The notes beneath the pieces were generated by a model, which saw nothing but the letters and a program-made list of their open reading frames with translations, had not been told where the DNA came from and did not search any database. Of a stretch of DNA of 64,000 nucleotides, positions 1-64,000 are shown piece after piece. A program made the translations under genes and the position numbers. Location of the stretch: assembly GCA_026004795.1 (NCBI GenBank), contig BPJV01000004.1:124001-188000 (forward strand), written 5' to 3'. The DNA comes from Pirellulaceae bacterium. Its GTDB lineage: Bacteria; Planctomycetota; Planctomycetia; Pirellulales; Pirellulaceae. Numbering within the stretch: position 1 is the stretch's first letter; each line of letters opens with the position of its first letter.

Positions 1-842
1 CCAAAGCTAATGAGGGGATTGAAGCGTCTTGGGCCTGCGAGACAGGGCTCCCCAAAAACGGCGCCATGGGTTTGGGACGCGCGGTGCACATGTTCTATCA
101 CATGGATGAAGTCCACAATCGGTTCGAACGTGGGAAAGTGCTTACGGTGGATGGTCCAGTTGTAATGGAGGCCATCGCCGAGAAAGGCTCGCCGTGCGGC
201 CCTATAGAAGCCGCGACGATCTGCTTCGGCTGCCATCATCGAGCCAAACTCATCGCTGCAAGACAGTGAGGAAAGGCAACTTCGAAACAGAGGCTGTGGA
301 CGCCACGAAAAGTCCGACTCCTCCGCCTCAGCGGTCTGATCCACTTGGACTTCAGCATCGCAGTCGCCAAGCCCCACAAGCAGTTTGCCCATGATTTTCC
401 GACTCGAAAAGCATTCGGGCAATTCCGGACAAGGATCGCTGGCGTAGGTCTTGGTCGCCATCCGATGGAAGCTTGCGTTCTTCGTCTCACGCCAATGCGG
501 ATCAAAAACACCATGGCCACCACCGGCCTGCCGCGTCTGCATGCGGCCGCCATCGATCTGCACACAAGCTAGCTGCGGAGTCGGGAGAACTTCGTTCTTC
601 GGTTGGGAAAGCGAGCGGTTTTTCCATCGCTCAGTACGTTCATCACGCGATGCTCGCAACTGGCGGCCGACTAGCGTCGTCAGTTCGCTGACCTGCTTCG
701 CCGAAATCGGGATATTCAAGAATTTGCGAATCAGTTTGGCAGCAATCGCGTACGATTTGCAACTGCCACCGGCCATTACGATCAGTTCCAACGTATGGCT
801 GTCATACTGCCGACCGTTCAGGCGCAGAGTTTCACGCTGAGG
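1..842 (-). pseudogene. ISKra4-family (UPF0236-like) transposase, main body, left part outside window
   Basis: Reading the minus strand from 842 to base 1 gives one open frame of about 280 codons with no stop. It begins with the residues PQRETLRLNGRQYD, contains VQIDGGRMQTRQ (the D-G-G-R segment typical of this transposase family), FDPHWRETKNASFHRMATKTY, and GDGLHYNWTIHRKHFP followed by VDFIHVIEHVHRA, which matches the conserved H-x-x-H-F ... D-F-x-H segment of ISKra4/UPF0236 transposases. It continues the N-terminal frame at 832-1206, displaced by one base at a run of seven T (844-850 on the plus strand as A7). The catalytic C-terminal portion lies beyond the window. Apart from the single shift the frame is undamaged, so this is either a recent indel, a sequencing error or a site of recoding. 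Family assignment is from motif recognition only. Confidence 0.72.
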
Positions 843-1206
843 GAAAAAAAGAACGCCGACAAGCGTTGCAGAAGAACTTCAGTTCCGAGAGCTTGACCGG
901 GCCAAGCCTCGTCAATATCTCGCGGTCGACCACATCAAGCAGTGGCCATGCTTGTCCGCACTGCGGACAAGCTTGCTCTTCCTGAAAGTGCTGCTGATGC
1001 TGTTTGGTGGCTGCCACCTCGAATTCCCGTGCCGCCCGCTGCGCTGCTTGGTACCCAATCTCTTCGATCTCCCGAAAAGTCACATTCTTGCCAGGGCCAT
1101 CCGCTCCGAATTCCCGCTGGGCAACCAACTCAGCCAACTCCACTATTTTCTGCTGAATCTTTCGCTCCAACGACGACTGATGAGTGTTCTGATCGACGAT
1201 AGTCAT
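832..1206 (-). CDS. N-terminal part of the same ISKra4-type transposase (zinc-ribbon region)
   Basis: An ATG at 1206 is preceded by a good Shine-Dalgarno (GGGAGGGAATTAGC before ATG), so I prefer it to the upstream ATG at 1242. The protein has an alpha-helical start with many Gln, Glu and Lys residues, then two Cys pairs (CPQCG and CNACRRSFFP) that form the zinc-ribbon seen at the N-terminus of UPF0236/ISKra4 transposases. It stops just after FFPSA, whereas the family continues; the continuation is found intact in the +1 frame immediately downstream (see 1-842). The shift lies in TCT TTT TTT CCC TCA: the frame that continues reads CCT CAG CGT. Element termini were not identified. Confidence 0.7.
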   Translation of the reverse strand: MTIVDQNTHQSSLERKIQQKIVELAELVAQREFGADGPGKNVTFREIEEIGYQAAQRAAREFEVAATKQHQQHFQEEQACPQCGQAWPLLDVVDREILTRLGPVKLSELKFFCNACRRSFFPSA

Positions 1207-1449
1207 GCTAATTCCCTCCCTGGTCGCAGCCAAATTCTCCATCTTGTTGTCCCAGCCAGTCTCCAGTCTTCATATTTCCGTCATCCAACGCCAGACCAAT
1301 CCATCTCGCGCATTAAGCTTCATGCACCCGCGAGCTAACTGCCGAGTACACTCCTCTTGCTATGAAGCGAGCACTTGCTGTACGGTTGCCAACGGGAGTT
1401 AGAGAGAAGGAACGAAGTCGCCGGCCAACCTCTGCATGCAATTGGCGCG

Positions 1450-1920
1450 ATGGACGTGTTGAACTCAGTTGACACCAAGTATCATCGGAGCGGGACCGTT
1501 CCCTGCCCTGCTTGGAGACTGTGGGGGTTGCGAGCCGCCTACGCTGCGACGTCACTGGTGGGGATTGTCATCGGATCCCTGATGCTGTGCTTCCCCCGGA
1601 TGTCGCACAAAATCCTCGGGTTTCCCCGGCAATTGCCCGAGTGTGATGCGATTGTCTTTGGCCTGTTGGCCACGATGTGGTTGGCGGTAGGACTGGTTTG
1701 CTTGGACGCTATTCGCAAACCGTTCCGGTACCTTGTTTTGTTGAGAATCCAACTCCTCTACAAAACCATTTGGTTATTGGTGGTTGCCTTGCCCATGTGG
1801 TGTCGTGCTTCGTTGCCAGATTATGGGTGGACACTTCTACTGGGCAATGCGGCGTGGGTTGTCTTGGATATCGCGGCCATTCCCTGGTTTCCAGTGGAAG
1901 AGTCGCAAGGTGAGGCGTGA
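1450..1920 (+). CDS. small integral membrane protein, four predicted TM helices, unknown function
   Basis: The 156-residue product has four hydrophobic stretches: AAYAATSLVGIVIGSLML, IVFGLLATMWLAVGLVCL, LYKTIWLLVVALPMW and TLLLGNAAWVVLDIAAI. A TTG at 1375 would extend it by 25 polar residues; the ATG at 1450 puts the first helix close to the N-terminus and is preferred. The topology (four short helices, a PRMSHKILGFP loop between TM1 and TM2) resembles small DoxX-like or DUF-type membrane proteins, but I do not recognise a specific family. It stands alone between the transposase relic and a convergent sulfatase. Confidence 0.6.
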   Translation: MDVLNSVDTKYHRSGTVPCPAWRLWGLRAAYAATSLVGIVIGSLMLCFPRMSHKILGFPRQLPECDAIVFGLLATMWLAVGLVCLDAIRKPFRYLVLLRIQLLYKTIWLLVVALPMWCRASLPDYGWTLLLGNAAWVVLDIAAIPWFPVEESQGEA

Positions 1921-1978
1921 GGTGCGGGCGGCCGGTAGGTGCTGCCACCAGGGGCGGTCCGTTGGGCACAACTTTGCC

Positions 1979-2018
1979 AGTGAGCAGCACGTGGCGCGAG
2001 TGAGCAGCACGTGGCGCG
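1979..2018. repeat. 20-bp perfect tandem duplication
   Basis: The 20-base word AGTGAGCAGCACGTGGCGCG occurs twice head to tail (1979-1998 and 1999-2018) in the gap between the small membrane protein and the convergent sulfatase. There is no sign of further copies nearby. Confidence 0.9.
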
Positions 2019-2099
2019 ATTGCCTCCACTCGGTCGCTGCCCTCGGTCAAGTCAATTCCTGGCCGCGTTATCCGAAACTGTGGCCCAACGGCATGCCCA

Positions 2100-3728
2100 T
2101 CAGGGCCGCGAGTGACCTTGGTCACCAGCAGCCTGGCGAGCGGCTTGCAGCAAGAAATCCAAAGCGGGGGCAGCGGCTGGGTCGTGCACGAGGTTGTTGG
2201 TCTCCTGCAGATCACGGCTCAACTCATAGAGTTCTTGAGCGTGCAATTCTCCTTGGTAGGCATAGCGATGATCCAACAGGAGCTTCCATTGGCCCGGAAT
2301 TGGAGTGGCATTGGAGCGAACGGCTACCCAGGCCCGGCGCTCCGACAATTGCCGAGATGCTTCTTTGTGGTCGTTAGGGAACAAGGGAACACGACGAGGC
2401 GTGGGACGGCCCTGAAGTGCGGCAAGGAAGGAAACGCTGTCCTCCGCACCGCGGTCGGCACCGGAAAGTGGCGGAAGCGGGCGACCAAGCACCTCGGCCA
2501 TCGTGGCAAACAGGTCGTTCAGTCCCACCAGCGCCTCGGACGTTGCTCCCGACGTATGCGGGTTGTTGTCGCCAATCTTGCCGGCTGGCCACATGGCAAT
2601 CAGTGGAACACGATGCCCACCCTCGTAAAGAGACGCTTTGTTGCTTCGCAGCGGTCCGGTACACGTCTTGTCGGGCCGATCGGCCCCATTATCGCTGGCG
2701 AATACCAAGAGTGTATTCTCCAGCAAGGGGTGGTCAGGCCGGCGCGGATCTGGCGTGGTTGCCAAGTAGTCCATCAAGCGTTGTAGATGCACATCGTTCT
2801 GATAGATGAAATCCGCTCGACGAGAGTTGGTAGGAGAGCCATCCACGTAGCGACTGGCTCCACGAATAGGCCGCCCGGCAATTTCTCGAGACGGCGTGTA
2901 GGGAGTATGATTCGCTGGCGACGCAAAGTAGAGGAAGAATGGCTTCTCTGATTCAACTGCTTGCTGAAGAAACAGAAACGCTTGGGCATCGAGCACGGTT
3001 CCGACTTCATCCAACCGGTAACTTCCGTCCAATTGCTTACCGCGACCAGTAGCCCCCACGACGTGACGTCCTGAGATCCAGCCTGGTCCTACCTGTTGAT
3101 CCGGCTGGTTGCGTGCGTCGCGCGCTCCGTCCGGCCCACTGGTACCATGGCTACGTGATACTCCGTAGAAGAAGTCGAATCCATGGTCGAGCGGCCCGTC
3201 GAACAGCGGTTGGGTCAAATCGGCATCGTTCCAACCATCGGCAGGAGCGCCGTCCTGGCGGCGATAGGTCAGCCCCAAATGCCACTTACCCACCATGCCG
3301 GTTAGGTAGCCCGCGCGTTGTAGAAACTCGGGCAACGTCACCCGCTCGCGCTCGATCAACGGGTCTCCTTGCACTCCAAACAAGACCCAATGTTTCAGTC
3401 GGGTTCGCCAACAGTAGCGGCCGGTAAGTAAGGCGTATCGCGATGTCGTGCAGCGACTGTGCGGAGAATGAGCGTCGGTAAAGCGGATGCCACGCCGTGC
3501 GAGCGTCTCCATCGCTGGGGTATGAACCTGTTTGCTCGCTGGATTGCCCGTCCAATCCTGGTACGCACTGGTATCGCCCAATCCCATGTCGTCGGCCAAG
3601 AACACTACTAGATTAGGCGGGGGAAGTTGCTCTGACGCCTCCGCGTCTGGTTCTTGACCAAGGCCTGTGCCAACTGGACATACCAACAGCCACAGGAGGC
3701 AGCATACGAGGGGAGGTCGCGACCACAT
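2100..3728 (-). CDS. secreted sulfatase (alkaline-phosphatase superfamily) with atypical active-site motif
   Basis: Secreted type I sulfatase of 542 residues. A signal peptide (PPLVCCLLWLLVCPVG) precedes the first metal-binding strand LVVFLADDMGLGD (Asp46, Asp47). Further family landmarks are GKWHLGL, DHGFDFFYG, FASDNGA and a C-terminal LYELSRDLQETNN segment. The nucleophile motif reads SRCTTSRYALLTGR with Cys93; the base sequence confirms Cys-Thr-Thr-Ser-Arg, where the formylglycine-generating enzyme normally requires Cys-x-Pro-x-Arg. The paralogues at 14200 and 18460 have the normal CSPTR and CTPTR. The protein may therefore be unmodified or only weakly modified, although every other landmark is kept. 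Substrate unknown; planctomycete sulfatases usually act on sulfated algal or animal polysaccharides. Confidence 0.92.
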   Translation of the reverse strand: MWSRPPLVCCLLWLLVCPVGTGLGQEPDAEASEQLPPPNLVVFLADDMGLGDTSAYQDWTGNPASKQVHTPAMETLARRGIRFTDAHSPHSRCTTSRYALLTGRYCWRTRLKHWVLFGVQGDPLIERERVTLPEFLQRAGYLTGMVGKWHLGLTYRRQDGAPADGWNDADLTQPLFDGPLDHGFDFFYGVSRSHGTSGPDGARDARNQPDQQVGPGWISGRHVVGATGRGKQLDGSYRLDEVGTVLDAQAFLFLQQAVESEKPFFLYFASPANHTPYTPSREIAGRPIRGASRYVDGSPTNSRRADFIYQNDVHLQRLMDYLATTPDPRRPDHPLLENTLLVFASDNGADRPDKTCTGPLRSNKASLYEGGHRVPLIAMWPAGKIGDNNPHTSGATSEALVGLNDLFATMAEVLGRPLPPLSGADRGAEDSVSFLAALQGRPTPRRVPLFPNDHKEASRQLSERRAWVAVRSNATPIPGQWKLLLDHRYAYQGELHAQELYELSRDLQETNNLVHDPAAAPALDFLLQAARQAAGDQGHSRP

Positions 3729-3842
3729 GATCGTCTATCGCCAGCGGAGGAAAGGTCTTCGGTCGGCAGCGGAGCCCGATTATGACGCCTGCGGTCTCGA
3801 CACGCAACACATCGCCTTACGGCAGGAATCAGTCGGCGCGTG

Positions 3843-5459
3843 CTACCGCCCAGAGGCACGCCACCCGCTGTTTTCATACACCGGGGACGAAACCGTCGTC
3901 GGTTTGGCCACACGATGCTGTTGGCCAGCGGACGGGTTTTGCGACGGTCCCGCAACAGCACGGGATTCAGCAGGGAGACGAGCAGGCGGGGATTGGATCG
4001 CTCGCAATCGAGCCGTACTGCCCTCGATCTCCATCGATGGGGCATCCGCCGCTGCTGTTGGCTCGCCGCGGAGCGTTTCTGCACCGAATGCAACGTCCGA
4101 CGATTGGTCTGCAGCAGCCGACGAATCCACCAAACTCGTCCACTGAATCAATTTGTAATCGGCACCGCCGTGAGTCGCCTCAGGCGAAGAGGTTCGTTGG
4201 GCCGTCAGGTCTTCATCGGACAACAGACCAGGATTCCATCGTTTTGGCGGCTCAAACCCTTGTGGCAAAGGAATAGGTCGGAGTACGGGCAACTCTCTTT
4301 CGGTGCGCTCACGGTAGGATGGTTCATTGCGCGTTGGCCCGGAGGTGGTTGATCGTTGAGTAGGTTGCTGCACAAAACTGCGGGTAATGCCTTGGTCTTG
4401 CTGCTCATTGTTGATCGCAGGCCCTTTGCTTCGATCGCTGATCCCACTCATTGTTGGCGTTGACGGAAGCGATGGGGGCACATTGGCCGCAGGGTCGCTG
4501 CTGGGGGCACCAGCCGGTGGCAGGACCATGGGCGGAGAACCTGAACTCGGAGCCAACGGTGACGGCGTCGCCGGGATGGTCACTCCCGGTGTGGTCGCTC
4601 CCATCGCAGGTGAGCTACACGCTCCGGGGACAGTGTAGGTGGGAGCCGAAGTGACCGAGGGGGATGCGGTGCCGGGTGGCAACGCTACTCCGCCAGGCTG
4701 CAAAGCACTGTAGGTGCCGTAGCCGCCGTAGTAGCTTCCATATCCCATCGTAGTGGTAGGAACGGGAATCAAGGGAACAGTGGCAATGGGAATTCCGCCG
4801 CTGGGTAGGGTGTAGGTCGGTTGTGCCTGAGGCAGCGGTGCTTGCCGAGGTGGGAAAAGCGATCCGAAGAGGGAACGACGCCCGACGGCGGGCACCCGCT
4901 GCGTCTGGTATTCGTAGGAAGTGCAGGGAGCCATTACGACGCGCTGCTGGCCTGTGGCCGGATCGGTAGTGAGGATGGGCCGGTAATAAGTGACCGGGAC
5001 GCGCGCGGCATAGCTGTTGAAATTCGGTACACTTGGCGCCACCGTGACCGGTGTGGGAACAGCGGTTCCCGGAGATGTCGTGGTGCTGGGATAGCTGCCG
5101 GCTGGAACGGCAGGCGGCAAACTGGGCGCGACGGTGCCCGGCGCGACGGCACTACCAGTGCTCCCGAACGTCGATCCTGTTGAGGCATAGCCCGCTGCAT
5201 ACTGCGGTGGGTAGGTAGAAGGAGTTACCGAGGTGGTCGAAGGCCAAGTGGGGGCATAGTACGTCCCGTATGGCGCATAGCCTGCCGTCTGGCTCCCCAG
5301 CGGGATTGGTGGGCCCGCCGGATAAGCCGGCTGAGGATTGCGTCGCCCCAACAGCCAGTCCAGTAATGGACCGGCCTGCGCAGCACGGGGGCTAGCCCAT
5401 AGGGACATTAGGGCGACCAAACATCCGCAGGCTAGCTTCGACGATCGGCCGCTTACCAT
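3843..5459 (-). CDS. secreted Pro/Ser/Thr-rich low-complexity protein, planctomycete type
   Basis: A 538-residue protein with a clear signal peptide (SSKLACGCLVALMSLWASPRAAQA) followed by a long region rich in Pro, Ser, Thr, Gly and Tyr (residues about 40-340) and a more charged, probably disordered tail. A short conserved-looking island, YYRPILTTDPATGQQ then MAPCTSYEYQTQRVP, lies around residues 160-195 and is of the kind seen in many exported planctomycete proteins of unknown function. No enzymatic domain is visible. It is probably a cell-surface or matrix component. The start has a plausible AGAAGTGGAAA leader before ATG. It is separated by 114 bases from the downstream sulfatase on the same strand. 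Confidence 0.75.
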   Translation of the reverse strand: MVSGRSSKLACGCLVALMSLWASPRAAQAGPLLDWLLGRRNPQPAYPAGPPIPLGSQTAGYAPYGTYYAPTWPSTTSVTPSTYPPQYAAGYASTGSTFGSTGSAVAPGTVAPSLPPAVPAGSYPSTTTSPGTAVPTPVTVAPSVPNFNSYAARVPVTYYRPILTTDPATGQQRVVMAPCTSYEYQTQRVPAVGRRSLFGSLFPPRQAPLPQAQPTYTLPSGGIPIATVPLIPVPTTTMGYGSYYGGYGTYSALQPGGVALPPGTASPSVTSAPTYTVPGACSSPAMGATTPGVTIPATPSPLAPSSGSPPMVLPPAGAPSSDPAANVPPSLPSTPTMSGISDRSKGPAINNEQQDQGITRSFVQQPTQRSTTSGPTRNEPSYRERTERELPVLRPIPLPQGFEPPKRWNPGLLSDEDLTAQRTSSPEATHGGADYKLIQWTSLVDSSAAADQSSDVAFGAETLRGEPTAAADAPSMEIEGSTARLRAIQSPPARLPAESRAVAGPSQNPSAGQQHRVAKPTTVSSPVYENSGWRASGR

Positions 5460-6339
5460 TTTCCACTTCTCCCCATCGCTAATCGAGTTCCGGCAGCCTC
5501 CTCACGAAGGCTACCCAGCAAAACTTTAGCCATTTTCACTGCGGGCGAAAAATGGCGCTCATGCCTACTGTTAGACAGCATTGCACGAAGCGTTGTCAAC
5601 GCCAGGCCCGCTTCGTTCAATCAAAGGGAACAGAATTCTCGTTTCTTGCTGTCTGTTGTTCCGATTGCGCGAATTCTGCAGGGAGTGTTAGCCACCACAG
5701 AAAAATGCAAGTCGGTGTAGTGAATCGTAGGTCAAGAATGCAGGAAGGCAAGTTTCCGGACCAAGTCCATGGTCCGTAGAGGCCCGAAGTTTGGCGTCAC
5801 AGGCATGCGAGTGTACTTCAGTTTCTGGCTGGACACTGGTGGCAAAGCGGGGCAACACCAGGCGACTACGCCCCAGCGCACTCGGGTAGCGATGGCATGC
5901 GCCTGGGACAGACAGGCCGCTTCCTGCGCGACCCTGTCCGGCACTGCTGGCAGGGGCGTTCATCGCTGCTACCGGATCGGAAGTTGTTGAACCGTCACCG
6001 AGGCTTCACCCACGGGCGTGAGGCAACCGTGGGCAAACGGGTGGTTCATTCACGGGGAACTCGATTATTATTAAAATCGGGGGGCCGGTAGGTGAAGGAG
6101 ATCTGCCGGCGTTGTTTTCCCCAGGGGGGCGACGCCGCGCCGCCGGCTGGCTGACGGTAGATCCGTGGCGCTGGTTCAACGCTCTGGTGCAGCGGCTGAC
6201 GGCGACTCTGTGTGCGGCCAGCCAAACGGCATCGAGTTGGCGTTGAGACGTGAGCTTACCCGAATGCGGGCGTAGCTGTTGGCAAGCGATCGAAGTCCTT
6301 TCCCCGTTCATGCAACCCAAATATTCGGCCAGGAATCCC
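5460..6339. other. intergenic stretch without a recognisable gene
   Basis: About 880 bases between a divergent pair of genes. Short open frames exist on both strands but none has a credible start, composition or family motif. A GC-rich segment around 6010-6035 (CACCCACGGGCG ... GCAACCGTGGG) can form a short hairpin. No promoter or riboswitch could be assigned with confidence; the divergent promoters for 5459 and 6340 presumably lie here. Confidence 0.5.
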
Positions 6340-7524
6340 ATGATGCGAGTATGCCCTCGCTGCTCGAGAGCTTGTTGGAGCCCGTTGGCATTGGCCCAGC
6401 GCGCGCGGTGCTTGCCCATGTGGGTGGCAGTGGGAATGGCTTGTTGTCTAGGCACCATTGGTTGTCGGCCGACGGTGGAGCAAGCCGTGGAGCTTCAACC
6501 GGTGCGTTACGATCTGGCCGATAGAGCAGAGCCTCCGCAGGCGACGGCTGAGGACCGTGCACACGGGGAGTTGACCGAGCGTCTGGAGCGAGTTTTGGCA
6601 GTAGGTAGCAAACGCATCCTTTCGGCTTCGCGCCATGCCGCCTGGCAGATTATGCACGGCGTCCTCTGTTACGGCCCCCAGTTGCAGCTGGATACACCAG
6701 ATCGGGGGCGGGTGGGAGCGCTCGATTACCTCCTTTCCGGTGGCCAGGTGCAGGGATTTGAATTGATGCTCGGGGATCTTTTCTCAGATGGTCGCCTCCG
6801 CGGGGTCCAAGCGAAGCTCGAACCAGGTAGTTACCAAGGGCAGGGGCATGTCGACCAATGGATCGCCATCATGGCGATGGCAGATATTCCTCTCGACACG
6901 CCGATTCAACTGGGCGAAGTGCAAACCACCGTCGAGGGCTTGGCGCGCCAAGCCCAATATGACGTTTCCAGAAATCTGTTGGACGAATACAGTTGGACCC
7001 TGATCGCCCTAACGCATTATTTTCCCCATGAGCCGCGGTGGGTGGCGTGGGGGGATTACGAAGTGTCTTGGGAAATGCTGGTAGAGCAGGAATTGCGGCG
7101 GGAGTTGGACACCAGTCCCTGTGGCGGGACGCATCGGATGGCTGGATTGGTGGCCGCCGTCAATGCCCACCGTCGACTCGGATTGCCGGACAGCCCGATC
7201 TGGCAGGCGGCCAGGGAGCGTATCGAAAGGATGTTGGAGCGTGTGGAGCAACTGCGCCTGCCCGATGGCAACTTGAGTGCCTACTATTTCGCCAAATTGG
7301 GCGCATCACACGATGTGCATGCCCAGTTGGCAAGTACGGGCCACCTGTTCGAGTTCTGTGCTCTTGCTCTACCGGAGCAGCGTCTGCGTGAAGCTTGGGT
7401 TGCCCAAGCAGCCACCGCCGTGTGTCGATTACTGGAAGTTACCGAAAGAGAGGAAGTGGACTGCGGTGCGTTGTACCATGCCTTACGCGGTTTAAAGATT
7501 TATCGTGCGCGAATCACTCGATGA
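6340..7524 (+). CDS. exported, probably lipid-anchored protein of unknown function (alpha-helical)
   Basis: From the tandem ATGs at 6340/6343 (preceded by AGGAATCCC) the product is about 394 residues. A basic N-terminus is followed by a hydrophobic stretch WVAVGMACCLGTIGC, whose final Cys is a plausible but imperfect lipobox. The mature part is mostly helical, with segments ASRHAAWQIMHGVLCYG, CGGTHRMAGLVAAV and LASTGHLFEFCALALP that recall the inner/outer helices of alpha-alpha toroid folds such as squalene-cyclase-like or glycosidase-like domains. I recognise the type as recurrent in planctomycetes but cannot assign a function. A longer start at 6250 is possible but adds no conserved-looking sequence. 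It lies 121 bases upstream of the ABC operon on the same strand. Confidence 0.7.
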   Translation: MMRVCPRCSRACWSPLALAQRARCLPMWVAVGMACCLGTIGCRPTVEQAVELQPVRYDLADRAEPPQATAEDRAHGELTERLERVLAVGSKRILSASRHAAWQIMHGVLCYGPQLQLDTPDRGRVGALDYLLSGGQVQGFELMLGDLFSDGRLRGVQAKLEPGSYQGQGHVDQWIAIMAMADIPLDTPIQLGEVQTTVEGLARQAQYDVSRNLLDEYSWTLIALTHYFPHEPRWVAWGDYEVSWEMLVEQELRRELDTSPCGGTHRMAGLVAAVNAHRRLGLPDSPIWQAARERIERMLERVEQLRLPDGNLSAYYFAKLGASHDVHAQLASTGHLFEFCALALPEQRLREAWVAQAATAVCRLLEVTEREEVDCGALYHALRGLKIYRARITR

Positions 7525-7645
7525 CGCCCCAACTCGGCCGCGAGCGCATGCGGCACGCCGGGCGTTGAATCGTTGAACCAACTTTCGCCCGCCAACTGTT
7601 TCCCCCTGCCGCCATCGTGGGCAATAGATCTATTGGGACCGGACT

Positions 7646-8410
7646 TTGATCATCATTCATCACTTAGTTAAAGAGTTTCGTGTAGGTCGCCGTGCCGTGC
7701 GAGCTCTCGACGGAGTCTCCTTCACCGTCCATCCCGGGGAAGTCTTCGGGCTGCTGGGGCCCAATGGAGCTGGTAAGACGACGACCCTGCGCATCATCAT
7801 GGGATTGATCGAACCGGATGCGGGATTTGCGGAGATCGGGGGGTACCGGAGTAGTCCCGACGACCCGCATTTGCGATCCCATTTGGGGCTGGTGTCAACC
7901 AACGACGGCGTATACCCCTGGTTGACGCCACGGGAGATGCTGCTGTACTTTGCCGACCTGTACGGCATGACCTGGCAGCAGGCTCAGCAGCGTCTCGACG
8001 TGTTGGCCGAACGTTTGGCGCTCCAGGCGTTCATGGATCAACGTTGTGGAACCTTGAGTACCGGACAGCGGCAACGGGTCATCTTGGCTCGTGGGCTGAT
8101 GCATGACCCACCGGTAATGCTGTTGGATGAACCCACGCGGGGTTTGGACATTGTCGGCAGTCAGACGGTTTTCGACTTCATTGATCATCTCAAAGGTCGA
8201 GGAAAAGCCGTTCTGCTTTCCACCCACCGACTGGACGAAGCGGAGCGCATCTGTGATCGGTTCGGGTTATTGCATCAGGGCAACTTGATGTATACGGGGA
8301 CCTTGGACCAATTGCGGAAGAAAACAGGCAAAGAGCATTTGGCAGATATGTTCCTGGGAATGATGGAGCGCGCCCAACAAGAGAATGAGGGGCAACCATG
8401 TCACCAGTGA
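7646..8410 (+). CDS. ABC transporter ATP-binding protein (NatA-type)
   Basis: Complete 254-residue ABC ATPase: Walker A GPNGAGKTTT (Lys44), Q-loop region around residue 85, signature LSTGQRQRV, Walker B VMLLDEPTRGLD and the H-loop STHRLDEAE. This is the NatA-like subclass that partners ABC-2 permeases for Na+, drug or lipid export. The start is a TTG (TTG ATC ATC ATT); no in-frame ATG or GTG gives a full Walker A domain. The 3' end overlaps the permease start by 13 bases (ATG at 8398 against TGA at 8408-8410), so the two are almost surely translated together and form one transporter. Confidence 0.93.
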   Translation: MIIIHHLVKEFRVGRRAVRALDGVSFTVHPGEVFGLLGPNGAGKTTTLRIIMGLIEPDAGFAEIGGYRSSPDDPHLRSHLGLVSTNDGVYPWLTPREMLLYFADLYGMTWQQAQQRLDVLAERLALQAFMDQRCGTLSTGQRQRVILARGLMHDPPVMLLDEPTRGLDIVGSQTVFDFIDHLKGRGKAVLLSTHRLDEAERICDRFGLLHQGNLMYTGTLDQLRKKTGKEHLADMFLGMMERAQQENEGQPCHQ

Positions 8411-10707
8411 AGCCCCTGAGCTTTCTGCGAATGTGCCTCAAAGAGCATCGCGAGTCGTTGCGAGATCGGCGCACCATCGTGACGTTGGTGTTGATGCCGT
8501 TGCTCGTCTATCCCCTGCTGAGCCTACTGCTGAACCGCGCGCTGTTGATGTCGTTCGCCGATGTCGATCGGGTGGATGTGACGTTCGGAATCGCCGCTGA
8601 GCTGAAGGATTCCCACGTCGCCACGTTGCTATCTATCGGTTGGGGGCTGGCTCAGCAGGAGGAGGCACCGATTCGCATTGCCGAACCGTCCGTGCCGCGC
8701 CAGCGACGCCAATTCTCGCTTCCCTCCTTGATCGGCAGTGGAAGGGGAAGCCCGCAGTTGGTGTTTCTCGAAGATGATGGACGAGCAGCGCTGCGTGCGG
8801 CAAGTGTGGATTTGGTGCTGCGGCGGAAAGTTGACGGAGAGGATGATCAAGGGGGCAACCACCAGTTTCGGTCGTTAGCCGAGTTGATCGAACCGTACCT
8901 CGACGCTGCTGGCGCGCAGGCCATGGGGGTCGATGTGGAAGCCGTCCTGAACGTGTTTGGAACCTATGAAGTGCAGTATCGCCAAGGGGATCGGCAAAGC
9001 GAACGAGCCCTGTTGACGTTGCAGCAGATCGTCGCTGCCTTGAATCAAGAGGTGGCTGTCACCCTGCTGGGCTCCCGTTTCGTCACCCCGGTACGGATTG
9101 CGGCGCAACCCGTGGTGGCTCCGGGACGCTACGTGGATCTACTGGCGACCATGGTTCCTCTGGTTCTGGTCTTGATGACGATGGCTGGGGCCGTTTATCC
9201 GGCGATCGACCTGACGGCTGGAGAGCGGGAGCGGGGGACGATGGAGGCTTTGGTGATCGCTCCCACGCCCAGTTGGGTGATCTTGATGGCGAAATACACC
9301 GCGGTCGTGTCGGTGGCTCTCCTTACGGCCTTGGCCAATCTGGCGGCAATGACCTTGACGCTGTGGGTCAGCGGCATCGGCGAGATGATTTTCGGGCAGC
9401 AAGTGTTGACGCCTGGAATCGTCGGTACGGTACTTGTTCTGCTCATCTTATTCACCATGTTTTTTGCTGCACTGCTGTTGGCCATCACCAGCTTCGCCAA
9501 GAGTTTCAAGGAAGCCCAAGCCTACTTGATCCCCGTCACCTTGTTGGCGTTGACCCCCGGAGTCATGAGTCTCCTGCCGGGGATACGGTTTACTCCCCTG
9601 TTGGCTACCGTTCCGTTGGTGAATATCGTCTTGTTAGCGCGAGAGATTCTGACGGGGGAAGCGCAGTGGAATGCTGCGTTGTTGGCGGTCATCTGCACGT
9701 GTGTCTACGCCATTGCCGCCTTGGCGGTGGCCAGCCGCCTTTTTGGTTCGAAGGCAGCCTATAGCGGTAGTCAAGGGAGTTGGAGCGATCTGTGGGTTCG
9801 CCCCACCAAGCGCCGTGATCTCCCTACTGTGGACCAAATGGCAATGACCATGGCAGTGATGTTTCCACTGTATTTTGTGGCATCGAGCCTCCTACCCCAT
9901 TTCGCTCACGACGTCGTGCCGCGCCTGCTGTACTCGGCCGCGATTTCCTATCTGTTGTTCTTCGCCTTGCCCGCGGCAGTTTGTTGGTATCGTCGCATCG
10001 ATTTGTCCAAGACGTTCCTGTTGCGGCTGGGAGACCCGCGACACTGGTTCCCATGGTGTGCGGCCATCGTGCTATTGGCCGCATCGATGTGGATTGCTGC
10101 CCATGAGTTGATGGTCATCGCGGATCGATGGAATCTGGCCCCCATCCCGCAAGGTCATATGGAACAAGCCGCTGAGTTGAGTGAGCAGTTGATGACGCTG
10201 CCGCTGTTTCTCACACTGGTGACCATCGCGCTAACGCCCGCTGTGTGCGAGGAGTGGTTGTTTCGCGGATTTGTGATGAGCGCCCTTCGCCCGCGACCAT
10301 GGATGGCGATCGTCATTGCTGCCCTCGCCTTCGGGCTGATGCACGTGTTGACGTCCAATGTGCTGGCCATCGAACGCTTCCTGCCGACAACCTTTATCGG
10401 CCTGATACTCGGTTACGTGGCCTGGAAAACAAATGCCTTATGGACCAGCACTCTGCTGCATATGCTGCACAACGGTTTGCTGCTTATGGCCGCAAAGTAC
10501 CGGGAAACGCTTTCCGAGTGGGGCCTGCTCGCCGGAGCCAACGAGCATTTCCCCGTCTCATGGTTGATCGCTAGCGCGACAGGTCTTATCGTGGGGGTGT
10601 TGCTGATCCATCGGAGTTGTCAACCACATTCGTCGGAGCATTCCGAGCGTAATGCCATCGTCTCTCCCCCTCCGGAACTTCCCGCCGCTGGAGTCGAAAG
10701 GCCATGA
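8398..10707 (+). CDS. ABC-2 permease (NatB-like) fused to a CPBP intramembrane protease
   Basis: A 769-residue fusion. Residues 1-460 are an ABC-2 type permease: a first TM helix (IVTLVLMPLLVYPLLSLLL), a large extracytoplasmic domain, then at least five helices, with the AGERERGTMEALVIAP segment typical of NatB-like permeases. Residues about 480-750 add further helices carrying the CPBP (CAAX-protease-like) motifs: EEWLFR near residue 617, FGLMH and HMLHN, supplying the Glu-Glu, His and His/Asn catalytic set. ABC-permease/CPBP fusions are known in planctomycetes. The next gene begins within its stop codon (ATGA overlap at 10704-10707), so all three genes look like one translationally coupled operon. 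The protease could process the transporter's substrate or a partner protein; this is inference. Confidence 0.9.
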   Translation: MSPVKPLSFLRMCLKEHRESLRDRRTIVTLVLMPLLVYPLLSLLLNRALLMSFADVDRVDVTFGIAAELKDSHVATLLSIGWGLAQQEEAPIRIAEPSVPRQRRQFSLPSLIGSGRGSPQLVFLEDDGRAALRAASVDLVLRRKVDGEDDQGGNHQFRSLAELIEPYLDAAGAQAMGVDVEAVLNVFGTYEVQYRQGDRQSERALLTLQQIVAALNQEVAVTLLGSRFVTPVRIAAQPVVAPGRYVDLLATMVPLVLVLMTMAGAVYPAIDLTAGERERGTMEALVIAPTPSWVILMAKYTAVVSVALLTALANLAAMTLTLWVSGIGEMIFGQQVLTPGIVGTVLVLLILFTMFFAALLLAITSFAKSFKEAQAYLIPVTLLALTPGVMSLLPGIRFTPLLATVPLVNIVLLAREILTGEAQWNAALLAVICTCVYAIAALAVASRLFGSKAAYSGSQGSWSDLWVRPTKRRDLPTVDQMAMTMAVMFPLYFVASSLLPHFAHDVVPRLLYSAAISYLLFFALPAAVCWYRRIDLSKTFLLRLGDPRHWFPWCAAIVLLAASMWIAAHELMVIADRWNLAPIPQGHMEQAAELSEQLMTLPLFLTLVTIALTPAVCEEWLFRGFVMSALRPRPWMAIVIAALAFGLMHVLTSNVLAIERFLPTTFIGLILGYVAWKTNALWTSTLLHMLHNGLLLMAAKYRETLSEWGLLAGANEHFPVSWLIASATGLIVGVLLIHRSCQPHSSEHSERNAIVSPPPELPAAGVERP

Positions 10708-12740
10708 TATCTCGGCAAAGGCATACCATTGCTTGGCGGTGGGGCCTGGTGGTTGCGCTGTGCACCGGCACGTCCCTGATTGCTCAGCAAGAAGGCGGCG
10801 GAGGTGGTGATGTCCAGCACGAGGCCCGCCTACCATCCACTGGCACTGGTCGGCAAACCGATGCCACCTACTCCGGCGCATCGGCGCTCACGACCCCCTT
10901 GGCGGAGGACTCGACGTTGGGTGGTGCTTCCGGATATACCGCCTCGCGGCCCTATCGCGATTCCTCACCAAACACGCCGTACGTGCCTCCATACTCCGCC
11001 GATGGTCAGTACCGCCGCCCCCGTTGTTCGATACCGACCGACGCAGGCGACCTGCTGGTAGCGACGCGCGGCACCGGCGAGATTCTCTTGATCTCTTCCG
11101 ATGGCAAGCGCGTGGAGCGTCTGTTCGGACCAAGCGCCTCCGGTTTCGTGGCGATCTGCCGCATCGAGTCGTCGCGATATGCCGTAGCCGACGCTCTTCA
11201 CCACCGCGTTCTTCTGTTCGAGCAGACTGCCGATGGTTGGCGGTTGAACGGAGAGCTCGTCGTTCCAGGGGCACCGAGTTCGCTTGGTTGGGACCGGCAA
11301 CGAGGGGTTCTTTGGGTTGGAGCCCAGTGGGCCAGGCGGCTGCACGCCTGCCGTTTATCTTTTCAGGACAAAGCTACCAACGATTCCCGCGATCGATTCG
11401 CCCCCGTAAGTGAGTCGTTTATTGATGTAGAATTCTGTCCCGGCCCCATGCTGTTGCTCGAGCACCACCAGGTACTGCTGGTTGCCGATGCCTTCGGAAA
11501 TCGATTCGCAGTGATCGATGTCGAGCGACAACGGGTACTTCGGCAAGGAACATTCTACGGGCATGATGTGCCAGCTCTCGCCGCTACGGACGACGAGACG
11601 ATGGTTTTCTATCCGCATCGCTTGCTGAACGAATTCGCGCGCTCGGTCACCACGGATATCACCTGGGGAGGCATGCTCAGCAACAATATCCGCTGGCTGC
11701 AGACCGAACGGCTGCTCCACGTCGAAGGGGAAGCGATGTTTCGTCAGGGGAAGTTCTTCCCCTTGGGATCCCCCGGTAACGGTGCGGCGGATCCCACGGA
11801 TATGGACGTGGCTCATGACGGTCGCATCGCCGTCACCCTCGGAGGCACCAACCGCGTGGCGGTTTTGCGTCAAGGGGAGTTCTACTTCGATCAATTCGTG
11901 GTTGGGTTGCACCCGGTCGACTGCCAATTCAGCCAGGATGCTCAGCAGCTATGGGTGGTCAATGAATTCAGCGACACCGTGTCGCTAATCGATCTCCCAG
12001 CCGGTCAGGTACGGCATATCGCGCTGGGACCTCTACGTCCACCCACTTTGGCGGAACGTGGGGAACAATTGTTCTATGACGCTACCCTGTCCCATGATGG
12101 CTGGATGTCGTGCCACAGTTGTCATACCGATGGGCACACCTGCGGTTTGTTGAACGACAATTTTTCCGATGGAAGCTTTGGCACGCCGAAACGCGTGCTG
12201 TCGTTACTGGGGCAGCGGTTTACATCTCCTTTCGCCTGGAATGGCAGCGTTCCCCATCTGGCGGCACAGGTGCGGCAGTCGGTGAAGTCGACCATGGCCG
12301 GTGATCGAGAACTCGAGGATTTACAAGTCAGTGCACTGGTTGCATTCCTCGACAGTCTCCCTGTCCCCCCGTCCGTTCGTGCGGCACGGCAAGGCGGAGG
12401 GGCAGCCGCCGATGCCGCCCACGTCGAAACGAGGTGGCTGGCGGCACAGCAGGCGGCTGCTCAAGGATTTCGTGTTTTCGAGCAGCGCGGATGTGTGCAC
12501 TGCCACCCTCCTCCGCATTTCACTTCACCGGAGACCTATGACGTGGGGCTCCACGATGAGCAGGGAGCTGCTCAATTCAATCCTCCCAGCTTGCTCGGCG
12601 TCAGCCAGCGTCAGGAGGCCCTCTTCCACGACGGTTCCGCGCGGAGCCTGGATGACGTCTTCAAGGCGCAACACCAGTTGGATTCCCCGTTATCGGATGA
12701 GGAACGTGAAGCCTTGATCGACTTCCTCCTGGCCCTCTGA
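10704..12740 (+). CDS. secreted beta-propeller / di-haem cytochrome c peroxidase-like protein
   Basis: 678 residues with a signal peptide (WGLVVALCTGTSLIAQ). Residues about 110-440 look like an NHL/YncE-type propeller, with repeated blades such as GEILLISSDGKRVERL, YAVADALHHRVLLFEQ and NRVAVLRQGEFYFDQFVVG. The C-terminal third has two c-type haem sites, CHSCH (Cys470-His474) and CVHCH (Cys597-His601), and the GTPKRVLSLLG...FAWNG and NPPSLLGVSQRQEALFHDG segments shared with MauG / bacterial cytochrome c peroxidases. It probably acts in the periplasm as an electron-transfer or peroxidase protein. Its start overlaps the stop of the permease-protease gene, an unusual partnership for a cytochrome. 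Confidence 0.87.
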   Translation: MISRQRHTIAWRWGLVVALCTGTSLIAQQEGGGGGDVQHEARLPSTGTGRQTDATYSGASALTTPLAEDSTLGGASGYTASRPYRDSSPNTPYVPPYSADGQYRRPRCSIPTDAGDLLVATRGTGEILLISSDGKRVERLFGPSASGFVAICRIESSRYAVADALHHRVLLFEQTADGWRLNGELVVPGAPSSLGWDRQRGVLWVGAQWARRLHACRLSFQDKATNDSRDRFAPVSESFIDVEFCPGPMLLLEHHQVLLVADAFGNRFAVIDVERQRVLRQGTFYGHDVPALAATDDETMVFYPHRLLNEFARSVTTDITWGGMLSNNIRWLQTERLLHVEGEAMFRQGKFFPLGSPGNGAADPTDMDVAHDGRIAVTLGGTNRVAVLRQGEFYFDQFVVGLHPVDCQFSQDAQQLWVVNEFSDTVSLIDLPAGQVRHIALGPLRPPTLAERGEQLFYDATLSHDGWMSCHSCHTDGHTCGLLNDNFSDGSFGTPKRVLSLLGQRFTSPFAWNGSVPHLAAQVRQSVKSTMAGDRELEDLQVSALVAFLDSLPVPPSVRAARQGGGAAADAAHVETRWLAAQQAAAQGFRVFEQRGCVHCHPPPHFTSPETYDVGLHDEQGAAQFNPPSLLGVSQRQEALFHDGSARSLDDVFKAQHQLDSPLSDEEREALIDFLLAL

Positions 12741-12786
12741 TGACGCTAGCTGCATCGAAGTGAGCTGCCAACCCGCTCCGGGACAC

Positions 12787-14025
12787 CTATGGCAGCCGTT
12801 TGGTGAACATGCTGCCGTTGTCGGCGACATCGAACAGTGGCCGATAGTAGTCGCGTCCGCCGCCGAACAGTCGGCATGGGGTCCAGTGCAAGGCAATGGA
12901 AAGATTCCACCCTTCGTTGGTGAAGGGGCTGGTCGACTGATCACTGGGAATCAAGTAATCCCAGGCGGTGACCAACCCGCATGATCCTTGCAGAGGAGTA
13001 GCCAGGTGGGCTCCCAGCAAACCGTCCGAATCTTCCGACCAGCCGGCATAGAGATAGGCGTCACTGCGAGCCTGCGGACCGCATCTCAGCCGATAGAAAA
13101 ATCGGTAGGTGTCCAAGGTGGCGAGCCGCGTGGAGACCTGAGTACCATCGGCAAGCGTCAGGTCGATGGCGCGAGTTTTTTGACTGCTGGTAAATTGAAA
13201 CCCTAGCTCATGGCACGGTGAGCTGACGAAGCTCAGTTGGCCGCGTAGCTGCAGCAACTCTGCCTGAAAAAACCATTCGTCCCGCAGGTAGTCGGCGACC
13301 AGTCCGCCTTGCCATCCGTAATCGACGCGGCGAAACAAGCCAGCGGTGACAAATGCTTGATGGCGATTGTCTGTCCCAGCCGTTGAACCTTCCAAATCGG
13401 TGTGGATGAAACGTACACCAATCTGGCCCCCAAATTCCCCGTAGCAAAACCCGGGAATTCGCGAACCAAAGTTGATTCCTTCCTGGAAGCCGAAACTCCC
13501 ATCGATCTGCCCGTCGCTATTGACGCCGGTGGACAGATAGTTGGACGGCGTTTTGAACCCACTGACTCCGACGTACACGTCGGCGCGGCGCCAATCGATG
13601 AGATAGCACTCAGGGTGACACTGGCAGGGGGACGTCGCACCGCAGGCTTCGCAGCCGACAGGGTGATGATCGTGGTGCGTGGGTATCGGGCGGTTGCGCG
13701 GTTCCGGCGGCGTCACCTCCTCCGCATCATCAAGCGTGTCGTCCCATTCTATTACGCTGGGCCCGATGACTTCCTCTTGCCAAGAGGCCGGCCGAATCGA
13801 CGAACCTGGGCGACCACTCGCGCCCCCACGCCTTGCCGTAGGTCGTAGGTTCGATGATGGTCGCGACGACGAACTAACCGTGGCGCGGGGCGAGCGGCTT
13901 TCACGGCTCTGCTGAGCCACTGCCTGGCCTGGCGACGTGCCAGCGATACCGATGTGCGGACCGAGTCCACACAGGATCGAAAAAATAGCCAGCATCAGCC
14001 AAGCATTGCGTCTTGCTCGCGTCAT
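12787..14025 (-). CDS. exported protein with predicted outer-membrane beta-barrel-like C-terminus
   Basis: The preferred ATG at 14025 gives MTRARRNAWLMLAIFSILCGLG, a normal signal peptide; the frame extends upstream to 14178 but that part looks non-coding. After the signal comes a Ser/Arg-rich disordered stretch, then a Cys/His cluster (HHDHHPVGCEACGATSPCQCHPEC, written here only as its spacing C-x2-C-x5-C-x-C-x3-C), then alternating polar/hydrophobic strands (WRRADVYVGVSGFK, GEFGGQIGVRFIHTDLEG, GWQGGLVADYLRDEWFFQAEL) ending FDVADNGSMFTKRLP. This pattern resembles planctomycete outer-membrane-like families (possibly DUF6666). No enzymatic motif seen. It follows the sulfatase gene on the same strand by 174 bases. 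Confidence 0.72.
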   Translation of the reverse strand: MTRARRNAWLMLAIFSILCGLGPHIGIAGTSPGQAVAQQSRESRSPRATVSSSSRPSSNLRPTARRGGASGRPGSSIRPASWQEEVIGPSVIEWDDTLDDAEEVTPPEPRNRPIPTHHDHHPVGCEACGATSPCQCHPECYLIDWRRADVYVGVSGFKTPSNYLSTGVNSDGQIDGSFGFQEGINFGSRIPGFCYGEFGGQIGVRFIHTDLEGSTAGTDNRHQAFVTAGLFRRVDYGWQGGLVADYLRDEWFFQAELLQLRGQLSFVSSPCHELGFQFTSSQKTRAIDLTLADGTQVSTRLATLDTYRFFYRLRCGPQARSDAYLYAGWSEDSDGLLGAHLATPLQGSCGLVTAWDYLIPSDQSTSPFTNEGWNLSIALHWTPCRLFGGGRDYYRPLFDVADNGSMFTKRLP

Positions 14026-14199
14026 CGCAAAAGTCCCGCGTGGTCCCAACGCACGCAGTCCTTCCGCCCCCGTTACTTGGTATCGGTTGTGTGGGAAAAA
14101 CGGATTAAGAAAACTGGGAGGATTCCTTTTAAAATTCCTGTTGAGACGCTCTTCCGTTGCCACGTGATTGTCAGTCAACCAGCAAAGGGGGGAAATGAG

Positions 14200-15744
14200 C
14201 TACCGTGGCTGGTCCACTGGCAGAGGGCCGTCGTCGACTGGCCAGCCGATGCCAACACCCGCTTGTGGCCTGCCGACGACTCCGTAGTCGGCTCCGGCAT
14301 CACTCTGCTGGCACGACTGGACCCATTGCTGAAGTTCCTGGCGCAGGCGTTCGACTAGCTGCGGATGTGCTGCCGCCAAGTTGTTCGACTCTGCTGGATC
14401 TTCATACAAGTCATAGAGTTCCCACGGGCCATTTCCTTGCCGTAGCAACTTGTATCGTGCCGTGCTCCATGCCACCTGATCACGGCTTTGAAAACCGATC
14501 GCCGCTTGCCGTGTGGGGCGTTCGCCGTGCAGCACCGGCCGCAGTGAGATACCATCTAGGGGACGGTCATCGGGGAAACGGAGCTGCAAGATGTCGACCA
14601 GCGTGGGAAGATAATCGCTGGTGACGGCAGGAAAATCGGTGGATTGGCCGGCGAGAACATGTCCCGGCCATTCGATCAATGCGGGAACGCGGATTCCCCC
14701 TTCGTACAACGACCTTTTTCTGCCGCGGAACGGTCCGGCGGAACCCGGATCACGAGCACTCCCTTCCGGCCCATTGTCACTGCAGAACGTGATCAAGGTT
14801 TCTTCCGCGATCCCCAGCGCACGCAGCTGAGCGCGCAGACGCCCCACTTGCTCGTCCAACGCCGTGATACACGCGTAGTAGTTCTGATGGCGAAGCGAAG
14901 GCGCATCGGGATAGAGGTTTCGGTGCGCCGAGTCGGCTACCACAGGCAGGTGCGGGGCATGAAACCACACGACCGCGAAGAATGGTTGTCGGTTGTCGAC
15001 GGCAGATCGTATGAAGGTAAGGGCTCGATCCATGATCAGCTTCGAGTCGTCACCGCGCAATGGATCCGTCACTCGCGCACCACGTTCGTCCCAATAAAAC
15101 GTGCCGTAGGGTTCTACCTGATGCCAATCCTCGATCGCATTCCATGCATCACCGTTTCGTGAATGTTTCGGTTTCCACATGGGATCGAAGGTCGGTACCT
15201 TGGATTCGGTAGAGAAGCAAACTTCGAAACCGTGGGCTTGTGGCGGGGAATAGTGTTGTTCATTGCCGGCACGGCCGCCCCGGTTAGCATCGCGTAACGT
15301 GGTGGTCATCGTTCCCAAGTGCCACTTGCCGAAGTGTCCGGTCGTATACCCGGCCTGCTGCAGGAGTTCGGCCAATGTCCACTCCTCCGGTTTCATATGG
15401 CCGATGTTGGCGAAGTAAATTCCGTAGCGGTAGGGATGACGACCGGTCAGACAAGAGCCCCGCGTGGGGCTGCACACCGGCGCGGCGGCATAAAAGCGGG
15501 TGAAACGCAGGCTATGGCGAGCCATGGCGTCCAGATGTGGCGTGAGAATCGTGGTACCGCCATTGAAACCTACGTCCCCCCAACCGAGGTCGTCCGCCAT
15601 CATCAATATGATATTCGGTCGCTCCGCGGCGATCGTGTGCTCGACCCGGTGAAACGGCAAACATCCCATCGATAACCAGGCGATCACGCTCATCGGCGAC
15701 AGCACCAGAGGACCGTATCGATCTCGGCACCAGCGGCCTATCAT
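14200..15744 (-). CDS. secreted arylsulfatase-type sulfatase
   Basis: 514 residues with an N-terminal hydrophobic leader (LVLSPMSVIAWLSMG). Family landmarks in order: NIILMMADDLGWGDVGFNGG (Asp51 and Asp52 bind the metal), the formylglycine motif VCSPTRGSCLTGR with Cys91, GHFGKWHLGTM, FFAVVWFHAPHLPV, ITFCSDNGPEG, RKRSLYEGGIRVPALI and a C-terminal LYDLYEDPAESNNLA. The Cys-x-Pro-x-Arg site is canonical, so maturation by a formylglycine-generating enzyme is expected, although no such enzyme is encoded in the window. It lies 93 bases downstream of an Nramp-like transporter gene on the same strand. Substrate cannot be told from sequence. Confidence 0.94.
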   Translation of the reverse strand: MIGRWCRDRYGPLVLSPMSVIAWLSMGCLPFHRVEHTIAAERPNIILMMADDLGWGDVGFNGGTTILTPHLDAMARHSLRFTRFYAAAPVCSPTRGSCLTGRHPYRYGIYFANIGHMKPEEWTLAELLQQAGYTTGHFGKWHLGTMTTTLRDANRGGRAGNEQHYSPPQAHGFEVCFSTESKVPTFDPMWKPKHSRNGDAWNAIEDWHQVEPYGTFYWDERGARVTDPLRGDDSKLIMDRALTFIRSAVDNRQPFFAVVWFHAPHLPVVADSAHRNLYPDAPSLRHQNYYACITALDEQVGRLRAQLRALGIAEETLITFCSDNGPEGSARDPGSAGPFRGRKRSLYEGGIRVPALIEWPGHVLAGQSTDFPAVTSDYLPTLVDILQLRFPDDRPLDGISLRPVLHGERPTRQAAIGFQSRDQVAWSTARYKLLRQGNGPWELYDLYEDPAESNNLAAAHPQLVERLRQELQQWVQSCQQSDAGADYGVVGRPQAGVGIGWPVDDGPLPVDQPR

Positions 15745-15837
15745 GTTGCCACTCCCACATCATGGCCAAGCTCGAATCGTCATCGCGCCAGTTTCGGCGG
15801 GCAACGAACCAGCCCAGCGACAGCGAGCGGTTGTTCC

Positions 15838-17694
15838 TTACTGGTCATGCGGCTCAACGAACTCGCTGCGACGCGGCGTGGCCGCAAATCCGATGGCCGT
15901 TAGTAAGAGGAAGAACACCGTAATACCAACGATGGTCGGACCTGCGACAGGATCCGACATTTTCGTATAAATCGACGAACCGGCGGCGATGGTAGCTCCA
16001 GCGACCGATATCGCCATCAACACGTTCCACACCAGCCGGGAAACTCCCCGAGGCATATCGTCCCCTAACAAGTCTCGATTATTCATCATGAAGAAAAAGG
16101 TGACATAGGCGATGGGGAGCAAGATCATGCCAAAGGTCGAGGTAAGAATCCCCAGCCAGAATTCTGATTCTCCGCGCCATACGACGGGCCATAACATGCC
16201 TACCGTTCCGGCGACGAGGCAGCCGACGAAATGAGAGCTGCGTTCGAAGCGCTGTGGGGCCAGTTCACGGAAGACGTAGCCGTTGATGAGCATGAGGATG
16301 ATGATCGTCGAGAAACCCATGCCGAGTACTCCCAAACCGAAGACCAGCTTCGATATGCGTTCGCCCAGCAAGGGAGACAAGGACTGCGAAAGCTGGAAGG
16401 CATTGCGTTTAACCAGCGTGGACGCCAGTATCTTGTCGGCTTCCGATAACGAGGCGATCCGTTGCTGTTGCTCCTGCGGCGACAGTTGCTGCCATAAGGT
16501 CGCGCCCAACACGGGGGCGATTCGCTCCTGCAGTTGTTCGTCGCTAATTCGTGCGTCGTCCTGCTGAAGCTCTTCGCGCCATCGCTCGCGCTGCTCTTGG
16601 TCAGCCGCCAAGAAGGCTTCCCAACCCAGTTCATATTTTACGCGATCCTCCAATTGTCCCAACGCACCGCCATAGATGGGACTCGTTTCCATCACGGCAG
16701 GATCGGTGCTGAGAAACGCCTCGTCGACTTTCCCATGAAAACTGTACGCCGCCGCAATCACTACGCAAGCGGTGACGATCACGTAGGGGATCGCCATCCC
16801 GGTCGCCAAATCGAATCTCGCCAAACCGCGAAACGGCTTGTCCCATCCTCGGGCGAGCATGGAGTAGGGTAGCAGAAAGGTCATGTTGATACCCACAGCC
16901 GTTGCTGCTGCTCCGATCATCACGTCGCGCTGCGCGCTGACGATGCGGGTTTTCCAGAATTGCTGAAACGCCTCCGGCGCCTGCTGCACCAATTCCGCCA
17001 CGGTCCCCGTCGGTTCACTCCATTGACTCAGTTTCGGGATAAACCCTGACAGAATGTCTGCCCAAGGAAGCCCCTCTTTGATCAACAGGTAGATGACGAC
17101 GCCGAAAAAGCAGATCACCACCATGCCGACGAGCATCTTCAGGAAGACGTCGAAAACCCTCGCCGTTCGTCCTCGCCGCTCGTTCAATACGACCAGGGCC
17201 AAGGCGAGTACGAACAGAATCGCAGACACTCCCACGCGGTACCACAATGCGGTCGCCTCGTTAGCTCCCTCGGGGATAATTCCGCCGGGAACCAGGTTCT
17301 TATTCAAGGCGTCAAAGGACAGGCTAAACTGAGGCATGCACCAAATCATGTTGGCCGTGCTAGTTGCCAGTAGCCATCCACATCCCAACACTGGGTTGAT
17401 GTGCTGGTTGATGGCCTGAAATGGCTTGCGACCGGTCGACAGCGTGACGTAGCTGATTGCCGACAGCATGATCACGCCCATGGTGATGGCCATCAATTGC
17501 AGCCATAACAAGTCGGTTCCCCCAAGAACGCCTAGAAACAGGGCGCCGCTGAGCGAGCCTCCCCCCAAGGTGATGGCGGACTGCAACCAACCCGGTCCGG
17601 ACAAACGAACATAAGCCTTCCATAGAGCGGCGCGCCCCTGCTGTTGAGCTCGCACTAAGATCTCGCGATCGGTCGCAATTTTCGCTTTCGACAT
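15838..17694 (-). CDS. Nramp-like divalent metal transporter family membrane protein
   Basis: 618-residue polytopic membrane protein with about eleven hydrophobic segments. The first helix region reads LSGPGWLQSAITLGGGSLSGALF, which corresponds to the Nramp TM1 segment but lacks its Asp-Pro-Gly-Asn metal-site motif. A soluble insertion of about 100 residues (roughly 335-440, rich in Gln, Glu and Arg) interrupts the core; family members are usually 400-450 residues. The closest match by pattern is the planctomycete group annotated as Nramp family transporters, but with the altered TM1 the transported ion is uncertain and could differ from Mn2+/Fe2+. It is followed by a sulfatase gene on the same strand. 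Confidence 0.75.
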   Translation of the reverse strand: MSKAKIATDREILVRAQQQGRAALWKAYVRLSGPGWLQSAITLGGGSLSGALFLGVLGGTDLLWLQLMAITMGVIMLSAISYVTLSTGRKPFQAINQHINPVLGCGWLLATSTANMIWCMPQFSLSFDALNKNLVPGGIIPEGANEATALWYRVGVSAILFVLALALVVLNERRGRTARVFDVFLKMLVGMVVICFFGVVIYLLIKEGLPWADILSGFIPKLSQWSEPTGTVAELVQQAPEAFQQFWKTRIVSAQRDVMIGAAATAVGINMTFLLPYSMLARGWDKPFRGLARFDLATGMAIPYVIVTACVVIAAAYSFHGKVDEAFLSTDPAVMETSPIYGGALGQLEDRVKYELGWEAFLAADQEQRERWREELQQDDARISDEQLQERIAPVLGATLWQQLSPQEQQQRIASLSEADKILASTLVKRNAFQLSQSLSPLLGERISKLVFGLGVLGMGFSTIIILMLINGYVFRELAPQRFERSSHFVGCLVAGTVGMLWPVVWRGESEFWLGILTSTFGMILLPIAYVTFFFMMNNRDLLGDDMPRGVSRLVWNVLMAISVAGATIAAGSSIYTKMSDPVAGPTIVGITVFFLLLTAIGFAATPRRSEFVEPHDQ

Positions 17695-18022
17695 GGGAGT
17701 TCAATACCTGGAGGATGTTCTCGAAGGGTAGAAAAACGTCGTGCCGTCAATTGGCCCTACTGCATGAGGGGTTCGCCTTCAATACTGCACTGAGGCTAGC
17801 ACAGATGGGCTGAGGGAGTAGATTAACCGGAATCGCTCCCTAAATCGAGCAGGGACGGCGGCCTGAGGCAAGTTACTCGCTGCTGGCGGTCCAATGATGA
17901 CGGTCGTGGTAAGGGTAGTCCGCTGGTTTGCCGAACCTTTTCAGGGAACAGGAGCGAATTCTGGTGCCTCCTACGGCTTGTAGTTTGGGCAATATTGACT
18001 CGCAGCCAGCTTGGATCCGCCA

Positions 18023-18445
18023 ATGCCGTCTTTACACGTCAATGACAAGTATGAAATCCCGGAAGAGGAGCTGGAGTGGTCGTTTGCGCGCAGTGGCGGT
18101 CCTGGCGGTCAGAACGTCAACAAGGTAAACAGCAAGGCCATCCTTCGGTGGACCCCGGATCCTCGTCGTTTGCCGCCGAGCGTTTGGCGGCGACTGCAGC
18201 AGTTAGGAAAGCGCTACCTCACCAACGACGGCACCTTTGTGATCCAATCCCAGGAGTACCGCGATCGTGAACAGAATCGGACTGCTTGCCAACACCGACT
18301 CTTGGCGTTGGTCCGTACCGCGTGGACGCCGCCAAAACATCGTATTCCCACTCGCCCCACCCAGGCGTCCCGCCGCCGACGTTTGGAAGAGAAAAAACGC
18401 CTGAGCCGGAAAAAGCAATCGAGGCGCGATCGCGATTTCGATTGA
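18023..18445 (+). CDS. arfB: alternative ribosome-rescue factor / peptidyl-tRNA hydrolase ArfB (YaeJ)
   Basis: A 140-residue class-I release-factor-like protein. The catalytic GGQ loop (SGGPGGQNVNKVNSKAIL, Gly28-Gly29-Gln30) is complete, the codon-recognition domains of RF1/RF2 are absent, and the C-terminus is a long basic tail (RRRRLEEKKRLSRKKQ) as needed to enter the mRNA channel of stalled ribosomes. It hydrolyses peptidyl-tRNA on non-stop complexes. The ATG at 18023 is preferred to an in-frame TTG four codons upstream. It ends only 14 bases from the convergent sulfatase gene. Confidence 0.93.
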   Translation: MPSLHVNDKYEIPEEELEWSFARSGGPGGQNVNKVNSKAILRWTPDPRRLPPSVWRRLQQLGKRYLTNDGTFVIQSQEYRDREQNRTACQHRLLALVRTAWTPPKHRIPTRPTQASRRRRLEEKKRLSRKKQSRRDRDFD

Positions 18446-18459
18446 TCGGTACGTGGGGG

Positions 18460-19956
18460 TTAGCGGGAACGGCCCGATGTTCGGATGTGTTCGAGCTGTG
18501 CCACCAATTCCGCAACTTTATCGGGAAATCGGTCGGCCACGTTGGTCTTTTCTTCAGGATCCGACTGGAGATCGAACAACGAATATGGTGGTTCAAACGG
18601 TTTGCCAGCGGGACTTTCGCGACCACCGGAACCATTGCCCGCCACCAACTTCCACCTTCCGTCACGAATGGCGAACATACCACGCGCGGAATGGTGGATC
18701 ACCGGCGCGCCACGATCTGCCCTGCGCCCCCGCAGCAAGGGAATCCACGAAAAGCTGTCCTCGGCCTCCTGTTCGCCGACCGACTGGCCAACTACCTCGG
18801 CCAGCGTGGCAAACAAGTCAACCGTACAGACCGGTGCCTCGATGCGGCTTCCAGACTCGACTTTGCCCGGCCACCGCACGAAGGTGGGAACACGATGGCC
18901 GCCTTCCCAGATATCGGCTTTCGTCCCGCGCCACGGACCGTTGGCTCGGTGATGCTCCTGGCGGAAACCTTGCACCGAGGCGTCCTCCACGTGGTCGACA
19001 CGGTGCGGATCATCGTAGCGGTACATATAGGATCCATTGTCGGAAGTGAAAATGATCAGCGTCTCGTCCGCTTCTTCGCTCCGGTCGATGGCGCGGAGGA
19101 CTTGACCTACCGACCAATCGACTTGATGCACGAAGTCGCCGTATTCTCCCAAACCTGTGGTGCCACGAAAGCGCTGGTGCGGCTGGGTGGGTTTGTGGGG
19201 TGCGGTGAGCGGCAAGTACAAGAAATACGGGCTCGTCTCTGCGGTTGCCTGGTCGATGAACGCCACGGCTTCATCGACGAGCCGATCAAGAGCTTCGTCG
19301 ATGACAAAATCCTCCGCACGGGGACCTTGGCGAACGAAGTGCGGGAACTTCACGGCCGGCTGCTGAATCGTCGGACGGCTAACGAAGCGATCGTTGCGAA
19401 TGTAGACGTAGGGGGCCATATCCAACGAGGCGCTGACTCCGAAGAAGTAGTCGAATCCGCGATGGATCGGAGCGTCGGCGATGAGACCATCGAAATCGAC
19501 ACCAGGATCGCCCTGCCACGGTGAGGTCTTGTCCTTCAACATCGGCAAGGACATACCCAGATGCCACTTCCCGATCGCTGCCGTACGGTATCCCGCCTGA
19601 CGAAGCAAATCGCCGATGGTACGCCTGCCAGGTTCGATCAATGGCGGGCTGTAGCCATTCAGTACGCCGCTCTTCAACCGCGTGCGCCAGCAGTATCGAC
19701 CGGTCAAGATTCCATAACGGGTAGGCGTGCAAACCGACGAGGGACTGTGTGCGTCGGTCAGCGTAGCACCCTCTGCCGCCAAGCGGTCCAAGTTCGGTGT
19801 GGGAATGCGCGATGCCGGATTCAGTGCCTGGACATCCCCGTATCCAAGGTCATCGGCCAGTATCAGTACGATGTTGGGGTGTTCGGCGGCCTGCGTCGTT
19901 GTCGTCGCCCACACCGCCAAAACAATTCCCCAGGCAACTACACGCAAATTCACCAT
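18460..19956 (-). CDS. secreted sulfatase
   Basis: 498 residues, signal peptide VVAWGIVLAVWATTTTQAAE, strong Shine-Dalgarno (AGGAGGAGAACG before ATG). Motifs: NIVLILADDLGYGDVQALNP (Asp35/Asp36), SPSSVCTPTRYGILTGRY with Cys76 in a canonical Cys-x-Pro-x-Arg site, AIGKWHLGMS, IFTSDNGSY, GTKADIWEGGHRVP and a C-terminal LFDLQSDPEEKTNVA. Closer in layout to the sulfatase at 2100 (both have the RYCWRTRLK sequence after the active site) than to the one at 14200. It starts 18 bases after the stop of the upstream YkgJ-type gene and may be cotranscribed with it. Substrate unknown. Confidence 0.94.
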   Translation of the reverse strand: MVNLRVVAWGIVLAVWATTTTQAAEHPNIVLILADDLGYGDVQALNPASRIPTPNLDRLAAEGATLTDAHSPSSVCTPTRYGILTGRYCWRTRLKSGVLNGYSPPLIEPGRRTIGDLLRQAGYRTAAIGKWHLGMSLPMLKDKTSPWQGDPGVDFDGLIADAPIHRGFDYFFGVSASLDMAPYVYIRNDRFVSRPTIQQPAVKFPHFVRQGPRAEDFVIDEALDRLVDEAVAFIDQATAETSPYFLYLPLTAPHKPTQPHQRFRGTTGLGEYGDFVHQVDWSVGQVLRAIDRSEEADETLIIFTSDNGSYMYRYDDPHRVDHVEDASVQGFRQEHHRANGPWRGTKADIWEGGHRVPTFVRWPGKVESGSRIEAPVCTVDLFATLAEVVGQSVGEQEAEDSFSWIPLLRGRRADRGAPVIHHSARGMFAIRDGRWKLVAGNGSGGRESPAGKPFEPPYSLFDLQSDPEEKTNVADRFPDKVAELVAQLEHIRTSGRSR

Positions 19957-19974
19957 CGTTCTCCTCCTGGGATT

Positions 19975-20394
19975 TCACACGCGCTTTCGCTTGCGGGCCA
20001 CTTCGATTTCATGCAACGAGTATAATCGTCCCGTGCCGGCCCCAGGGCACTCCTGGCACGTCGCCTCCCAGTCTTGGGGACTGCGCAAATTGGAATCCCA
20101 AAACGGCCATGTTTGGCACTGGACGGGGCGCGCGGCATACACCAAGCATCGCCGCGTTTCGGGATCGAGCAGAATACAATCCCCATCGGGGTATTCCTTT
20201 AAGCTATGGCGAGAGCCAACTCGGCGCACGAAACGGTCACGAAACGTGGCGGTGTCGATGCCGAGATGGCGCGCCATGTTGCGGATCTCATCGGCGGACA
20301 CCCACACGTACCCCGCTTCCCCACTGCAGCAGGCGCCGCACTGGGTGCATGCAAACCGCAATCCCTCGGCATACCATTTCTTTTTTCTGCTCAT
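19975..20394 (-). CDS. YkgJ-type cysteine-cluster (putative zinc/iron chelating) protein
   Basis: 139 residues. Cysteines are arranged as C-x2-C-x2-CC at the N-terminus (FACTQCGACC, Cys16, 19, 22, 23) and later as DGDCILLDPETRRCLVYAARPVQCQTWPFW, the hallmark of the YkgJ / CxxCxxCC family (UPF0153), thought to bind an iron-sulfur cluster or zinc. No reaction is established for most family members. The gene lies between the class-V aminotransferase gene (134-base gap) and a sulfatase gene (18-base gap), all on the minus strand. Confidence 0.87.
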   Translation of the reverse strand: MSRKKKWYAEGLRFACTQCGACCSGEAGYVWVSADEIRNMARHLGIDTATFRDRFVRRVGSRHSLKEYPDGDCILLDPETRRCLVYAARPVQCQTWPFWDSNLRSPQDWEATCQECPGAGTGRLYSLHEIEVARKRKRV

Positions 20395-20528
20395 GATCCA
20401 TCTTGTTGAAAAAACGAATACTGGCGAAGTGGCGCTCTGGCTGGCGTTGACCGTGGGGCTCGGGGCAAAGTGGGCGTAGCCTTCGGCAGGTCCAGCTCGC
20501 CAGAGCGATTCGACCGCCGCCGGCTAGC

Positions 20529-21731
20529 TCATCTGTGGGCACTGTTCACTCCCGCGCTGGCCAACTCGTGCAACGCCTCCACCGTTCGATCGATCTCTTC
20601 TTCACTGGTCGACTCAGAAGGACTCAAACGCACGGTGCCTCCTCCCTGCTCGCTGCCGAGAAAGGCGTGGATTCTCGCAGCGCAGTGAAATCCCGCGCGC
20701 ACTTCGATACGGAAGTGACTATCCAAGGCGATGGCAACATCGTGGGCGTCCCAGCCCGAAAGGCTTATGCTGACGACCGGTACTCGCCTGGTTTCGTGTT
20801 TCGTAATCGCTGAGGTAGGACCGATGACCTTCAACCCGGGCACCTCGCGGAGACGCGTTATCAGACGAGCGAAGGAGGTGTGCCAACGTTGGCATCCCCC
20901 CTGTTCCAGTATCCGGTTGGCAGCAACCGCCATCGATACGATCCCCATGGTGTTCAGATTGCCCACTTCGATGGCTGAGGGCCCCTGAAGCGGCGGATCC
21001 TCCACCTGGCTCGCCTCCCCGGTCCCCCCCCACATCATCGGTGTCAAATGCGGAATCAGATCGGGTGCCAAATAGAGAAAGCCGGTTCCCGGCAGGGCGC
21101 GGAGCCCTTTATGCCCGGGGGCTGCCAAGACGTCGACGTCGTCGGCCACCACATCGATGGGGAGGTAGCCGAGCGTCTGCGCTGCGTCGACGATCGTGCG
21201 TCCACCACAGCAGCGGGCAAACTGGGTCCACGACTTCAAATCTTGAACCGCGCCGGTTACATTCGATGCATGGGACAGGATCACCCAATCGATCTGCGTG
21301 CCGCGCAGGCGATTGACCGCATCGATGTCCACGCGTCCCGTGCTGTCGCAGGGAACGTATTGAACATCGAGGCCGCGGTGGACGGCCAGTTGTCGCAAGG
21401 GGCGCAATACGCTGTTATGCTCCGTGGCGGTGGTGAGTACCCGCTGGCCAGGACGCAGTAGACCGCTTAAGGCCAGATTCAGCGCGTGCGTGCCGCTGTG
21501 GCACATGACGAGCGACTCTGGCCCAGGGGCTCCGATCAACTGAGCGAGTTTCAGTCGAGCTTGCGCGATCCAGTGATCGGCTTCTCGAGCGCTGCGGTAA
21601 ACTCCTCGTCCACTCGCGGCACCGCAACGTTGCACAAACTGCAGCGCTGCCTGTACCGCCTCATCCAACTTCGGCCAACTGGTAGCCGCATTGTCCAAGT
21701 AAATACGCTGTTGTTCCTGTTCTTGCCTCAC
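20529..21731 (-). CDS. class-V aminotransferase / cysteine-desulfurase family protein
   Basis: 400-residue PLP enzyme. Landmarks: IYLDNAATSWPK at the N-terminus, CHSGTHALNLAL, TATEHNSVLRPL, VDAAQTLGYLPIDV, the PLP-lysine segment APGHKGLRALPGTGFLYL, and near the C-terminus RAGFHCAARIHAFLG followed by GGGTVRLSPS, where the Cys is in the position of the sulfur-accepting Cys of Csd-type desulfurases. This is the EF2568-like subgroup rather than IscS. It starts 12 bases after the stop of moaA, so a role in supplying sulfur for molybdopterin synthase (MoaD thiocarboxylation) is a reasonable inference. Confidence 0.9.
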   Translation of the reverse strand: MRQEQEQQRIYLDNAATSWPKLDEAVQAALQFVQRCGAASGRGVYRSAREADHWIAQARLKLAQLIGAPGPESLVMCHSGTHALNLALSGLLRPGQRVLTTATEHNSVLRPLRQLAVHRGLDVQYVPCDSTGRVDIDAVNRLRGTQIDWVILSHASNVTGAVQDLKSWTQFARCCGGRTIVDAAQTLGYLPIDVVADDVDVLAAPGHKGLRALPGTGFLYLAPDLIPHLTPMMWGGTGEASQVEDPPLQGPSAIEVGNLNTMGIVSMAVAANRILEQGGCQRWHTSFARLITRLREVPGLKVIGPTSAITKHETRRVPVVSISLSGWDAHDVAIALDSHFRIEVRAGFHCAARIHAFLGSEQGGGTVRLSPSESTSEEEIDRTVEALHELASAGVNSAHR

Positions 21732-21743
21732 GGTCGGAGCACC

Positions 21744-22808
21744 TCAACCACCGATCTGATACATGGCTCGATGCGGCGGCGTAAAGTTTTGCTGGTTGAT
21801 GCCATGAGCCTGGTGTTTCGCCGCGATGCAGGCCCGCACCCGCTGTCGGATCTCGTCGTCGGCCGCCCCACGCTGCAGTGGCGTGGCCACATCCCATTCT
21901 TCCTTGCCGAACAAGCAGTTGCGCAATCTTCCGTCGGCCGTCAAGCGTAGGCGGTCACAGGTGTCGCAAAATGGCTGGGATACGGTGTCGATAAAGCCCA
22001 GAGTTGCCTCGAATCCGGCGACGCGATACTCGACCGCGGGCCGCGCGGGGTCGGGGCGACTGACGGCCTGCAACTGACCGAACTTTTCTGCGATGCGTCG
22101 TCGCAACTCCGCCCCGTAGACGACCTGTTGCCGCGACCAGCATCCGTCACCGTCCAGCGGCATGAATTCGATGAACCGCAGCGGTATGCCGCGCGGCAAC
22201 GCGAACTCTACCAGATCGACGACTCCTTCCAGATTGACGTCTCTCAGAACCAGGGCGTTGAGCTTCACCTCCAACCCTGGGTAACCGACTGCCGCGTCGA
22301 TGCCGCGGAGCACGCGGTCCAGCCCCGCGCGACGTGATAGGCGTTGAAAAACGGATTCCTCCAACGTATCCAGACTGATGTTCACGCGTCGCAGACCAGC
22401 CTCGACCAGCGCCGGCAGCTGGTCGGCCAACAGGATCCCGTTGGTGGTCAGTGCGATGTCCTCGACGCCGTCGACCCGGCAGAGTCTTGCCACCAGGTCG
22501 GCTAGATGGGGACGCAGGAGTGGTTCTCCGCCGGTCAGTCGCAGGCGAGTCACGCCCATGGGCACCACTGCGCGCACCAACCGCTCGATCAACTCAAAGC
22601 TCAGCAAGCGTTGCACCGGTAGAAATGGCGCGGGGTGAGCGGGCATGCAATAACGGCAACGAATGTTGCAGGCGTCCGTGACGCTGATGCGCAGCGAGCG
22701 ATGGATGCGTCCCCAGCGGTCGACCAGCGGTGCGGTCATCGCCGTGGCTCCACTACCGGCAGGGGCCAGAAGATCGTCATGGGTATCGGTTCGTGTATCC
22801 ACGGGCAT
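21744..22808 (-). CDS. moaA: GTP 3',8-cyclase MoaA (radical SAM)
   Basis: 354 residues. The N-terminal radical-SAM cluster motif is SVTDACNIRCRYCMP (Cys47, Cys51, Cys54), followed by LRLTGGEPLLRPHL; the second cluster that binds GTP is in FCDTCDRLRLTADGRLRNCLF. The protein ends with Gly-Gly, as MoaA must for its C-terminal tail to function. It converts GTP to 3',8-cyclo-GTP, the first step of molybdenum cofactor synthesis. The start lies 3 bases after the stop of moaE. An ATG 23 codons in (MTAPLVDRWGR) is an alternative start; the extra residues are not conserved in the family. Confidence 0.96.
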   Translation of the reverse strand: MPVDTRTDTHDDLLAPAGSGATAMTAPLVDRWGRIHRSLRISVTDACNIRCRYCMPAHPAPFLPVQRLLSFELIERLVRAVVPMGVTRLRLTGGEPLLRPHLADLVARLCRVDGVEDIALTTNGILLADQLPALVEAGLRRVNISLDTLEESVFQRLSRRAGLDRVLRGIDAAVGYPGLEVKLNALVLRDVNLEGVVDLVEFALPRGIPLRFIEFMPLDGDGCWSRQQVVYGAELRRRIAEKFGQLQAVSRPDPARPAVEYRVAGFEATLGFIDTVSQPFCDTCDRLRLTADGRLRNCLFGKEEWDVATPLQRGAADDEIRQRVRACIAAKHQAHGINQQNFTPPHRAMYQIGG

Positions 22809-22811
22809 CGG

Positions 22812-23285
22812 TCAAATCTGCTTGGTAGAGTGGTCGCAGCGGCAGCTACCCGAGGTGGGATGAATCCACTCGCTCCCCCGCTGCACATAATGCTCCTGCT
22901 TCCAGATGGCTACGCGATGTTTAATCTCGTCGATCAACCACTTGGCCGCCTCGAAGGCCTCTGCTCGATGGGGAGTGGCTACGGCTACTGCCACACTAGC
23001 TTCCGTCGGCTTGACGCGTCCCAAACGGTGGATGAGACAGATTTTCCGCACGGGCCAGCGTGTGCGAGCTTCCTCGGCCAACCGCTGCAGCTCTGCCAGA
23101 GCCAATGGTCGATAGGCCTCATACTGCAGATGATCGGTTTCTACCGAACGCCCCTCAACGGTTGTCCATTGTCGGGTGGTGCCGACAAACAAGACCTGCC
23201 CGCCGCAGGAAGGGTCCTCCACTGCCGACAGAACGCTCGTCAGATCGATCGGCTCATCGGTAAGTGCTATCATCGCGTCACCCAT
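22812..23285 (-). CDS. moaE: molybdopterin synthase catalytic subunit MoaE
   Basis: 157 residues. Recognised by VLFVGTTRQWTTVEGRSVETDHLQYEAY (written here in two parts: VLFVGTTRQW and DHLQYEAY), the central HRLGRVKPTEASVAVAVATPHR and the catalytic IWKQEHY lysine segment, then WIHP. A short Cys-containing tail (SCRCDHSTKQI) extends past the usual end. It transfers sulfur from MoaD to precursor Z. It is directly followed by moaA (3 bases) but is separated from moaD by 160 bases, in which I see a small hairpin but no Moco riboswitch. Confidence 0.95.
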   Translation of the reverse strand: MGDAMIALTDEPIDLTSVLSAVEDPSCGGQVLFVGTTRQWTTVEGRSVETDHLQYEAYRPLALAELQRLAEEARTRWPVRKICLIHRLGRVKPTEASVAVAVATPHRAEAFEAAKWLIDEIKHRVAIWKQEHYVQRGSEWIHPTSGSCRCDHSTKQI

Positions 23286-23445
23286 CTACCATCGCGCTAT
23301 TGCCGAACTTCTGCCACGCCGTGGCCCCGACCACGGGCCGCCTTGTTTCGCTTCAGCATACTGGATAGGTGCTGTTTCGGCGACCGGCTGCGGCGGTTGA
23401 GTTCCTAAAGGGCAGGCAGGCCCGCCGGTCTCGTGGAACGATGCC

Positions 23446-23727
23446 TCAACCCCCACTGACCGGGGGGATCATCGCCAGCTGATCACCGGCACGAACCTCG
23501 TCCTGCGCGTCGAGGAAGCGGTCTTCCAACGCCCAACGGCTGCGCTGTGCCAAAGCAGCCAATGGTGGAAATTGGGCCTCGACCAGGGCGGCCAATTCAC
23601 CGACCCGTGTCGTTCCCGTCAGGTTAACCGCAATCGAACGTTGCCCCATCAACTCGGCGGCACCGGCAAACAACAGCACATGGACCGTCGCGGTCGCCTG
23701 CCCGTTCGCGCTTCCGGGCTCTGTCAT
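23446..23727 (-). CDS. moaD: molybdopterin synthase sulfur-carrier subunit MoaD
   Basis: 93 residues with a ubiquitin-like fold pattern (VHVLLFAGAAELMG ... AALVEAQFPPLAALA ... LAMIPPVSGG) and the essential C-terminal Gly-Gly that is adenylated and thiocarboxylated. The first dozen residues (TEPGSANGQATA) are an extra tail. The start has a Shine-Dalgarno (AAGGAGCTAAGG before ATG) and lies 11 bases after the stop of the large oxidoreductase, suggesting one transcript. Confidence 0.93.
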   Translation of the reverse strand: MTEPGSANGQATATVHVLLFAGAAELMGQRSIAVNLTGTTRVGELAALVEAQFPPLAALAQRSRWALEDRFLDAQDEVRAGDQLAMIPPVSGG

Positions 23728-23738
23728 CCTTAGCTCCT

Positions 23739-26700
23739 TCAGTTGACCACCAATCCCTCATTGCGAGAGCTGAACCAGCCAGCCAGTTGTGGCATCAACC
23801 CGTAGGCGTAGGCCAACACGGCCACCGGCGGGACCGTTGGCTTGGTGCTCGCCTGTTCCATTTGCAGCTTGCAGGCCGTGCATTCGGTGACACCAAACTG
23901 AGCCGACGTCGACTTCATCGCCGATAGCAATCCCCAGCCGATCCGCAAACTCGTCCGGTAGTTTTTCCGCTGCAGGCCGAACATGCCGGCCATCCCGCTA
24001 CATCCTTCATCGAGGAAGTGGACCTCTAGTCCGGGGACAAGCTCTAGCAAAAGCTGGCCGGGACGATGCGGATGAAGGCTTCTGGCATGGCATGGTTCGT
24101 GATAGATGACGGAAAACTTGGTCTGGCGAAAGTCGAGTTTCAACTCCTGCGACTGATGCAGCTGCCACAAGTATTGATGAATTTCCGTCGTGTGCTGCGC
24201 GATCACATCGGTGTCCTCCCCGGGGTGGAGAGCTGGATAGTGGTCGCGCAAACAAACGGCCGAGGTCGGTTCGGCAGCTACGATGGTGTAGCCTTGCCGG
24301 ACCGCTTCGGCAAGCACGCGGACGTTGCTACGGGTTAATTTTCGGGCGCGGTTCACGTCGCCGGCGACGATCATCGCCATGTAGGACGGCGTCTGTGCGG
24401 CGGGGACGTAGACCTCGACCCCTTGATGCTGCAGCGTCTCGATCATCGCCCGGCCCAACAACGTATTGTGCCAATTGATGTACTGGTCCACAAAGAACAA
24501 TACCTTGCGTCCGGGATTGGCATGTGGTCGGTGCAAGCGGTTGCGCACCGCCCAGCGGATGAAAGAACGGCGTGCTACGCGCGGCAGCTTTCTTCCTTGA
24601 GCGATGCCGAAGATTCTTTCCAGCAACCAACGGGCGGCCGGCTGTCCCAATGCCCAATTGCTGAGGCGAGGCACACGACTGCCGGCTGCCGCCAACAGGT
24701 CGACACGGTTCAACAACCGTTCGCGCAGCGGCAAACCATGTACGGCAACATACTGGGCTTTCGTCTCCAGTACCAGTTTGGGAATGTCGACCGTAGCCGG
24801 ACACTCGTGACGGCACTGCAGGCAATTGAAACACAGGTCCGCCACCGCTTTCATCTCCGGGCTCTCTAACCACTGGGCATCCAGACGCCCCATCGACATG
24901 GCACGCATCAAATTGGCTTTGGCCCGCGGCGACGCTTCCTCACCTCGATGCACTCGGAAAACCGGACACATTCTTTCGGTGGGGGCAGAGGTACGGCAGC
25001 GAGCGCAACCGTTGCAGGCGTGAGCGGCATGGGGCAATTCCCCGTCTCCCCCCCAGGCAAGCAAGACGGGCAGAGTCAGAGGGCTGCTGCCGCCATGGCT
25101 TCCCCGGCTACCCATCGTCGCTGCCGACGAGGAAGAAACGGCTGGGGAGGGAATCGTGCCCTCACCAGGCTCGCGTTCCTGGGGAGGATGCTCGGACAGT
25201 CGTTGCATGACAGCGGCCGCTTGCATGGCATTGCCGACCGGAATGACACTGCTTCCCACCACCATTGGCTCGAGATGATCATCGTGGCCGGGGACGGCAC
25301 GCAGGAACTCCGTGAGCTTGGGCGGCACGGGCGAGAGGAATTTTCCAGGGTTGAGAATGCTTTCCGGATCGAAAACTCGTTTGATCTTGCGGAACAACTC
25401 GATGCGTGGCCCGAATTGTTTCTCGGCCCACGCAGCGCGACTGATGCCTAACGCGTGCTCTCCCGCGATGCAGCCGCGAAAATCGAGCACCTTTTGGTAA
25501 ATAGCATCTGCCAGCCGAGACATTTTCGATTGGTCCGTGGGAGAGGCGAGGTCGAGGAAAGGACGAATATCCAGTTGCCCCTGCGCCGGGCGACCAAAAA
25601 AGGTTGCCGTGACGCGCTCTGCTTTCAAAATGTTTTGCAATTCGATCAGCAGGTCAGGAAGTTTCTCTGGGGCGACAGAAATATCTTCCATGAATGGCAG
25701 CGGCCGGGTGCTCCCTTTCAATCGATACAACCGCGGGATGACCCGTCGCGTCAGTCGCCACCACAAGTTGCGCTCTTCGCGATCAATGGTGGTACGGTAG
25801 GCCGTGACAGGCATGCCACGCCGCTGCAAACGTTCGGGGAATCTCTGCAGTCGCGCACTGACCTCCGCTTGTATTTCGCCCTGCACTTCCACCAAGAGCA
25901 TTGCCTCGGCCCCCCGAGGAAGGATCGCTGCGTACTGCGGTTCCGTCTCACGGGCAATTTCCAGTAGGCGGCGATCCATTAGATCGCAGGCCGCGATCGG
26001 CTCCTCACGCAACTCCAGTGCCGCCCGCACGGCAGTGTCCAAGCGTTCGAAAAAGAGCAGGATGACCCCGCGCACCTCCGGAAGAGGGGCGACTCGCAAG
26101 GTGGCTTCAGTGATCAGCCCTAGGGTCCCCTCCGCTCCGCAGAACAACCGCGCCAAATGGACACGGTCCCCGTCAAGCACCTCTTCTACCCGGTACCCAC
26201 ATCCCCGCGCCACACCCTCCCACGGCGGTTGTAACCACGACCCCAAGTGTTGCTGCAACAATCGCCCCGTTTCATAGGCCAACCGCCCCACGGTGGTGCC
26301 GGACGCAGGCCAATCCGACCAACGATGGCTGCTGACTTCAACCACTTGACCATCTGCTAGCACCACTTGCAAGGATTGCACCCATTGCCCGGCCGAACCG
26401 TATTGCAGAAAGTGACTTCCTGCCGCATCGATGGCCAGGATGCTGCCGATGGTAGACACGCTGCGGGTGGCCGGATCGGGGCCGAAGTGAAGCCCTTGAC
26501 TAGCTAGCGTCCGGTTCAGTTCCGCTTGCACCACTCCCGCTTGCACGCGAACCGTCCCGTCGATAGGTGGCTGTTGGCGGCGCAGGTACCGCGAAAAATC
26601 GACGATAATCCCTCGCCCTAGGCTTTGGCCAGCAAGGCCACTGCCCGATCCGCGGGCGAAAACCGGGAGGTGATGTTGACTGCAGTAGCGCATCAGTCGA

Positions 26701-26861
26701 CTGACGTCGGCGACTGTGCGCGGGCGAACAACCCCCAAGGGCCGTATCTCATAGATGCTCGCGTCACTGGCGTACAACTGTGAAAAAAGGTCATCACAGC
26801 GCACGTCGCCGTCGATCAAGCCTCGTAGGTCTGCTTCGATTCGTGCTCGTTCGGTGTCCAT
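23739..26861 (-). CDS. FAD-linked oxidase fused to Fe-S / CCG-domain reductase (D-lactate dehydrogenase-like)
   Basis: 1040 residues in three parts. Residues 1-260: PCMH-type FAD domain (FARGSGSGLAGQSLGRGIIV, then AIDAAGSHFLQYG). Residues 260-530: FAD-oxidase C domain ending CIAGEHALGISRAAW ... FDPESILNPGKF. Residues about 610-720: two ferredoxin-like clusters (CNGCARC ... CP and CFNCLQCRHECP). Residues about 770-1020: CCG domain pair with HEPCHARSLHPH and EGCSGMAGMFGLQ, then TECTACKLQME. This architecture matches fused GlcD/GlpC or D-lactate dehydrogenases that pass electrons to the quinone pool. The substrate (D-lactate, glycolate or D-2-hydroxy acid) cannot be told. It heads the apparent moa operon, which is unusual since no Moco is bound by this family. 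Confidence 0.92.
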   Translation of the reverse strand: MDTERARIEADLRGLIDGDVRCDDLFSQLYASDASIYEIRPLGVVRPRTVADVSRLMRYCSQHHLPVFARGSGSGLAGQSLGRGIIVDFSRYLRRQQPPIDGTVRVQAGVVQAELNRTLASQGLHFGPDPATRSVSTIGSILAIDAAGSHFLQYGSAGQWVQSLQVVLADGQVVEVSSHRWSDWPASGTTVGRLAYETGRLLQQHLGSWLQPPWEGVARGCGYRVEEVLDGDRVHLARLFCGAEGTLGLITEATLRVAPLPEVRGVILLFFERLDTAVRAALELREEPIAACDLMDRRLLEIARETEPQYAAILPRGAEAMLLVEVQGEIQAEVSARLQRFPERLQRRGMPVTAYRTTIDREERNLWWRLTRRVIPRLYRLKGSTRPLPFMEDISVAPEKLPDLLIELQNILKAERVTATFFGRPAQGQLDIRPFLDLASPTDQSKMSRLADAIYQKVLDFRGCIAGEHALGISRAAWAEKQFGPRIELFRKIKRVFDPESILNPGKFLSPVPPKLTEFLRAVPGHDDHLEPMVVGSSVIPVGNAMQAAAVMQRLSEHPPQEREPGEGTIPSPAVSSSSAATMGSRGSHGGSSPLTLPVLLAWGGDGELPHAAHACNGCARCRTSAPTERMCPVFRVHRGEEASPRAKANLMRAMSMGRLDAQWLESPEMKAVADLCFNCLQCRHECPATVDIPKLVLETKAQYVAVHGLPLRERLLNRVDLLAAAGSRVPRLSNWALGQPAARWLLERIFGIAQGRKLPRVARRSFIRWAVRNRLHRPHANPGRKVLFFVDQYINWHNTLLGRAMIETLQHQGVEVYVPAAQTPSYMAMIVAGDVNRARKLTRSNVRVLAEAVRQGYTIVAAEPTSAVCLRDHYPALHPGEDTDVIAQHTTEIHQYLWQLHQSQELKLDFRQTKFSVIYHEPCHARSLHPHRPGQLLLELVPGLEVHFLDEGCSGMAGMFGLQRKNYRTSLRIGWGLLSAMKSTSAQFGVTECTACKLQMEQASTKPTVPPVAVLAYAYGLMPQLAGWFSSRNEGLVVN

Positions 26862-26950
26862 CTACCTTGCGTTTTCCGCCCCTTGGTCGGCTACGAGACA
26901 AGACCGCGATAACGTGGATAACCTGCCGGTCAATGCATCGTGGGCACGGT

Positions 26951-27277
26951 TCAACCCTCTCCCAGTTCGCCCAGCGCTTGAAGCATTTCGCTCATCTCCG
27001 CTGCCGCATGCAAGTCTTGCTGCGCTCGCGCGGCCTCGATGCCTTCTCGCAAGAAACGCCGCGCCTCCTCCACTTTACCGCATTCGGCCAGCAGTTGCCC
27101 GCAGCGAAAAAACGCGGGTACGTGCGGAGGCGACTCGCACGTCAGTTGCTGAAACTGAGCGATCGCTTCCTCGATTTGTCCATCGGAAACCATTTCCATC
27201 GCCAGGCTATATCGCAGAAACACATCGTGAGGTTCATCACGCAGCATGGCTTCAATTCGTTCCCGCCGTGTATTCAT
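26951..27277 (-). CDS. small TPR-type protein
   Basis: 108 residues, predicted all-helical, with pairs of helices matching TPR spacing: HDVFLRYSLAMEMVSDGQIEEAIAQF (first part, HDVFLRYSLAMEM), HVPAFFRCGQLLAECGKVEEA and AARAQQDLHAAAEMSEMLQAL. Probably a cytoplasmic scaffold or regulatory protein. It precedes the FAD/Fe-S oxidoreductase by 89 bases on the same strand and could be the first gene of that transcript. Confidence 0.82.
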   Translation of the reverse strand: MNTRRERIEAMLRDEPHDVFLRYSLAMEMVSDGQIEEAIAQFQQLTCESPPHVPAFFRCGQLLAECGKVEEARRFLREGIEAARAQQDLHAAAEMSEMLQALGELGEG

Positions 27278-27826
27278 GTAGAACTCCCGATTTCAAACTT
27301 CGCGCCGGATCCCTGGTCGCACCAAAACCGCGGGCCCCGCCCCAGTACGGGCTAAATTTCACCTCCAGCACCACTGGCCGGCCAAGTTTCCAGGAAAGCC
27401 ACTCCGCTTTGTAAGCGTGAGTCCTGGTCACACCCCCCGGCTTCTCACCGACTGGGATTCCCGCCAAGGACGCCACATGACATTGGGGCGATGAATTCAC
27501 TCCGGCTTGGTCGCCAACTGCCTGCCACTGTACTGGATCCTTGCCCCATCGCGAAGGACGTTGGTACGCAATCCTTGGCCGATCCGTAGCGGTGGTCAGT
27601 AGCGGCGTTGCCCCACCGTCGACACTTGCCACCGTTGCTGATATCCGCCGAGGGCAGCCGTTGCTTTCCCACTCCCGGCTGGAGACCGCGGTATTCGGTG
27701 ACAGGGAATAGATATATAATTTCGATTGTCCGTCCTGCCGGTGACCGTTGGGGATGGGCCATTCGTCCACGTCACTGCGGAGCGCAACGGGTATCGGACC
27801 GCGCCGACGAACAAGTTTATTCAGTA
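27278..27826. other. divergent intergenic region without a supported gene
   Basis: About 550 bases between the minus-strand TPR gene and the plus-strand thioredoxin gene. Open frames run through on both strands but have neither credible starts nor protein-like composition. The promoters of both neighbours must lie here; I could not single out a convincing -35/-10 pair. Confidence 0.45.
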
Positions 27827-28996
27827 ATGGAGACCAGGATCGTGCTTCGTTTCATCGCATTGTGTCCTCTCGTGCTCATCGGATTGTTAAGCCTCGTGGC
27901 TCGCGGCAATGAGGATCAACCACCGACCGACGACCTGCTGACCGTAGGGGCGGAGGCACCTCCGTTGGCCGTCGAACATTGGATTTCCAATGGCAATGGA
28001 AAGTTCAAGCCGGTAACGAAATTCGAGCCAGGAAAGATTTATGTCGTCGAGTTTTGGGCCACTTGGTGCGGCCCGTGTATTCAGAGCATGCCCCACTTGG
28101 CTCAATTGCAAAAGGAATATGCCGATAAGGGCGTGCAGATCATCAGCATCAGCGATGAAGACCTGGAAACGGTCCAGGAATTCCTGAAGCGCGAAACGCC
28201 TCAAGCCGAAGCGGCTGAGGAATCGGGGGTAGCTGTTGCCGATGGTCAACAAGTGGCGAAGACGTTTGGCGAGCTGACGAGTGTTTACTGCTTGACCACC
28301 GATCCCGATGGCTCCTCGCAGCGCGATTACATGGAAGCGGCAGCCCAGAACGGTATTCCCACTGCGTTTATCGTGGGTAAGGATGGCAAGATCGAATGGA
28401 TTGGTCATCCCATGGAACTGGATGGTCCTCTGGCACAAGTCGTTGCCGGAACTTGGGACCGAGAGGCCTTTGCGGCAGAGCTCCGTAAGCAGCAAGAGGC
28501 CGAAAAGGCGATGCAAGACGTTTTCAAGCTGTTGCAGAAACAAGACTTCGACGGGGCTTTGAAAAAACTCGATGAGTTGATCGCGAAAAACGATAGTTTG
28601 CAGCTGAAGGTGTTGAAGCTCCAGATCTTGCTGGCCTCGGAAAAGACCGACCAAGCTGTCGCTCATCTCGAGTCCCTGTACAAGGATCTCGAGTCGAGCC
28701 CTGAGACAATCAACATGATTGCCTGGAATCTGTACCAAATGGCCGAGGCTGGCCAGAGCCCTGGGGAGAAGGTCTTGGCGTCGATCGAGCAGGAACTGCG
28801 GCGAGCCATCGATAAACTGACTGGTGAAGAGAAAGCCAGTGCGTTGGACACGTTGGCTCACTTGCTACATGCCGCGGGTAAACTCGATGAAGCCATCGCT
28901 GTAGAAAAGCAGGCGCTGCAATTCGCTGGTGACCGAGATCGAGATTTTATTACCGAGTTTCTCAAGGAGCTGGAATCGGAAAAGCAAGGACAATAA
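27827..28996 (+). CDS. exported TlpA-like thioredoxin protein with C-terminal helical repeats
   Basis: The ATG at 27827 gives METRIVLRFIALCPLVLIGLLSLVARG, a signal peptide; the open frame extends further upstream but without coding character. Residues about 40-210 are a TlpA/ResA-type thioredoxin fold with the redox site FWATWCGPCIQSMPHL (Cys81, Cys84) and the cis-Pro segment NGIPTAFIVGKDGKIEW. From about 215 the protein is helical and Glu/Lys-rich, resembling TPR-like repeats (LDELIAKNDSLQLKVLKLQILL). Total 389 residues, about twice a plain TlpA. Likely periplasmic thiol-disulfide oxidoreductase; the repeats probably recruit a partner. No metal or haem motif seen. Confidence 0.9.
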   Translation: METRIVLRFIALCPLVLIGLLSLVARGNEDQPPTDDLLTVGAEAPPLAVEHWISNGNGKFKPVTKFEPGKIYVVEFWATWCGPCIQSMPHLAQLQKEYADKGVQIISISDEDLETVQEFLKRETPQAEAAEESGVAVADGQQVAKTFGELTSVYCLTTDPDGSSQRDYMEAAAQNGIPTAFIVGKDGKIEWIGHPMELDGPLAQVVAGTWDREAFAAELRKQQEAEKAMQDVFKLLQKQDFDGALKKLDELIAKNDSLQLKVLKLQILLASEKTDQAVAHLESLYKDLESSPETINMIAWNLYQMAEAGQSPGEKVLASIEQELRRAIDKLTGEEKASALDTLAHLLHAAGKLDEAIAVEKQALQFAGDRDRDFITEFLKELESEKQGQ

Positions 28997-29045
28997 TGGC
29001 GATGGGGCAACCGATCGTCCGTAGAGCCTTGATCTGAGGGGAAGC

Positions 29046-29075
29046 CGAGCCGCGTCGCTGCCGTGTCGCGGCTCG
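29046..29075 (+). terminator. GC-rich hairpin downstream of the thioredoxin gene
   Basis: CGAGCCGCG and CGCGGCTCG form a 9-bp perfect stem with a 12-base loop about 50 bases after the TlpA-like stop codon. It is followed by CTTGTTCCCC rather than a clear T run, so intrinsic termination is possible but not certain. Confidence 0.4.
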
Positions 29076-29600
29076 CTTGTTCCCCACTCGTGGCAAGCAT
29101 CGTCCGTGCGTCGCGACGTTCTACCAACAACCGCTTCACTCTTCTATCCGCGACACCTGGTGCCACGGCCGCGTCGATTCATCGTGGTGAGGCACAGGAC
29201 TGCAAGGTAAATCGGCGCCCTATGCCGGTCGCAGTGGATACCGCGATTCGCAGATCGGCCAAGTTCATTCCTCAGGAGATGGCAACCAACGCTGCTGATC
29301 CTGAGGAAGAGGCGCTGTCTTTCCTGGATCGTCCCCGGCATGCACACCGTTCGGCCGGCATGGCGCAGGCGTTGACTGCTTGCGTTTTGATCTAGTCGCG
29401 AGACGCTCCGCAGTTGTCGCCTACCCGATTCGCCACCGTGTGCCCCCGCGACCGACAACGCCACCGCGTCGCTGTTCAACACGCCACCGATATGCCGCGA
29501 GACCAGGACTTCAAAAGGCTTGACTTCCGTTATCACGTATAATTAAGGTGAAAGATGGTGGGCACCGGCAGCCAAGTTCTCACTTGTGGAGGCAGATCGT
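29076..29600. other. intergenic stretch without a recognisable gene
   Basis: About 520 bases before the next gene. Short open frames on both strands look unstructured (many Arg and Ser, no motif). Nothing else identified. Confidence 0.45.
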
Positions 29601-30134
29601 ATGCAAGCCGCAAAGCCCAATACGCTGGAACGATTCTTCGGTGGATTGAGCCAGCACGTATTTCATACGCAGTTGGGGGTGGTTGATCCCCAGATCGTTG
29701 ACTACGTCAGCCATTTGTTGGTGCGTTTCGTGCGATTGGATGGCATAACGCGGATTCGGCAGCCGGACGGTGCACCGGTTACGGAAGTCGTCACCATGGT
29801 GGCGGAAGCAGAGCGTCGTGTGGGTGAAGCGAAACGCGATGTCCATCGGCACATCGGTGATTTCACCCTCTTCTGGTCGGGTGTCTATCCCGAAGCCCTG
29901 CGGGAGATGCGCAATCCCAGTAGTTCTGATTGCTTTGTCAGCTACTGCGCTCAAGGAAAACGTGCGTACGAAATCGCCAGCACGATCGAAACGGAGAAGG
30001 ATGATCCTCCCGCTTCGCTGCTGCAACGGCTGGCCGATCAATTCGAAATGTGCGCTTATGGACTGCGCGAGATTCGCCGTGAGTGGGAGCGACGAGATGA
30101 CGCGGGTTCCAGCGACGTGCCACTGTTGCTCTGA
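29601..30134 (+). CDS. conserved-looking cytosolic protein of unknown function
   Basis: The ATG at 29601 gives MQAAKPNTLERFFGGL; a GTG at 29586 in the same frame is the alternative. The 177-residue product is soluble and mostly helical (VDYVSHLLVRFVRLDGI, VVTMVAEAERRVGEAKRDVHRHIGD, LLQRLADQFEMCAYGLREIRREW), with a distinctive HIGDFTLFWSGVYPEALR and FVSYCAQGKRAYEIAST core. The composition and even charge distribution support a real gene. I do not recognise a named domain; similar proteins occur in other planctomycetes as far as I can recall. Neighbours give no functional clue. Confidence 0.75.
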   Translation: MQAAKPNTLERFFGGLSQHVFHTQLGVVDPQIVDYVSHLLVRFVRLDGITRIRQPDGAPVTEVVTMVAEAERRVGEAKRDVHRHIGDFTLFWSGVYPEALREMRNPSSSDCFVSYCAQGKRAYEIASTIETEKDDPPASLLQRLADQFEMCAYGLREIRREWERRDDAGSSDVPLLL

Positions 30135-30322
30135 GATGGCTTGCCTCAGATGTCGTATCCCACGGCATCGTCGCAGTGGCGATGCCACGGGGCTCACACG
30201 ATTTCAGTGTCTGGGATGAGGTCGTCCATCGTTCGCCTGAGCTAACCTTCGCTTGCGAGTCGGGCAGTCGGCCCCGAGCTCATCCCACGGGAAGGCGATC
30301 CGTAGAGGGCAAGTCGCGTTGC

Positions 30323-30583
30323 CTACTCTTCATCCTCAAAGCCCCCGAGATCATCTTCGTCGTCCTCGGGAAACATTTCACTGTCGTCCGGCTCGATTTC
30401 ATACTCATCCTCCAGCTCCTCTTCGAAGTCGTCGTCGAAATCGTCATCGAAATCGTCATCATCGAATTCGCTGAAGGGATCATCCTCCACGGGATCGTCA
30501 TCCAAAATGATGTCATCATCGATGTCATCATCGTCGTCGAGGAGATCATCATCCTCGTCGTCCTCTTCTTCCTCGTCGTCCAT
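30323..30583 (-). CDS. very acidic low-complexity protein (Asp/Glu-rich)
   Basis: From ATG at 30583 the product is 86 residues, more than half Asp or Glu, in blocks such as DDEEEEDDEDDDLLDDDDD and FDDDDFDDDFDDDFEEELE, ending DLGGFEDEE. Alternative starts in the same frame are 30700 (preceded by ACAAGG; would add a weakly hydrophobic N-terminus) and 30826. Acidic proteins of this sort are common in planctomycetes and of unknown role; cation or basic-protein binding is plausible from charge alone. Low-complexity frames can arise by chance, but the uninterrupted run and lack of Asn argue for coding. Confidence 0.55.
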   Translation of the reverse strand: MDDEEEEDDEDDDLLDDDDDIDDDIILDDDPVEDDPFSEFDDDDFDDDFDDDFEEELEDEYEIEPDDSEMFPEDDEDDLGGFEDEE

Positions 30584-30804
30584 GGCGACAATGAAGGGCG
30601 ATGAGAGGGCGGGGCTGGACGGTACAGACCAGGTAGTGTTGGACTGTACTGGCGCTGAAATAAAGGGAACTAGCGATACGACAAGCGATGTTTGCGTCAT
30701 GGTAGGCCTTGTGACAGTTCTACACGATTCCGGCAGTTCGGGAGAACAACGAAGCCGATTATCTTGATGGTTTCCCCCGCCGATGGCAAGCGGTCCCAGG
30801 ACGT

Positions 30805-31413
30805 CTAACCTCGGATCGAGGTCCATGTTCCCGCAACGGGATTGGAGGGCTCGTTCTCGCCGCTGGGAACGGGACGCAAGGTGGGAGAAGGAGATGCTTG
30901 ACTCGGTGGAGCGGGCGCGGCATCGACTGGTGGCACGTCGGCTTCGATGGGCGACGCTTCCGCGACGGCGACCGGCACGATCCGTCTTCCCCTCGGCTCA
31001 AACACCGGACGAGTCGGCAGGGGATGAAAGCGAGGGTAAGGCGGAGGATCGGGAAGTGGTTCGACGCCGCACAGACGACACAGCAAATGGCCACTGGGAG
31101 CCAAGATTGGTGCTAGCAAGGCGATGCGGGGAGTTTCCTCGCACCCCACTTCCGCGCTCCCCACACCGAGTTCCTCGTCTCCCAGCACGGCTCCAGGGGG
31201 CACCCCTTCGGCGCGCGAATCAAGAGCACTTGGCGGCAATCCGAGCCTCCCCTCGATGCTCGACACGGTTTCGAGCGGATGATAGCGATCGCTAGGAAGC
31301 CCTAAGGCGTGGCAGCCAGCGAACAGAAGCACGGCGCATGACGCCGCTATCATCCCTTTCCAGGAATGTTCATGGGTTGGTTGGCACGCTGGCTGATGCC
31401 GCAAAGCGATCAT
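30805..31413 (-). CDS. proline-rich lipoprotein
   Basis: 202 residues. A hydrophobic stretch MIAASCAVLLFAGC ends in a good lipobox (L-F-A-G-C, Cys34), preceded by a Lys/His-containing N-region. The mature part is rich in Pro, Glu and Ala (RLGLPPSALDSRAEGVPPG, EPLPDPPPYPRFHPLP, VDAAPAPPSQASPSP) and likely extended. Probably an envelope lipoprotein; no known domain. An internal ATG at 31353 would remove the basic N-region and is less likely. Confidence 0.68.
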   Translation of the reverse strand: MIALRHQPACQPTHEHSWKGMIAASCAVLLFAGCHALGLPSDRYHPLETVSSIEGRLGLPPSALDSRAEGVPPGAVLGDEELGVGSAEVGCEETPRIALLAPILAPSGHLLCRLCGVEPLPDPPPYPRFHPLPTRPVFEPRGRRIVPVAVAEASPIEADVPPVDAAPAPPSQASPSPTLRPVPSGENEPSNPVAGTWTSIRG

Positions 31414-32233
31414 GGCATATCTTGCATCGACTCAGGGACGCGATCGACGTACAGAATGGTTTACCGAGACTTCTAGGGGAGGTGCTGGGGATTTCCGGGG
31501 TACGTGCCGGGGGAAGGACAAGTGGGGCTTCCTAGGGCATGCACCCCTGGTGGGAATCTCCTCGGACATCCCATCAATTTGTCTATCGACTTTATCGATT
31601 GCGCTGCTTGAGCCGTTTAGGAAAATTGATTCTGCTTTCGGCACGCGAACTCACCAGCCGTCTCATGCGGCCCGAGGCGACGATCGCGTGAATGCCGACC
31701 CGTTCCCGGTGTCGTTCCGCCTTTGAATCGCATCAACGGCGTCGTGGTTTGGCTCGTCTGGTATCCTCGACTTGCTGAACCTACAATAGAAGATGGGCGG
31801 ATTTCCCCTAGGGGCCGCTTTCACGATCGCCTGCTCAGCTTCGGTCGACGACGAAGGCCAAGCTGGAGCCCCCAGCCCACCTGCCAACCTGCATGCCTTC
31901 CCTCCTTTCGTCTTTCAGAATCCGCACGTTATGGACGCGCATCGACAAACCACTGGCCATTCGGCAGCCGTATTGCCTCGCCGCCACTCTACCAAGCTTG
32001 GGCGGATTCTTTCCGCTTCACGGAATAGAAGTACCCGCGGCAAACAAACGATGGCCTGCGGGCGACAATCGCGGCGGGGGGAGAAGCCACTGGTAGATTG
32101 TCAACCAGCTCGGGCAACACCTCCTAGTCGACGCGACGTTCCTGCCGGGAGTGTCCGGGGGGATCAGGAACTTCTAGGCCGGTCTGTTGCCGATGCTGGT
32201 GGACCGAGAGCACCGACACCTATCCTTTGCCGA
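31414..32233. other. intergenic stretch upstream of the PSCyt1/DUF1549 gene
   Basis: About 820 bases. The frame of the downstream cytochrome gene stays open back to 31793 but the translated sequence (many Arg, Pro, Ser, no motif) does not look like protein, so I place the start at 32234. No other gene, tRNA or repeat was recognised. Confidence 0.45.
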
Positions 32234-34324
32234 ATGCTGGTCTCCATGATGATGGGGCTGGGCATTCTGTGGGCGGTTGGAGCGAGGGCTTCGGCGCAGG
32301 TGGATGAAGCTTTTTTCGATCGATTTATCGCTCCGGCCCTGAAGCAGCATTGTTGGGACTGTCACTCTCATGAGGCAGGCGAAGCGAGCGGCGGGTTGGT
32401 GCTCGATTCGCTAGCCGGCTTGAAACAAGGTGGCTCGCGGGGAGCCGTCATCGACACTGCCGCACCGGACCAAAGTTTGTTATTGCGAGCCATCGGATAT
32501 CAAGATAGTGAACTGCAGATGCCCCCGGACGGCCCTCTGCCTGCCGAATTAGTCGAACGTTTCCGTCAATGGGCTGTCGCGGGGTATCCGGTTTCGGAAC
32601 CATGGAAGCAGTCCCCTCAACCTACTCCTGGCGAGGCAGTCAGTAGCGAAACGCTGGCGGCCAACCATTGGGCCTATCAACCTCCGGTCGATCGAGTTGC
32701 CGCGGCGCGACGCCACCTGCAACAGCTCGGGACCGTGGATCTCGAGTCGCAGTTGCGTTCGGGCATTGACGTTTTGGTGCTGGAAAAACTGATTGACAAC
32801 GGGCTTCAATTCTCGGCGCCGGCTTCTCGCTCGGTACTCCTGCGCCGCTTGAGCTATGTCCTGTTGGGGCTGCCCCCTGAGGAGGTGATGGGCCGGATCG
32901 ATGGGGATTCACTCGCCGCGATGGACTGGGAGGCGTTGGTCGATCGCATGCTGGCTTCACCACGTTTTGGAGAACGTTGGGCCAGGCACTGGATGGATGT
33001 GGCCCGGTACGCGGATAACAAGGGATACGTTTTCCAAGAGGACCGCGAGTATCCCGAGGCGTACCGGTATCGGGACTGGTTGATCGATGCATTCAACCAG
33101 GATCTACCATTCGACGCGATGGTGAAGTATCAGTTGGCCGCCGATCAGGTGCCCGATGGGCAATCGCATTTGGCGGCGCAAGGCTTCCTGACCCTCGGCC
33201 GCCGGTTTTTGAACAACAAATTCGATATTACCGATGACCGTTTGGACGTGGTTACCCGGGGGCTCATGGGCATGACGTTGACCTGTGCCCGCTGCCACGA
33301 CCACAAGTACGATCCGATCACGCAAGCCGATTATTACGCGTTAGCCGGGGTCTTCTTCAACAGTCAAGAGCCAGGTGGAGAACCGTTCGCCCATCGACTA
33401 GTCGATGCCGAGAAAATGCAACCAGCCTTTATTCTGTTGCGCGGCAGTCCGGGCGCGCGAGGTCCCCAAGTACCACGTCGTTTCGTCCGTTTCCTGGCCC
33501 CTGATGCCCCCGATTTTCCTGACGAAGCGAGCGGCCGTCGGCAGCTTGCCGAACACATCGTTGCCCCCGACAATCCATTGACTGCCAGGGTGCTGGCCAA
33601 TCGCGTGTGGATGCATTTGACCGGCGCACCATTGGTCGACACGCCCAGCGACTTTGGCCTGCGGTGCCCTCCGCCAGTCCAACTGCCGTTGTTGGATCAT
33701 CTGGCCATTTACCTGGTGGAAAATGGCTGGAGTATCAAGCGTTTGGTGCGCTACATCGTCACCTCGCGGACGTTCGCCCAAGCCAGCGAGAAGCGACCCG
33801 AGGCGGTAGCGGTCGACCCGGAGAACCGTTTGTGGTGGCGCATGCCCCGGCAGCGGTTGGACTTCGAAGCGTTTCGCGATACGTTGCTCAGTCGCAGCGG
33901 ATTGCTCGATCGCAGCATGGGAGGTCCCAGTGTACGGATCGACTCGATGCCCTACGCGCCGCGGCGCACCCTCTACGCTTACATCGATCGCCAGAATCTT
34001 CCCAGTCTTTTCCGCACTTTCGATATGGCGGGACCGGATACCCACGCGCCACAGCGTCCACGCACCTCGGTCCCCCAACAAGGACTGTACATGCTCAACA
34101 GTCCAATGGTCCTCGACTTAGCAGCGAAACTTGGCCAACGATTCCGTACCATGGCCGAGCAACAAGATACGGTGGTCGCCATCGAAGGTCTGTTTCAGCA
34201 AGTGTTGGGTCGCCGGCCGGAGGGTGAAGAGCTCGTTTGGCTAATTCAGTTCATTCAATCCGACGCCTCGCCCGACGGAGCAGTCGCCGCCACGATTCTG
34301 GGAGTGCGGCTACGGGCCGTTTGA
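32234..34324 (+). CDS. PSCyt1 / DUF1549 / DUF1553 planctomycete cytochrome protein (broken by a 3' frameshift)
   Basis: ATG 32234 gives a signal peptide (LVSMMMGLGILWAVGARASAQ). Residues 25-120 hold the PSCyt1 haem motif (LKQHCWDCHSHEAGEASGG ... ELQMPPDGPLP). DUF1549 follows (ERWARHWMDVARYADNKGY ... TLTCARCHDHKYDPIT) with a second CxxCH. DUF1553 comes next (DNPLTARVLANRVWMHLTG ... PLLDHLAIYLVENGWSIKRLVRYIV ... PRQRLDFEAFRD). The frame ends prematurely at 34324 after GVRLRAV, whereas the family goes on for about 180 residues; that part is present in the next frame (see following entry). Such proteins are exported and occur in pairs with DUF1501 proteins; function unproven, probably linked to polysaccharide use. 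Confidence 0.9.
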   Translation: MLVSMMMGLGILWAVGARASAQVDEAFFDRFIAPALKQHCWDCHSHEAGEASGGLVLDSLAGLKQGGSRGAVIDTAAPDQSLLLRAIGYQDSELQMPPDGPLPAELVERFRQWAVAGYPVSEPWKQSPQPTPGEAVSSETLAANHWAYQPPVDRVAAARRHLQQLGTVDLESQLRSGIDVLVLEKLIDNGLQFSAPASRSVLLRRLSYVLLGLPPEEVMGRIDGDSLAAMDWEALVDRMLASPRFGERWARHWMDVARYADNKGYVFQEDREYPEAYRYRDWLIDAFNQDLPFDAMVKYQLAADQVPDGQSHLAAQGFLTLGRRFLNNKFDITDDRLDVVTRGLMGMTLTCARCHDHKYDPITQADYYALAGVFFNSQEPGGEPFAHRLVDAEKMQPAFILLRGSPGARGPQVPRRFVRFLAPDAPDFPDEASGRRQLAEHIVAPDNPLTARVLANRVWMHLTGAPLVDTPSDFGLRCPPPVQLPLLDHLAIYLVENGWSIKRLVRYIVTSRTFAQASEKRPEAVAVDPENRLWWRMPRQRLDFEAFRDTLLSRSGLLDRSMGGPSVRIDSMPYAPRRTLYAYIDRQNLPSLFRTFDMAGPDTHAPQRPRTSVPQQGLYMLNSPMVLDLAAKLGQRFRTMAEQQDTVVAIEGLFQQVLGRRPEGEELVWLIQFIQSDASPDGAVAATILGVRLRAV

Positions 34325-34868
34325 TCCTGACCATGGAACCTTGGAGAGCTTTACCCCGCTGCCGGCGTTCGTCGACGGTGGGTGGCGAGGCGGCAGCAGT
34401 TTACCCGATCCACAGTTGGGGTGGTGTTTACTCACGGCGACCGGTGGACACGTCGGCAATGATCTGCAACACGCCGTCGTCCGGCGTTGGCACGCGCCAC
34501 GCGCGGGGCGGATCAACATTGGCGGCCGCTTAGCCCACCGACGTCCTGAAGGCGACGGCGTTCGCGGTTCGATTCTGGTCGACGGCAAGCGGGTGGGGGA
34601 ATGGCTAGTGCACAACGACTCTGTTGCCACGTTGATCCCCACGGCGACGGTAAAGAAGGGTTCGACGATCGATTTCGTCACCGACTGCCGTGGCAGTGTG
34701 TCCCACGATTCGTTCGACTGGAAGGTGGTGGTGCGATACGGAGATGGGGAGCGGGAGGAATATGATTCGCAGCAGCAGTTTCCTGAACCGGTAGCACCAC
34801 CCTTAGATGCCTGGGGTCAACTCGCTCAGGTTCTCCTATGTACGAATGAGTTAATGTTCATTGATTGA
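34299..34868 (+). pseudogene. displaced C-terminal part of the PSCyt1/DUF1549/DUF1553 gene
   Basis: In the +1 frame the sequence reads WECGYGPFDPDHGTLESF, then TPLPAFVDGGWRGGSSLPDPQLGWCLLT and continues through RRWHAPRAGRINIGGRLAH, DSFDWKVVVRYG to the family's normal ending LAQVLLCTNELMFID at 34868. In related proteins the W-x-x-GYG-x-FD segment follows DUF1553 directly, so one base gained or two lost between about 34270 and 34300 separates the two halves. The fragment has no start of its own beyond a TTG at 34341. It overlaps no other gene and ends 17 bases before the DUF1501 start. Confidence 0.85.
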
Positions 34869-34885
34869 ACCTGTGGAGAGCATCC

Positions 34886-36307
34886 ATGATTTCTCGACGT
34901 GAAGCATTGCAACGATGCGGAATCGGTTTTGGCGGTTTGGCCCTGCATGCTCTGCTGCAGGAAGCGGCGAGGGCGGCCGAGACGTCGGCCACCGATCGTG
35001 CGGTCAATCCGCTGGCTCCGCGATCCCCTCACTTCGCTCCCCGTGCTAAACGCGTGATTCATATTTTTGCCAATGGCGGCCCCAGCCATGTCGACACTTT
35101 CGATCCCAAGCCCGCCCTGCAGAAATACGCGGGGCAACCGATGCCTGGCGAAACACCGCGCACCGAACGGAAAACAGGAGCGTTGTTTCCATGTCCCTTT
35201 CGCTTCCAACGCTACGGTGAATCGGGCATTCCGGTGAGCGAGATATTTCAGCACACCGCCCGCCACGTGGATGACATGTGCATCATTCGCTCCATGCATG
35301 CCGATGTTCCCAACCATGAACCATCGTTGTTGTTGATGAACACCGGCGAAGCGCGACTGGTGCGCCCCAGTGTCGGTTCGTGGTTGACCTACGGATTGGG
35401 AACGGACAACCAGAATCTACCTGCTTTCGTCGCCATGTGTCCGGGGGGATACCCCATCCAAGAATCGCAGAATTGGCAGTCCGGTTTCCTACCAGGCATC
35501 TATCAGGGGACCTACGTCGACACCCAGCATGAAGCGGTGGATAAACTAATCGAGTACATCGACAATGACCGCGTCAGTCGACCGGTGCAACAACGGCAAC
35601 TGGCCCTGTTGCAGCAACTCAATCGACGGCATCAGCAGCAACGTGACTCCGATCCACAATTGGAGGCTCGTATTCAAGCATTCGAACTGGCGTTCCGGAT
35701 GCAATTGGAAGCGGCCGAGGTGTTTGATGTTTCCCGGGAACCGTCATACATCCTCGACCGATATGGCCCTGGCGTCCAGGCACGCCAATTACTCATCGCC
35801 CGCCGCTTGATCGAAAATGGTGTGCGTTACGTCCAGGTCTGGCACGGTGCCGGACAGCCGTGGGACAATCACGACGACCTGGAAGTGCGACATCGGCAAT
35901 TGGCTCAGCAATGTGATCGCGCGATCAGCGCCCTGCTGACCGATCTCAAAGAACGCGGGTTGTTGGAAGAAACACTGGTGTTGTGGGGTGGCGAATTTGG
36001 CAGGACGCCCACCGTGGAGCTGCCCAAAGAGGGCTCCAATCAAGGCAAGGTCAATGGGCGAGACCACAACCATTGGGGATTCACCATGTGGATGGCCGGC
36101 GGAGGTGTCCGCGGCGGTACCGTTTATGGCGCCACCGATGAATTCGGATTCAAGGCGGTGGAGAATCGCGTGCACGTACACGACCTCCATGCCACCATGT
36201 TGCATTTGCTCGGTTTCGATCATAAACGCTTTACTTATCGCTGGGCGGGCCGCGATTTCCGTTTGACCGATGTCCATGGGCGCGTGATCCACGACATTAT
36301 CGCGTGA
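34886..36307 (+). CDS. DUF1501 exported protein
   Basis: The ATG at 34886 (GTGGAGAGCATCC before it) yields MISRREALQRCGIGFGGLALHALL, a twin-arginine signal. The 473-residue product is a complete DUF1501 member: HIFANGGPSHVDTFDPKP, IIRSMHADVPNHEPS, LPAFVAMCPGGYPIQ, LVLWGGEFGRTPTVE, GRDHNHWGFTMWMAGGGVRGG and the C-terminal HDLHATMLHLLGFDHKRFTYRWAGRDFRL. DUF1501 is a sulfatase/alkaline-phosphatase-fold family exported folded by Tat and almost always encoded after a PSCyt1/DUF1549/DUF1553 protein, as here. Its reaction is not known to me. Confidence 0.93.
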   Translation: MISRREALQRCGIGFGGLALHALLQEAARAAETSATDRAVNPLAPRSPHFAPRAKRVIHIFANGGPSHVDTFDPKPALQKYAGQPMPGETPRTERKTGALFPCPFRFQRYGESGIPVSEIFQHTARHVDDMCIIRSMHADVPNHEPSLLLMNTGEARLVRPSVGSWLTYGLGTDNQNLPAFVAMCPGGYPIQESQNWQSGFLPGIYQGTYVDTQHEAVDKLIEYIDNDRVSRPVQQRQLALLQQLNRRHQQQRDSDPQLEARIQAFELAFRMQLEAAEVFDVSREPSYILDRYGPGVQARQLLIARRLIENGVRYVQVWHGAGQPWDNHDDLEVRHRQLAQQCDRAISALLTDLKERGLLEETLVLWGGEFGRTPTVELPKEGSNQGKVNGRDHNHWGFTMWMAGGGVRGGTVYGATDEFGFKAVENRVHVHDLHATMLHLLGFDHKRFTYRWAGRDFRLTDVHGRVIHDIIA

Positions 36308-36541
36308 GCAGTCCTCGGTGTGGCTGATTCTTTTCAGTGGAGTGGCTCGCGCAGGAGCGACGTGGCGATGGCACCCTTTCCGGGTGGCTTCCTTCGTACC
36401 ATGGGTGAGGTACAAACGGACGCGCCATCCTCATCCCGCGCTCCACCAGCGGAACCCGATTCGCCGCCCACGATTCGTGCGTCGCGAGCTAACATCAACG
36501 ACACCGATCGACGGCGGGCACGACCCGTTCTTCGGGTTCAA

Positions 36542-37600
36542 CTAATTGTCCTGCGGTGCACGGCAGGCCACCCATTGACCCGTTTCAGCCGCCTGTTGCA
36601 GGCACTGGCAAATATGGATGGCATCACGAGCATTGTGGCCATCGAGCCGCGGTTCGACGGTACCGCTGCGGATCGAACGCGCCGCGTCGGACAGTTCTCG
36701 AGCAAACGCATCGATCTCATCGCTGGCGTCGAGTGCTGGTCGGTCGATACGCCCATCTTGCCGCAATACTTTGAGCCCCAGGGTGTCCACTCCGTCAACC
36801 AAAGCGTCAAGCTCGAACTGTACCACCCCCTGCTCGAACTGCACTTCGAATCCGTGGCAGAAGGGACGGGCGGTTTGTTCGCTGACGCCGCTTGCCGTTG
36901 CTACGCGTTGCCCCGGACTATCGAACTCCATGAGGCCATAACAGAATTTTACCACTCCATCATGCATCTCGGCCGTACACATTACTCGCTGCGGCATACC
37001 GAATAGCAGTCGTACGAAATGAGTGTCATGCACATGGAGGTCGATCAACGGTCCTCCCACCTCTTGAGGATTGTAAAAATTCGGGATCCAGTCTGGCGGT
37101 GAAATGATCCGCTTGAACATGGCATGACGCGCTTTGCCCAACGCTTGTTGCAGGGCGACGCGATAGAGGTATTGGTACTCTCCCATGTACGGCAACACCT
37201 GTGCGACCAATACTCGCCGATCGGCCTGGGCAGCAGCATCCAGAATGCGGTCGCAGTCGGAAGTGTTCAGCGCCAAAGGCTTCTCGCATAATACGTGCTT
37301 GCCGGCTGCCAGGGCACGGCATGCTGCATCCACATGCAAGTGAGGTGGTAAGCACACGTCCACCAGGTCGATGCTCTCGTCGTGAAGGATTTCATCCAAC
37401 GTGGTATAGACACGCAAGCCACTGACGTCGACCTTTCCGCCAGGCGGACCAAAGTTGCCCCGAATGTCTGTCCAATCACCGCCGCGTTTCTTGGGATTGC
37501 GAGAGCAAAACGCTGCCAGGCGAACGCCTTGAGCCCGTTGGTAAGCCAGGTAATGGATCCACCCCATGAATCCGACACCCACAATGGCTGCGTTGAGCAT
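36542..37600 (-). CDS. Gfo/Idh/MocA family oxidoreductase
   Basis: 352 residues. The N-terminal Rossmann domain starts AAIVGVGFMGWIHYLAYQ (Gly-x-Gly-x2-Gly-like NAD(P) binding), followed by VDVCLPPHLHVDAACRALAAGKHVLCEKPLAL with the family's Glu-Lys-Pro motif. The C-terminal dimerisation domain contains GGPLIDLHVHDTHFVRLLFG, in which His-x2-Asp-His supplies likely catalytic residues. NAD(P)-dependent sugar or polyol dehydrogenase; substrate not deducible. It is transcribed convergently with DUF1501 and divergently from a sugar isomerase-like gene, a usual grouping in planctomycete carbohydrate loci. Confidence 0.93.
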   Translation of the reverse strand: MLNAAIVGVGFMGWIHYLAYQRAQGVRLAAFCSRNPKKRGGDWTDIRGNFGPPGGKVDVSGLRVYTTLDEILHDESIDLVDVCLPPHLHVDAACRALAAGKHVLCEKPLALNTSDCDRILDAAAQADRRVLVAQVLPYMGEYQYLYRVALQQALGKARHAMFKRIISPPDWIPNFYNPQEVGGPLIDLHVHDTHFVRLLFGMPQRVMCTAEMHDGVVKFCYGLMEFDSPGQRVATASGVSEQTARPFCHGFEVQFEQGVVQFELDALVDGVDTLGLKVLRQDGRIDRPALDASDEIDAFARELSDAARSIRSGTVEPRLDGHNARDAIHICQCLQQAAETGQWVACRAPQDN

Positions 37601-38202
37601 GCTTCGACCTCGGTTCGCGACGGTTAAGAACGGTGACGTGAGAACTCGTGATGCCTGGTCAGCAACGCCTTTCTGGCGTGTACCGTGGCCACCCGATTCT
37701 ACCGTAAAGTACCTAGCTCTCCCATGAGTGGATGCCGTTGCAGTAGGAATCTTTGCCGATGCCAGTTATCGGGCAATGCCGTCAGTGGTCGTCCTGGGGC
37801 AACCTTATCTGCCGGGTGTGAGCCGCCACAGGAGCGCGAAAAGGCGAGGTTGCGGAGAGCGCTGGGGTGAAAGCGAAGCAAGCATTTCGCTTGCCTGCCG
37901 CCCGCGATGCGCAAGAGGACCGGCCAGGTGAGGCGGAAGAATCACCGAATCTTCCTAGTCGTGCTCGACAGGCTGGCCTTAAACGAATTGGGTGGAGCTG
38001 CTACACTGCTGCATGCCATGGAGGCATGTAGTCCGATGTACACCAGAGTCCGATGTACACCAGAGAAGGATGGGCTGGCGATTGGACGACGTGCCTGTCC
38101 ATTCGGCATCGAAGCGAAAAAACTTTCCACCACTCTCGATAGGAGCAGAGGCGGAGAGGCGTCATTGCAAGGACGTATGGGATTATCAGAAGGAGTGCTA
38201 CC
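37601..38202. other. divergent intergenic region
   Basis: About 600 bases between the Gfo/Idh gene and the TIM-barrel gene. It contains a tandem 17-bp duplication (38030-38063) but no supported gene. Promoters for both neighbours are expected here; none could be defined with confidence. Confidence 0.45.
38030..38063. repeat. 17-bp perfect tandem duplication
   Basis: AGTCCGATGTACACCAG occurs twice head to tail, 140 bases upstream of the TIM-barrel gene start. It could be a duplicated regulatory site or chance slippage. Confidence 0.88.
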
Positions 38203-38952
38203 GTGTACGTTGCCGCATCAACGGATTGTTTTCCAGACAAGCGAATGCCTGAGGTGGCGGAGATGCTGGCGCATCAGGAGTTTTCCTCCATTGAAATCTC
38301 CTTGCGGGAGGATGGCACTGCACTCAGCCCGAGCAGGATTGCTGGCGAATTCGACCGCGCCGTCGATTTGGCGGTGCGTAGTCATCGGTTGGACGTTTGT
38401 GCCTACGATGTGCATATCAGTGCCGCCGGGGAAGAGTATTTCCAGCAGTTTGAAGCGGTGTGCCGCTTGGGGAAAGCCACGAAGGTCGTGACGCTGACGG
38501 TCCCCTCTGCGGAGTTGGGAACGCCGTTCAACGAAGAGGTGGAGCGTTTGCAAAAGCTTGTCAAGTTGGCTGATGGCGAAGGAGTGCGCGTGGCCGTGAA
38601 AGCCCAACATGGCTGTTTGAGCGGTGATCCTGATACCGTCAAGGTGCTGTGCGATAACGTCGAAGGATTGGGGCTAACTTTCGATCCCAGTCATTACATG
38701 CTGGGCGACCATGAGCTGAAACGGCTCGATAAAATCATGCCTTACGTCTACCACGTCCACCTTCGCGATTCTACCAAGGACAAGGTCCAAGTACGGGTCG
38801 GACAGGGCACGGTGGATTACAGCAAGATGATTCTCATGCTCAATCGATTCAATTACGAGCATGCCCTCAGCATTCAAATGGAGCCTTTGCCTGGATTGGA
38901 CCAGGCTGCCGAGCTGCGAAAACTGAGACTACTGCTGGAAACGATGGTGTAG
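38203..38952 (+). CDS. sugar phosphate isomerase/epimerase-like TIM barrel (xylose-isomerase-like)
   Basis: 249 residues from a GTG start (GTG TAC GTT GCC). The sequence shows the AP-endonuclease-2 / xylose isomerase-like barrel: YVAASTDCFPDKRM, FSSIEISL, LDVCAYDVHIS, GVRVAVKAQHGCLSGD, LGLTFDPSHYMLGD and YVYHVHLRDSTKDKVQVRVGQG. Metal ligands Glu/Asp/His are recognisable in the DPSHY and HVHLRD segments; the usual Glu of the EnH segment is Gln in KAQHG. Probable sugar or inositol-derivative isomerase. It is followed 7 bases later by surE, so the two are likely cotranscribed. Confidence 0.86.
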   Translation: MYVAASTDCFPDKRMPEVAEMLAHQEFSSIEISLREDGTALSPSRIAGEFDRAVDLAVRSHRLDVCAYDVHISAAGEEYFQQFEAVCRLGKATKVVTLTVPSAELGTPFNEEVERLQKLVKLADGEGVRVAVKAQHGCLSGDPDTVKVLCDNVEGLGLTFDPSHYMLGDHELKRLDKIMPYVYHVHLRDSTKDKVQVRVGQGTVDYSKMILMLNRFNYEHALSIQMEPLPGLDQAAELRKLRLLLETMV

Positions 38953-38959
38953 GACGGAA

Positions 38960-39757
38960 GTGGAAATTCTACTTACGAACGATGACGGCGTGTACGCCCC
39001 TGGGCTGGCAGCATTGCGCAGCGAATTGGCGTCGCTAGGCAACGTGTCCTTGATCGCTCCAGCAACGGAACAAAGCGGGGTGGGGCATTCCATCACTTTC
39101 CTCGAGCCATTGGTTTGCAAAGAAATCTTTCACGGCGATGAGCTTTACGGGATCGCCGTGGAAGGTAGTCCTGCCGACTGCGTCAAGCTGGCAGTGGCCG
39201 AGTTGATTGGCCGACCGGTAGATTTGGTGGTCAGCGGTATCAACGGGGGACTCAACGCTGGGATCAACGTTCTCTATTCCGGGACCGTGGCTGCAGCGAT
39301 CGAAGGAGCCTTCTTTCGCATCAACAGCTTTGCTGTTTCCCTCGAATACGATCCCCATGCCGATTTCGAAACAGCGGCAAAGATTGCTGTGCCACTGATC
39401 CAAAAGATCTTGGAGAAAAAAGACTCCCCACCGCGTCTGTACAACATCAACATTCCCACGGCGGCAGTGGAACAGTTCCGTGGCGGACAAACGCCGCGCG
39501 TTGCCGTCGTGCCCATGGGGGTGGAACGCTACGGAGAACATTTTATTCGCCGCAAAGATCCCAAGGGACGCGATTATTATTGGGCGACCAACGACCCTCC
39601 TCCGCAACCGACCGACCACCCCACCGACCTGACGCGCGTCGCCGAAGGGTACGTGACAATAACTCCCCTGATGTTCGACCTGACCGACGTGCCGGTCCTC
39701 AAAGCAATGGAGGACTGGCAATTCTCATTAGAACCGCCTGGATGCGACGGAAGTTGA
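38960..39757 (+). CDS. surE: 5'/3'-nucleotidase SurE
   Basis: 265 residues from a GTG start. Diagnostic SurE motifs: ILLTNDDGVYAPGL (Asp-Asp metal site), APATEQSGVGHSIT, GSPADCVKLAV and SGINGGLNAGINVLYSGTVAAAIEG. Metal-dependent survival protein that dephosphorylates nucleoside monophosphates and short polyphosphate. Slightly longer than most SurE proteins. It lies downstream of the TIM-barrel gene and is convergent with the metal-efflux pump. Confidence 0.95.
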   Translation: MEILLTNDDGVYAPGLAALRSELASLGNVSLIAPATEQSGVGHSITFLEPLVCKEIFHGDELYGIAVEGSPADCVKLAVAELIGRPVDLVVSGINGGLNAGINVLYSGTVAAAIEGAFFRINSFAVSLEYDPHADFETAAKIAVPLIQKILEKKDSPPRLYNINIPTAAVEQFRGGQTPRVAVVPMGVERYGEHFIRRKDPKGRDYYWATNDPPPQPTDHPTDLTRVAEGYVTITPLMFDLTDVPVLKAMEDWQFSLEPPGCDGS

Positions 39758-39956
39758 GGAGAGCTCTCGTCTCCAACGGATCCCGCATCGGCCTCCTCTT
39801 ACGACTGGGCTGACGGACAACTTCGTCGGCAGGTTTTCGTGGCTTATCGTCGGATTCTATCGTGCTGCTGTTTGTTCTGCTGCTCTGCCGACCGTGTGGC
39901 GCACGGTGAGGCGACCCGGGATGGGCAATCCATCCGCGGGCGAGAACGGCAGGCGG

Positions 39957-42900
39957 TCATTCTCTTTCCTCCCACGACGCAGCAGTATCCGCTAACAGCA
40001 TCTCTGGGCGTTGGGAGTGCACGATTCGCTCACCGGCCTTCAGTCCCAGTCGCCAGAACAAGGCTGGGCGGACGAAGAACTCGAGAATCGTGCTGCTCAA
40101 CAACCCGCCGATGATCACCGTCGCCACCGGATACAGAATCTCCTTGCCCGGCTGGCCGGCCGACAGGGCCAGCGGCACCAGGCCAATGCCCGACGTCAGC
40201 GCCGTCATCAACACCGGTGCCAAACGCTCTTGACCGGCCCGGATGATCATCTCCTTCGACCAGGTTTCACCTTCGTAACGAACCAGGTGCAAGTAGTGGT
40301 TGAGCAGCAGGATGCCGTTGCGGGAAGCGATGCCGCCGAGCGATATGAAACCGACCATGGCGGCGATCGTGACGGTCTGGTCGGTCAGCACCAGCATGGC
40401 GACCGAGCCGATGAAGGCCATGGGCAGCGCCACCATGACTTGGAGCGCGAAATTGGCCGAGCGGAACAAGGTGTACAGCACCAGGAACACACCCAGCATC
40501 GAAACGGCGAACAGAACGCCGATCACGCGGCTGGCCGAACGTTGGCTCTCGAATTGCCCGCCATATTCGACAAAGTATCCGGCTGGGAGCGACTCGATGA
40601 TCGGCCGTTGCTTTCGCTTGATCTCGTCGACCACGTCGACCAACCCTCGCCCGGCCACGTTGCACTGCACCACGATCCGGCGGCGGACTTTTTCGCGATT
40701 GATCGTATTGGGGCCGGTGTACGAGTAGATTTTTGCGAGCGAAGCCAACGGGGTCGAACCGCCCGTGGGCAGGTCGATCGAGAGACGCTTGAGCGCTTCC
40801 AGGTTCTCGCGATACTTTTCGTCCATGCGGACCAGCAAGTCGAAGGTGCGTTGGCCTAACAGCACTTCCGACACGACTTCGCCGTTCATCGCCGTGGAGA
40901 CGTATTCGTTGACGTAAGCTGGCGTGAGCCCGTACTGCATGAGCTGATCACGGTCCAGTTCGATCCGCAGTTGGGGTATCTCCACTTGGGGTTCGACCAG
41001 CAAATCGGTAACACCCGGCACTTCTCTCATGGCCGCGGCCATCTCCTGAGCCTTGCGGCGCAGGATGTTGAGATCGTCGCCGTAGATTTTGATGCCGACC
41101 TGGGCTTTGACCCCGGAGAGCATGTGCGATATCAGGTGGGCCAGCGGCTGTTCGACGCTGGTCACGATACCAGGGATGTCTTCCATAGCACGCCGAATCT
41201 CTTCGAGCACCTCTTCGCGGCTGCGGTCGATCTCGGGATCAAAGCTGATGATCACTTCAGTGACATGGACTCCTTCGGCATGCTCGTCCAGCTCGGCTCG
41301 ACCGGTTCGCCGCGCCATGGCCTGCACGCCTTCGATCTGCATCAGCCGCTGCATGGCCGTCTCGGCGATCTCGTTCGATTTGCGCAGCGACGTCCCGGGC
41401 GGCAGCACGATGTTCAATTGTGCTACGCCTTCATTGAACGGTGGCAAAAAGTCGTTCTCCAATCGCATCAAGAACAGAAAGGCGACGGCAACGGCTAGGC
41501 CACCGGCAAACAACATCGTGCGGGAAAAACGCAGGCTCAGCCCGATCGCTGCTCCTGCGATCCACTTCAGCCGCCGAAGCAGTGGACCGTCTTTCTCCTG
41601 CGACATGAACTTCGCGCCGGACAACAACCAGTAGGACAAAACGGGCGTCAGCGTCAGCGAGACCAGCAGCGAGCTGAGAATCGAAACGATGTAGGCGACT
41701 CCCAACGGAGCGAACAACCGGCCTTCCATCCCCGACAAGGCGAACAACGGCAGGAAGACCAGCACGACGATCATCGTGCCGAATACGATCGAGTTGCGAA
41801 TCTCGCAACTGGCCTGAAACACCACCACCAGCGGGTGTTTCGGATGAGCCGCATGTCGATTTTCCTTCAGCCGCCGAAAAATGTTCTCCACGTCCACGAT
41901 GGCATCGTCGACCAGCTCGCCGATCGCCACTGCCAATCCACCCAGCGTCATCGTGTTGATCGACAGTCCGAACGTCGTAAACACGATCGCCGTAATCGCT
42001 ATCGACAGCGGTATGGCGGTCAAGGTGATGAAGGTCGTGCGAAAGTTCATCAGAAATAGGAAGAGAATGATGACGACCAGCGCGCCTCCGTCGCGGAGCG
42101 CTTCGATCACGTTTTCAATTGCTCGATCGATGAATGCCTTTTGGGAATACAGCTCCGGCGCGATGTGAATATCTTTCGGCAGCGACGGCCGGAGTTCAGC
42201 CAGGGCCTGCATGATCTGGTCGGTGACCGCGCGCGTATCGGCGCTTGGCTGTTTGTTCACGGTCAGTATGACGGCGGGACCACCGGAGAAGGAGTCCAGA
42301 GTCGAGGGTTGAGAGTCCAGAGTCGAGGGTCGAGAGTCCAGAGTAGGAGAAACATCCTTCTGGCTCTCCGCTCTCGACTCTCGACTCTCGACTTTTACAA
42401 ACGCCGAACTGTCGCCTCGTTTGACTTGCGGGCCTTCGATGACACGCGCCACTTGCGATAACAGCACGGGCCGGCCATCGCGCATCGTGACGACGACCTT
42501 GCGCAGATCTTCAATCGTCTGGACACGGCCCAACGAACGGACGAGAAACTCGTACGGCCCCTGCTCATCGAGGTATCCGCCCGTCGCGTTCTGATTGCTC
42601 TCGGCGACGGCCCGTTTGACGTCGTGCAGCGTCACGCCGTAGCGCAGCAATTCGTCCGGATTGACCAGCACCTGAAACTGCTTGCGCCCGCCCCCGATGG
42701 TGAAGACTTGCGCCACGCCAGGAATGGTTAGGAGACGCTGCCGGACGACCCAATCGGCCAGCGTGCGGACCTTCATCGGCGATGTCTTGCCGCCTTCGCT
42801 CCACATACCGATCATCAGAATCTGGCCCATGATCGAGGAGATCGGTGCCAGCTGAGGTCGGACGCCTTGTGGCATACGGTCCTGCACCAACTGCAGCCGC

Positions 42901-43235
42901 TCCATCACGATCTGCCGATCGTTGTAGATGTCCGTCCCCCAATCGAATTCGACGTAGATCACTGAGATGCCGACGCCCGAAGAACTTCGCACGGCGACGA
43001 CACCATTGGCCCCATTGATGGCCGTCTCCAGCGGAAAGGTGATCAGCGCTTCGACTTCCTCCGGAGCCATCCCTGGCGCTTCGGTCATCACCACCACCCG
43101 GGGGCGATTGAGATTGGGAAAGACATCGATATCCATGTTCACGGCGGTCCACGTTCCGTAACCGATCAGGAACAGGGAAAGCGCCACGATGAGCAACCGT
43201 TGGCTTAGCGAAAATCGAATGATGGCGTTGAGCAT
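39957..43235 (-). CDS. heavy-metal efflux RND pump, CusA/CzcA-type (pump 1)
   Basis: 1092-residue inner-membrane RND transporter with twelve TM helices and two large periplasmic loops. It starts MLNAIIRFSLSQRLLIVAL, with an AGGAAG Shine-Dalgarno, and contains DIDVFPNLNRPRVVV, GELVDDAIVDVENIFRRLKEN in TM4 (Asp-Asp of the proton relay), VKAQVGIKIYGDDLNILRRKA and GLVPLALSAGQPGKEI. It is the heavy-metal (HME) rather than the drug subgroup. Residues about 281-315 are a foreign stretch with a seven-residue period (TLDSRPS / TLDSQPS / TLDSF) encoded by GAGAGTC-type repeats; related pumps go straight from V-K-V to GGPAVILTV. The metal (Cu/Ag or Co/Zn/Cd) is not resolved. The adaptor gene lies 91 bases upstream on the same strand. 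Confidence 0.93.
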   Translation of the reverse strand: MLNAIIRFSLSQRLLIVALSLFLIGYGTWTAVNMDIDVFPNLNRPRVVVMTEAPGMAPEEVEALITFPLETAINGANGVVAVRSSSGVGISVIYVEFDWGTDIYNDRQIVMERLQLVQDRMPQGVRPQLAPISSIMGQILMIGMWSEGGKTSPMKVRTLADWVVRQRLLTIPGVAQVFTIGGGRKQFQVLVNPDELLRYGVTLHDVKRAVAESNQNATGGYLDEQGPYEFLVRSLGRVQTIEDLRKVVVTMRDGRPVLLSQVARVIEGPQVKRGDSSAFVKVESRESRAESQKDVSPTLDSRPSTLDSQPSTLDSFSGGPAVILTVNKQPSADTRAVTDQIMQALAELRPSLPKDIHIAPELYSQKAFIDRAIENVIEALRDGGALVVIILFLFLMNFRTTFITLTAIPLSIAITAIVFTTFGLSINTMTLGGLAVAIGELVDDAIVDVENIFRRLKENRHAAHPKHPLVVVFQASCEIRNSIVFGTMIVVLVFLPLFALSGMEGRLFAPLGVAYIVSILSSLLVSLTLTPVLSYWLLSGAKFMSQEKDGPLLRRLKWIAGAAIGLSLRFSRTMLFAGGLAVAVAFLFLMRLENDFLPPFNEGVAQLNIVLPPGTSLRKSNEIAETAMQRLMQIEGVQAMARRTGRAELDEHAEGVHVTEVIISFDPEIDRSREEVLEEIRRAMEDIPGIVTSVEQPLAHLISHMLSGVKAQVGIKIYGDDLNILRRKAQEMAAAMREVPGVTDLLVEPQVEIPQLRIELDRDQLMQYGLTPAYVNEYVSTAMNGEVVSEVLLGQRTFDLLVRMDEKYRENLEALKRLSIDLPTGGSTPLASLAKIYSYTGPNTINREKVRRRIVVQCNVAGRGLVDVVDEIKRKQRPIIESLPAGYFVEYGGQFESQRSASRVIGVLFAVSMLGVFLVLYTLFRSANFALQVMVALPMAFIGSVAMLVLTDQTVTIAAMVGFISLGGIASRNGILLLNHYLHLVRYEGETWSKEMIIRAGQERLAPVLMTALTSGIGLVPLALSAGQPGKEILYPVATVIIGGLLSSTILEFFVRPALFWRLGLKAGERIVHSQRPEMLLADTAASWEERE
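42289..42392. repeat. GAGAGTC/GAGTCCAGAGTC repeat inserted in frame in the RND pump 1 gene
   Basis: About 100 bases made of GAGTCCAGAGTCGAGGG units with a 21-base period, followed by the complementary CTCTCGACTCTCGACTCTCGAC, so the segment can fold back on itself. The reading frame is kept. The same word family occurs at 51575-51610, 54735-54765, 57028-57050 and 58735-58760. Confidence 0.85.
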
Positions 43236-43260
43236 CGTTCGTTAACTTCCTTTTCGAACT

Positions 43261-43323
43261 TTTCTAAACAGGAGCAAACAGAGGGCGCAGAGGCTCCGTT
43301 TCCTCTGTTCTCATCTGTGCAAA
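43261..43323. repeat. palindromic ACAGAG repeat, copy a
   Basis: CTAAACAGGAGCAAACAGAG ... CTCTGTTCTCATCTGTGCAA between pump 1 and its adaptor. The two ends are imperfect inverted copies; the outer arms have decayed compared with other copies. Confidence 0.75.
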
Positions 43324-43326
43324 TCA

Positions 43327-44793
43327 TTAATGATTGTGTCCCGCGTGCGGGTCGACTCCTCCACCCGCCTTATTCTTCAGAGCCATCTGGAGTTGCTGGG
43401 CCGCTTTGATGGCGACGACATCGCCGGGTGACAAAGAGCCGTCGTTGGCGATCACGACCGAGAACCGGTCCTGGTATTCGACGTGGACGGCGATGCGGTC
43501 GAAATGATCGCCGTTCTGTTGGAACACGTAGTGCTCGATGCCGTCCTGGGCTACTGCCTCGATCGGTAAGACAATGCGATTTTCCCACCGTTGCACTGGA
43601 ACATGGACCTGCATCCGCTGGCCCGGCTTGTAGCGCCAGGTGACGAAGCGATGCCCCTCGGGAGAGCGATTCTCCAGAACAATCGCATTGGTCAGCGGAA
43701 TATAGAAGTACAGGGCACGCGAATCGGGATCGACGTCATTGTCGACATACGCGATTTTCAGTCCGTCGATCACCTCGGCATTGCTGTTGTTATCTTCGCG
43801 TGTGGCGATGATTTCCCAACCTTGTTGGGCGGCTCGGAGCAACTCATCTGCGTCCTGTTCGAATCCGCGACCTTGAAGGTATAGGTCGGCGTAGTCGGCC
43901 AACTGGCACAGTGGGGCTCCCGCGTCGACGTATTGACCTTGTTTGACCGTCAGGTCTCGAACGACGAAAGGATGGTCACCGAATTCGGGGTGGCTATGCT
44001 CAGGGTGCTCCGGCGTGACCACGGTAATGTCGCGCAGCAGGGTCCGCGTCTGCAAAATGCCGTCGACTTGCTCCTCGGTCAGGCCGTGAAGGAGCAAGCT
44101 TTGTCGCTGCGCATTGAACACCGCCATCAGCTTCTGCTGTTCGTACTGGCGTTCGAGCAACGTTTTCCCGGCGATGGCACCCGATGCTTGAATCGACTGC
44201 AGTCGCTCGATTTCCCGCGCCACGACTTCCAACTCACCAGCCGTTCTCAAGAAATTGCTTTGCGCATTGACCAGTTCTTCGTGGGTCAAGCGTAGGTCGA
44301 ACAGCAACTGCCCTGGCTCCACCGCTTCGCCTCCTACTGGGTAGACGCGTGTGATGCGGCCACCGAGTGGCGCGGTCACCTCGACCTCCGTTCGACCGGG
44401 TCGGCCGATGACAATCGCCGGCATCGTTACTCGCCGCACAAACGGCTGCAATTCGATGGCCGTCGTTTCAAGACCAATGTTCTTGCGCGCTTGGGGGCTG
44501 AGCTCCAATGAGTTCGCTTCGTCGTGTCCGGCATGCTCATGGTCGTGTCCGGCATGCTCATGGTCGTGCGCATGCCCCCCATGATCGTGCCCATGCTCAT
44601 GCCCATCATCGGCGACGGCGAGTTCGTGTGCTTCGGCTGCTACCTCGAGGCCCACAAGCCGTTTCAGTTCGGTAGGCCAGCGGTCTTGGAACCACCACGC
44701 GCCGATCCCGATGAGAGCCACCGCGACGAACAGGGCGATCGCCCGGAGCACTGCCGCGTGCTGCTGCAAATATCGAACCTGCAAACGAATCAT
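43327..44793 (-). CDS. RND efflux periplasmic adaptor (CusB/CzcB-like) with His-rich N-terminal segment
   Basis: 488 residues. An N-terminal TM anchor (AALFVAVALIGIGAWWF-like, residues 17-35) is followed at residues 64-91 by an HGHDH/HEHAGHD-rich segment with about a dozen His, then ELSPQARKNIGLETTAIEL, the barrel-sandwich (lipoyl) halves GRPGRTEVEVTAPLGGRITRVYPVGGEAVE and VKQGQYVDAGAPLCQLAD, a coiled-coil hairpin (NAQSNFLRTAGELEVVAREIERL) and a beta-barrel. The tail ends HAGHNH. The His cluster likely binds Zn2+, Co2+, Ni2+ or Cu2+ and feeds the pump. It is followed by pump 1 and preceded by a His-rich exported protein, all on the minus strand. Confidence 0.92.
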   Translation of the reverse strand: MIRLQVRYLQQHAAVLRAIALFVAVALIGIGAWWFQDRWPTELKRLVGLEVAAEAHELAVADDGHEHGHDHGGHAHDHEHAGHDHEHAGHDEANSLELSPQARKNIGLETTAIELQPFVRRVTMPAIVIGRPGRTEVEVTAPLGGRITRVYPVGGEAVEPGQLLFDLRLTHEELVNAQSNFLRTAGELEVVAREIERLQSIQASGAIAGKTLLERQYEQQKLMAVFNAQRQSLLLHGLTEEQVDGILQTRTLLRDITVVTPEHPEHSHPEFGDHPFVVRDLTVKQGQYVDAGAPLCQLADYADLYLQGRGFEQDADELLRAAQQGWEIIATREDNNSNAEVIDGLKIAYVDNDVDPDSRALYFYIPLTNAIVLENRSPEGHRFVTWRYKPGQRMQVHVPVQRWENRIVLPIEAVAQDGIEHYVFQQNGDHFDRIAVHVEYQDRFSVVIANDGSLSPGDVVAIKAAQQLQMALKNKAGGGVDPHAGHNH

Positions 44794-44996
44794 AACGATC
44801 TCCCGAAATTGTCATGGATCTTCTCCCCTTACCACCAAGGCAACGAGTTCAGATCCACGTTGTAGGGAAACAACCTGGACGCCGGGGGAGCAACCGAAGC
44901 ATTCAACGACGATTCGCCGCCGCTGGTGCTGGCATGCCGAGAGCGGGACCGGTGTCGCGGTGGCCGGCGACAGACGCTAGCAACGGCGCAGAACGA

Positions 44997-45422
44997 TCAA
45001 ATGAGCAGGATCGAGAGCGCGAGATGCAATCGTACCGGGGTGTCGGTGAGAATCGCCGATCGCATATCGGCGGAGTGACTAGAAGCGCTGCATCGAGCAG
45101 GCATACCGCAGGAATCCCACGATGCCATGGCCCACCCGGTGCTATCATCCGTGGGTGCGGCGAGGCGATCGGGGGCCATGAACACGCAGGGGGCCTCCGG
45201 GCAACGAACCGGCTCGGGCGCCGGCTGGGAGGGAACCTCCGATTGCCGCTGATGCGCTTCCCCCACCGCATGGTCATCAGCGCAGGAGTGCTCGTGCGTT
45301 ATGAGGTCCGCATCGTGAACAAATGCAGCATCCTGCGCATGGGCATGATGAAAGCAACATCCCAGCGCGGCATGGGCCAGCGAAAATGCTACCAGGTAGT
45401 AGGTAAGAATGCGTTCCGTCAT
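44997..45422 (-). CDS. small exported His/Cys-containing protein of the metal island
   Basis: The ATG at 45422 gives MTERILTYYLVAFSLAHAALGCCFHHAHAQ, a hydrophobic leader ending in a Cys-Cys-His-His segment; the 141-residue mature product is rich in His, Cys, Asp and Ala and ends LHLALSILLI. The opposite-strand partner at 45801 is similarly Cys/His-rich and ends VRTCTLLI, which suggests a loose relationship. Likely periplasmic metal binding or sensing; no known domain. It lies 203 bases upstream of the adaptor gene on the same strand and may be the first gene of the pump 1 transcript. Confidence 0.62.
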   Translation of the reverse strand: MTERILTYYLVAFSLAHAALGCCFHHAHAQDAAFVHDADLITHEHSCADDHAVGEAHQRQSEVPSQPAPEPVRCPEAPCVFMAPDRLAAPTDDSTGWAMASWDSCGMPARCSASSHSADMRSAILTDTPVRLHLALSILLI

Positions 45423-45730
45423 CCACGAAGCTCTGACTGGCAAAGTTTCTTGAGGCGTTTAGTGGAAGTATACGTCCAGGCATCGCCCAGCGTCGAACCG
45501 AACCCGTACCATCCGGGACCGCCTCAGCTACAGAGATCGGACAAAGTTGGGCTCTCCACCCATCTCGTTCTTGCATTCTACCCATTTCGGAGCGGATCCG
45601 CAAGCCGGATCGGTATGGAGATGGCTTGGCTGCTTTGGGTGCATTAGATGCCGCCCCGCCCGCCAGTACCCCCTGGGGGAACTAAGGCCGTACCAAGGCT
45701 CGGTGCCCGGATGACGACAATGTCTTTATC

Positions 45731-45759
45731 TTGACCGCGTCCCCGGAGAGGACTATGCT
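45731..45759 (+). promoter_or_regulatory. candidate promoter with internal dyad, upstream of the Cys-rich gene
   Basis: TTGACC (45731-45736) and TATGCT (45754-45759) are 17 bases apart, 42 bases before the ATG of the Cys-rich protein. The spacer contains GTCCCCGGAGAGGAC, an imperfect palindrome (GTCC...GGAC) placed between -35 and -10 as in metal-responsive MerR-type operators, though the spacing is 17 and no merR-like gene is present in the window. Assignment is by pattern only. Confidence 0.42.
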
Positions 45760-45800
45760 TTAAGAAGTCAGCGACAACATGCACGTGATGCTTGATTTTG

Positions 45801-46205
45801 ATGGTGCAGCGTACATTGCAATTCCTCACGACGAACTTGAATCTGTTCGTGCTACTCGCTTGCCCTTACTTTTGCATGGGCAATGTGGGGCAGTTCGGTT
45901 TGCCGCATGATGCACAGGAATGTTGTTGCTGCCATCGATCTAGCGATCAGCCCGACGTGCCGGCACCGCTGCAGCCAACGGACACCGAAACGGACTGTTT
46001 CTGCCACGGCGCAATCCCCAAGGGAGGGGTGCGACCTGCGGAGGTAAACGCGGATTCGGTGGGAAGCGAATGTTGGTTTGGTAATCTTGTACTTACCCCG
46101 GCTGGCCACTCTGTTACCAACCGTCTCTTCCAATCGCCCTCTGCCTTCCCGCCGTTCTCATCTGGGCGGGATGTATGCGTGCGCACGTGTACGCTTCTTA
46201 TCTGA
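45801..46205 (+). CDS. small exported Cys-rich protein of the metal island
   Basis: ATG 45801 (ATG GTG CAG CGT) gives a 134-residue protein starting MVQRTLQFLTTNLNLFVLLACPYFC, a probable leader. The rest contains ECCCCHRSSDQ, DTETDCFCHG, SECWFG and RDVCVRTCTLLI; ten or more Cys and several His make metal binding likely. An in-frame TTG at 45792 is the alternative start. It heads the plus-strand set adaptor 2, pump 2 and has a candidate promoter 42 bases upstream. No recognised family. Confidence 0.6.
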   Translation: MVQRTLQFLTTNLNLFVLLACPYFCMGNVGQFGLPHDAQECCCCHRSSDQPDVPAPLQPTDTETDCFCHGAIPKGGVRPAEVNADSVGSECWFGNLVLTPAGHSVTNRLFQSPSAFPPFSSGRDVCVRTCTLLI

Positions 46206-46314
46206 GCATTGTGGCACCGCATTCTTGCTGAGTGAGCAATTCGAGTAGCGCATGCTGCTCGGTCTTTGCTCGTGCTGTCTTTTCCTCCGCAGTCGCTGCC
46301 ATACAGACGTCGCC

Positions 46315-48030
46315 ATGAACACAGAGTTGCCCAATCACAATCCCCAACATCGCGTGTCCGACCGGCCCGAGTGTGGCGCAGCAGAGCCACAGACCGACAC
46401 GCACGACCGTGCATCGCCACCTTCCCCCACAACCGGCAAGCCGCAGTGCACCGATCCCGCCCAGCTTTCTGCTATCCATTCGTCTTCCCGGTCTTCCCAC
46501 GGCTTGAACGCCCGTCGATTCGCCAGCCAAACCTTGACGGTGATCATGCTGACCATCCTGGGCGGTATCGCTTTTTGGGGGCACCGCACAGGATGGAGAT
46601 TCCCTAAGTTTTCTGAACTTGTCGGTGACCTACCAACACCACCTGTCGCCTGGTGTGAGGAACACGGAGTGCCGGAGGCTGAATGTATCGCCTGCAACGC
46701 CGACCTGATGCCCAAGGGAAAGCTCTACGGCTGGTGCAAGGTGCACGGGGTTCATGAATGCGTGCTAGAGCATCCGGAGTTGGCACAACTGGATCGGCCC
46801 CCACTGATCTCGTTCGCCGACCTTCAGCGTGCGGCGAAAGCCCTGGAGGTGCGACCGCGGCCAGAGAATGACCCGGGATGCAAGATGCACTTGCGGCGGA
46901 TTCAATTTCCCTCGATCGAAGCCGCGGACAAGGCCGGTATCGACATCGCGCTGGTCGACCGGGGGCCGGTGACTGAAGCGATCAGAGCCAATGGCGAAGT
47001 CGTCTATGACCCCACGCGCGTCGCTCGGTTGGCGTCGCGTGCCGCTGGCACCGTCTGGTTGGTAGAGAAGAACGTCGGGGATCAGGTTCGCAAGGGAGAC
47101 CTGCTCGCGCTGGTCGATGCGACAGAGGTAGGCCAGGCGAAAACGGAACTTGCGCAGGCTGTCGTGCAGTATCGATTCGCCGTTGACACGTACGACCGCC
47201 TCGCTGGACTGGGGACAGTTGTCGCGGGGAAGCGTCTGGTGGAAGCAGAAACGGCCGTTGCCGAATCGGAAGCGCGGATCCAGCGATGCCTTCAAAAACT
47301 GGTGAATCTAGGTGTGCCGCTTACGCGCGAACAGTTGCAAGAATTCCCGACTGCTGAATTGAATCGCAGGCTGCAGTTCCTTGGCGTTCCCGCCTCGGTC
47401 TCTGCCCAGCTTGATCCTCTGCGCACGACGTCCAACCTGCTCCCGGTGGTTGCTCCGCGGGACGGCATCGTCGTCTACCGCGATGTTGTTGCGGGAGAAG
47501 TGGTCGACACGACGAGGACGCTGTTTACAGTGGCGGACACCAGCGCAATGTGGTTGCTACTGGATGTACCGTTGGAGCAGATGCAGTACGTCTCGAATGG
47601 TCAAGAAGTCGTCTTTCAGCCCGACGGCACCAATCAGACCTTCCGCGGACGCATTGACTGGCTTAGCACCGAAGTCGACCGCGAGACTCGGACGGTGCAG
47701 GTCCGCGCCGAACTGCCGAACGAAGATGGCCATTTGCGCAACGAAACGTTCGGAACCGGGAGAATCATCCTTCGGGAAGACGCTCAGGCCATTCTGGTTC
47801 CCCGCTCGGCCGTGCACTGGGAAGGGTGTTGCCATGTGGCGTTTGTTCGCGACAAGAACTGGTTCTCCAGTCCATATAAGATCTTTCACACCCGCAGTGT
47901 TCGACCAGGTGTCGTGATGGGCGACCACACCGAGATCATAGCAGGACTGTTGCCCGGTGAAGTCGTCGTTACAAAAGGCAGCGACGTCCTACGAGCCGAA
48001 CTGCTCAAAGGCAACCTTGGCCCCGGCTGA
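46315..48030 (+). CDS. RND efflux periplasmic adaptor with N-terminal paired WC-H-C motif (pump 2 adaptor)
   Basis: From ATG 46315 the product is 571 residues. A polar, Cys/His-containing N-terminus is followed by one TM helix (residues 72-89). Next comes AWCEEHGVPEAECIACNADL (Cys114, His117, Cys124, Cys127) and YGWCKVHGVHEC (Cys141, His144, Cys149), a paired metal-binding-like motif also found in the lipoprotein at 53987. The adaptor proper has GPVTEAIRANGEVVYDPTRV, SRAAGTVWLVEKNVGDQVRKGDLLALVD, a helical hairpin and VVAPRDGIVVYRDVVAGEVV. This is the CusB/CzcB architecture with an added cytosol-exported metal domain. Pump 2 follows after the palindromic repeats and a relic gene. Confidence 0.9.
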   Translation: MNTELPNHNPQHRVSDRPECGAAEPQTDTHDRASPPSPTTGKPQCTDPAQLSAIHSSSRSSHGLNARRFASQTLTVIMLTILGGIAFWGHRTGWRFPKFSELVGDLPTPPVAWCEEHGVPEAECIACNADLMPKGKLYGWCKVHGVHECVLEHPELAQLDRPPLISFADLQRAAKALEVRPRPENDPGCKMHLRRIQFPSIEAADKAGIDIALVDRGPVTEAIRANGEVVYDPTRVARLASRAAGTVWLVEKNVGDQVRKGDLLALVDATEVGQAKTELAQAVVQYRFAVDTYDRLAGLGTVVAGKRLVEAETAVAESEARIQRCLQKLVNLGVPLTREQLQEFPTAELNRRLQFLGVPASVSAQLDPLRTTSNLLPVVAPRDGIVVYRDVVAGEVVDTTRTLFTVADTSAMWLLLDVPLEQMQYVSNGQEVVFQPDGTNQTFRGRIDWLSTEVDRETRTVQVRAELPNEDGHLRNETFGTGRIILREDAQAILVPRSAVHWEGCCHVAFVRDKNWFSSPYKIFHTRSVRPGVVMGDHTEIIAGLLPGEVVVTKGSDVLRAELLKGNLGPG

Positions 48031-48088
48031 CTGTGCGAACAATAGCCAGCCGGGCGCTGGCAAAGCCAAACCTTGATGAGAAAAAAAG

Positions 48089-48150
48089 ACTTGAACAGGA
48101 GGAAACGAAGGACGCAGAGCTCCGTTCTCTCCGGTGCCTCCTGTTCAAAA
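48089..48150. repeat. palindromic ACAGAG repeat, copy b
   Basis: TTGAACAGGAGGAAACGAAGG ... GGTGCCTCCTGTTCAA; outer 12 bases are a perfect inverted repeat. It lies 40 bases before the relic GxxExxY gene. Confidence 0.85.
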
Positions 48151-48190
48151 CACAGATCCCTAAAAACCAAGACATACCAGAGACGCCTCG

Positions 48191-48370
48191 ATGCATCCTC
48201 AATTTCAAGCCGCTTCCAGGATGACTCGTGCATCCCATCCACAAAGCACAGTTGCTGATCTACATGAAACTGCTGGATGTGCACTCGGCTTGTTGATCAA
48301 CTTTCACGTAATGAAGTTGACCGACGGAGTGTCGGGATTGATTTTGTCCAGCGCGAAGGAACCGGATTAA
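48191..48370 (+). pseudogene. internally deleted GxxExxY-family gene
   Basis: Base by base comparison with the intact gene at 53471 shows the same start context (GAGACGCC-CGATGCA), the first 12 codons, then a jump from GACTCG straight to TGCATCCCATCC: 227 bases are missing, with the two bases CG shared at the junction. A second one-base deletion (GTGCACTC for GTGCCACTC) restores the frame, so 59 codons remain open, ending LLINFHVMKLTDGVSGLIL then TAA. The nuclease-like core is gone. It is bracketed by repeat copies b and c exactly as the intact gene is bracketed by f and g. Confidence 0.88.
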
Positions 48371-48383
48371 CTGCAGGAAGGAA

Positions 48384-48447
48384 TTTGAACAGGAGAAAAC
48401 AAAGGAAACAGAGCCTCCGTTCTCTCTGTTGCCTTCTGTTCAAAAAT
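48384..48447. repeat. palindromic ACAGAG repeat, copy c
   Basis: TTTGAACAGGAGAAAACAAAGG ... CTCTGTTGCCTTCTGTTCAAAA, shown here as its two arms. It lies 13 bases after the relic gene and 12 bases before the start of pump 2, so it may carry or affect the pump's ribosome binding region. Confidence 0.85.
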
Positions 48448-48459
48448 CACAGGTGGACC

Positions 48460-51400
48460 ATGCTGAACAAAATCATCGAATTTTCGTTACGCAATCGAGC
48501 GATGGTGCTCGTCCTGGTCGCTGTGGTGATCGTGGCGGGGGCGTGGTCGTTGCAGTACATCGACATCGATGCATTCCCTGACACGACACCGGTGATGGTC
48601 CAGGTCAACACGACCGCGCCGTCACTCTCCCCGGAAGAGGTCGAACGGCAGATCACGTTCCCGATCGAACAGGCGATCAGCGGCCTGCCGGGACTGGAAA
48701 AACTGCGGTCGATCTCGAAATTCGGCCTGTCACAGGTCGTCATCACCTTCGAAGACGGCACCGATATCTACTTCGCACGGCAGTTGATCAACGAACGCCT
48801 GGGGACCGTCGAACTACCGGCCGGCATCGAGCGGCCGAAGATGGGGCCCGTCTCCACCGGTCTGGGCGAAGTTTTTCATTACATCGTGCGGCTAAAAGAC
48901 GTCGACATCGCCTCGCTGCCCAGGGAAATGCGGATCCAAAAACTGACGGAACTGCGAACCATCCACGACTGGGTCGTCAAGCCGCAGTTGCGAACCGTCG
49001 GCGGCACGGCCGAAGTGAACAGTTGGGGTGGGTACGAAAAACAGTACCAGGTTCGCATCGATCCCAACCGACTGATCAAACACGACTTGACGTTAGATGA
49101 TGTGGTGCGAGCTCTCCAGGAAAACAACCGCAACGTCGGCGGCGGCAACATCACGCAAAACAGCCAGATGTTGCTGGTGCATGGGGTCGGCCGCACGGTC
49201 AACATCCCACAGATCGAAAACATCGTGATCAAGGCCAAGGATGGTGTGCCGGTTCGAGTGCGCGATGTGGCCGACGTGCAGATCGGTCATGAAATTCGAC
49301 GTGGAGCGGTCACGGCCGATGGTCGCGGTGAAGTCGTCTACGGCCTGGGCTTCATGCTGATGGGCGAGAACAGCCATGAAGTGACTAGCCAGTTGAAGAA
49401 AAAGCTGGAGGAAATCAAGGACACGCTCCCCCCCGGCGTAGAGGTCGTCCCCGTCTACGACCGCACCGAACTGGTCGACTACGTCATCGAAACGGTGCAG
49501 AAAAATCTGTTCGAAGGGGGACTGCTGGTGATCGCCGTGCTGTTCTTCTTTCTCGGCAATCTGCGAGCAGGATTGATCGTCGCATTGGCCATCCCGCTCT
49601 CGATGCTGTTCGCGTTTTCCGGCATGCTGCGCTTCGGCATCGCGGCCAGCCTGCTCAGCCTGGGCGCGATCGACTTCGGACTGGTCGTCGACAGCTCGGT
49701 CGTGATGGTCGAGAACTGCGTGCGGAAGTTGTCGCACGGCATTCCGCGCGGGATGACGAAGATCGACGTCGTCCGCGATGCCGCCATCGAGGTGCGAAAG
49801 CCGACGATGTTCGGCGAGCTGATCATCATGATCGTGTATCTGCCGATCCTGACGCTGCAAGGCGTCGAAGGGAAACTCTTCCGGCCGATGGCGCTGACCG
49901 TGATTTTTGCTCTGGCCGGTTCGATGATTCTGTCGATGACGCTGATGCCGGTGTTGGCCAGTTACGTCCTGCCCAACCGAATGGAGGAACGCGAGCCTCT
50001 TTTGATCCGCTGGATCAAGCGACTTTACCAGCCCGTTTTGCACTTCACGATGCACAACAAGGTGGTCGTGATCGGCGGCGCGCTCTGCCTGTTGATCGTC
50101 TCCTTCGGGATGATCGCGCCGAACCTGGGCAGCGAGTTCGTACCCAAACTGTCCGAAGGCGCCATCGCCATCAACGTCGTACGACTGGCCGGAACCGATC
50201 TCGAAGAATCGATCCGTTACAACACCCAGATGGAACGGGTCGTCCTGCGCGAGTTCCCGGACGAAGTCGAACATGTCTGGAGCCGCATCGGCAGTGCGGA
50301 AGTGGCCACCGATCCGATGGGCATCGAACTGACCGACATGTTCATCACGCTCAAACCGCGCAGCCAGTGGAAACGGGCGAGTACACAGGATGAATTGACC
50401 CGGCTGATCCACAAAACGCTGCGCGAAATGCCTGGCCAGCGGATCGCGATGACGCAGCCGATCGAAATGCGGCTCAACGAAATGATCTCCGGCGTGCGCA
50501 GCGACGTCGCGGTGAAACTGTTCGGCGATGATTTCGACGTGCTGGTCGACAAGGCCGACGAAATCCAGCAAGTGCTGCGGTCGATCGACGGGAGCGCCGA
50601 CGTCGCGGTCGAGCAGGTTACCGGCCAACCGGTGCTGCAAATCAAGATCAAGCAGGACGAAATCGCCCGCTATGGTGTCTCGGCGAAGCAGGTGCTGGAC
50701 CTGGTCGAATCGCTGGGCACTTATCCCGTCGGCGAAGTCTTCGAAGGTCAACTGCGTTTCCCGCTGATCGTCCGCTTGCCCGAGCACATCCGCGCCAGCA
50801 AGGAAGCGATCGGGGAAGTCGAACTCAGGACGCCATCCGGCCAGCGAATCCCGCTCGCACGTTTGGCGGAGATCAAACTGACCGAAGGCCCCTCGACGAT
50901 CACCCGCGAATGGGGTTACCGGCGGATCAACATTTCGTCCAACATTCGCGGCCGCGACATGGGGAGTTTCGTTGCCGAGGCCCAGCGGAGAATCGAAGAA
51001 GAAGTCCAGCTTCCTCCCGGCCGCTATCACCTGGAGTGGGGTGGGCAGTTTGAGAACCTGATCAGCGCCCGCCGCCGGTTGATGATCGTCGTGCCGATCG
51101 CGCTGACGTTGATATTCCTGTTGTTGTACATGACTTACAACAACGTCGTCGATGCCATCCGCGTCTTCACCGGTGTCCCGTTCGCCTGGACCGGAGGGAT
51201 CATTGCCCTGTGGCTGCGCGACATGCCGTTTTCGATTTCGGCCGCCATCGGGTTTGTCGTCCTGTCCGGCGTGGCCGTGTTGGACGACATGTTGCTGGTA
51301 TCGTACATTCGGCAGCTTCGCGCCCGCGGGATGGACCTGGAGTCGGCGGTCGAGAACGCGGCGATGACGCGACTGCGGCCCGTATTGATGACGGCCCTTG

Positions 51401-51663
51401 TGGCGGCGTTGGGATTCGTTCCAATGGCGTTCAACACCGGCATGGGGGCGGAAGTGCAGCGGCCGCTGGCCACCGTCGTCATCGGCGGCGTGATCAGCGC
51501 CATGGTCACGTCGCTGCTGGTCCTGCGCGTGCTCTACACGGTTTTTGCAGGAGGCGTTGAGAGGCGAGAGAACAGAGGGGAGAGTGGAGAGTCCAGAGTC
51601 GAGAATGGAGAATTGGTGATCAAAAGTCGAGAGGCCGAAGCCGTCGGAGCTGAAAGCAAGTGA
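48460..51663 (+). CDS. heavy-metal efflux RND pump, CusA/CzcA family (pump 2)
   Basis: ATG 48460 (CAGGTGGACC upstream) starts MLNKIIEFSLRNRAMVLVLV; 1067 residues. HME-type markers: YIDIDAFPDTTPVMVQVNT, LEKLRSISKFGLSQVVI, TM4 GAIDFGLVVDSSVVMVEN, GSEFVPKLSEGAIAINVVR, NEMISGVRSDVAVKLFGDDF and LLVSYIRQLRARGMD. It exports divalent or monovalent metal ions by proton antiport with the upstream adaptor. The last 35 or so residues (VERRENRGESGESRVENGE...) are encoded by GAGAGTC repeats and are absent from typical relatives. The 3' end, including the stop, is repeated twice more downstream (see 51606). Confidence 0.95.
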   Translation: MLNKIIEFSLRNRAMVLVLVAVVIVAGAWSLQYIDIDAFPDTTPVMVQVNTTAPSLSPEEVERQITFPIEQAISGLPGLEKLRSISKFGLSQVVITFEDGTDIYFARQLINERLGTVELPAGIERPKMGPVSTGLGEVFHYIVRLKDVDIASLPREMRIQKLTELRTIHDWVVKPQLRTVGGTAEVNSWGGYEKQYQVRIDPNRLIKHDLTLDDVVRALQENNRNVGGGNITQNSQMLLVHGVGRTVNIPQIENIVIKAKDGVPVRVRDVADVQIGHEIRRGAVTADGRGEVVYGLGFMLMGENSHEVTSQLKKKLEEIKDTLPPGVEVVPVYDRTELVDYVIETVQKNLFEGGLLVIAVLFFFLGNLRAGLIVALAIPLSMLFAFSGMLRFGIAASLLSLGAIDFGLVVDSSVVMVENCVRKLSHGIPRGMTKIDVVRDAAIEVRKPTMFGELIIMIVYLPILTLQGVEGKLFRPMALTVIFALAGSMILSMTLMPVLASYVLPNRMEEREPLLIRWIKRLYQPVLHFTMHNKVVVIGGALCLLIVSFGMIAPNLGSEFVPKLSEGAIAINVVRLAGTDLEESIRYNTQMERVVLREFPDEVEHVWSRIGSAEVATDPMGIELTDMFITLKPRSQWKRASTQDELTRLIHKTLREMPGQRIAMTQPIEMRLNEMISGVRSDVAVKLFGDDFDVLVDKADEIQQVLRSIDGSADVAVEQVTGQPVLQIKIKQDEIARYGVSAKQVLDLVESLGTYPVGEVFEGQLRFPLIVRLPEHIRASKEAIGEVELRTPSGQRIPLARLAEIKLTEGPSTITREWGYRRINISSNIRGRDMGSFVAEAQRRIEEEVQLPPGRYHLEWGGQFENLISARRRLMIVVPIALTLIFLLLYMTYNNVVDAIRVFTGVPFAWTGGIIALWLRDMPFSISAAIGFVVLSGVAVLDDMLLVSYIRQLRARGMDLESAVENAAMTRLRPVLMTALVAALGFVPMAFNTGMGAEVQRPLATVVIGGVISAMVTSLLVLRVLYTVFAGGVERRENRGESGESRVENGELVIKSREAEAVGAESK

Positions 51664-51687
51664 CCGGCACCCAGTATGTCAAGGATA

Positions 51688-51785
51688 TTTTGAACAGAAG
51701 AAAACAGAGGACACGGAGGACGTTCTTAAACAGCGGGAAACAACGACTGCACAGGCTCCGTTCTCTCTGTTCCCTCCTGTTCAAT
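51688..51785. repeat. palindromic ACAGAG repeat, copy d
   Basis: TTTGAACAGAAGAAAACAG ... CTCTGTTCCCTCCTGTTCAA, the long version with an extra internal AAACAGCGGGAAACA block. Located after the pump 2 stop codon. Confidence 0.85.
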
Positions 51786-51889
51786 CTGTTTTTCGAGAGG
51801 TGAAAGTGGAGAGCTGGTGATCAAAAGCCGGGAGGACGAAATCGTCGGGGCTGAAAGCGAGTGACCGGCACCCAGTTTGTCAAAGATAT

Positions 51890-51986
51890 TTTGAACAGAA
51901 GAAAACAGAGGACACGGAGGACTTTTTAAACAGAGGGAAACAGTGACAGCACAAACTCCGTTCTCTTCGTTCCTTCCTGTTCAATC
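51890..51986. repeat. palindromic ACAGAG repeat, copy e, target of the IS4 insertion
   Basis: Same long form as copy d. Its last eight bases GTTCAATC are the left target duplication of the insertion sequence, so the element entered at the tip of one palindrome arm. Confidence 0.85.
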
Positions 51987-53224
51987 CTGAGCCATCCCCA
52001 GTTTTCCGGGCGAGGTGTGCGTGGGCGCATAAAAATTGGCGGTGTCACGCAGCGCGTTATTGGGTATGAAGTTGGGTATCAACAGTCCTGATTCCAACCC
52101 AAGAACACGGAGGGAACCGCCATGGATCGTATGGAAGCCTTTAGCTGGGTCCTTACTGTATGTGCCGGTTTGCGTCTGAGTCAAGCGAAAACGCTCGGCG
52201 ATTTGGTGGCCGGTGCTCTGGACGTCGGCAGGGTCAGCCTTGCCGAACTGGGCCGCCGCTTGACAGGGACTACCGCCAAGCATAGGATCAAGCGTGCGTG
52301 GCGGTTTACCAATAACCATCGTGTGCAGGTAAGTTCGGCCATGCAGGGAGTGATTCGGCAGTTGGTCCGCCCCAAGCGAAAGAAGCCATTGGTGGTAAGC
52401 ATCGACTGGGTCCAGGTGCGACAGTTTCGTACGATCGCTCTGTGCGCGGCCATCGATGGGCGAGCCATTCCGCTGCTGTGGGCCAGTTATCCGGAGGAGG
52501 AATTTCACCAGCGTCAACACCAACTGGAGGAAGCCATCTTGCGGCAATTCCGGACCATGCTTCCTGATGGAGTGCGGGTAATCTTGCTGGCCGATCGAGG
52601 CTTCGGACGCACCGAGATGGCCCGTCTGTGCCAAGAACTTCGGTTTCAGTACGTCATCCGTATCGTGCCCGATGTGTGGGTGCAAGCGACTGATTACGAA
52701 GGCAATCTCCGGGACTTCCCAGTGAAAAAAGGGATCTGTCGATGCCTACGGAATGTGGCCTACCGCAAGCGAAATCCGGTTGATCACCACATTGTCATCC
52801 GCTGGAAAAAGGGACTGGCCAAGAAGCGTGACGAATGCTGGTTCTTGATGACCAATCTCCAAGGAAATGCGGTACGGATCTCAGAGTTGTTTGCCAAGCG
52901 GATGACGATCGAAGAGATGTTTCGTGACTACAAGAGCCGTCGGAATGGATTCGCTCTGCGAAACACCCAGATTCGCCGCGCCGATCGTTTTGATCGTTTG
53001 TTGCTGATTCTGGTATTGGCCTACATTCTCCTGTTGGGAATTGGCCTGCGTGCACGGCAGTTGTACTGTCCGCAAAACTGGTGCTCGAACACGCGTCAGT
53101 CTGAATGCAGTGTGTTTACGATCGGAAAGCGGATGCGCCACCATGTCGACCTGACCATCCAACAGATTATCAACGCCCTCATCCGCGCCACTCAAAACGC
53201 CGCGCCAAACTGGGGATGATTCAG
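51987..53224 (+). mobile_element. IS4-family insertion sequence, complete, 1238 bp
   Basis: Ends are inverted repeats: left CTGAGCCATCCCCAGTTT, right (reverse complement) CTGAATCATCCCCAGTTT, 16 of 18 matching. Both sides carry the direct duplication GTTCAATC (51979-51986 and 53225-53232). The empty site survives in copy A, where CCTGTTCAATCTGTTTTTCGAG runs on uninterrupted, proving the insertion point. One transposase gene fills it. An 8-base duplication fits the IS4 family. Confidence 0.96.
52122..53219 (+). CDS. IS4-family transposase
   Basis: 365-residue DDE transposase, uninterrupted. Catalytic residues: Asp95 in VVSIDWVQVRQFRTIAL, Asp158 in VILLADRGFGRTEM, and Glu264 in the signature R-x3-E-x6-K (Arg260, Glu264, Lys271; KRMTIEEMFRDYKSRRNG), the Y-x2-R-x3-E-x6-K motif of IS4 with Phe257 in place of Tyr. 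A hydrophobic helix near residue 300 (LLLILVLAYILLLGIGL) is usual for the family. Given intact ends and motif the element is probably still active. Confidence 0.95.
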   Translation: MDRMEAFSWVLTVCAGLRLSQAKTLGDLVAGALDVGRVSLAELGRRLTGTTAKHRIKRAWRFTNNHRVQVSSAMQGVIRQLVRPKRKKPLVVSIDWVQVRQFRTIALCAAIDGRAIPLLWASYPEEEFHQRQHQLEEAILRQFRTMLPDGVRVILLADRGFGRTEMARLCQELRFQYVIRIVPDVWVQATDYEGNLRDFPVKKGICRCLRNVAYRKRNPVDHHIVIRWKKGLAKKRDECWFLMTNLQGNAVRISELFAKRMTIEEMFRDYKSRRNGFALRNTQIRRADRFDRLLLILVLAYILLLGIGLRARQLYCPQNWCSNTRQSECSVFTIGKRMRHHVDLTIQQIINALIRATQNAAPNWG

Positions 53225-53334
53225 GTTCAATCTGTTTTTCGAGAGGTGAAAGTGGAGAGCTGATGATCAAAAACCGGGAGGACGAAATCGTCGGGGCTGA
53301 AAGCAAGTGACCGGTACCCAGTTTGTCAAGGATA

Positions 53335-53433
53335 TTTTGAACAGAAGAAAACAGAGGACACGGAGGACGTTTTTAAACAGCGGGAAACAGTGACAGCACA
53401 AACTCCGTTCTCTTCGTTCCCTCCTGTTCAAAA
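53335..53433. repeat. palindromic ACAGAG repeat, copy f
   Basis: Long form (TTTTGAACAGAAGAAAACAG ... CCTCCTGTTCAAAA), 37 bases upstream of the intact GxxExxY gene start. Confidence 0.85.
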
Positions 53434-53470
53434 AAATTCCATAAGACCAAGACATACGAGAGACGCCACG

Positions 53471-53878
53471 ATGCACCCTAAATTCATGACCGCTTCCCAG
53501 TTGACTCGAGAGATTATCGGTGCGGCGATCGAGGTCCATAAAGACAAAGGACCAGGGCTATTGGAATCGATCTACGAATGGTGCTTGACCAAAGAGCTGG
53601 AACTGCGCGGTCATAAAGTCCGCAACCAAAAAAAGGTAGTCGTCAGCTACAAGGACTTCGAGCGGGAAGATCCACTCCAATTCGACTTGCTCGTCAACGA
53701 CAGCGTACTGGTTGAAGTAAAAGCAGTGGAAGCCGTGCATCCCATCCACAAAGCACAGTTGCTGAGTTACATGAAATTGTTGGGTGTGCCACTCGGCTTG
53801 TTGATCAACTTTCACGTAATGAAGTTGACCGACGGAGTGTCGCGATTGATTCTGCCCGGCGCGAACAAACCGGATTAA
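53471..53878 (+). CDS. GxxExxY-family protein (putative PD-(D/E)xK nuclease fold)
   Basis: ATG 53471, 135 residues. The name-giving motif is GLLESIYEWCL (Gly-x2-Glu-x2-Tyr). The likely nuclease core is LQFDLLVNDSVLVEVKAVEAV (Asp ... Glu-x-Lys), followed by HKAQLLSYMKLLGVPLGLLINF. Proteins of this family (TIGR04256, PDDEXK_3-like) occur in multiple copies in planctomycetes and related bacteria; their function is not established. It sits between two palindromic repeats, and a deletion relic with the same surroundings lies at 48191. The start codon could extend upstream to 53390 in frame, but the region before 53471 is repeat sequence. Confidence 0.93.
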   Translation: MHPKFMTASQLTREIIGAAIEVHKDKGPGLLESIYEWCLTKELELRGHKVRNQKKVVVSYKDFEREDPLQFDLLVNDSVLVEVKAVEAVHPIHKAQLLSYMKLLGVPLGLLINFHVMKLTDGVSRLILPGANKPD

Positions 53879-53891
53879 CTGATAGGAAGGT

Positions 53892-53951
53892 TTTGAACAA
53901 GAGAAAACAGAGGAAACAGAGCCTCTGGTCTCTCTGTTGCCTCCTGTTCAA
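53892..53951. repeat. palindromic ACAGAG repeat, copy g
   Basis: TTTTGAACAAGAGAAAACAGAG ... CTCTCTGTTGCCTCCTGTTCAA (arms only), 13 bases after the stop of the GxxExxY gene, mirroring copy c after the relic. Confidence 0.85.
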
Positions 53952-53986
53952 CGTTTTTTCGTAACCCGTTTTTTCACAGGAGTGAA

Positions 53987-54373
53987 ATGATGACGAGAGT
54001 AATGGAAATGAGCCGGATGGGATTGTTGAGCGCCTTGGTTGCCGTCGCCGTGATGGTGGTCGGTTGCAACCAGTCCTCCGAAAACGGTTCCGCCAGCGAC
54101 ACCTCAAACGTAACCGCCGTCGACCACGGGCACTCCGATGCCGACGGTCACGACCACGGCAGTTGGTGGTGCGTCGAACACGGCATCCCGGAAGAAGAGT
54201 GCAGCATGTGCAGTTCGAAGGCCGCGGCGAAATTCAAGGAGCAGGGTGATTGGTGTGAAGAGCACAATCGGGCCGAATCGCAATGCTTTATCTGCGATCC
54301 TTCACGAGCCGAGAAGTTCGCCAAACTTTATGAAGCCAAGTTCGGCCATAAGCCGCCAGCGCCAAAGGAGTGA
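53987..54373 (+). CDS. lipoprotein with paired WC-H-C-C metal-binding-like motif
   Basis: ATG 53987 (or 53990) after CACAGGAGTGAA, a good Shine-Dalgarno. Lipobox VMVVGC, Cys27. A His-rich linker (DHGHSDADGHDHGS) leads to two copies of a motif: WCVEHGIPEEECSMC (Cys62, His65, Cys72, Cys75) and WCEEHNRAESQCFIC (Cys90, His93, Cys100, Cys103), each W-C-x2-H-x6-C-x2-C. The same pattern occurs in adaptor 2. Likely periplasmic, membrane-anchored Zn2+ or Cu+ binding protein between the pump and the P-type ATPase. Ends with FGHKPPAPKE. Confidence 0.8.
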   Translation: MMTRVMEMSRMGLLSALVAVAVMVVGCNQSSENGSASDTSNVTAVDHGHSDADGHDHGSWWCVEHGIPEEECSMCSSKAAAKFKEQGDWCEEHNRAESQCFICDPSRAEKFAKLYEAKFGHKPPAPKE

Positions 54374-54432
54374 TCGACCGATTCTTGTCAGATCGATCGG
54401 AACTCACAGACTTGGGGTTGATTGGCGGGGCG

Positions 54433-54508
54433 ATTGAACAGAAGACAACTGAGAAAACAAAGGGTAGCGACAACTCTTCTCTGTGCTCTCTGCGCCCTCC
54501 TGTTCAAA
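54433..54508. repeat. palindromic ACAGAG repeat, copy h
   Basis: TTGAACAGAAGACAACTGAG ... CTCTGCGCCCTCCTGTTCAA in the gap between lipoprotein and P-type ATPase. Arms imperfect. Confidence 0.75.
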
Positions 54509-54610
54509 TTGCCCGGCCAACGGCACCTCGATCAACACCAACTAGCTGACCGACAATGCGCCTCGTCCAGCCACACTGCTACAAGCCAACCCGCTTGACT
54601 GGCGGGACGA

Positions 54611-54686
54611 TGAAATGAAAGACAACGGAGAAAACAGAGGCGAACAAAACCACCACTCCGTTCCCTCTGTGTCCTCCTGTTCAAAA
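54611..54686. repeat. palindromic ACAGAG repeat, copy i (decayed left arm)
   Basis: TGAAATGAAAGACAACGGAG ... CCCTCTGTGTCCTCCTGTTCAAAA. The left arm no longer matches TTGAACAGG. A GAGAGTC-type word (CTCAACTCTCAACTCTCAAC) follows just before the ATPase start. Confidence 0.65.
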
Positions 54687-54765
54687 CACATCCAGACAAG
54701 TCTGTCCACAGCCACTCGCTTATGGCCCCTCAGCCCCGGCTCTCAACTCTCAACTCTCAACCGCC

Positions 54766-56955
54766 ATGCAAAAGCAGACACTCACCTTTCACATCCAGGG
54801 CATGGACTGCGCCGAGGAGACGAACGCGCTTCGGCGTGCGTTGCTGCCGCTGGTCGGCGACGAGTCACGATTGGCCTTCGATCTGCTCAATGCCGAATTG
54901 ACAGTCGATTTCACAGGGCTGGAGATCAAACCGGACGACATTATCAGCGCCATCAAGCGGACGGGGATGCGAGCCGAGTTGCGACCGGAAGGGGATGCGG
55001 CCTGCGCCGATGGCGTGTGCGCCGTTCCCACGACCAATCGCGGCGTGCAACGCCTGACCGTGCTGACCGTCATCAGCGGCGTCGGCGGCGCTCTCGGCTT
55101 CATCCTACACGCGGTTCTGGCCGGCGGAGTCGGCGCCGCGCTCGGGTCTGAGGGAATGGGTGTTGCCGAAAGTGCGCCCTGGCCCGCGATGTTGGCCTAC
55201 CTCATCGGGATCGCTGCGGGTCTATGGGTCGTCGGGCCAAAGGCGTGGTATGCAGCGAAGAGTCTGCGTCCCGACATGAACTTGCTGATGTTCATCGCGG
55301 TCGCCGGAGCCGTAGCGATCGGGGAGTGGTTCGAAGCGGCCACGGTCGCTTTCCTGTTCTCAGTGTCCTTGCTGCTCGAGTCCTGGAGCGTGTCGCGTGC
55401 GCGACGAGCGATTTCGGCGCTGATGGATCTCGCTCCGCCGACAGCACGGCTTTTGACCGATGACGGCCAGGAACGAGAGATTCCCGCGCAACAAGTGCAG
55501 GTCGGCCAGCAAGTCGTCGTCCGCCCGGGTGAACGCATTCCGGTCGACGGCCAGGTCGTCCGGGGTGCGAGCGACGTGAACCAGGCGCCGATCACTGGCG
55601 AAAGCGTGCCGGTCTCAAAATCCCCCGGCTCGACTGTGTTTGCCGGAACGATCAACGGCGAAGGCGCGCTGGTCGTCGAGTGCACCAAACCGGCGGGCGA
55701 CACGACGCTGGCCCGGATCATTCGCCTGGTGGGCGACGCCCAGGCGAGAAAGGCCCCGTCGGAGAAATGGGTCGAGCGGTTTGCTCGCTATTACACGCCT
55801 GCCGTTATGTTGTTGGCCATTCTCGTACTGGTCGTCCCGCCGGTCCTTTTTCACGCGAGCTGGTTCGACTGGATCTATCGTTCGCTGGTGTTGCTGGTGA
55901 TTGCCTGCCCGTGCGCGCTAGTCATCTCGACGCCCGTCAGCGTTGTGGCTGCGTTGGCGGCCGCCGCACGTCGCGGCGTGCTAGTGAAAGGGGGAGAGTT
56001 CATCGAAGCACCGGCGCACCTGCGGGCAATCGCGTTCGACAAAACGGGAACGCTCACCGTGGGGCAACCGCGCGTCGTCGCAGTGATCCCGCTGGACGGA
56101 CACAGCGAAGAGGAACTGTTGGCCCGGGCCGCAGGTCTGGAATCGCACAGCAACCATCCGCTGGCTCAAGCCATCCTCCGCGCAGCCGAGGAACGCGGCA
56201 TCTCGCCGTTGGACGCGACCGATTTCTCGATCCTTCCGGGCAAGGGTGCCCGCGGCCGGATCGACGGCCGCGAGTTCTGGCTCGGCTCGCACCGCTACCT
56301 GGAAGAGCGCGGCCAGGAGACGCCGGAGATTCACCAGCGGTTGGAAGAATTGCAAACAGCCGGGCGAACCGTGGTCGTCGTGGGCAACGAGCGTCACGTG
56401 TGCGGCCTGATCGCGCTGGCCGACCGTCCGCGCGATGAGGCACACGAGACGCTGCGACAATTGCGGGAGTTGGGAATCGAACACCTGGTGATGCTCACTG
56501 GCGACAACCGGGGCACGGCCGAGGCGATCGCGCGCGAACTGGAAATCGACACCGTGAAAGCCGAATTGCTGCCGGAAGAGAAAGTCCGTGCGGTCGAGGA
56601 ATCCGTGCAGCGATACGGCCCGACGGCGATGGTCGGGGACGGGATCAACGACGCGCCGGCGCTGGCCGTCGCCACCCTGGGGATCGCGATGGGCGTTGCC
56701 GGCAGCGACGCCGCGATCGAGACGGCGGATGTCGCGCTGATGTCCGACGAATTGGAGAAGCTACCTTGGTTGGTCCAGCACTCGCGCCGCACGCTTCGCG
56801 TCATTCGCCAGAACATCACCTTTGCGTTGGGCGTCAAGGCCTTGTTCGTCGTCTTGACCTTCGTCGGCTTTGCATCGCTTTGGGCCGCCATCGCCGCCGA
56901 CATGGGCGCCTCGCTGCTGGTCATCTCCAACGGCCTGCGCCTGCTCCGCCAATAG
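54766..56955 (+). CDS. heavy-metal P-type ATPase, P1B-2 (Zn/Cd/Pb) type
   Basis: 729 residues. N-terminal HMA-like domain with GMDCAEETNALRRAL (single Cys15, not CxxC). P-type landmarks: TGESVPVSKSPGS, IACPCALVISTPV (Cys381-Pro-Cys383), FDKTGTLTVGQP (phosphorylated Asp425), SHSNHPLAQAIL, TGDNRGTAEAIA and MVGDGINDAPALA. The end has NITFALGVKALF (Asn-x7-Lys) and ADMGASLLVISN (Asp-x-Gly), the P1B-2 signature. Exports Zn2+, Cd2+ or Pb2+ to the periplasm where the RND pumps can take over. The ATG is preceded by GAGAGTC-type repeat and lacks a clear Shine-Dalgarno. Confidence 0.95.
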   Translation: MQKQTLTFHIQGMDCAEETNALRRALLPLVGDESRLAFDLLNAELTVDFTGLEIKPDDIISAIKRTGMRAELRPEGDAACADGVCAVPTTNRGVQRLTVLTVISGVGGALGFILHAVLAGGVGAALGSEGMGVAESAPWPAMLAYLIGIAAGLWVVGPKAWYAAKSLRPDMNLLMFIAVAGAVAIGEWFEAATVAFLFSVSLLLESWSVSRARRAISALMDLAPPTARLLTDDGQEREIPAQQVQVGQQVVVRPGERIPVDGQVVRGASDVNQAPITGESVPVSKSPGSTVFAGTINGEGALVVECTKPAGDTTLARIIRLVGDAQARKAPSEKWVERFARYYTPAVMLLAILVLVVPPVLFHASWFDWIYRSLVLLVIACPCALVISTPVSVVAALAAAARRGVLVKGGEFIEAPAHLRAIAFDKTGTLTVGQPRVVAVIPLDGHSEEELLARAAGLESHSNHPLAQAILRAAEERGISPLDATDFSILPGKGARGRIDGREFWLGSHRYLEERGQETPEIHQRLEELQTAGRTVVVVGNERHVCGLIALADRPRDEAHETLRQLRELGIEHLVMLTGDNRGTAEAIARELEIDTVKAELLPEEKVRAVEESVQRYGPTAMVGDGINDAPALAVATLGIAMGVAGSDAAIETADVALMSDELEKLPWLVQHSRRTLRVIRQNITFALGVKALFVVLTFVGFASLWAAIAADMGASLLVISNGLRLLRQ

Positions 56956-57084
56956 CGGTGATGTAATCGTGGGAGGGAGAGCTGCCATCCGTTGCGGCTT
57001 CCCAGGACGCGGGCATAGGAAGGGCCGCTGACAGTCGAGAGTCAAGAGAGAAGAGCCCAGGGCCAGAATGGAGCATGAAGTGTC

Positions 57085-57143
57085 TTGAACAGGAGCAAAC
57101 GGAGGAAACAGAGCCTCGGCTCCACATGTTGCCTTCTGTTTAA
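57085..57143. repeat. palindromic ACAGAG repeat, copy j
   Basis: CTTGAACAGGAGCAAACGGAGG ... CATGTTGCCTTCTGTTTAA (arms only), 130 bases after the ATPase stop. It is the last copy seen; none was found outside 43.2-57.2 kb. Confidence 0.8.
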
Positions 57144-57175
57144 TTCGACTGTTTGGTTTCTCTTGACGTAAGCTA

Positions 57176-58006
57176 ATGTTCTTTTGGATAACAACTTCCG
57201 TGATTTGTGGCAAGATCGTGTTTCATGGTAGCAGCAAACGCGATGCGGCGATGCGCATGTCACGCAAGGGAAACGATCTGGTGCGCAAGCATCTTCGGAT
57301 GGCTGCCTTCTCGGCCCTTAAATGCAACCCACAGGTCAAAGACTTGTACGCACGACTGCGAGCGCGAGGGCGGAGGGGAGACGTCGCGCTGGGCCACTGC
57401 ATGCGAAAGCTATTGCACCAAGTATTCGGTATCTGGACGACAGGCCGGGAATATGACCCAGATTACGCCGGAAAGCAAAACGCCGCCAGGCAGACTTCGG
57501 GACAGTTGCCAGACGGTCGCAAAGAAAAGGCCGCGGGCCGCAAAACGGGGGCATCGCCGGAAGGTAAATCGGTCACCACGACCAACTCTACCGTAGAGAA
57601 TTCAGCGTCGATCGTCAAAGAATCTGTGCAGACGCAATCACCAACGGACGACAATTCCCGTCCCGGTTCGATTGACTTTCCATATCTCCGCAGTCAAATC
57701 ACACTGGAACGTGTGCTCGGCCACCTGGGCTACTTCGATCGCCTACGTGGCTGTGGTCCCCAGCGACGCGGTCCATGTCCCGTCCACGGGTCCAAGCGGT
57801 CACGTGGGCGAACGTTCTCCGTACATCTGGGCAAGAACGTATATCAGTGCTTCCACCCGCCCTGCGGCATATCAGGCAACGTTCTCGACCTGTGGTGCCA
57901 GGTCCACAACTTGACTGTCTATGAAGGAGCGATCCACCTGGCCAACACGTTGGGCTTGGAACTCCACCCCGATCAGAGAATAGGAACACGTAATCGGAAC
58001 CCGTAA
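57176..58006 (+). pseudogene. 5'-truncated IS110-type transposase fused to a CHC2 zinc-finger domain
   Basis: The first 100 residues match the C-terminal (transposase_20) part of IS110-family transposases: SSKRDAAMRMSRKGNDLVRKHLRMAA, then DLYARLRARGRRGDVALGHCMRKLL. A charged Ser/Thr-rich linker follows, then residues about 175-270 form a DnaG-type CHC2 zinc finger: CPVHG ... TFSVHLGKNVYQCFHPPCG, followed by GNVLDLWCQVH and AIHLANTLGL. The N-terminal DEDD catalytic domain (about 250-300 residues) is absent, and the sequence upstream is a palindromic repeat, so this is a fragment. The fusion itself is known in planctomycete genomes as annotated IS110 plus CHC2 proteins, as far as I recall. ATG 57176 is only the first in-frame Met, not a real start. 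Confidence 0.78.
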
Positions 58007-58811
58007 ACCCAAACGCCATCAAGCAGTGGCCGCCCCCGAAATCGCCGCCGTCATCACGCCCGACGCCCCTTGAAATTCATCGTTACATCTGGGCATTCAT
58101 GGCGCTGCCCCTTCGGGGCGAAGTTCACGTCTGGATGATGGGACAGCTCACTTCTGGGTGAATGGACCATTCACCTGGGAGAGATTAGACCGTTCGATGC
58201 GCGCTGAGGTGAAATTGACTTTCAGCCAACAACCTGGATTCGCGCCACCATCCTGGGGTAGGCCGTGGCCTGAGAGCCACGTCCAACCCCAGGCTGCGGT
58301 GCCTTCAGGCCTTTGGCCGATCGCTCAGGGTACCCCTTCCCTCTCTGCATGCATCCACGCCTAATATCCACGCATCCTTAATATCCAAGCATCCCTAGCC
58401 CTTTGCGTCCTAGCGTCCTAGCGTCTTTGCGTTTCGCAACGCGACCGTCGACGCGCTGTCGGGATTGATCGTCCCGCGGGGGAAGGAAACGCAGAGGCTC
58501 AGAGACCACGGAGGCTGAAGCGCGGTGCATCGGTGGCTTCAGGCCTTCGGCCCATTTCACGGCGCGAGGTTATGGAATGCAAAACGCCAAGGCTACCGGT
58601 CCGAACCCCCTTGGTTTTGAGCGATTGAGCGGAAACAACACGCTATAACCTGTGTCGCGCGCAAGGCCGAGAGTGGCGAGAGTTTGGGCCAAAATGGGAC
58701 CGGGAAAAGAGGCGAACCGGCGGAATGGTCCACACGCGCGAGTCTCGGATGCCGAGAGTTCGAGAGGTTGAGAGTTGTCGTAACCCCCTGGAAATACTCG
58801 GGATAGAACGC
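58007..58811. other. intergenic stretch with short degenerate repeats, no gene
   Basis: Contains short degenerate repeats (TAATATCCACGCATCC / TTAATATCCAAGCATCC at 58360-58400, TGCGTCCTAGCGTCCTAGCGTCTTTGCG at 58405-58435, shown as its first half) and a GAGAGTT-type word near 58750. The open frames lack coding character. Confidence 0.5.
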
Positions 58812-58844
58812 AAAAAGGCCGACGCCCGGAGGCATCGGCCTTTT
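58812..58844 (-). terminator. Rho-independent terminator downstream of tRNA-Met
   Basis: On the minus strand GGCCGATGCC, loop TCCG-like, GGCGTCGGCC, then TTTTT. One G-U pair interrupts an otherwise perfect 10-bp stem. It starts 44 bases past the tRNA 3' end; a T run on the plus strand makes it usable in both directions. Confidence 0.85.
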
Positions 58845-58887
58845 CTATAACTCGGCGGTCTTGCAGTTTCGCTTGCTGCAAAACAAG

Positions 58888-58961
<74 letters not shown>

Positions 58962-59730
58962 CCTAAAATAGACCTCATTTCGCTCTGGGCGCCAAGGGCT
59001 TTGTCAGAAATTTTTTTCGCGGCCGTTGCTTGGGAACATCGATAGGAGCGTGTGACCACGCAAAGGTTAGCTGCCCCGCGAAACATAGCAGGGATAGGAG
59101 GAGCCAGTGGGGCGGCTGATCAGATCCAATCGTGTTACGGGAAAGCGCTGTTCATGCCGATCCACGCAATCGGCTTGGCGTCGCACGTGCATGCCTCCAA
59201 TGGCCGATGCCAGCGATGCTCGTCGCGGGAGGAGCTCTTAGCGAACCGATGAATGTCCATGGTCAGCTCGGTCGTGGCAGCGTTTCGAGGCATCGTGAGC
59301 TGGCGCGGATCCTCGGCGACTGCGGCCTCCTGCGACGGGCGGGGACTCCTAGGTCAATAGTCTCTGCGCTAGTCTCTGCGCTGGTCGTTTTCGCAGCGTT
59401 ACGGATCGCATGACTTGTACGAAACCCGATCACCTCCACGTTGAAATACATGGCATCAGGTTGAGCCCAGGAAGCGAGCAACGCCAGCAGGTGAGCTAGA
59501 TCGGAGGGTGATCGTGGGGCGGCCTGGTGACGGGTGGAGCATATGGGGCTCTGGCAATGCGGCTCAGTCAGGTTAGGGCTGGCGTGGAGCACACCCCGGA
59601 GGACCCTCGCCAATTGACTTTGGCTACCGGATGAATCACAGTGGGGCTCGATGGTGAGTGAGAGGAATAGGCGAGGCGGTTCACCACGATTGGGGATCCC
59701 GTTTCATCGACTTCTTGGGAGTTGGCATTC
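58962..59730. other. intergenic stretch upstream of the double amidohydrolase
   Basis: About 770 bases with no supported gene. Open frames on both strands are short and unlike protein. Presumably contains the promoter of the tRNA (minus) and of the amidohydrolase gene (plus); none was defined. Confidence 0.45.
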
Positions 59731-62700
59731 ATGATATGGCCGGCGATACGATGGCGTGTGGCATGGGTGAGCTGCTTAGCTTTAGTGGCTTCTAGCGCTG
59801 GGGCGCAAAGTGACCGAACGACTTCCCCCCAAGTTGGCATTCGCGATCGCCCTCCCACTGCTGTAGCACTGGTCCATGCTACCGTAGTCATCGATCCGCA
59901 CCAGCACATGGCGGACGCGGTCGTCCTGATCGAGGATGGAATCATTCGAGCGGTAGGCCAGAACGTCGCGGTTCCCAGTGGTTTTGAGACGATCGACTGT
60001 CAGGGAGACTGGATCTATCCGGCGTGGATCGAATCGCTGTGGGAAGCGGACTTGGCGGAGGGGAGTCCGGCCAGCGCGCATTGGAATGCGGCGATTCACC
60101 CCGAGTACTCGATGCATCGATTGGGCCGAGTCGATGAGGGGCGGTGCGCGCAGTTGCGGGAGGCAGGCTTCGGCGCTGCACTACTGGTCCCCAATGCGGG
60201 CATTATCAAGGGGCAAAGCTGTCTGTTGACGCTCGACGACGCTCCTCTGGAGGAGGCGTTGATTCTCACGGATGTTGCCCAACACGTCCGTTTGTATCCA
60301 CCGCGAGGCCGCCGTAGCGAGTATCCCAATAGCCCGATGGGGGCAGTGGCGTTGGCACGGCAGGTTCTCTCCGACGCTCAGTGGTACGACGAGGCCCAGC
60401 GCATGGCGGCTGCGGATCCGTCGTTGACTCGGCCGGCGTACGATCCAGCCTTGGAAGCGCTGAAAAAGGTGATGGAGGGCGAGCAGTTGACCATCTTCGA
60501 CGGCACCAACGAACTCTACGCCCTACGGAGCAATCGGCTGGCTCGTGAATTCGGGTTGCGTGCGGTTATTCGCGGATCGGGACGCGAGTATCGGCAGTTG
60601 GCAGCGATTCAGGCGTGCGGTCGAGCCTTCCTCATTCCCGTTTCGTTTCCCCGCGCTCCCAAAGTCGACTCGATCAACGATGCCGCCAACGCGACGCTCC
60701 AAGAACTTATGCACTGGTACTTGGCGCCGGAAAACCCTGCACGTTTGGCCGGTGCTGGCGTGCCATTCGCATTGACCGCCGATGGATTGGACAGCGCCAA
60801 GGACTTCTTGTCTCGCGTCAGGATAGCCGTCGCCCACGGTCTGGAGCGAGAGATCGCGCTGGCCGCAATGACGACGGTACCTGCCGAATTGTTAGGTTGC
60901 CAGTCCCAGTTGGGAACGGTTCGTACGGGAAAGCTAGCCAACTTGGTGCGGGCATCTGGCGATATATTCGAAAAAGACACCACGATCAAGGAGACATGGA
61001 TTCGCGGCGCCCGTTTCATCTGGCAACAACAGCTCGAGCCCGACCTGCGGGGGACTTGGACCATCGAGGCACGGGGCGGGCGCCCTGCAGCTGAGCGTCT
61101 CGTCGGGCTCGAGATGGTCCTCTCCGGTCAGCCTGACAAATGGGAGGCAAGGTTGCGTGTGCCGCAGGTGGCCGATTCACCCGATGAGGCGGTCGAGGAA
61201 AATGGTTCTAGAGACCGGGGCAGGGCGAGGAACGGGAAGCGGCGTCCGGCAACAGAAACTCGCCCAAGAGCAGAGTCGCGGCGAGGAGACGACGAGGGAC
61301 CGCCGTCAGCTGCCGGTCCCGACTCACGGGCCGCTAGATCGGAGAAACGGCGGCGTGCGAGGAAAAACGTCGCGCCGCCTCGGAACAACGTGGCGCGTCA
61401 AGACGAGGTTGAGAAGGGAAAGCCCACTGATGCCGATGCGCCCCTCGCGGCAGCTGAAGCATCGGGCCAACCGTCAGACCAGTCGACGGATGGGGAGCCG
61501 ACGGATACAAGCCAGGGCGAAGCAGTCAGCGATGGAGCCGCGCTCCGCTCTGGCCCACAGAAAATGGTCGATGAATCGCACAATCAAGAGTTTCGCGAAG
61601 TCGAGCTGAAGGATTTTCAGTACAATTCGGTGCAAATGAGCGGGACGTTCGACGTCGCCAGGCTGGTGGACGGAGAGAAAGGTCGGGCGCTAGTGCACGC
61701 AGTCCCCGTTCGCGAGGGAGATGGTTATCGTCTGGATCTCCAGATCCTGTGGCCCGACGGTCAGCGGATACTGCTCACCGGCCATCGCACAGCGACGAGT
61801 GCCAGCGAAGGAAACCTATCCGCTTCCACCTCCAAGAAGGAGGTGGCAGCAGAAGCGGCTGCGGACCAAGCTACCGGCGAGAGAGCTGGCGGGCAGCAGC
61901 AGGAGGGGACGCCCGAGGAGCAGCCGACGGATCGGATCGAAGTGGCCGTGACGCATCCCCTGGGAGCCTACGGACGCAGCAGCTTGCCCGAGCAACCGGA
62001 GTGGGTATTGGTACGCGGCGCAACCATTTGGACTTGTGGTCCTCAGGGCACGCTCGATGACGCCGATATGCTCATCCATTATGGCGTCGTCCAAGAAATC
62101 GGCCATGGATTGCCAGCGCCGCGAGGTGCGGTGGTGGTCGACGGTGTGGGGAAACATGTCTCCCCCGGCATTATTGACTGCCATTCCCACATGGCGACCG
62201 ACGGTGGTGTGAACGAATCGGGGCAGGCGATTACGGCGGAAGTGCGTATCGGGGACTTCATCGACCCGAACGACATCACGATTTACCGTCAACTGGCTGG
62301 CGGGGTGACGACGGCGAATATTCTTCATGGGTCGGCCAACCCTATCGGTGGCCAGAATCAGGTCATCAAATTGCGTTGGGGGGCGGGCGATGAGGGGCTG
62401 AAGATGCAGGAAGCTCCGCCGGGGATCAAGTTCGCCCTTGGGGAAAACGTCAAGCAGAGTAATTGGTCGCAACCCACAGGACGCTATCCGCAATCGCGAA
62501 TGGGTGTGGAGCAGATAATACGCGATGCGTTCGAAGCCGCCCGGGAGTACCGTCAACATCAGCGGCGCTGGCAGCAAACTCATCAGGGACTGCCGCCGCG
62601 GCGGGATTACGAGCTGGAGGCCATCGCGGAGATTCTTGAAGGCACGCGATGGATCCATTGCCATAGTTATCGTCAAGACGAGATTCTGATGTTCCTTCGT

Positions 62701-63339
62701 TTGTTGGAAGAGTATGGCGTGACGATAGGGTCGCTGCAGCACATCTTGGAAGGTTATAAGGTGGCCGAGGTGATGGCTGCGCATGGGGCCACCGGCTCCA
62801 CATTCTCCGACTGGTGGGCGTACAAATTCGAAGTCTATGACGCGATTCCGTACAACGGGGCATTGATGCACCGTGCCGGGGTCGTTGTCTCGTTCAACTC
62901 CGATGACGACGAATTGGCGCGGCATCTCAACCACGAGGCGGCGAAGGCGATCAAGTACGGTGGCCTTTCTGCAGAAGAAGCGTTGCAATTCGTTACGCTC
63001 AACCCTGCCAAGCAGTTGCGCATCGATCGCTGGGTCGGCTCGCTCGAGCCCGGGAAACACGCCGATTTCGTGTTGTGGAGTGGTTCGCCCTTGTCGGTCA
63101 TGTCGGTCTGTTTGCAAACATGGATTGACGGCCGCAAGTACTTTGATCGCCGCGCCGATGCCCAACAACATGCGGCAGAGGAAGAATTGCGGCAACGGTT
63201 GATCCAATTGGTCATGAAGTCGGGGGAAAAGCCACGGGCAAAGCCTGCCGACAACGATCCTTCATATTGGTGGGCGCGGCATGATGAGTTCTGCTACCAC
63301 CATGATCACGCTGGAACGCACGACCATGACCAGCAATAG
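59731..63339 (+). CDS. exported double-domain amidohydrolase
   Basis: ATG 59731 gives MIWPAIRWRVAWVSCLALVASSAGAQ, a signal peptide; 1203 residues (a TTG at 59722 would add three). The N-terminal amidohydrolase-like domain (about 30-440; IIRAVGQNVAVPSGFETIDC, AAMTTVPAELLGCQSQLGTV) lacks the metal-binding His-x-His, having PAWIESLWE instead. A long charged, probably disordered linker (about 470-620) follows, then a domain of the amidohydrolase accessory type, and a second amidohydrolase domain (about 745-1150) with an intact CHSHM (His818, His820), LAGGVTTANILHGSANPIGG and HCHSYRQDEIL. The tail is His-rich (HHDHAGTHDHDQQ). Periplasmic hydrolase of unknown substrate, perhaps imidazolonepropionase/dipeptidase-like. 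A paralogue follows. Confidence 0.88.
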   Translation: MIWPAIRWRVAWVSCLALVASSAGAQSDRTTSPQVGIRDRPPTAVALVHATVVIDPHQHMADAVVLIEDGIIRAVGQNVAVPSGFETIDCQGDWIYPAWIESLWEADLAEGSPASAHWNAAIHPEYSMHRLGRVDEGRCAQLREAGFGAALLVPNAGIIKGQSCLLTLDDAPLEEALILTDVAQHVRLYPPRGRRSEYPNSPMGAVALARQVLSDAQWYDEAQRMAAADPSLTRPAYDPALEALKKVMEGEQLTIFDGTNELYALRSNRLAREFGLRAVIRGSGREYRQLAAIQACGRAFLIPVSFPRAPKVDSINDAANATLQELMHWYLAPENPARLAGAGVPFALTADGLDSAKDFLSRVRIAVAHGLEREIALAAMTTVPAELLGCQSQLGTVRTGKLANLVRASGDIFEKDTTIKETWIRGARFIWQQQLEPDLRGTWTIEARGGRPAAERLVGLEMVLSGQPDKWEARLRVPQVADSPDEAVEENGSRDRGRARNGKRRPATETRPRAESRRGDDEGPPSAAGPDSRAARSEKRRRARKNVAPPRNNVARQDEVEKGKPTDADAPLAAAEASGQPSDQSTDGEPTDTSQGEAVSDGAALRSGPQKMVDESHNQEFREVELKDFQYNSVQMSGTFDVARLVDGEKGRALVHAVPVREGDGYRLDLQILWPDGQRILLTGHRTATSASEGNLSASTSKKEVAAEAAADQATGERAGGQQQEGTPEEQPTDRIEVAVTHPLGAYGRSSLPEQPEWVLVRGATIWTCGPQGTLDDADMLIHYGVVQEIGHGLPAPRGAVVVDGVGKHVSPGIIDCHSHMATDGGVNESGQAITAEVRIGDFIDPNDITIYRQLAGGVTTANILHGSANPIGGQNQVIKLRWGAGDEGLKMQEAPPGIKFALGENVKQSNWSQPTGRYPQSRMGVEQIIRDAFEAAREYRQHQRRWQQTHQGLPPRRDYELEAIAEILEGTRWIHCHSYRQDEILMFLRLLEEYGVTIGSLQHILEGYKVAEVMAAHGATGSTFSDWWAYKFEVYDAIPYNGALMHRAGVVVSFNSDDDELARHLNHEAAKAIKYGGLSAEEALQFVTLNPAKQLRIDRWVGSLEPGKHADFVLWSGSPLSVMSVCLQTWIDGRKYFDRRADAQQHAAEEELRQRLIQLVMKSGEKPRAKPADNDPSYWWARHDEFCYHHDHAGTHDHDQQ

Positions 63340-63417
63340 CGGACGGAGAGCGATCCGTTAGAGGCGGGCAACGGATAACGGATGGCAGGGGATGGGAATT
63401 ACTCGGCGCGGCAATGC

Positions 63418-63520
63418 GTAATTTGGGAAGGGACTTCTGGCGAAGTCGATTCCGGATTTTGGGGAAGGGACTTCTGGCGAAGTCTAAAGCGCGATGGCAA
63501 TGGACTTCTGGCGAAGGCCA
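63418..63520. repeat. three copies of a 16-base palindrome
   Basis: GACTTCTGGCGAAGTC at 63432-63447 and 63469-63484, and a one-base variant ending GAAGGC at 63503-63518. Each can form a six-base stem with a TGGC loop. They fill the gap between the two amidohydrolase paralogues. Confidence 0.9.
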
Positions 63521-63537
63521 CTACGGGGAGTGTTGAT

Positions 63538-64000
63538 ATGGGCAGCTTTTCGATGTCGTTTGGGTTGGTGTCAGTAAGCATCGGCTGGGCATTAGGACTT
63601 GTCTCTATCATTCGTCTACACGCATCGGATCAAATCCCTGGTGCGCCTCAAGATCGGCCGATCGCTATCATCCATGCTACGGTTCATCCGGTTAGCGGGC
63701 CAACATTGACGAATGCCACCGTCCTGTTCGAGGAAGGAAAGATCGTGGCGGTGGGGCGGCGAGTCGTTCTGCCAGAAGGTTGTCGCGTGATCGAGGGGGC
63801 CGGGCGGCATGTATACCCAAGTCTGATTGAGCCGTATTCCGATATCGGGTTGGTGGAGATCAATTCGGTGCGCGGAACCCTGGATCAACGTGAGACGGGA
63901 GAGATCAACGCGGCGGTGCGGGCCGTGGTAGCGTTCAATCCGGACAGCGAATTGATACCGGTGTGCCGGGCCAACGGCATCCTGCTGGCTGTCACTGCGC
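63538..64000 (+). CDS. exported amidohydrolase paralogue, N-terminal part, runs off the right edge
   Basis: ATG 63538 opens a frame without a stop to base 64000 (154 codons). After a hydrophobic leader (FSMSFGLVSVSIGWALGLVSIIRL) comes AIIHATVHPVSGPTLTNATVLFEEGKIVAVGRRVVLPEG, quoted here only for its first half (AIIHATVHPVSGPTLTNATV), then YPSLIEPYSDIGLVEINSVRG. It is colinear with the N-terminal domain of the preceding gene and likewise has no His-x-His at the strand-1 position (PSLIEPYSD). Likely a tandem duplicate. Confidence 0.82.
   Translation, partial: MGSFSMSFGLVSVSIGWALGLVSIIRLHASDQIPGAPQDRPIAIIHATVHPVSGPTLTNATVLFEEGKIVAVGRRVVLPEGCRVIEGAGRHVYPSLIEPYSDIGLVEINSVRGTLDQRETGEINAAVRAVVAFNPDSELIPVCRANGILLAVTA

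Follow-up and report, generated by a model that had tools for sequence, protein, structure and literature searches.

GxxExxY genes enclosed by matched inverted repeats look like a small mobile gene cassette with private palindromic ends

Free-standing (intronless) homing endonucleases are small nuclease genes in junctions of conserved genes, where they are gained or replaced between relatives. In REPIN/RAYT systems (PMC3116915), extragenic palindromes occur with one small enzyme gene that has palindromes beside it; a genome can hold multiple, mutually distinct enzyme copies, enzyme and palindrome co-evolve, and the palindromes form tandem clusters with flanking DNA. Intervening sequences of rRNA harbour genes of the S23 type, and RNase III excises these sequences (PMC4990558). 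We analyzed a window of 64,000 nucleotides from a Pirellulaceae bacterium, in which a GxxExxY gene lies between palindromes. Our literature search found no paper that describes a palindrome-flanked GxxExxY cassette and none that assigns GxxExxY genes a function. Both in this bacterium and in distant relatives, GxxExxY genes usually lie within a matching pair of inverted repeats of their own, an arrangement that seems to be a type of small mobile cassette not described before.

Two palindrome-GxxExxY units in the window

The sequence-only reading held that a unit of palindrome, GxxExxY gene and palindrome is present twice in the window. This is confirmed: the gene is GxxExxY (TIGR04256, 135 bits against a cut-off of 35; PF13366 PDDEXK_3, 131 bits against a cut-off of 22), and palindromes lie on both sides of the gene and of its relic. 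The whole intact unit spans 53335-53951 and the decayed second unit 48089-48443, 5.3 kb apart, among the following features.

43252-43322: solo palindrome a, adjoining the stop codon of the adaptor gene 43327-44793 (minus strand)
48089-48149: palindrome b, bounding the relic unit on the left
48156-48372, plus strand: decayed GxxExxY copy with spacers, at the adaptor-RND junction, with an internal deletion and a one-base gap
48383-48443: palindrome c, bounding the relic unit on the right
51688-51784: solo palindrome d, 25 nt past the RND gene stop, in the first of three copies of RND tail plus palindrome
51889-51984: solo palindrome e, in the second repeat copy, with an IS4-family element inserted at its right edge
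53335-53431: palindrome f, bounding the intact unit on the left, a composite with a second left arm nested within
53471-53878, plus strand: intact GxxExxY gene, encoding 135 aa with a PD-(D/E)XK-like fold (profile matches, structure model)
53891-53951: palindrome g, bounding the intact unit on the right
54433-54508: solo palindrome h, following the small gene 53987-54373
54610-54685: solo palindrome i, ahead of the P-type ATPase gene
57083-57143: solo palindrome j, following the P-type ATPase gene

Three blocks (D9, D12, D6) align between relic and intact copy at 78%, 91% and 89% identity, and the stretch matching about 53509-53733 is missing from the relic, as is one further base. The spacers had been read as matching; on the 5′ side 1 of 21 bases differs, and on the 3′ side they are similar and non-identical (intact CTGATAGGAAGG, relic CTGCAGGAAGG). 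The left palindromes are unlike, a simple 61-mer in the relic and a 97-nt composite at the intact copy, the latter being the third of three near-tandem copies of RND gene tail plus palindrome (D1). The IS4-family transposase gene at 52122-53219 is a separate insertion outside the GxxExxY unit. Past the palindrome edges there is no homology, with flank-to-flank scores (8.6 and 9.0) at background level. Homology halts at these edges on both sides, and the alternative that would have undone the proposal that gene and palindromes moved or were copied as one unit, a plain segmental duplication of the pump region, fails. The two similar units and the tandem repeats with palindromes between them (D1) are what such a duplication could leave; the same architecture, however, recurs in many other genomes, and we consider this explanation highly improbable.

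Residues D72, E82 and K84 of the GxxExxY protein are invariant in 55 of 55 sequences, and its structure model (pLDDT 94.9) has a PD-(D/E)XK-like order of elements. Foldseek matches to PD-(D/E)XK-fold nucleases were weak (none with E ≤ 0.001), and the PDB held no sequence relative up to E 1. With the modelled core fold and the D...ExK residues, GxxExxY is a predicted PD-(D/E)XK nuclease. The gene is shown to be under purifying selection, with a dN/dS of about 0.09 from seven rows of clade A, including a truncated frame (G174) and an internal deletion (G046), and eight of clade B, two of which lack a qualifying ORF.

Association with inverted repeats and turnover at a conserved junction

Of 149 genomes sampled from the phylum Planctomycetota, 74 carry GxxExxY genes, which are also present in many other phyla. 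In agreement with the expectation that these genes are flanked by palindromes beyond chance in other genomes, inverted repeats with a score of at least 18 flank 30 of 35 loci in Planctomycetota (shifted controls: 0 of 201) and, across many phyla, 45 of 75 (shifted controls: 1 of 546), the loci being the best matches of each search, in which canonical members are over-represented, after dropping 1 of 36 and 5 of 80, respectively, for short flanks. Among the 75 all-phyla loci, 30 fall below 18, 16 below 14 and 12 below 12. We used shifted windows as the null, having judged a cross-locus null too conservative because arms of different loci resemble one another. HicA genes, taken as a further control, had no flanking inverted repeats (0/30), even at a score of at least 14; with windows widened by 300 nt, 4 of 59 reached 14 and 2 of 59 reached 18. 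An inward word pair stands on both sides of 27 of 36 Planctomycetota loci and 37 of 80 all-phyla loci, against 0 of 269 shifted windows, and GxxExxY is present in 46 of 53 arm-bearing genomes vs. 28 of 96 arm-less ones (odds ratio 16). Lower-ranked GxxExxY loci gave 7 of 12, which we counted against the cassette reading. The low score of locus L264 is explained by an ORF, transposase-like as judged by eye, that separates its left arm from the gene. The association of palindromes with GxxExxY is general and extends beyond the window.

Carriage as plasmid or phage cargo was considered separately and rejected, as one query protein each matched 8 records among 72,556 from plasmids at E 1e-8, and none among 50,697 from phages at E 1e-5.

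The cassette is also shown to be present or absent between relatives. At the cusB-cusA junction, whose occupants, several of them decayed, were read in 27 of 33 related genomes, we found GxxExxY of clade A in 10 genomes, clade B with another word in 14 (G158, with arms only, and G163, with an arm remnant, being assigned from arms alone), a four-helix-bundle gene in one, an unclassified relic in one and an empty junction in one, G156. Two solo palindromes of G139 were checked in G109, where one is missing and the other is replaced by unrelated sequence. Empty sites in relatives, as asked for by the sequence-only reading, are found both at cusB-cusA and for a solo palindrome; another candidate empty site, L159, was dismissed as a decayed GxxExxY copy. 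Comparison with the G156 empty allele or the G109 sites gave no clear target duplication, the flanks being A-rich or diverged. Together with the controlled association, the empty and replaced sites support the view that the palindromes are the ends of a small mobile element.

That one junction of conserved genes is occupied again and again, with occupants replaced, could, like the predicted nuclease fold, also point to a free-standing gene resembling a homing endonuclease. Such a gene would cut operon-junction alleles lacking it and spread via gene conversion involving its flanking genes; the arms would do no more than insulate it or mark its cut site. Some elements are indeed far more alike than their flanks (94.6% vs. 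82.9% between G113 and G151). On average elements are no more similar than flanks, the element being the more similar part in 13 of 28 and in 11 of 28 pairs, which counts against the cassette reading. This account is unlikely in our view, as it leaves unexplained the private matched arms and the dispersed gene-less palindromes, such as those of G041.

Arm words and gene-less palindromes

Each arm is built of about three iterations of a 7-base word, for example CACAGAG, repeated every 8-9 bp. Such a spacing is close to one helical turn. In 20 of 36 GxxExxY matches, from three genomes, we compared each element's arms with one another: the two arms of an element are each other's best match in 19 of 20, though words differ between elements of the same genome, and 18 of 20 own pairs score at least 15, as do 5 of the 114 cross pairs formed within a genome. 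The single palindrome consensus that had been anticipated for gene-bearing and solo copies does not exist, each element having its own word; a single host-wide palindrome is likewise ruled out by the variation of words within one genome. Protein and arms covary across 94 loci with an arm score of at least 16 out of 118, the 118 including only 8 of the 12 lower-ranked loci (rho 0.419; permutation maximum 0.213). For cross-phylum pairs only, with phylum labels set from record titles and shuffling inside phyla, rho is 0.419 (maximum 0.291, p 0.001). Arm words follow the GxxExxY protein lineage across phyla.

The same architecture occurs in a second gene family: four-helix genes also lie within iterated-word inverted repeats (22/30). 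We know of no nuclease fold for these genes. Their sharing the architecture, the lack of a GxxExxY match in 7 of 53 arm-bearing genomes, and the case of G139, in which most solo palindromes have the word CACGGAG yet the one GxxExxY gene has CGCCAAG arms, would suit a different enzyme that moves arms and palindromes, with GxxExxY either carried along as a passenger or domesticated to its own benefit. We find this quite unlikely, given that the word changes with the GxxExxY lineage from phylum to phylum, that within a genome no two copies share one, and that four-helix arms use other words, 1 of 30 four-helix loci having the GxxExxY motif on both sides. GIY-YIG loci were not claimed as a third arm-bearing family, the signal being weak (5/28 at a score of at least 16 vs. 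0/100 controls, 2 of 30 loci being too short).

The arms might also act in RNA, pairing in the operon transcript to form a hairpin that is processed or regulates the gene. Genes at cusB-cusA are co-directional with the operon, and rRNA intervening sequences offer a precedent in their S23-type genes and RNase III excision (PMC4990558). Against this, mismatches between arms on the sense strand, in the same 94 loci, show no excess of G.U over A.C (192 vs. 178, p 0.50), and no Rfam match was found in 43000-57500 up to E 0.1, making an RNA-level role distinctly unlikely.

Within 47001-58000 we detected seven imperfect hairpins with a score of at least 10, five of which belong to the window's repeat family, compared with zero to five in 20 shuffles, whose best score of 14 equals the best observed. 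As single imperfect hairpins, the window palindromes are modest relative to chance; as a repeat family they are far beyond it. The arm pattern has 15 matches in the 5.59-Mb genome, all within C4:172,091-181,104, a stretch inside the window, while the reversed control pattern has none. With the pattern used, this arm type occurs nowhere else in the genome; it is local rather than genome-wide. Arm matches per genome range from 0 to 215, the maximum being in G041, where gene-less palindromes are dispersed in many places; among 30 sampled arm loci, 9 have an inverted partner (score of at least 14) starting within 160 nt downstream. That solo palindromes are non-autonomous derivatives is supported in part, as one solo appears by eye to retain the GxxExxY 3′ end; the loops of dispersed solo copies, on the other side, are not alike.

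Proposed mechanism and comparison with known systems

We propose that the units are probably mobile cassettes of a REPIN/RAYT-like kind, in which a PD-(D/E)XK GxxExxY protein would recognize its own private ends. The cassette would consist of an inward arm, the GxxExxY gene and the inverted arm. The protein may bind the iterated word and cut or process the arms as duplex, cruciform or hairpin, and this processing would move or copy both the cassette and gene-less palindromes, a mode of action like that of REPIN/RAYT with an unrelated nuclease. In the window, a cassette may have entered the heavy-metal efflux region and been duplicated, one copy then decaying, after which palindromes would have spread to gene boundaries within about 14 kb.

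More tentatively, GxxExxY cassettes may belong, as one branch, to a general class of mini-elements addressed by words, which would occur in bacteria and in some archaeal assemblies. Such elements would place one small protein, a PD-(D/E)XK GxxExxY or four-helix S23-like protein or perhaps a small GIY-YIG nuclease, between inverted arms in which a short word recurs at roughly each helical turn, with one word per protein lineage; they would compete for the same operon junctions, word and protein forming a diversifying recognition pair that mobilizes cassette and gene-less palindromes. The element-specific words and the second, unrelated gene family go beyond the sequence-only reading, and the four-helix parallel points to a wider, unrecognized class of mini-elements that reshape operon junctions. 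A tie to private iterated palindromes would explain the GxxExxY family and account for where a widespread type of palindromic repeat comes from. It would also provide nuclease-word pairs that form a natural series in which the diversification of DNA recognition can be studied.

Among known systems, MITEs and DDE transposons likewise have inverted ends around a gene, in the form of inverted terminal repeats, and gene-less derivatives; the GxxExxY unit differs in having no DDE transposase and two ends private to each copy, and no clear target duplication was evident at the G156 and G109 sites. The 23S rRNA intervening sequences with an S23 four-helix ORF also hold one small gene between inverted repeats, and the four-helix family itself shows inverted arms in our analysis. 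In contrast, GxxExxY units lie between protein genes in the cases examined, the region 43000-57500 has no Rfam match, and their arms show no sign of RNA-level selection. Like free-standing homing endonucleases, a small gene, here for a predicted nuclease, sits at conserved-gene junctions and is gained or replaced among relatives, whereas the private inverted iterated arms and dispersed gene-less palindromes set GxxExxY apart. The enzyme differs from that of REPIN/RAYT in being PD-(D/E)XK-like rather than a tyrosine (Y1/HUH) transposase, the window gene matching only GxxExxY/PDDEXK_3; the arms are longer and built of an iterated word, many gene-bearing units occur in many genomes, and solo loops are not conserved. 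With REPIN/RAYT as portrayed in PMC3116915, the GxxExxY cassettes share palindromes, an adjacent small enzyme gene, distinct copies per genome, co-evolution and tandem clusters.

Palindromes and gene-bearing units in the efflux region

The window, which corresponds to G000:C4:124001-188000 in a genome of 5.59 Mb, contains a heavy-metal efflux region with the following features:

43327-44793, minus strand, RND adaptor gene with a weak family score
46252-48030, RND adaptor gene
start placed at 48460, CusA/CzcA-type RND gene
54766-56955, heavy-metal P-type ATPase gene
spread over 43252 to 57143, ten related palindromes (a-j) of about 60-97 nt each
53335-53951, gene-bearing unit with an intact GxxExxY gene
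48089-48443, gene-bearing unit with a decayed GxxExxY copy, at the adaptor|RND junction

Each palindrome lies at most about 130 nt from the start or end of a gene, or inside a near-tandem copy. The two units are homologous between their palindromes and unrelated outside them. With at most one mismatch, the window arm pattern matched 15 times genome-wide, every time in this efflux region, while its reversed control gave 0 matches in the same genome. This genome has 6 GxxExxY matches. Besides the gene of the window, three GxxExxY genes carry complete palindromes on both sides, built on a different word (AAACACAGAGGCACAGAG...), another has ATTCGTG/CACGAAT arms, and a broken copy (L006) shows by eye a single arm on each side, with an arm score of 17.2. 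A second arm pattern gave 23 matches, 22 of them at most 2 kb from the three AAACACAGAGGCACAGAG-type genes and 1 on contig C11. Because the two arm types tested lie close to GxxExxY genes with this one exception, the data suggest a local spread of the palindromes.

Other repeats were visible in the window. An IS4-family element (51986-53225, transposase 52122-53219) abuts the right edge of palindrome e; it has similar inverted ends and, by eye, a direct repeat TTCAAT on either side (51980-51985, 53226-53231). Palindromes in the window recur along with the RND gene tail (direct-repeat set D1: 51592-51784, 51793-51985, 53239-53431), and similar repeated gene-end pieces adjoin palindromes by eye at three loci (L002, L003, L005). 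At 42271-42393 (set D5), tandem GAGTCCAGAGTCGAGGGT-type repeats, distinct in type from palindromes a-j, accompany an inverted repeat whose score of 18 was the top of the window in that scan, and at 63424-63526 (set D11) GGACTTCTGGCGAAG lies inside three direct repeats close together.

Iterated arms around GxxExxY genes

Each gene match was scored for the inverted repeat formed by its upstream and downstream flanks of 260 nt. In Planctomycetota (all matches in the genome of the window and a single match apiece from 30 further genomes, 35 loci scored), 30/35 loci reached at least 18 and 34/35 at least 14, compared with 0/201 and 4/201 shifted windows. The same measure in many phyla (80 loci, 75 measurable) gave 45/75 and 59/75, against 1/546 and 12/546. 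HicA control genes from the same 149 genomes yielded 0/30 at 14 or above; with windows extended by 300 nt on one side for the partner gene, they yielded 4/59, and 2/59 at 18 or above. Lower-ranked GxxExxY loci scored 18 or above in 7/12 cases, and the family was found in 46/53 genomes with the degenerate arm pattern versus 28/96 without it, counts that ignore kinship. The association of palindromic arms with GxxExxY genes is general and extends beyond the window.

An arm roughly follows the pattern (A)ACC-CRYNRAG-n-CRYNRAG-n-CRYNRAG, and examples of the word are CACAGAG, CACGGAG, CGCAAAG, CATTAAG, CATGAAG and CACAGAT. Periodicity exceeded the shuffled 95% level in 46/94 arms, at period 8 or 9 in 40 of these 46. 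In upstream arms the word pair was on the gene's sense strand in 64/94 and on the opposite strand in 10/94, indicating inward-facing words of preferred polarity. An inward pair on both sides was present at 27/36 Planctomycetota and 37/80 all-phyla GxxExxY loci, as compared with 1/30 four-helix loci, 0/30 HicA loci and 0/269 shifted windows; neither flank had one at 16/80 all-phyla loci, some of which carry other words.

We then compared arms within genomes, using 20 of 36 GxxExxY matches from three genomes. The best match of an element's left arm, relative to that genome's other right arms, was its own right arm in 19/20 cases; no pair of compared proteins from one genome exceeded 60% identity. 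Across 94 loci, protein identity predicted arm similarity (rho 0.419, permutation maximum 0.213), as it did for cross-phylum pairs only, with labels shuffled inside phyla (rho 0.419, maximum 0.291, p 0.001). The window arm type recurs at the neighbours of the window protein, which come from records of Opitutaceae, Verrucomicrobiaceae, Bythopirellula and Planctomicrobium (L052-L055). On sequence comparison, the arm word is private to each element and tracks the GxxExxY protein.

Similar arms surround a second family. Four-helix-bundle genes (TIGR02436), held by 73 of the 149 genomes as GxxExxY is by 74, lie in inverted iterated arms scoring at least 18 in 22/30 cases versus 0/176 shifted windows; their words are unlike the GxxExxY ones, with period 7 in 15/22 arms above shuffled periodicity. 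Small GIY-YIG genes display a weak form of the pattern. One GIY-YIG-like gene, recognised by eye, disrupts a clade-B GxxExxY element at L280 (G155; ORF 3061-3390 on the minus strand) and has GTCATTCCCGC palindromes on either side and outer inverted ends.

Occupied, replaced and empty sites

Using a GxxExxY locus of genome G113 as the DNA query, we searched 33 genomes of its family, in which 27 cusB|cusA junctions were readable. Clade-A GxxExxY with CGCAGAG-type arms occupies 10/27, and clade B with CACAGAT arms 14/27, several of them decayed and two recognised from arms alone; the remainder hold a four-helix gene (1/27), an unclassified relic (1/27) or nothing (1/27, G156, where ATGA forms the overlap of cusB stop and cusA start). 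Clade A and clade B proteins share 38% identity over 109 residues. The clade-B label required 12 changes on the cusA tree and 11 on the cusB tree, exceeding nearly all shuffles (means 9.2 and 8.9); well-supported branches force 10 and 7 of these changes, respectively. In its first 650 nt, cusA is 95% identical between G152 (clade A) and G153 (clade B). Some elements of one type resemble each other much more than their flanks do, as between G113 and G151 (94.6% versus 82.9% identity), but the element is more alike than the flank in just 13/28 and 11/28 pairs. The window relic occupies a junction of this kind in a host from a different class of the phylum. At the cusB|cusA junction (L265-L290, L293), the flank trees show overdispersion of occupant type, with sister genomes tending toward unlike occupants beyond what nearly every label shuffle gives. 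Decayed clade-B copies at L275 (G175) and L276 (G065) contain by eye a different palindromic repeat, of TCCCCTCTTGGGAGGGG...GGGTGGGT type.

Some genomes carry many solo palindromes, with 108 forward and 107 reverse arm matches in G041. Solo arms are alike across 20 stretches of G001, G139 and G041, while those loops that were compared, by eye, vary in sequence and frequently also in length; one solo (L166) apparently retains, judging by eye, a GxxExxY 3′ end. Two solos in an 11-kb stretch of G139 were examined against G109, a 92%-identical relative, in which one palindrome is missing and the other site is occupied by unrelated sequence. No clear target duplications were visible at the gene-bearing or solo sites compared with relatives (G156 empty allele, G109 sites), where flanks are A-rich or diverged. 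The unit is a single conserved nuclease-like gene enclosed by its own private inverted ends; at fixed sites, relatives carry it, lack it or have a replacement.

The GxxExxY protein and a proposed mechanism

Residues G27, P28, E32, Y35, Y60, D72, E82, K84, G109, N113 and F114 are invariant in 55 GxxExxY sequences, and dN/dS is about 0.09 in clade A and clade B junction copies alike. In the structure model (mean pLDDT 94.9, pTM 0.87), the elements follow a PD-(D/E)XK-like order. Foldseek returned no match to it at E <= 0.001; the best matches, all weak, were SSO0001 (a Cas4 protein), tRNA-splicing endonucleases, lambda-type exonucleases and a Holliday junction resolvase.

We propose that the GxxExxY protein recognises the iterated word of both arms and processes the arms, which would mobilise its own cassette; gene-less palindromes may be mobilised too, in trans or locally. 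Arm mismatches show no G.U bias (192 vs 178, p 0.50), which favours DNA over RNA as the form that would be recognised. Judged by titles and abstract openings, the openly licensed PMC literature yielded no description of the GxxExxY-palindrome association, which within that limit is new. Its nearest functional analogue is the REPIN/RAYT system (PMC3116915), whose enzyme is unrelated to GxxExxY.
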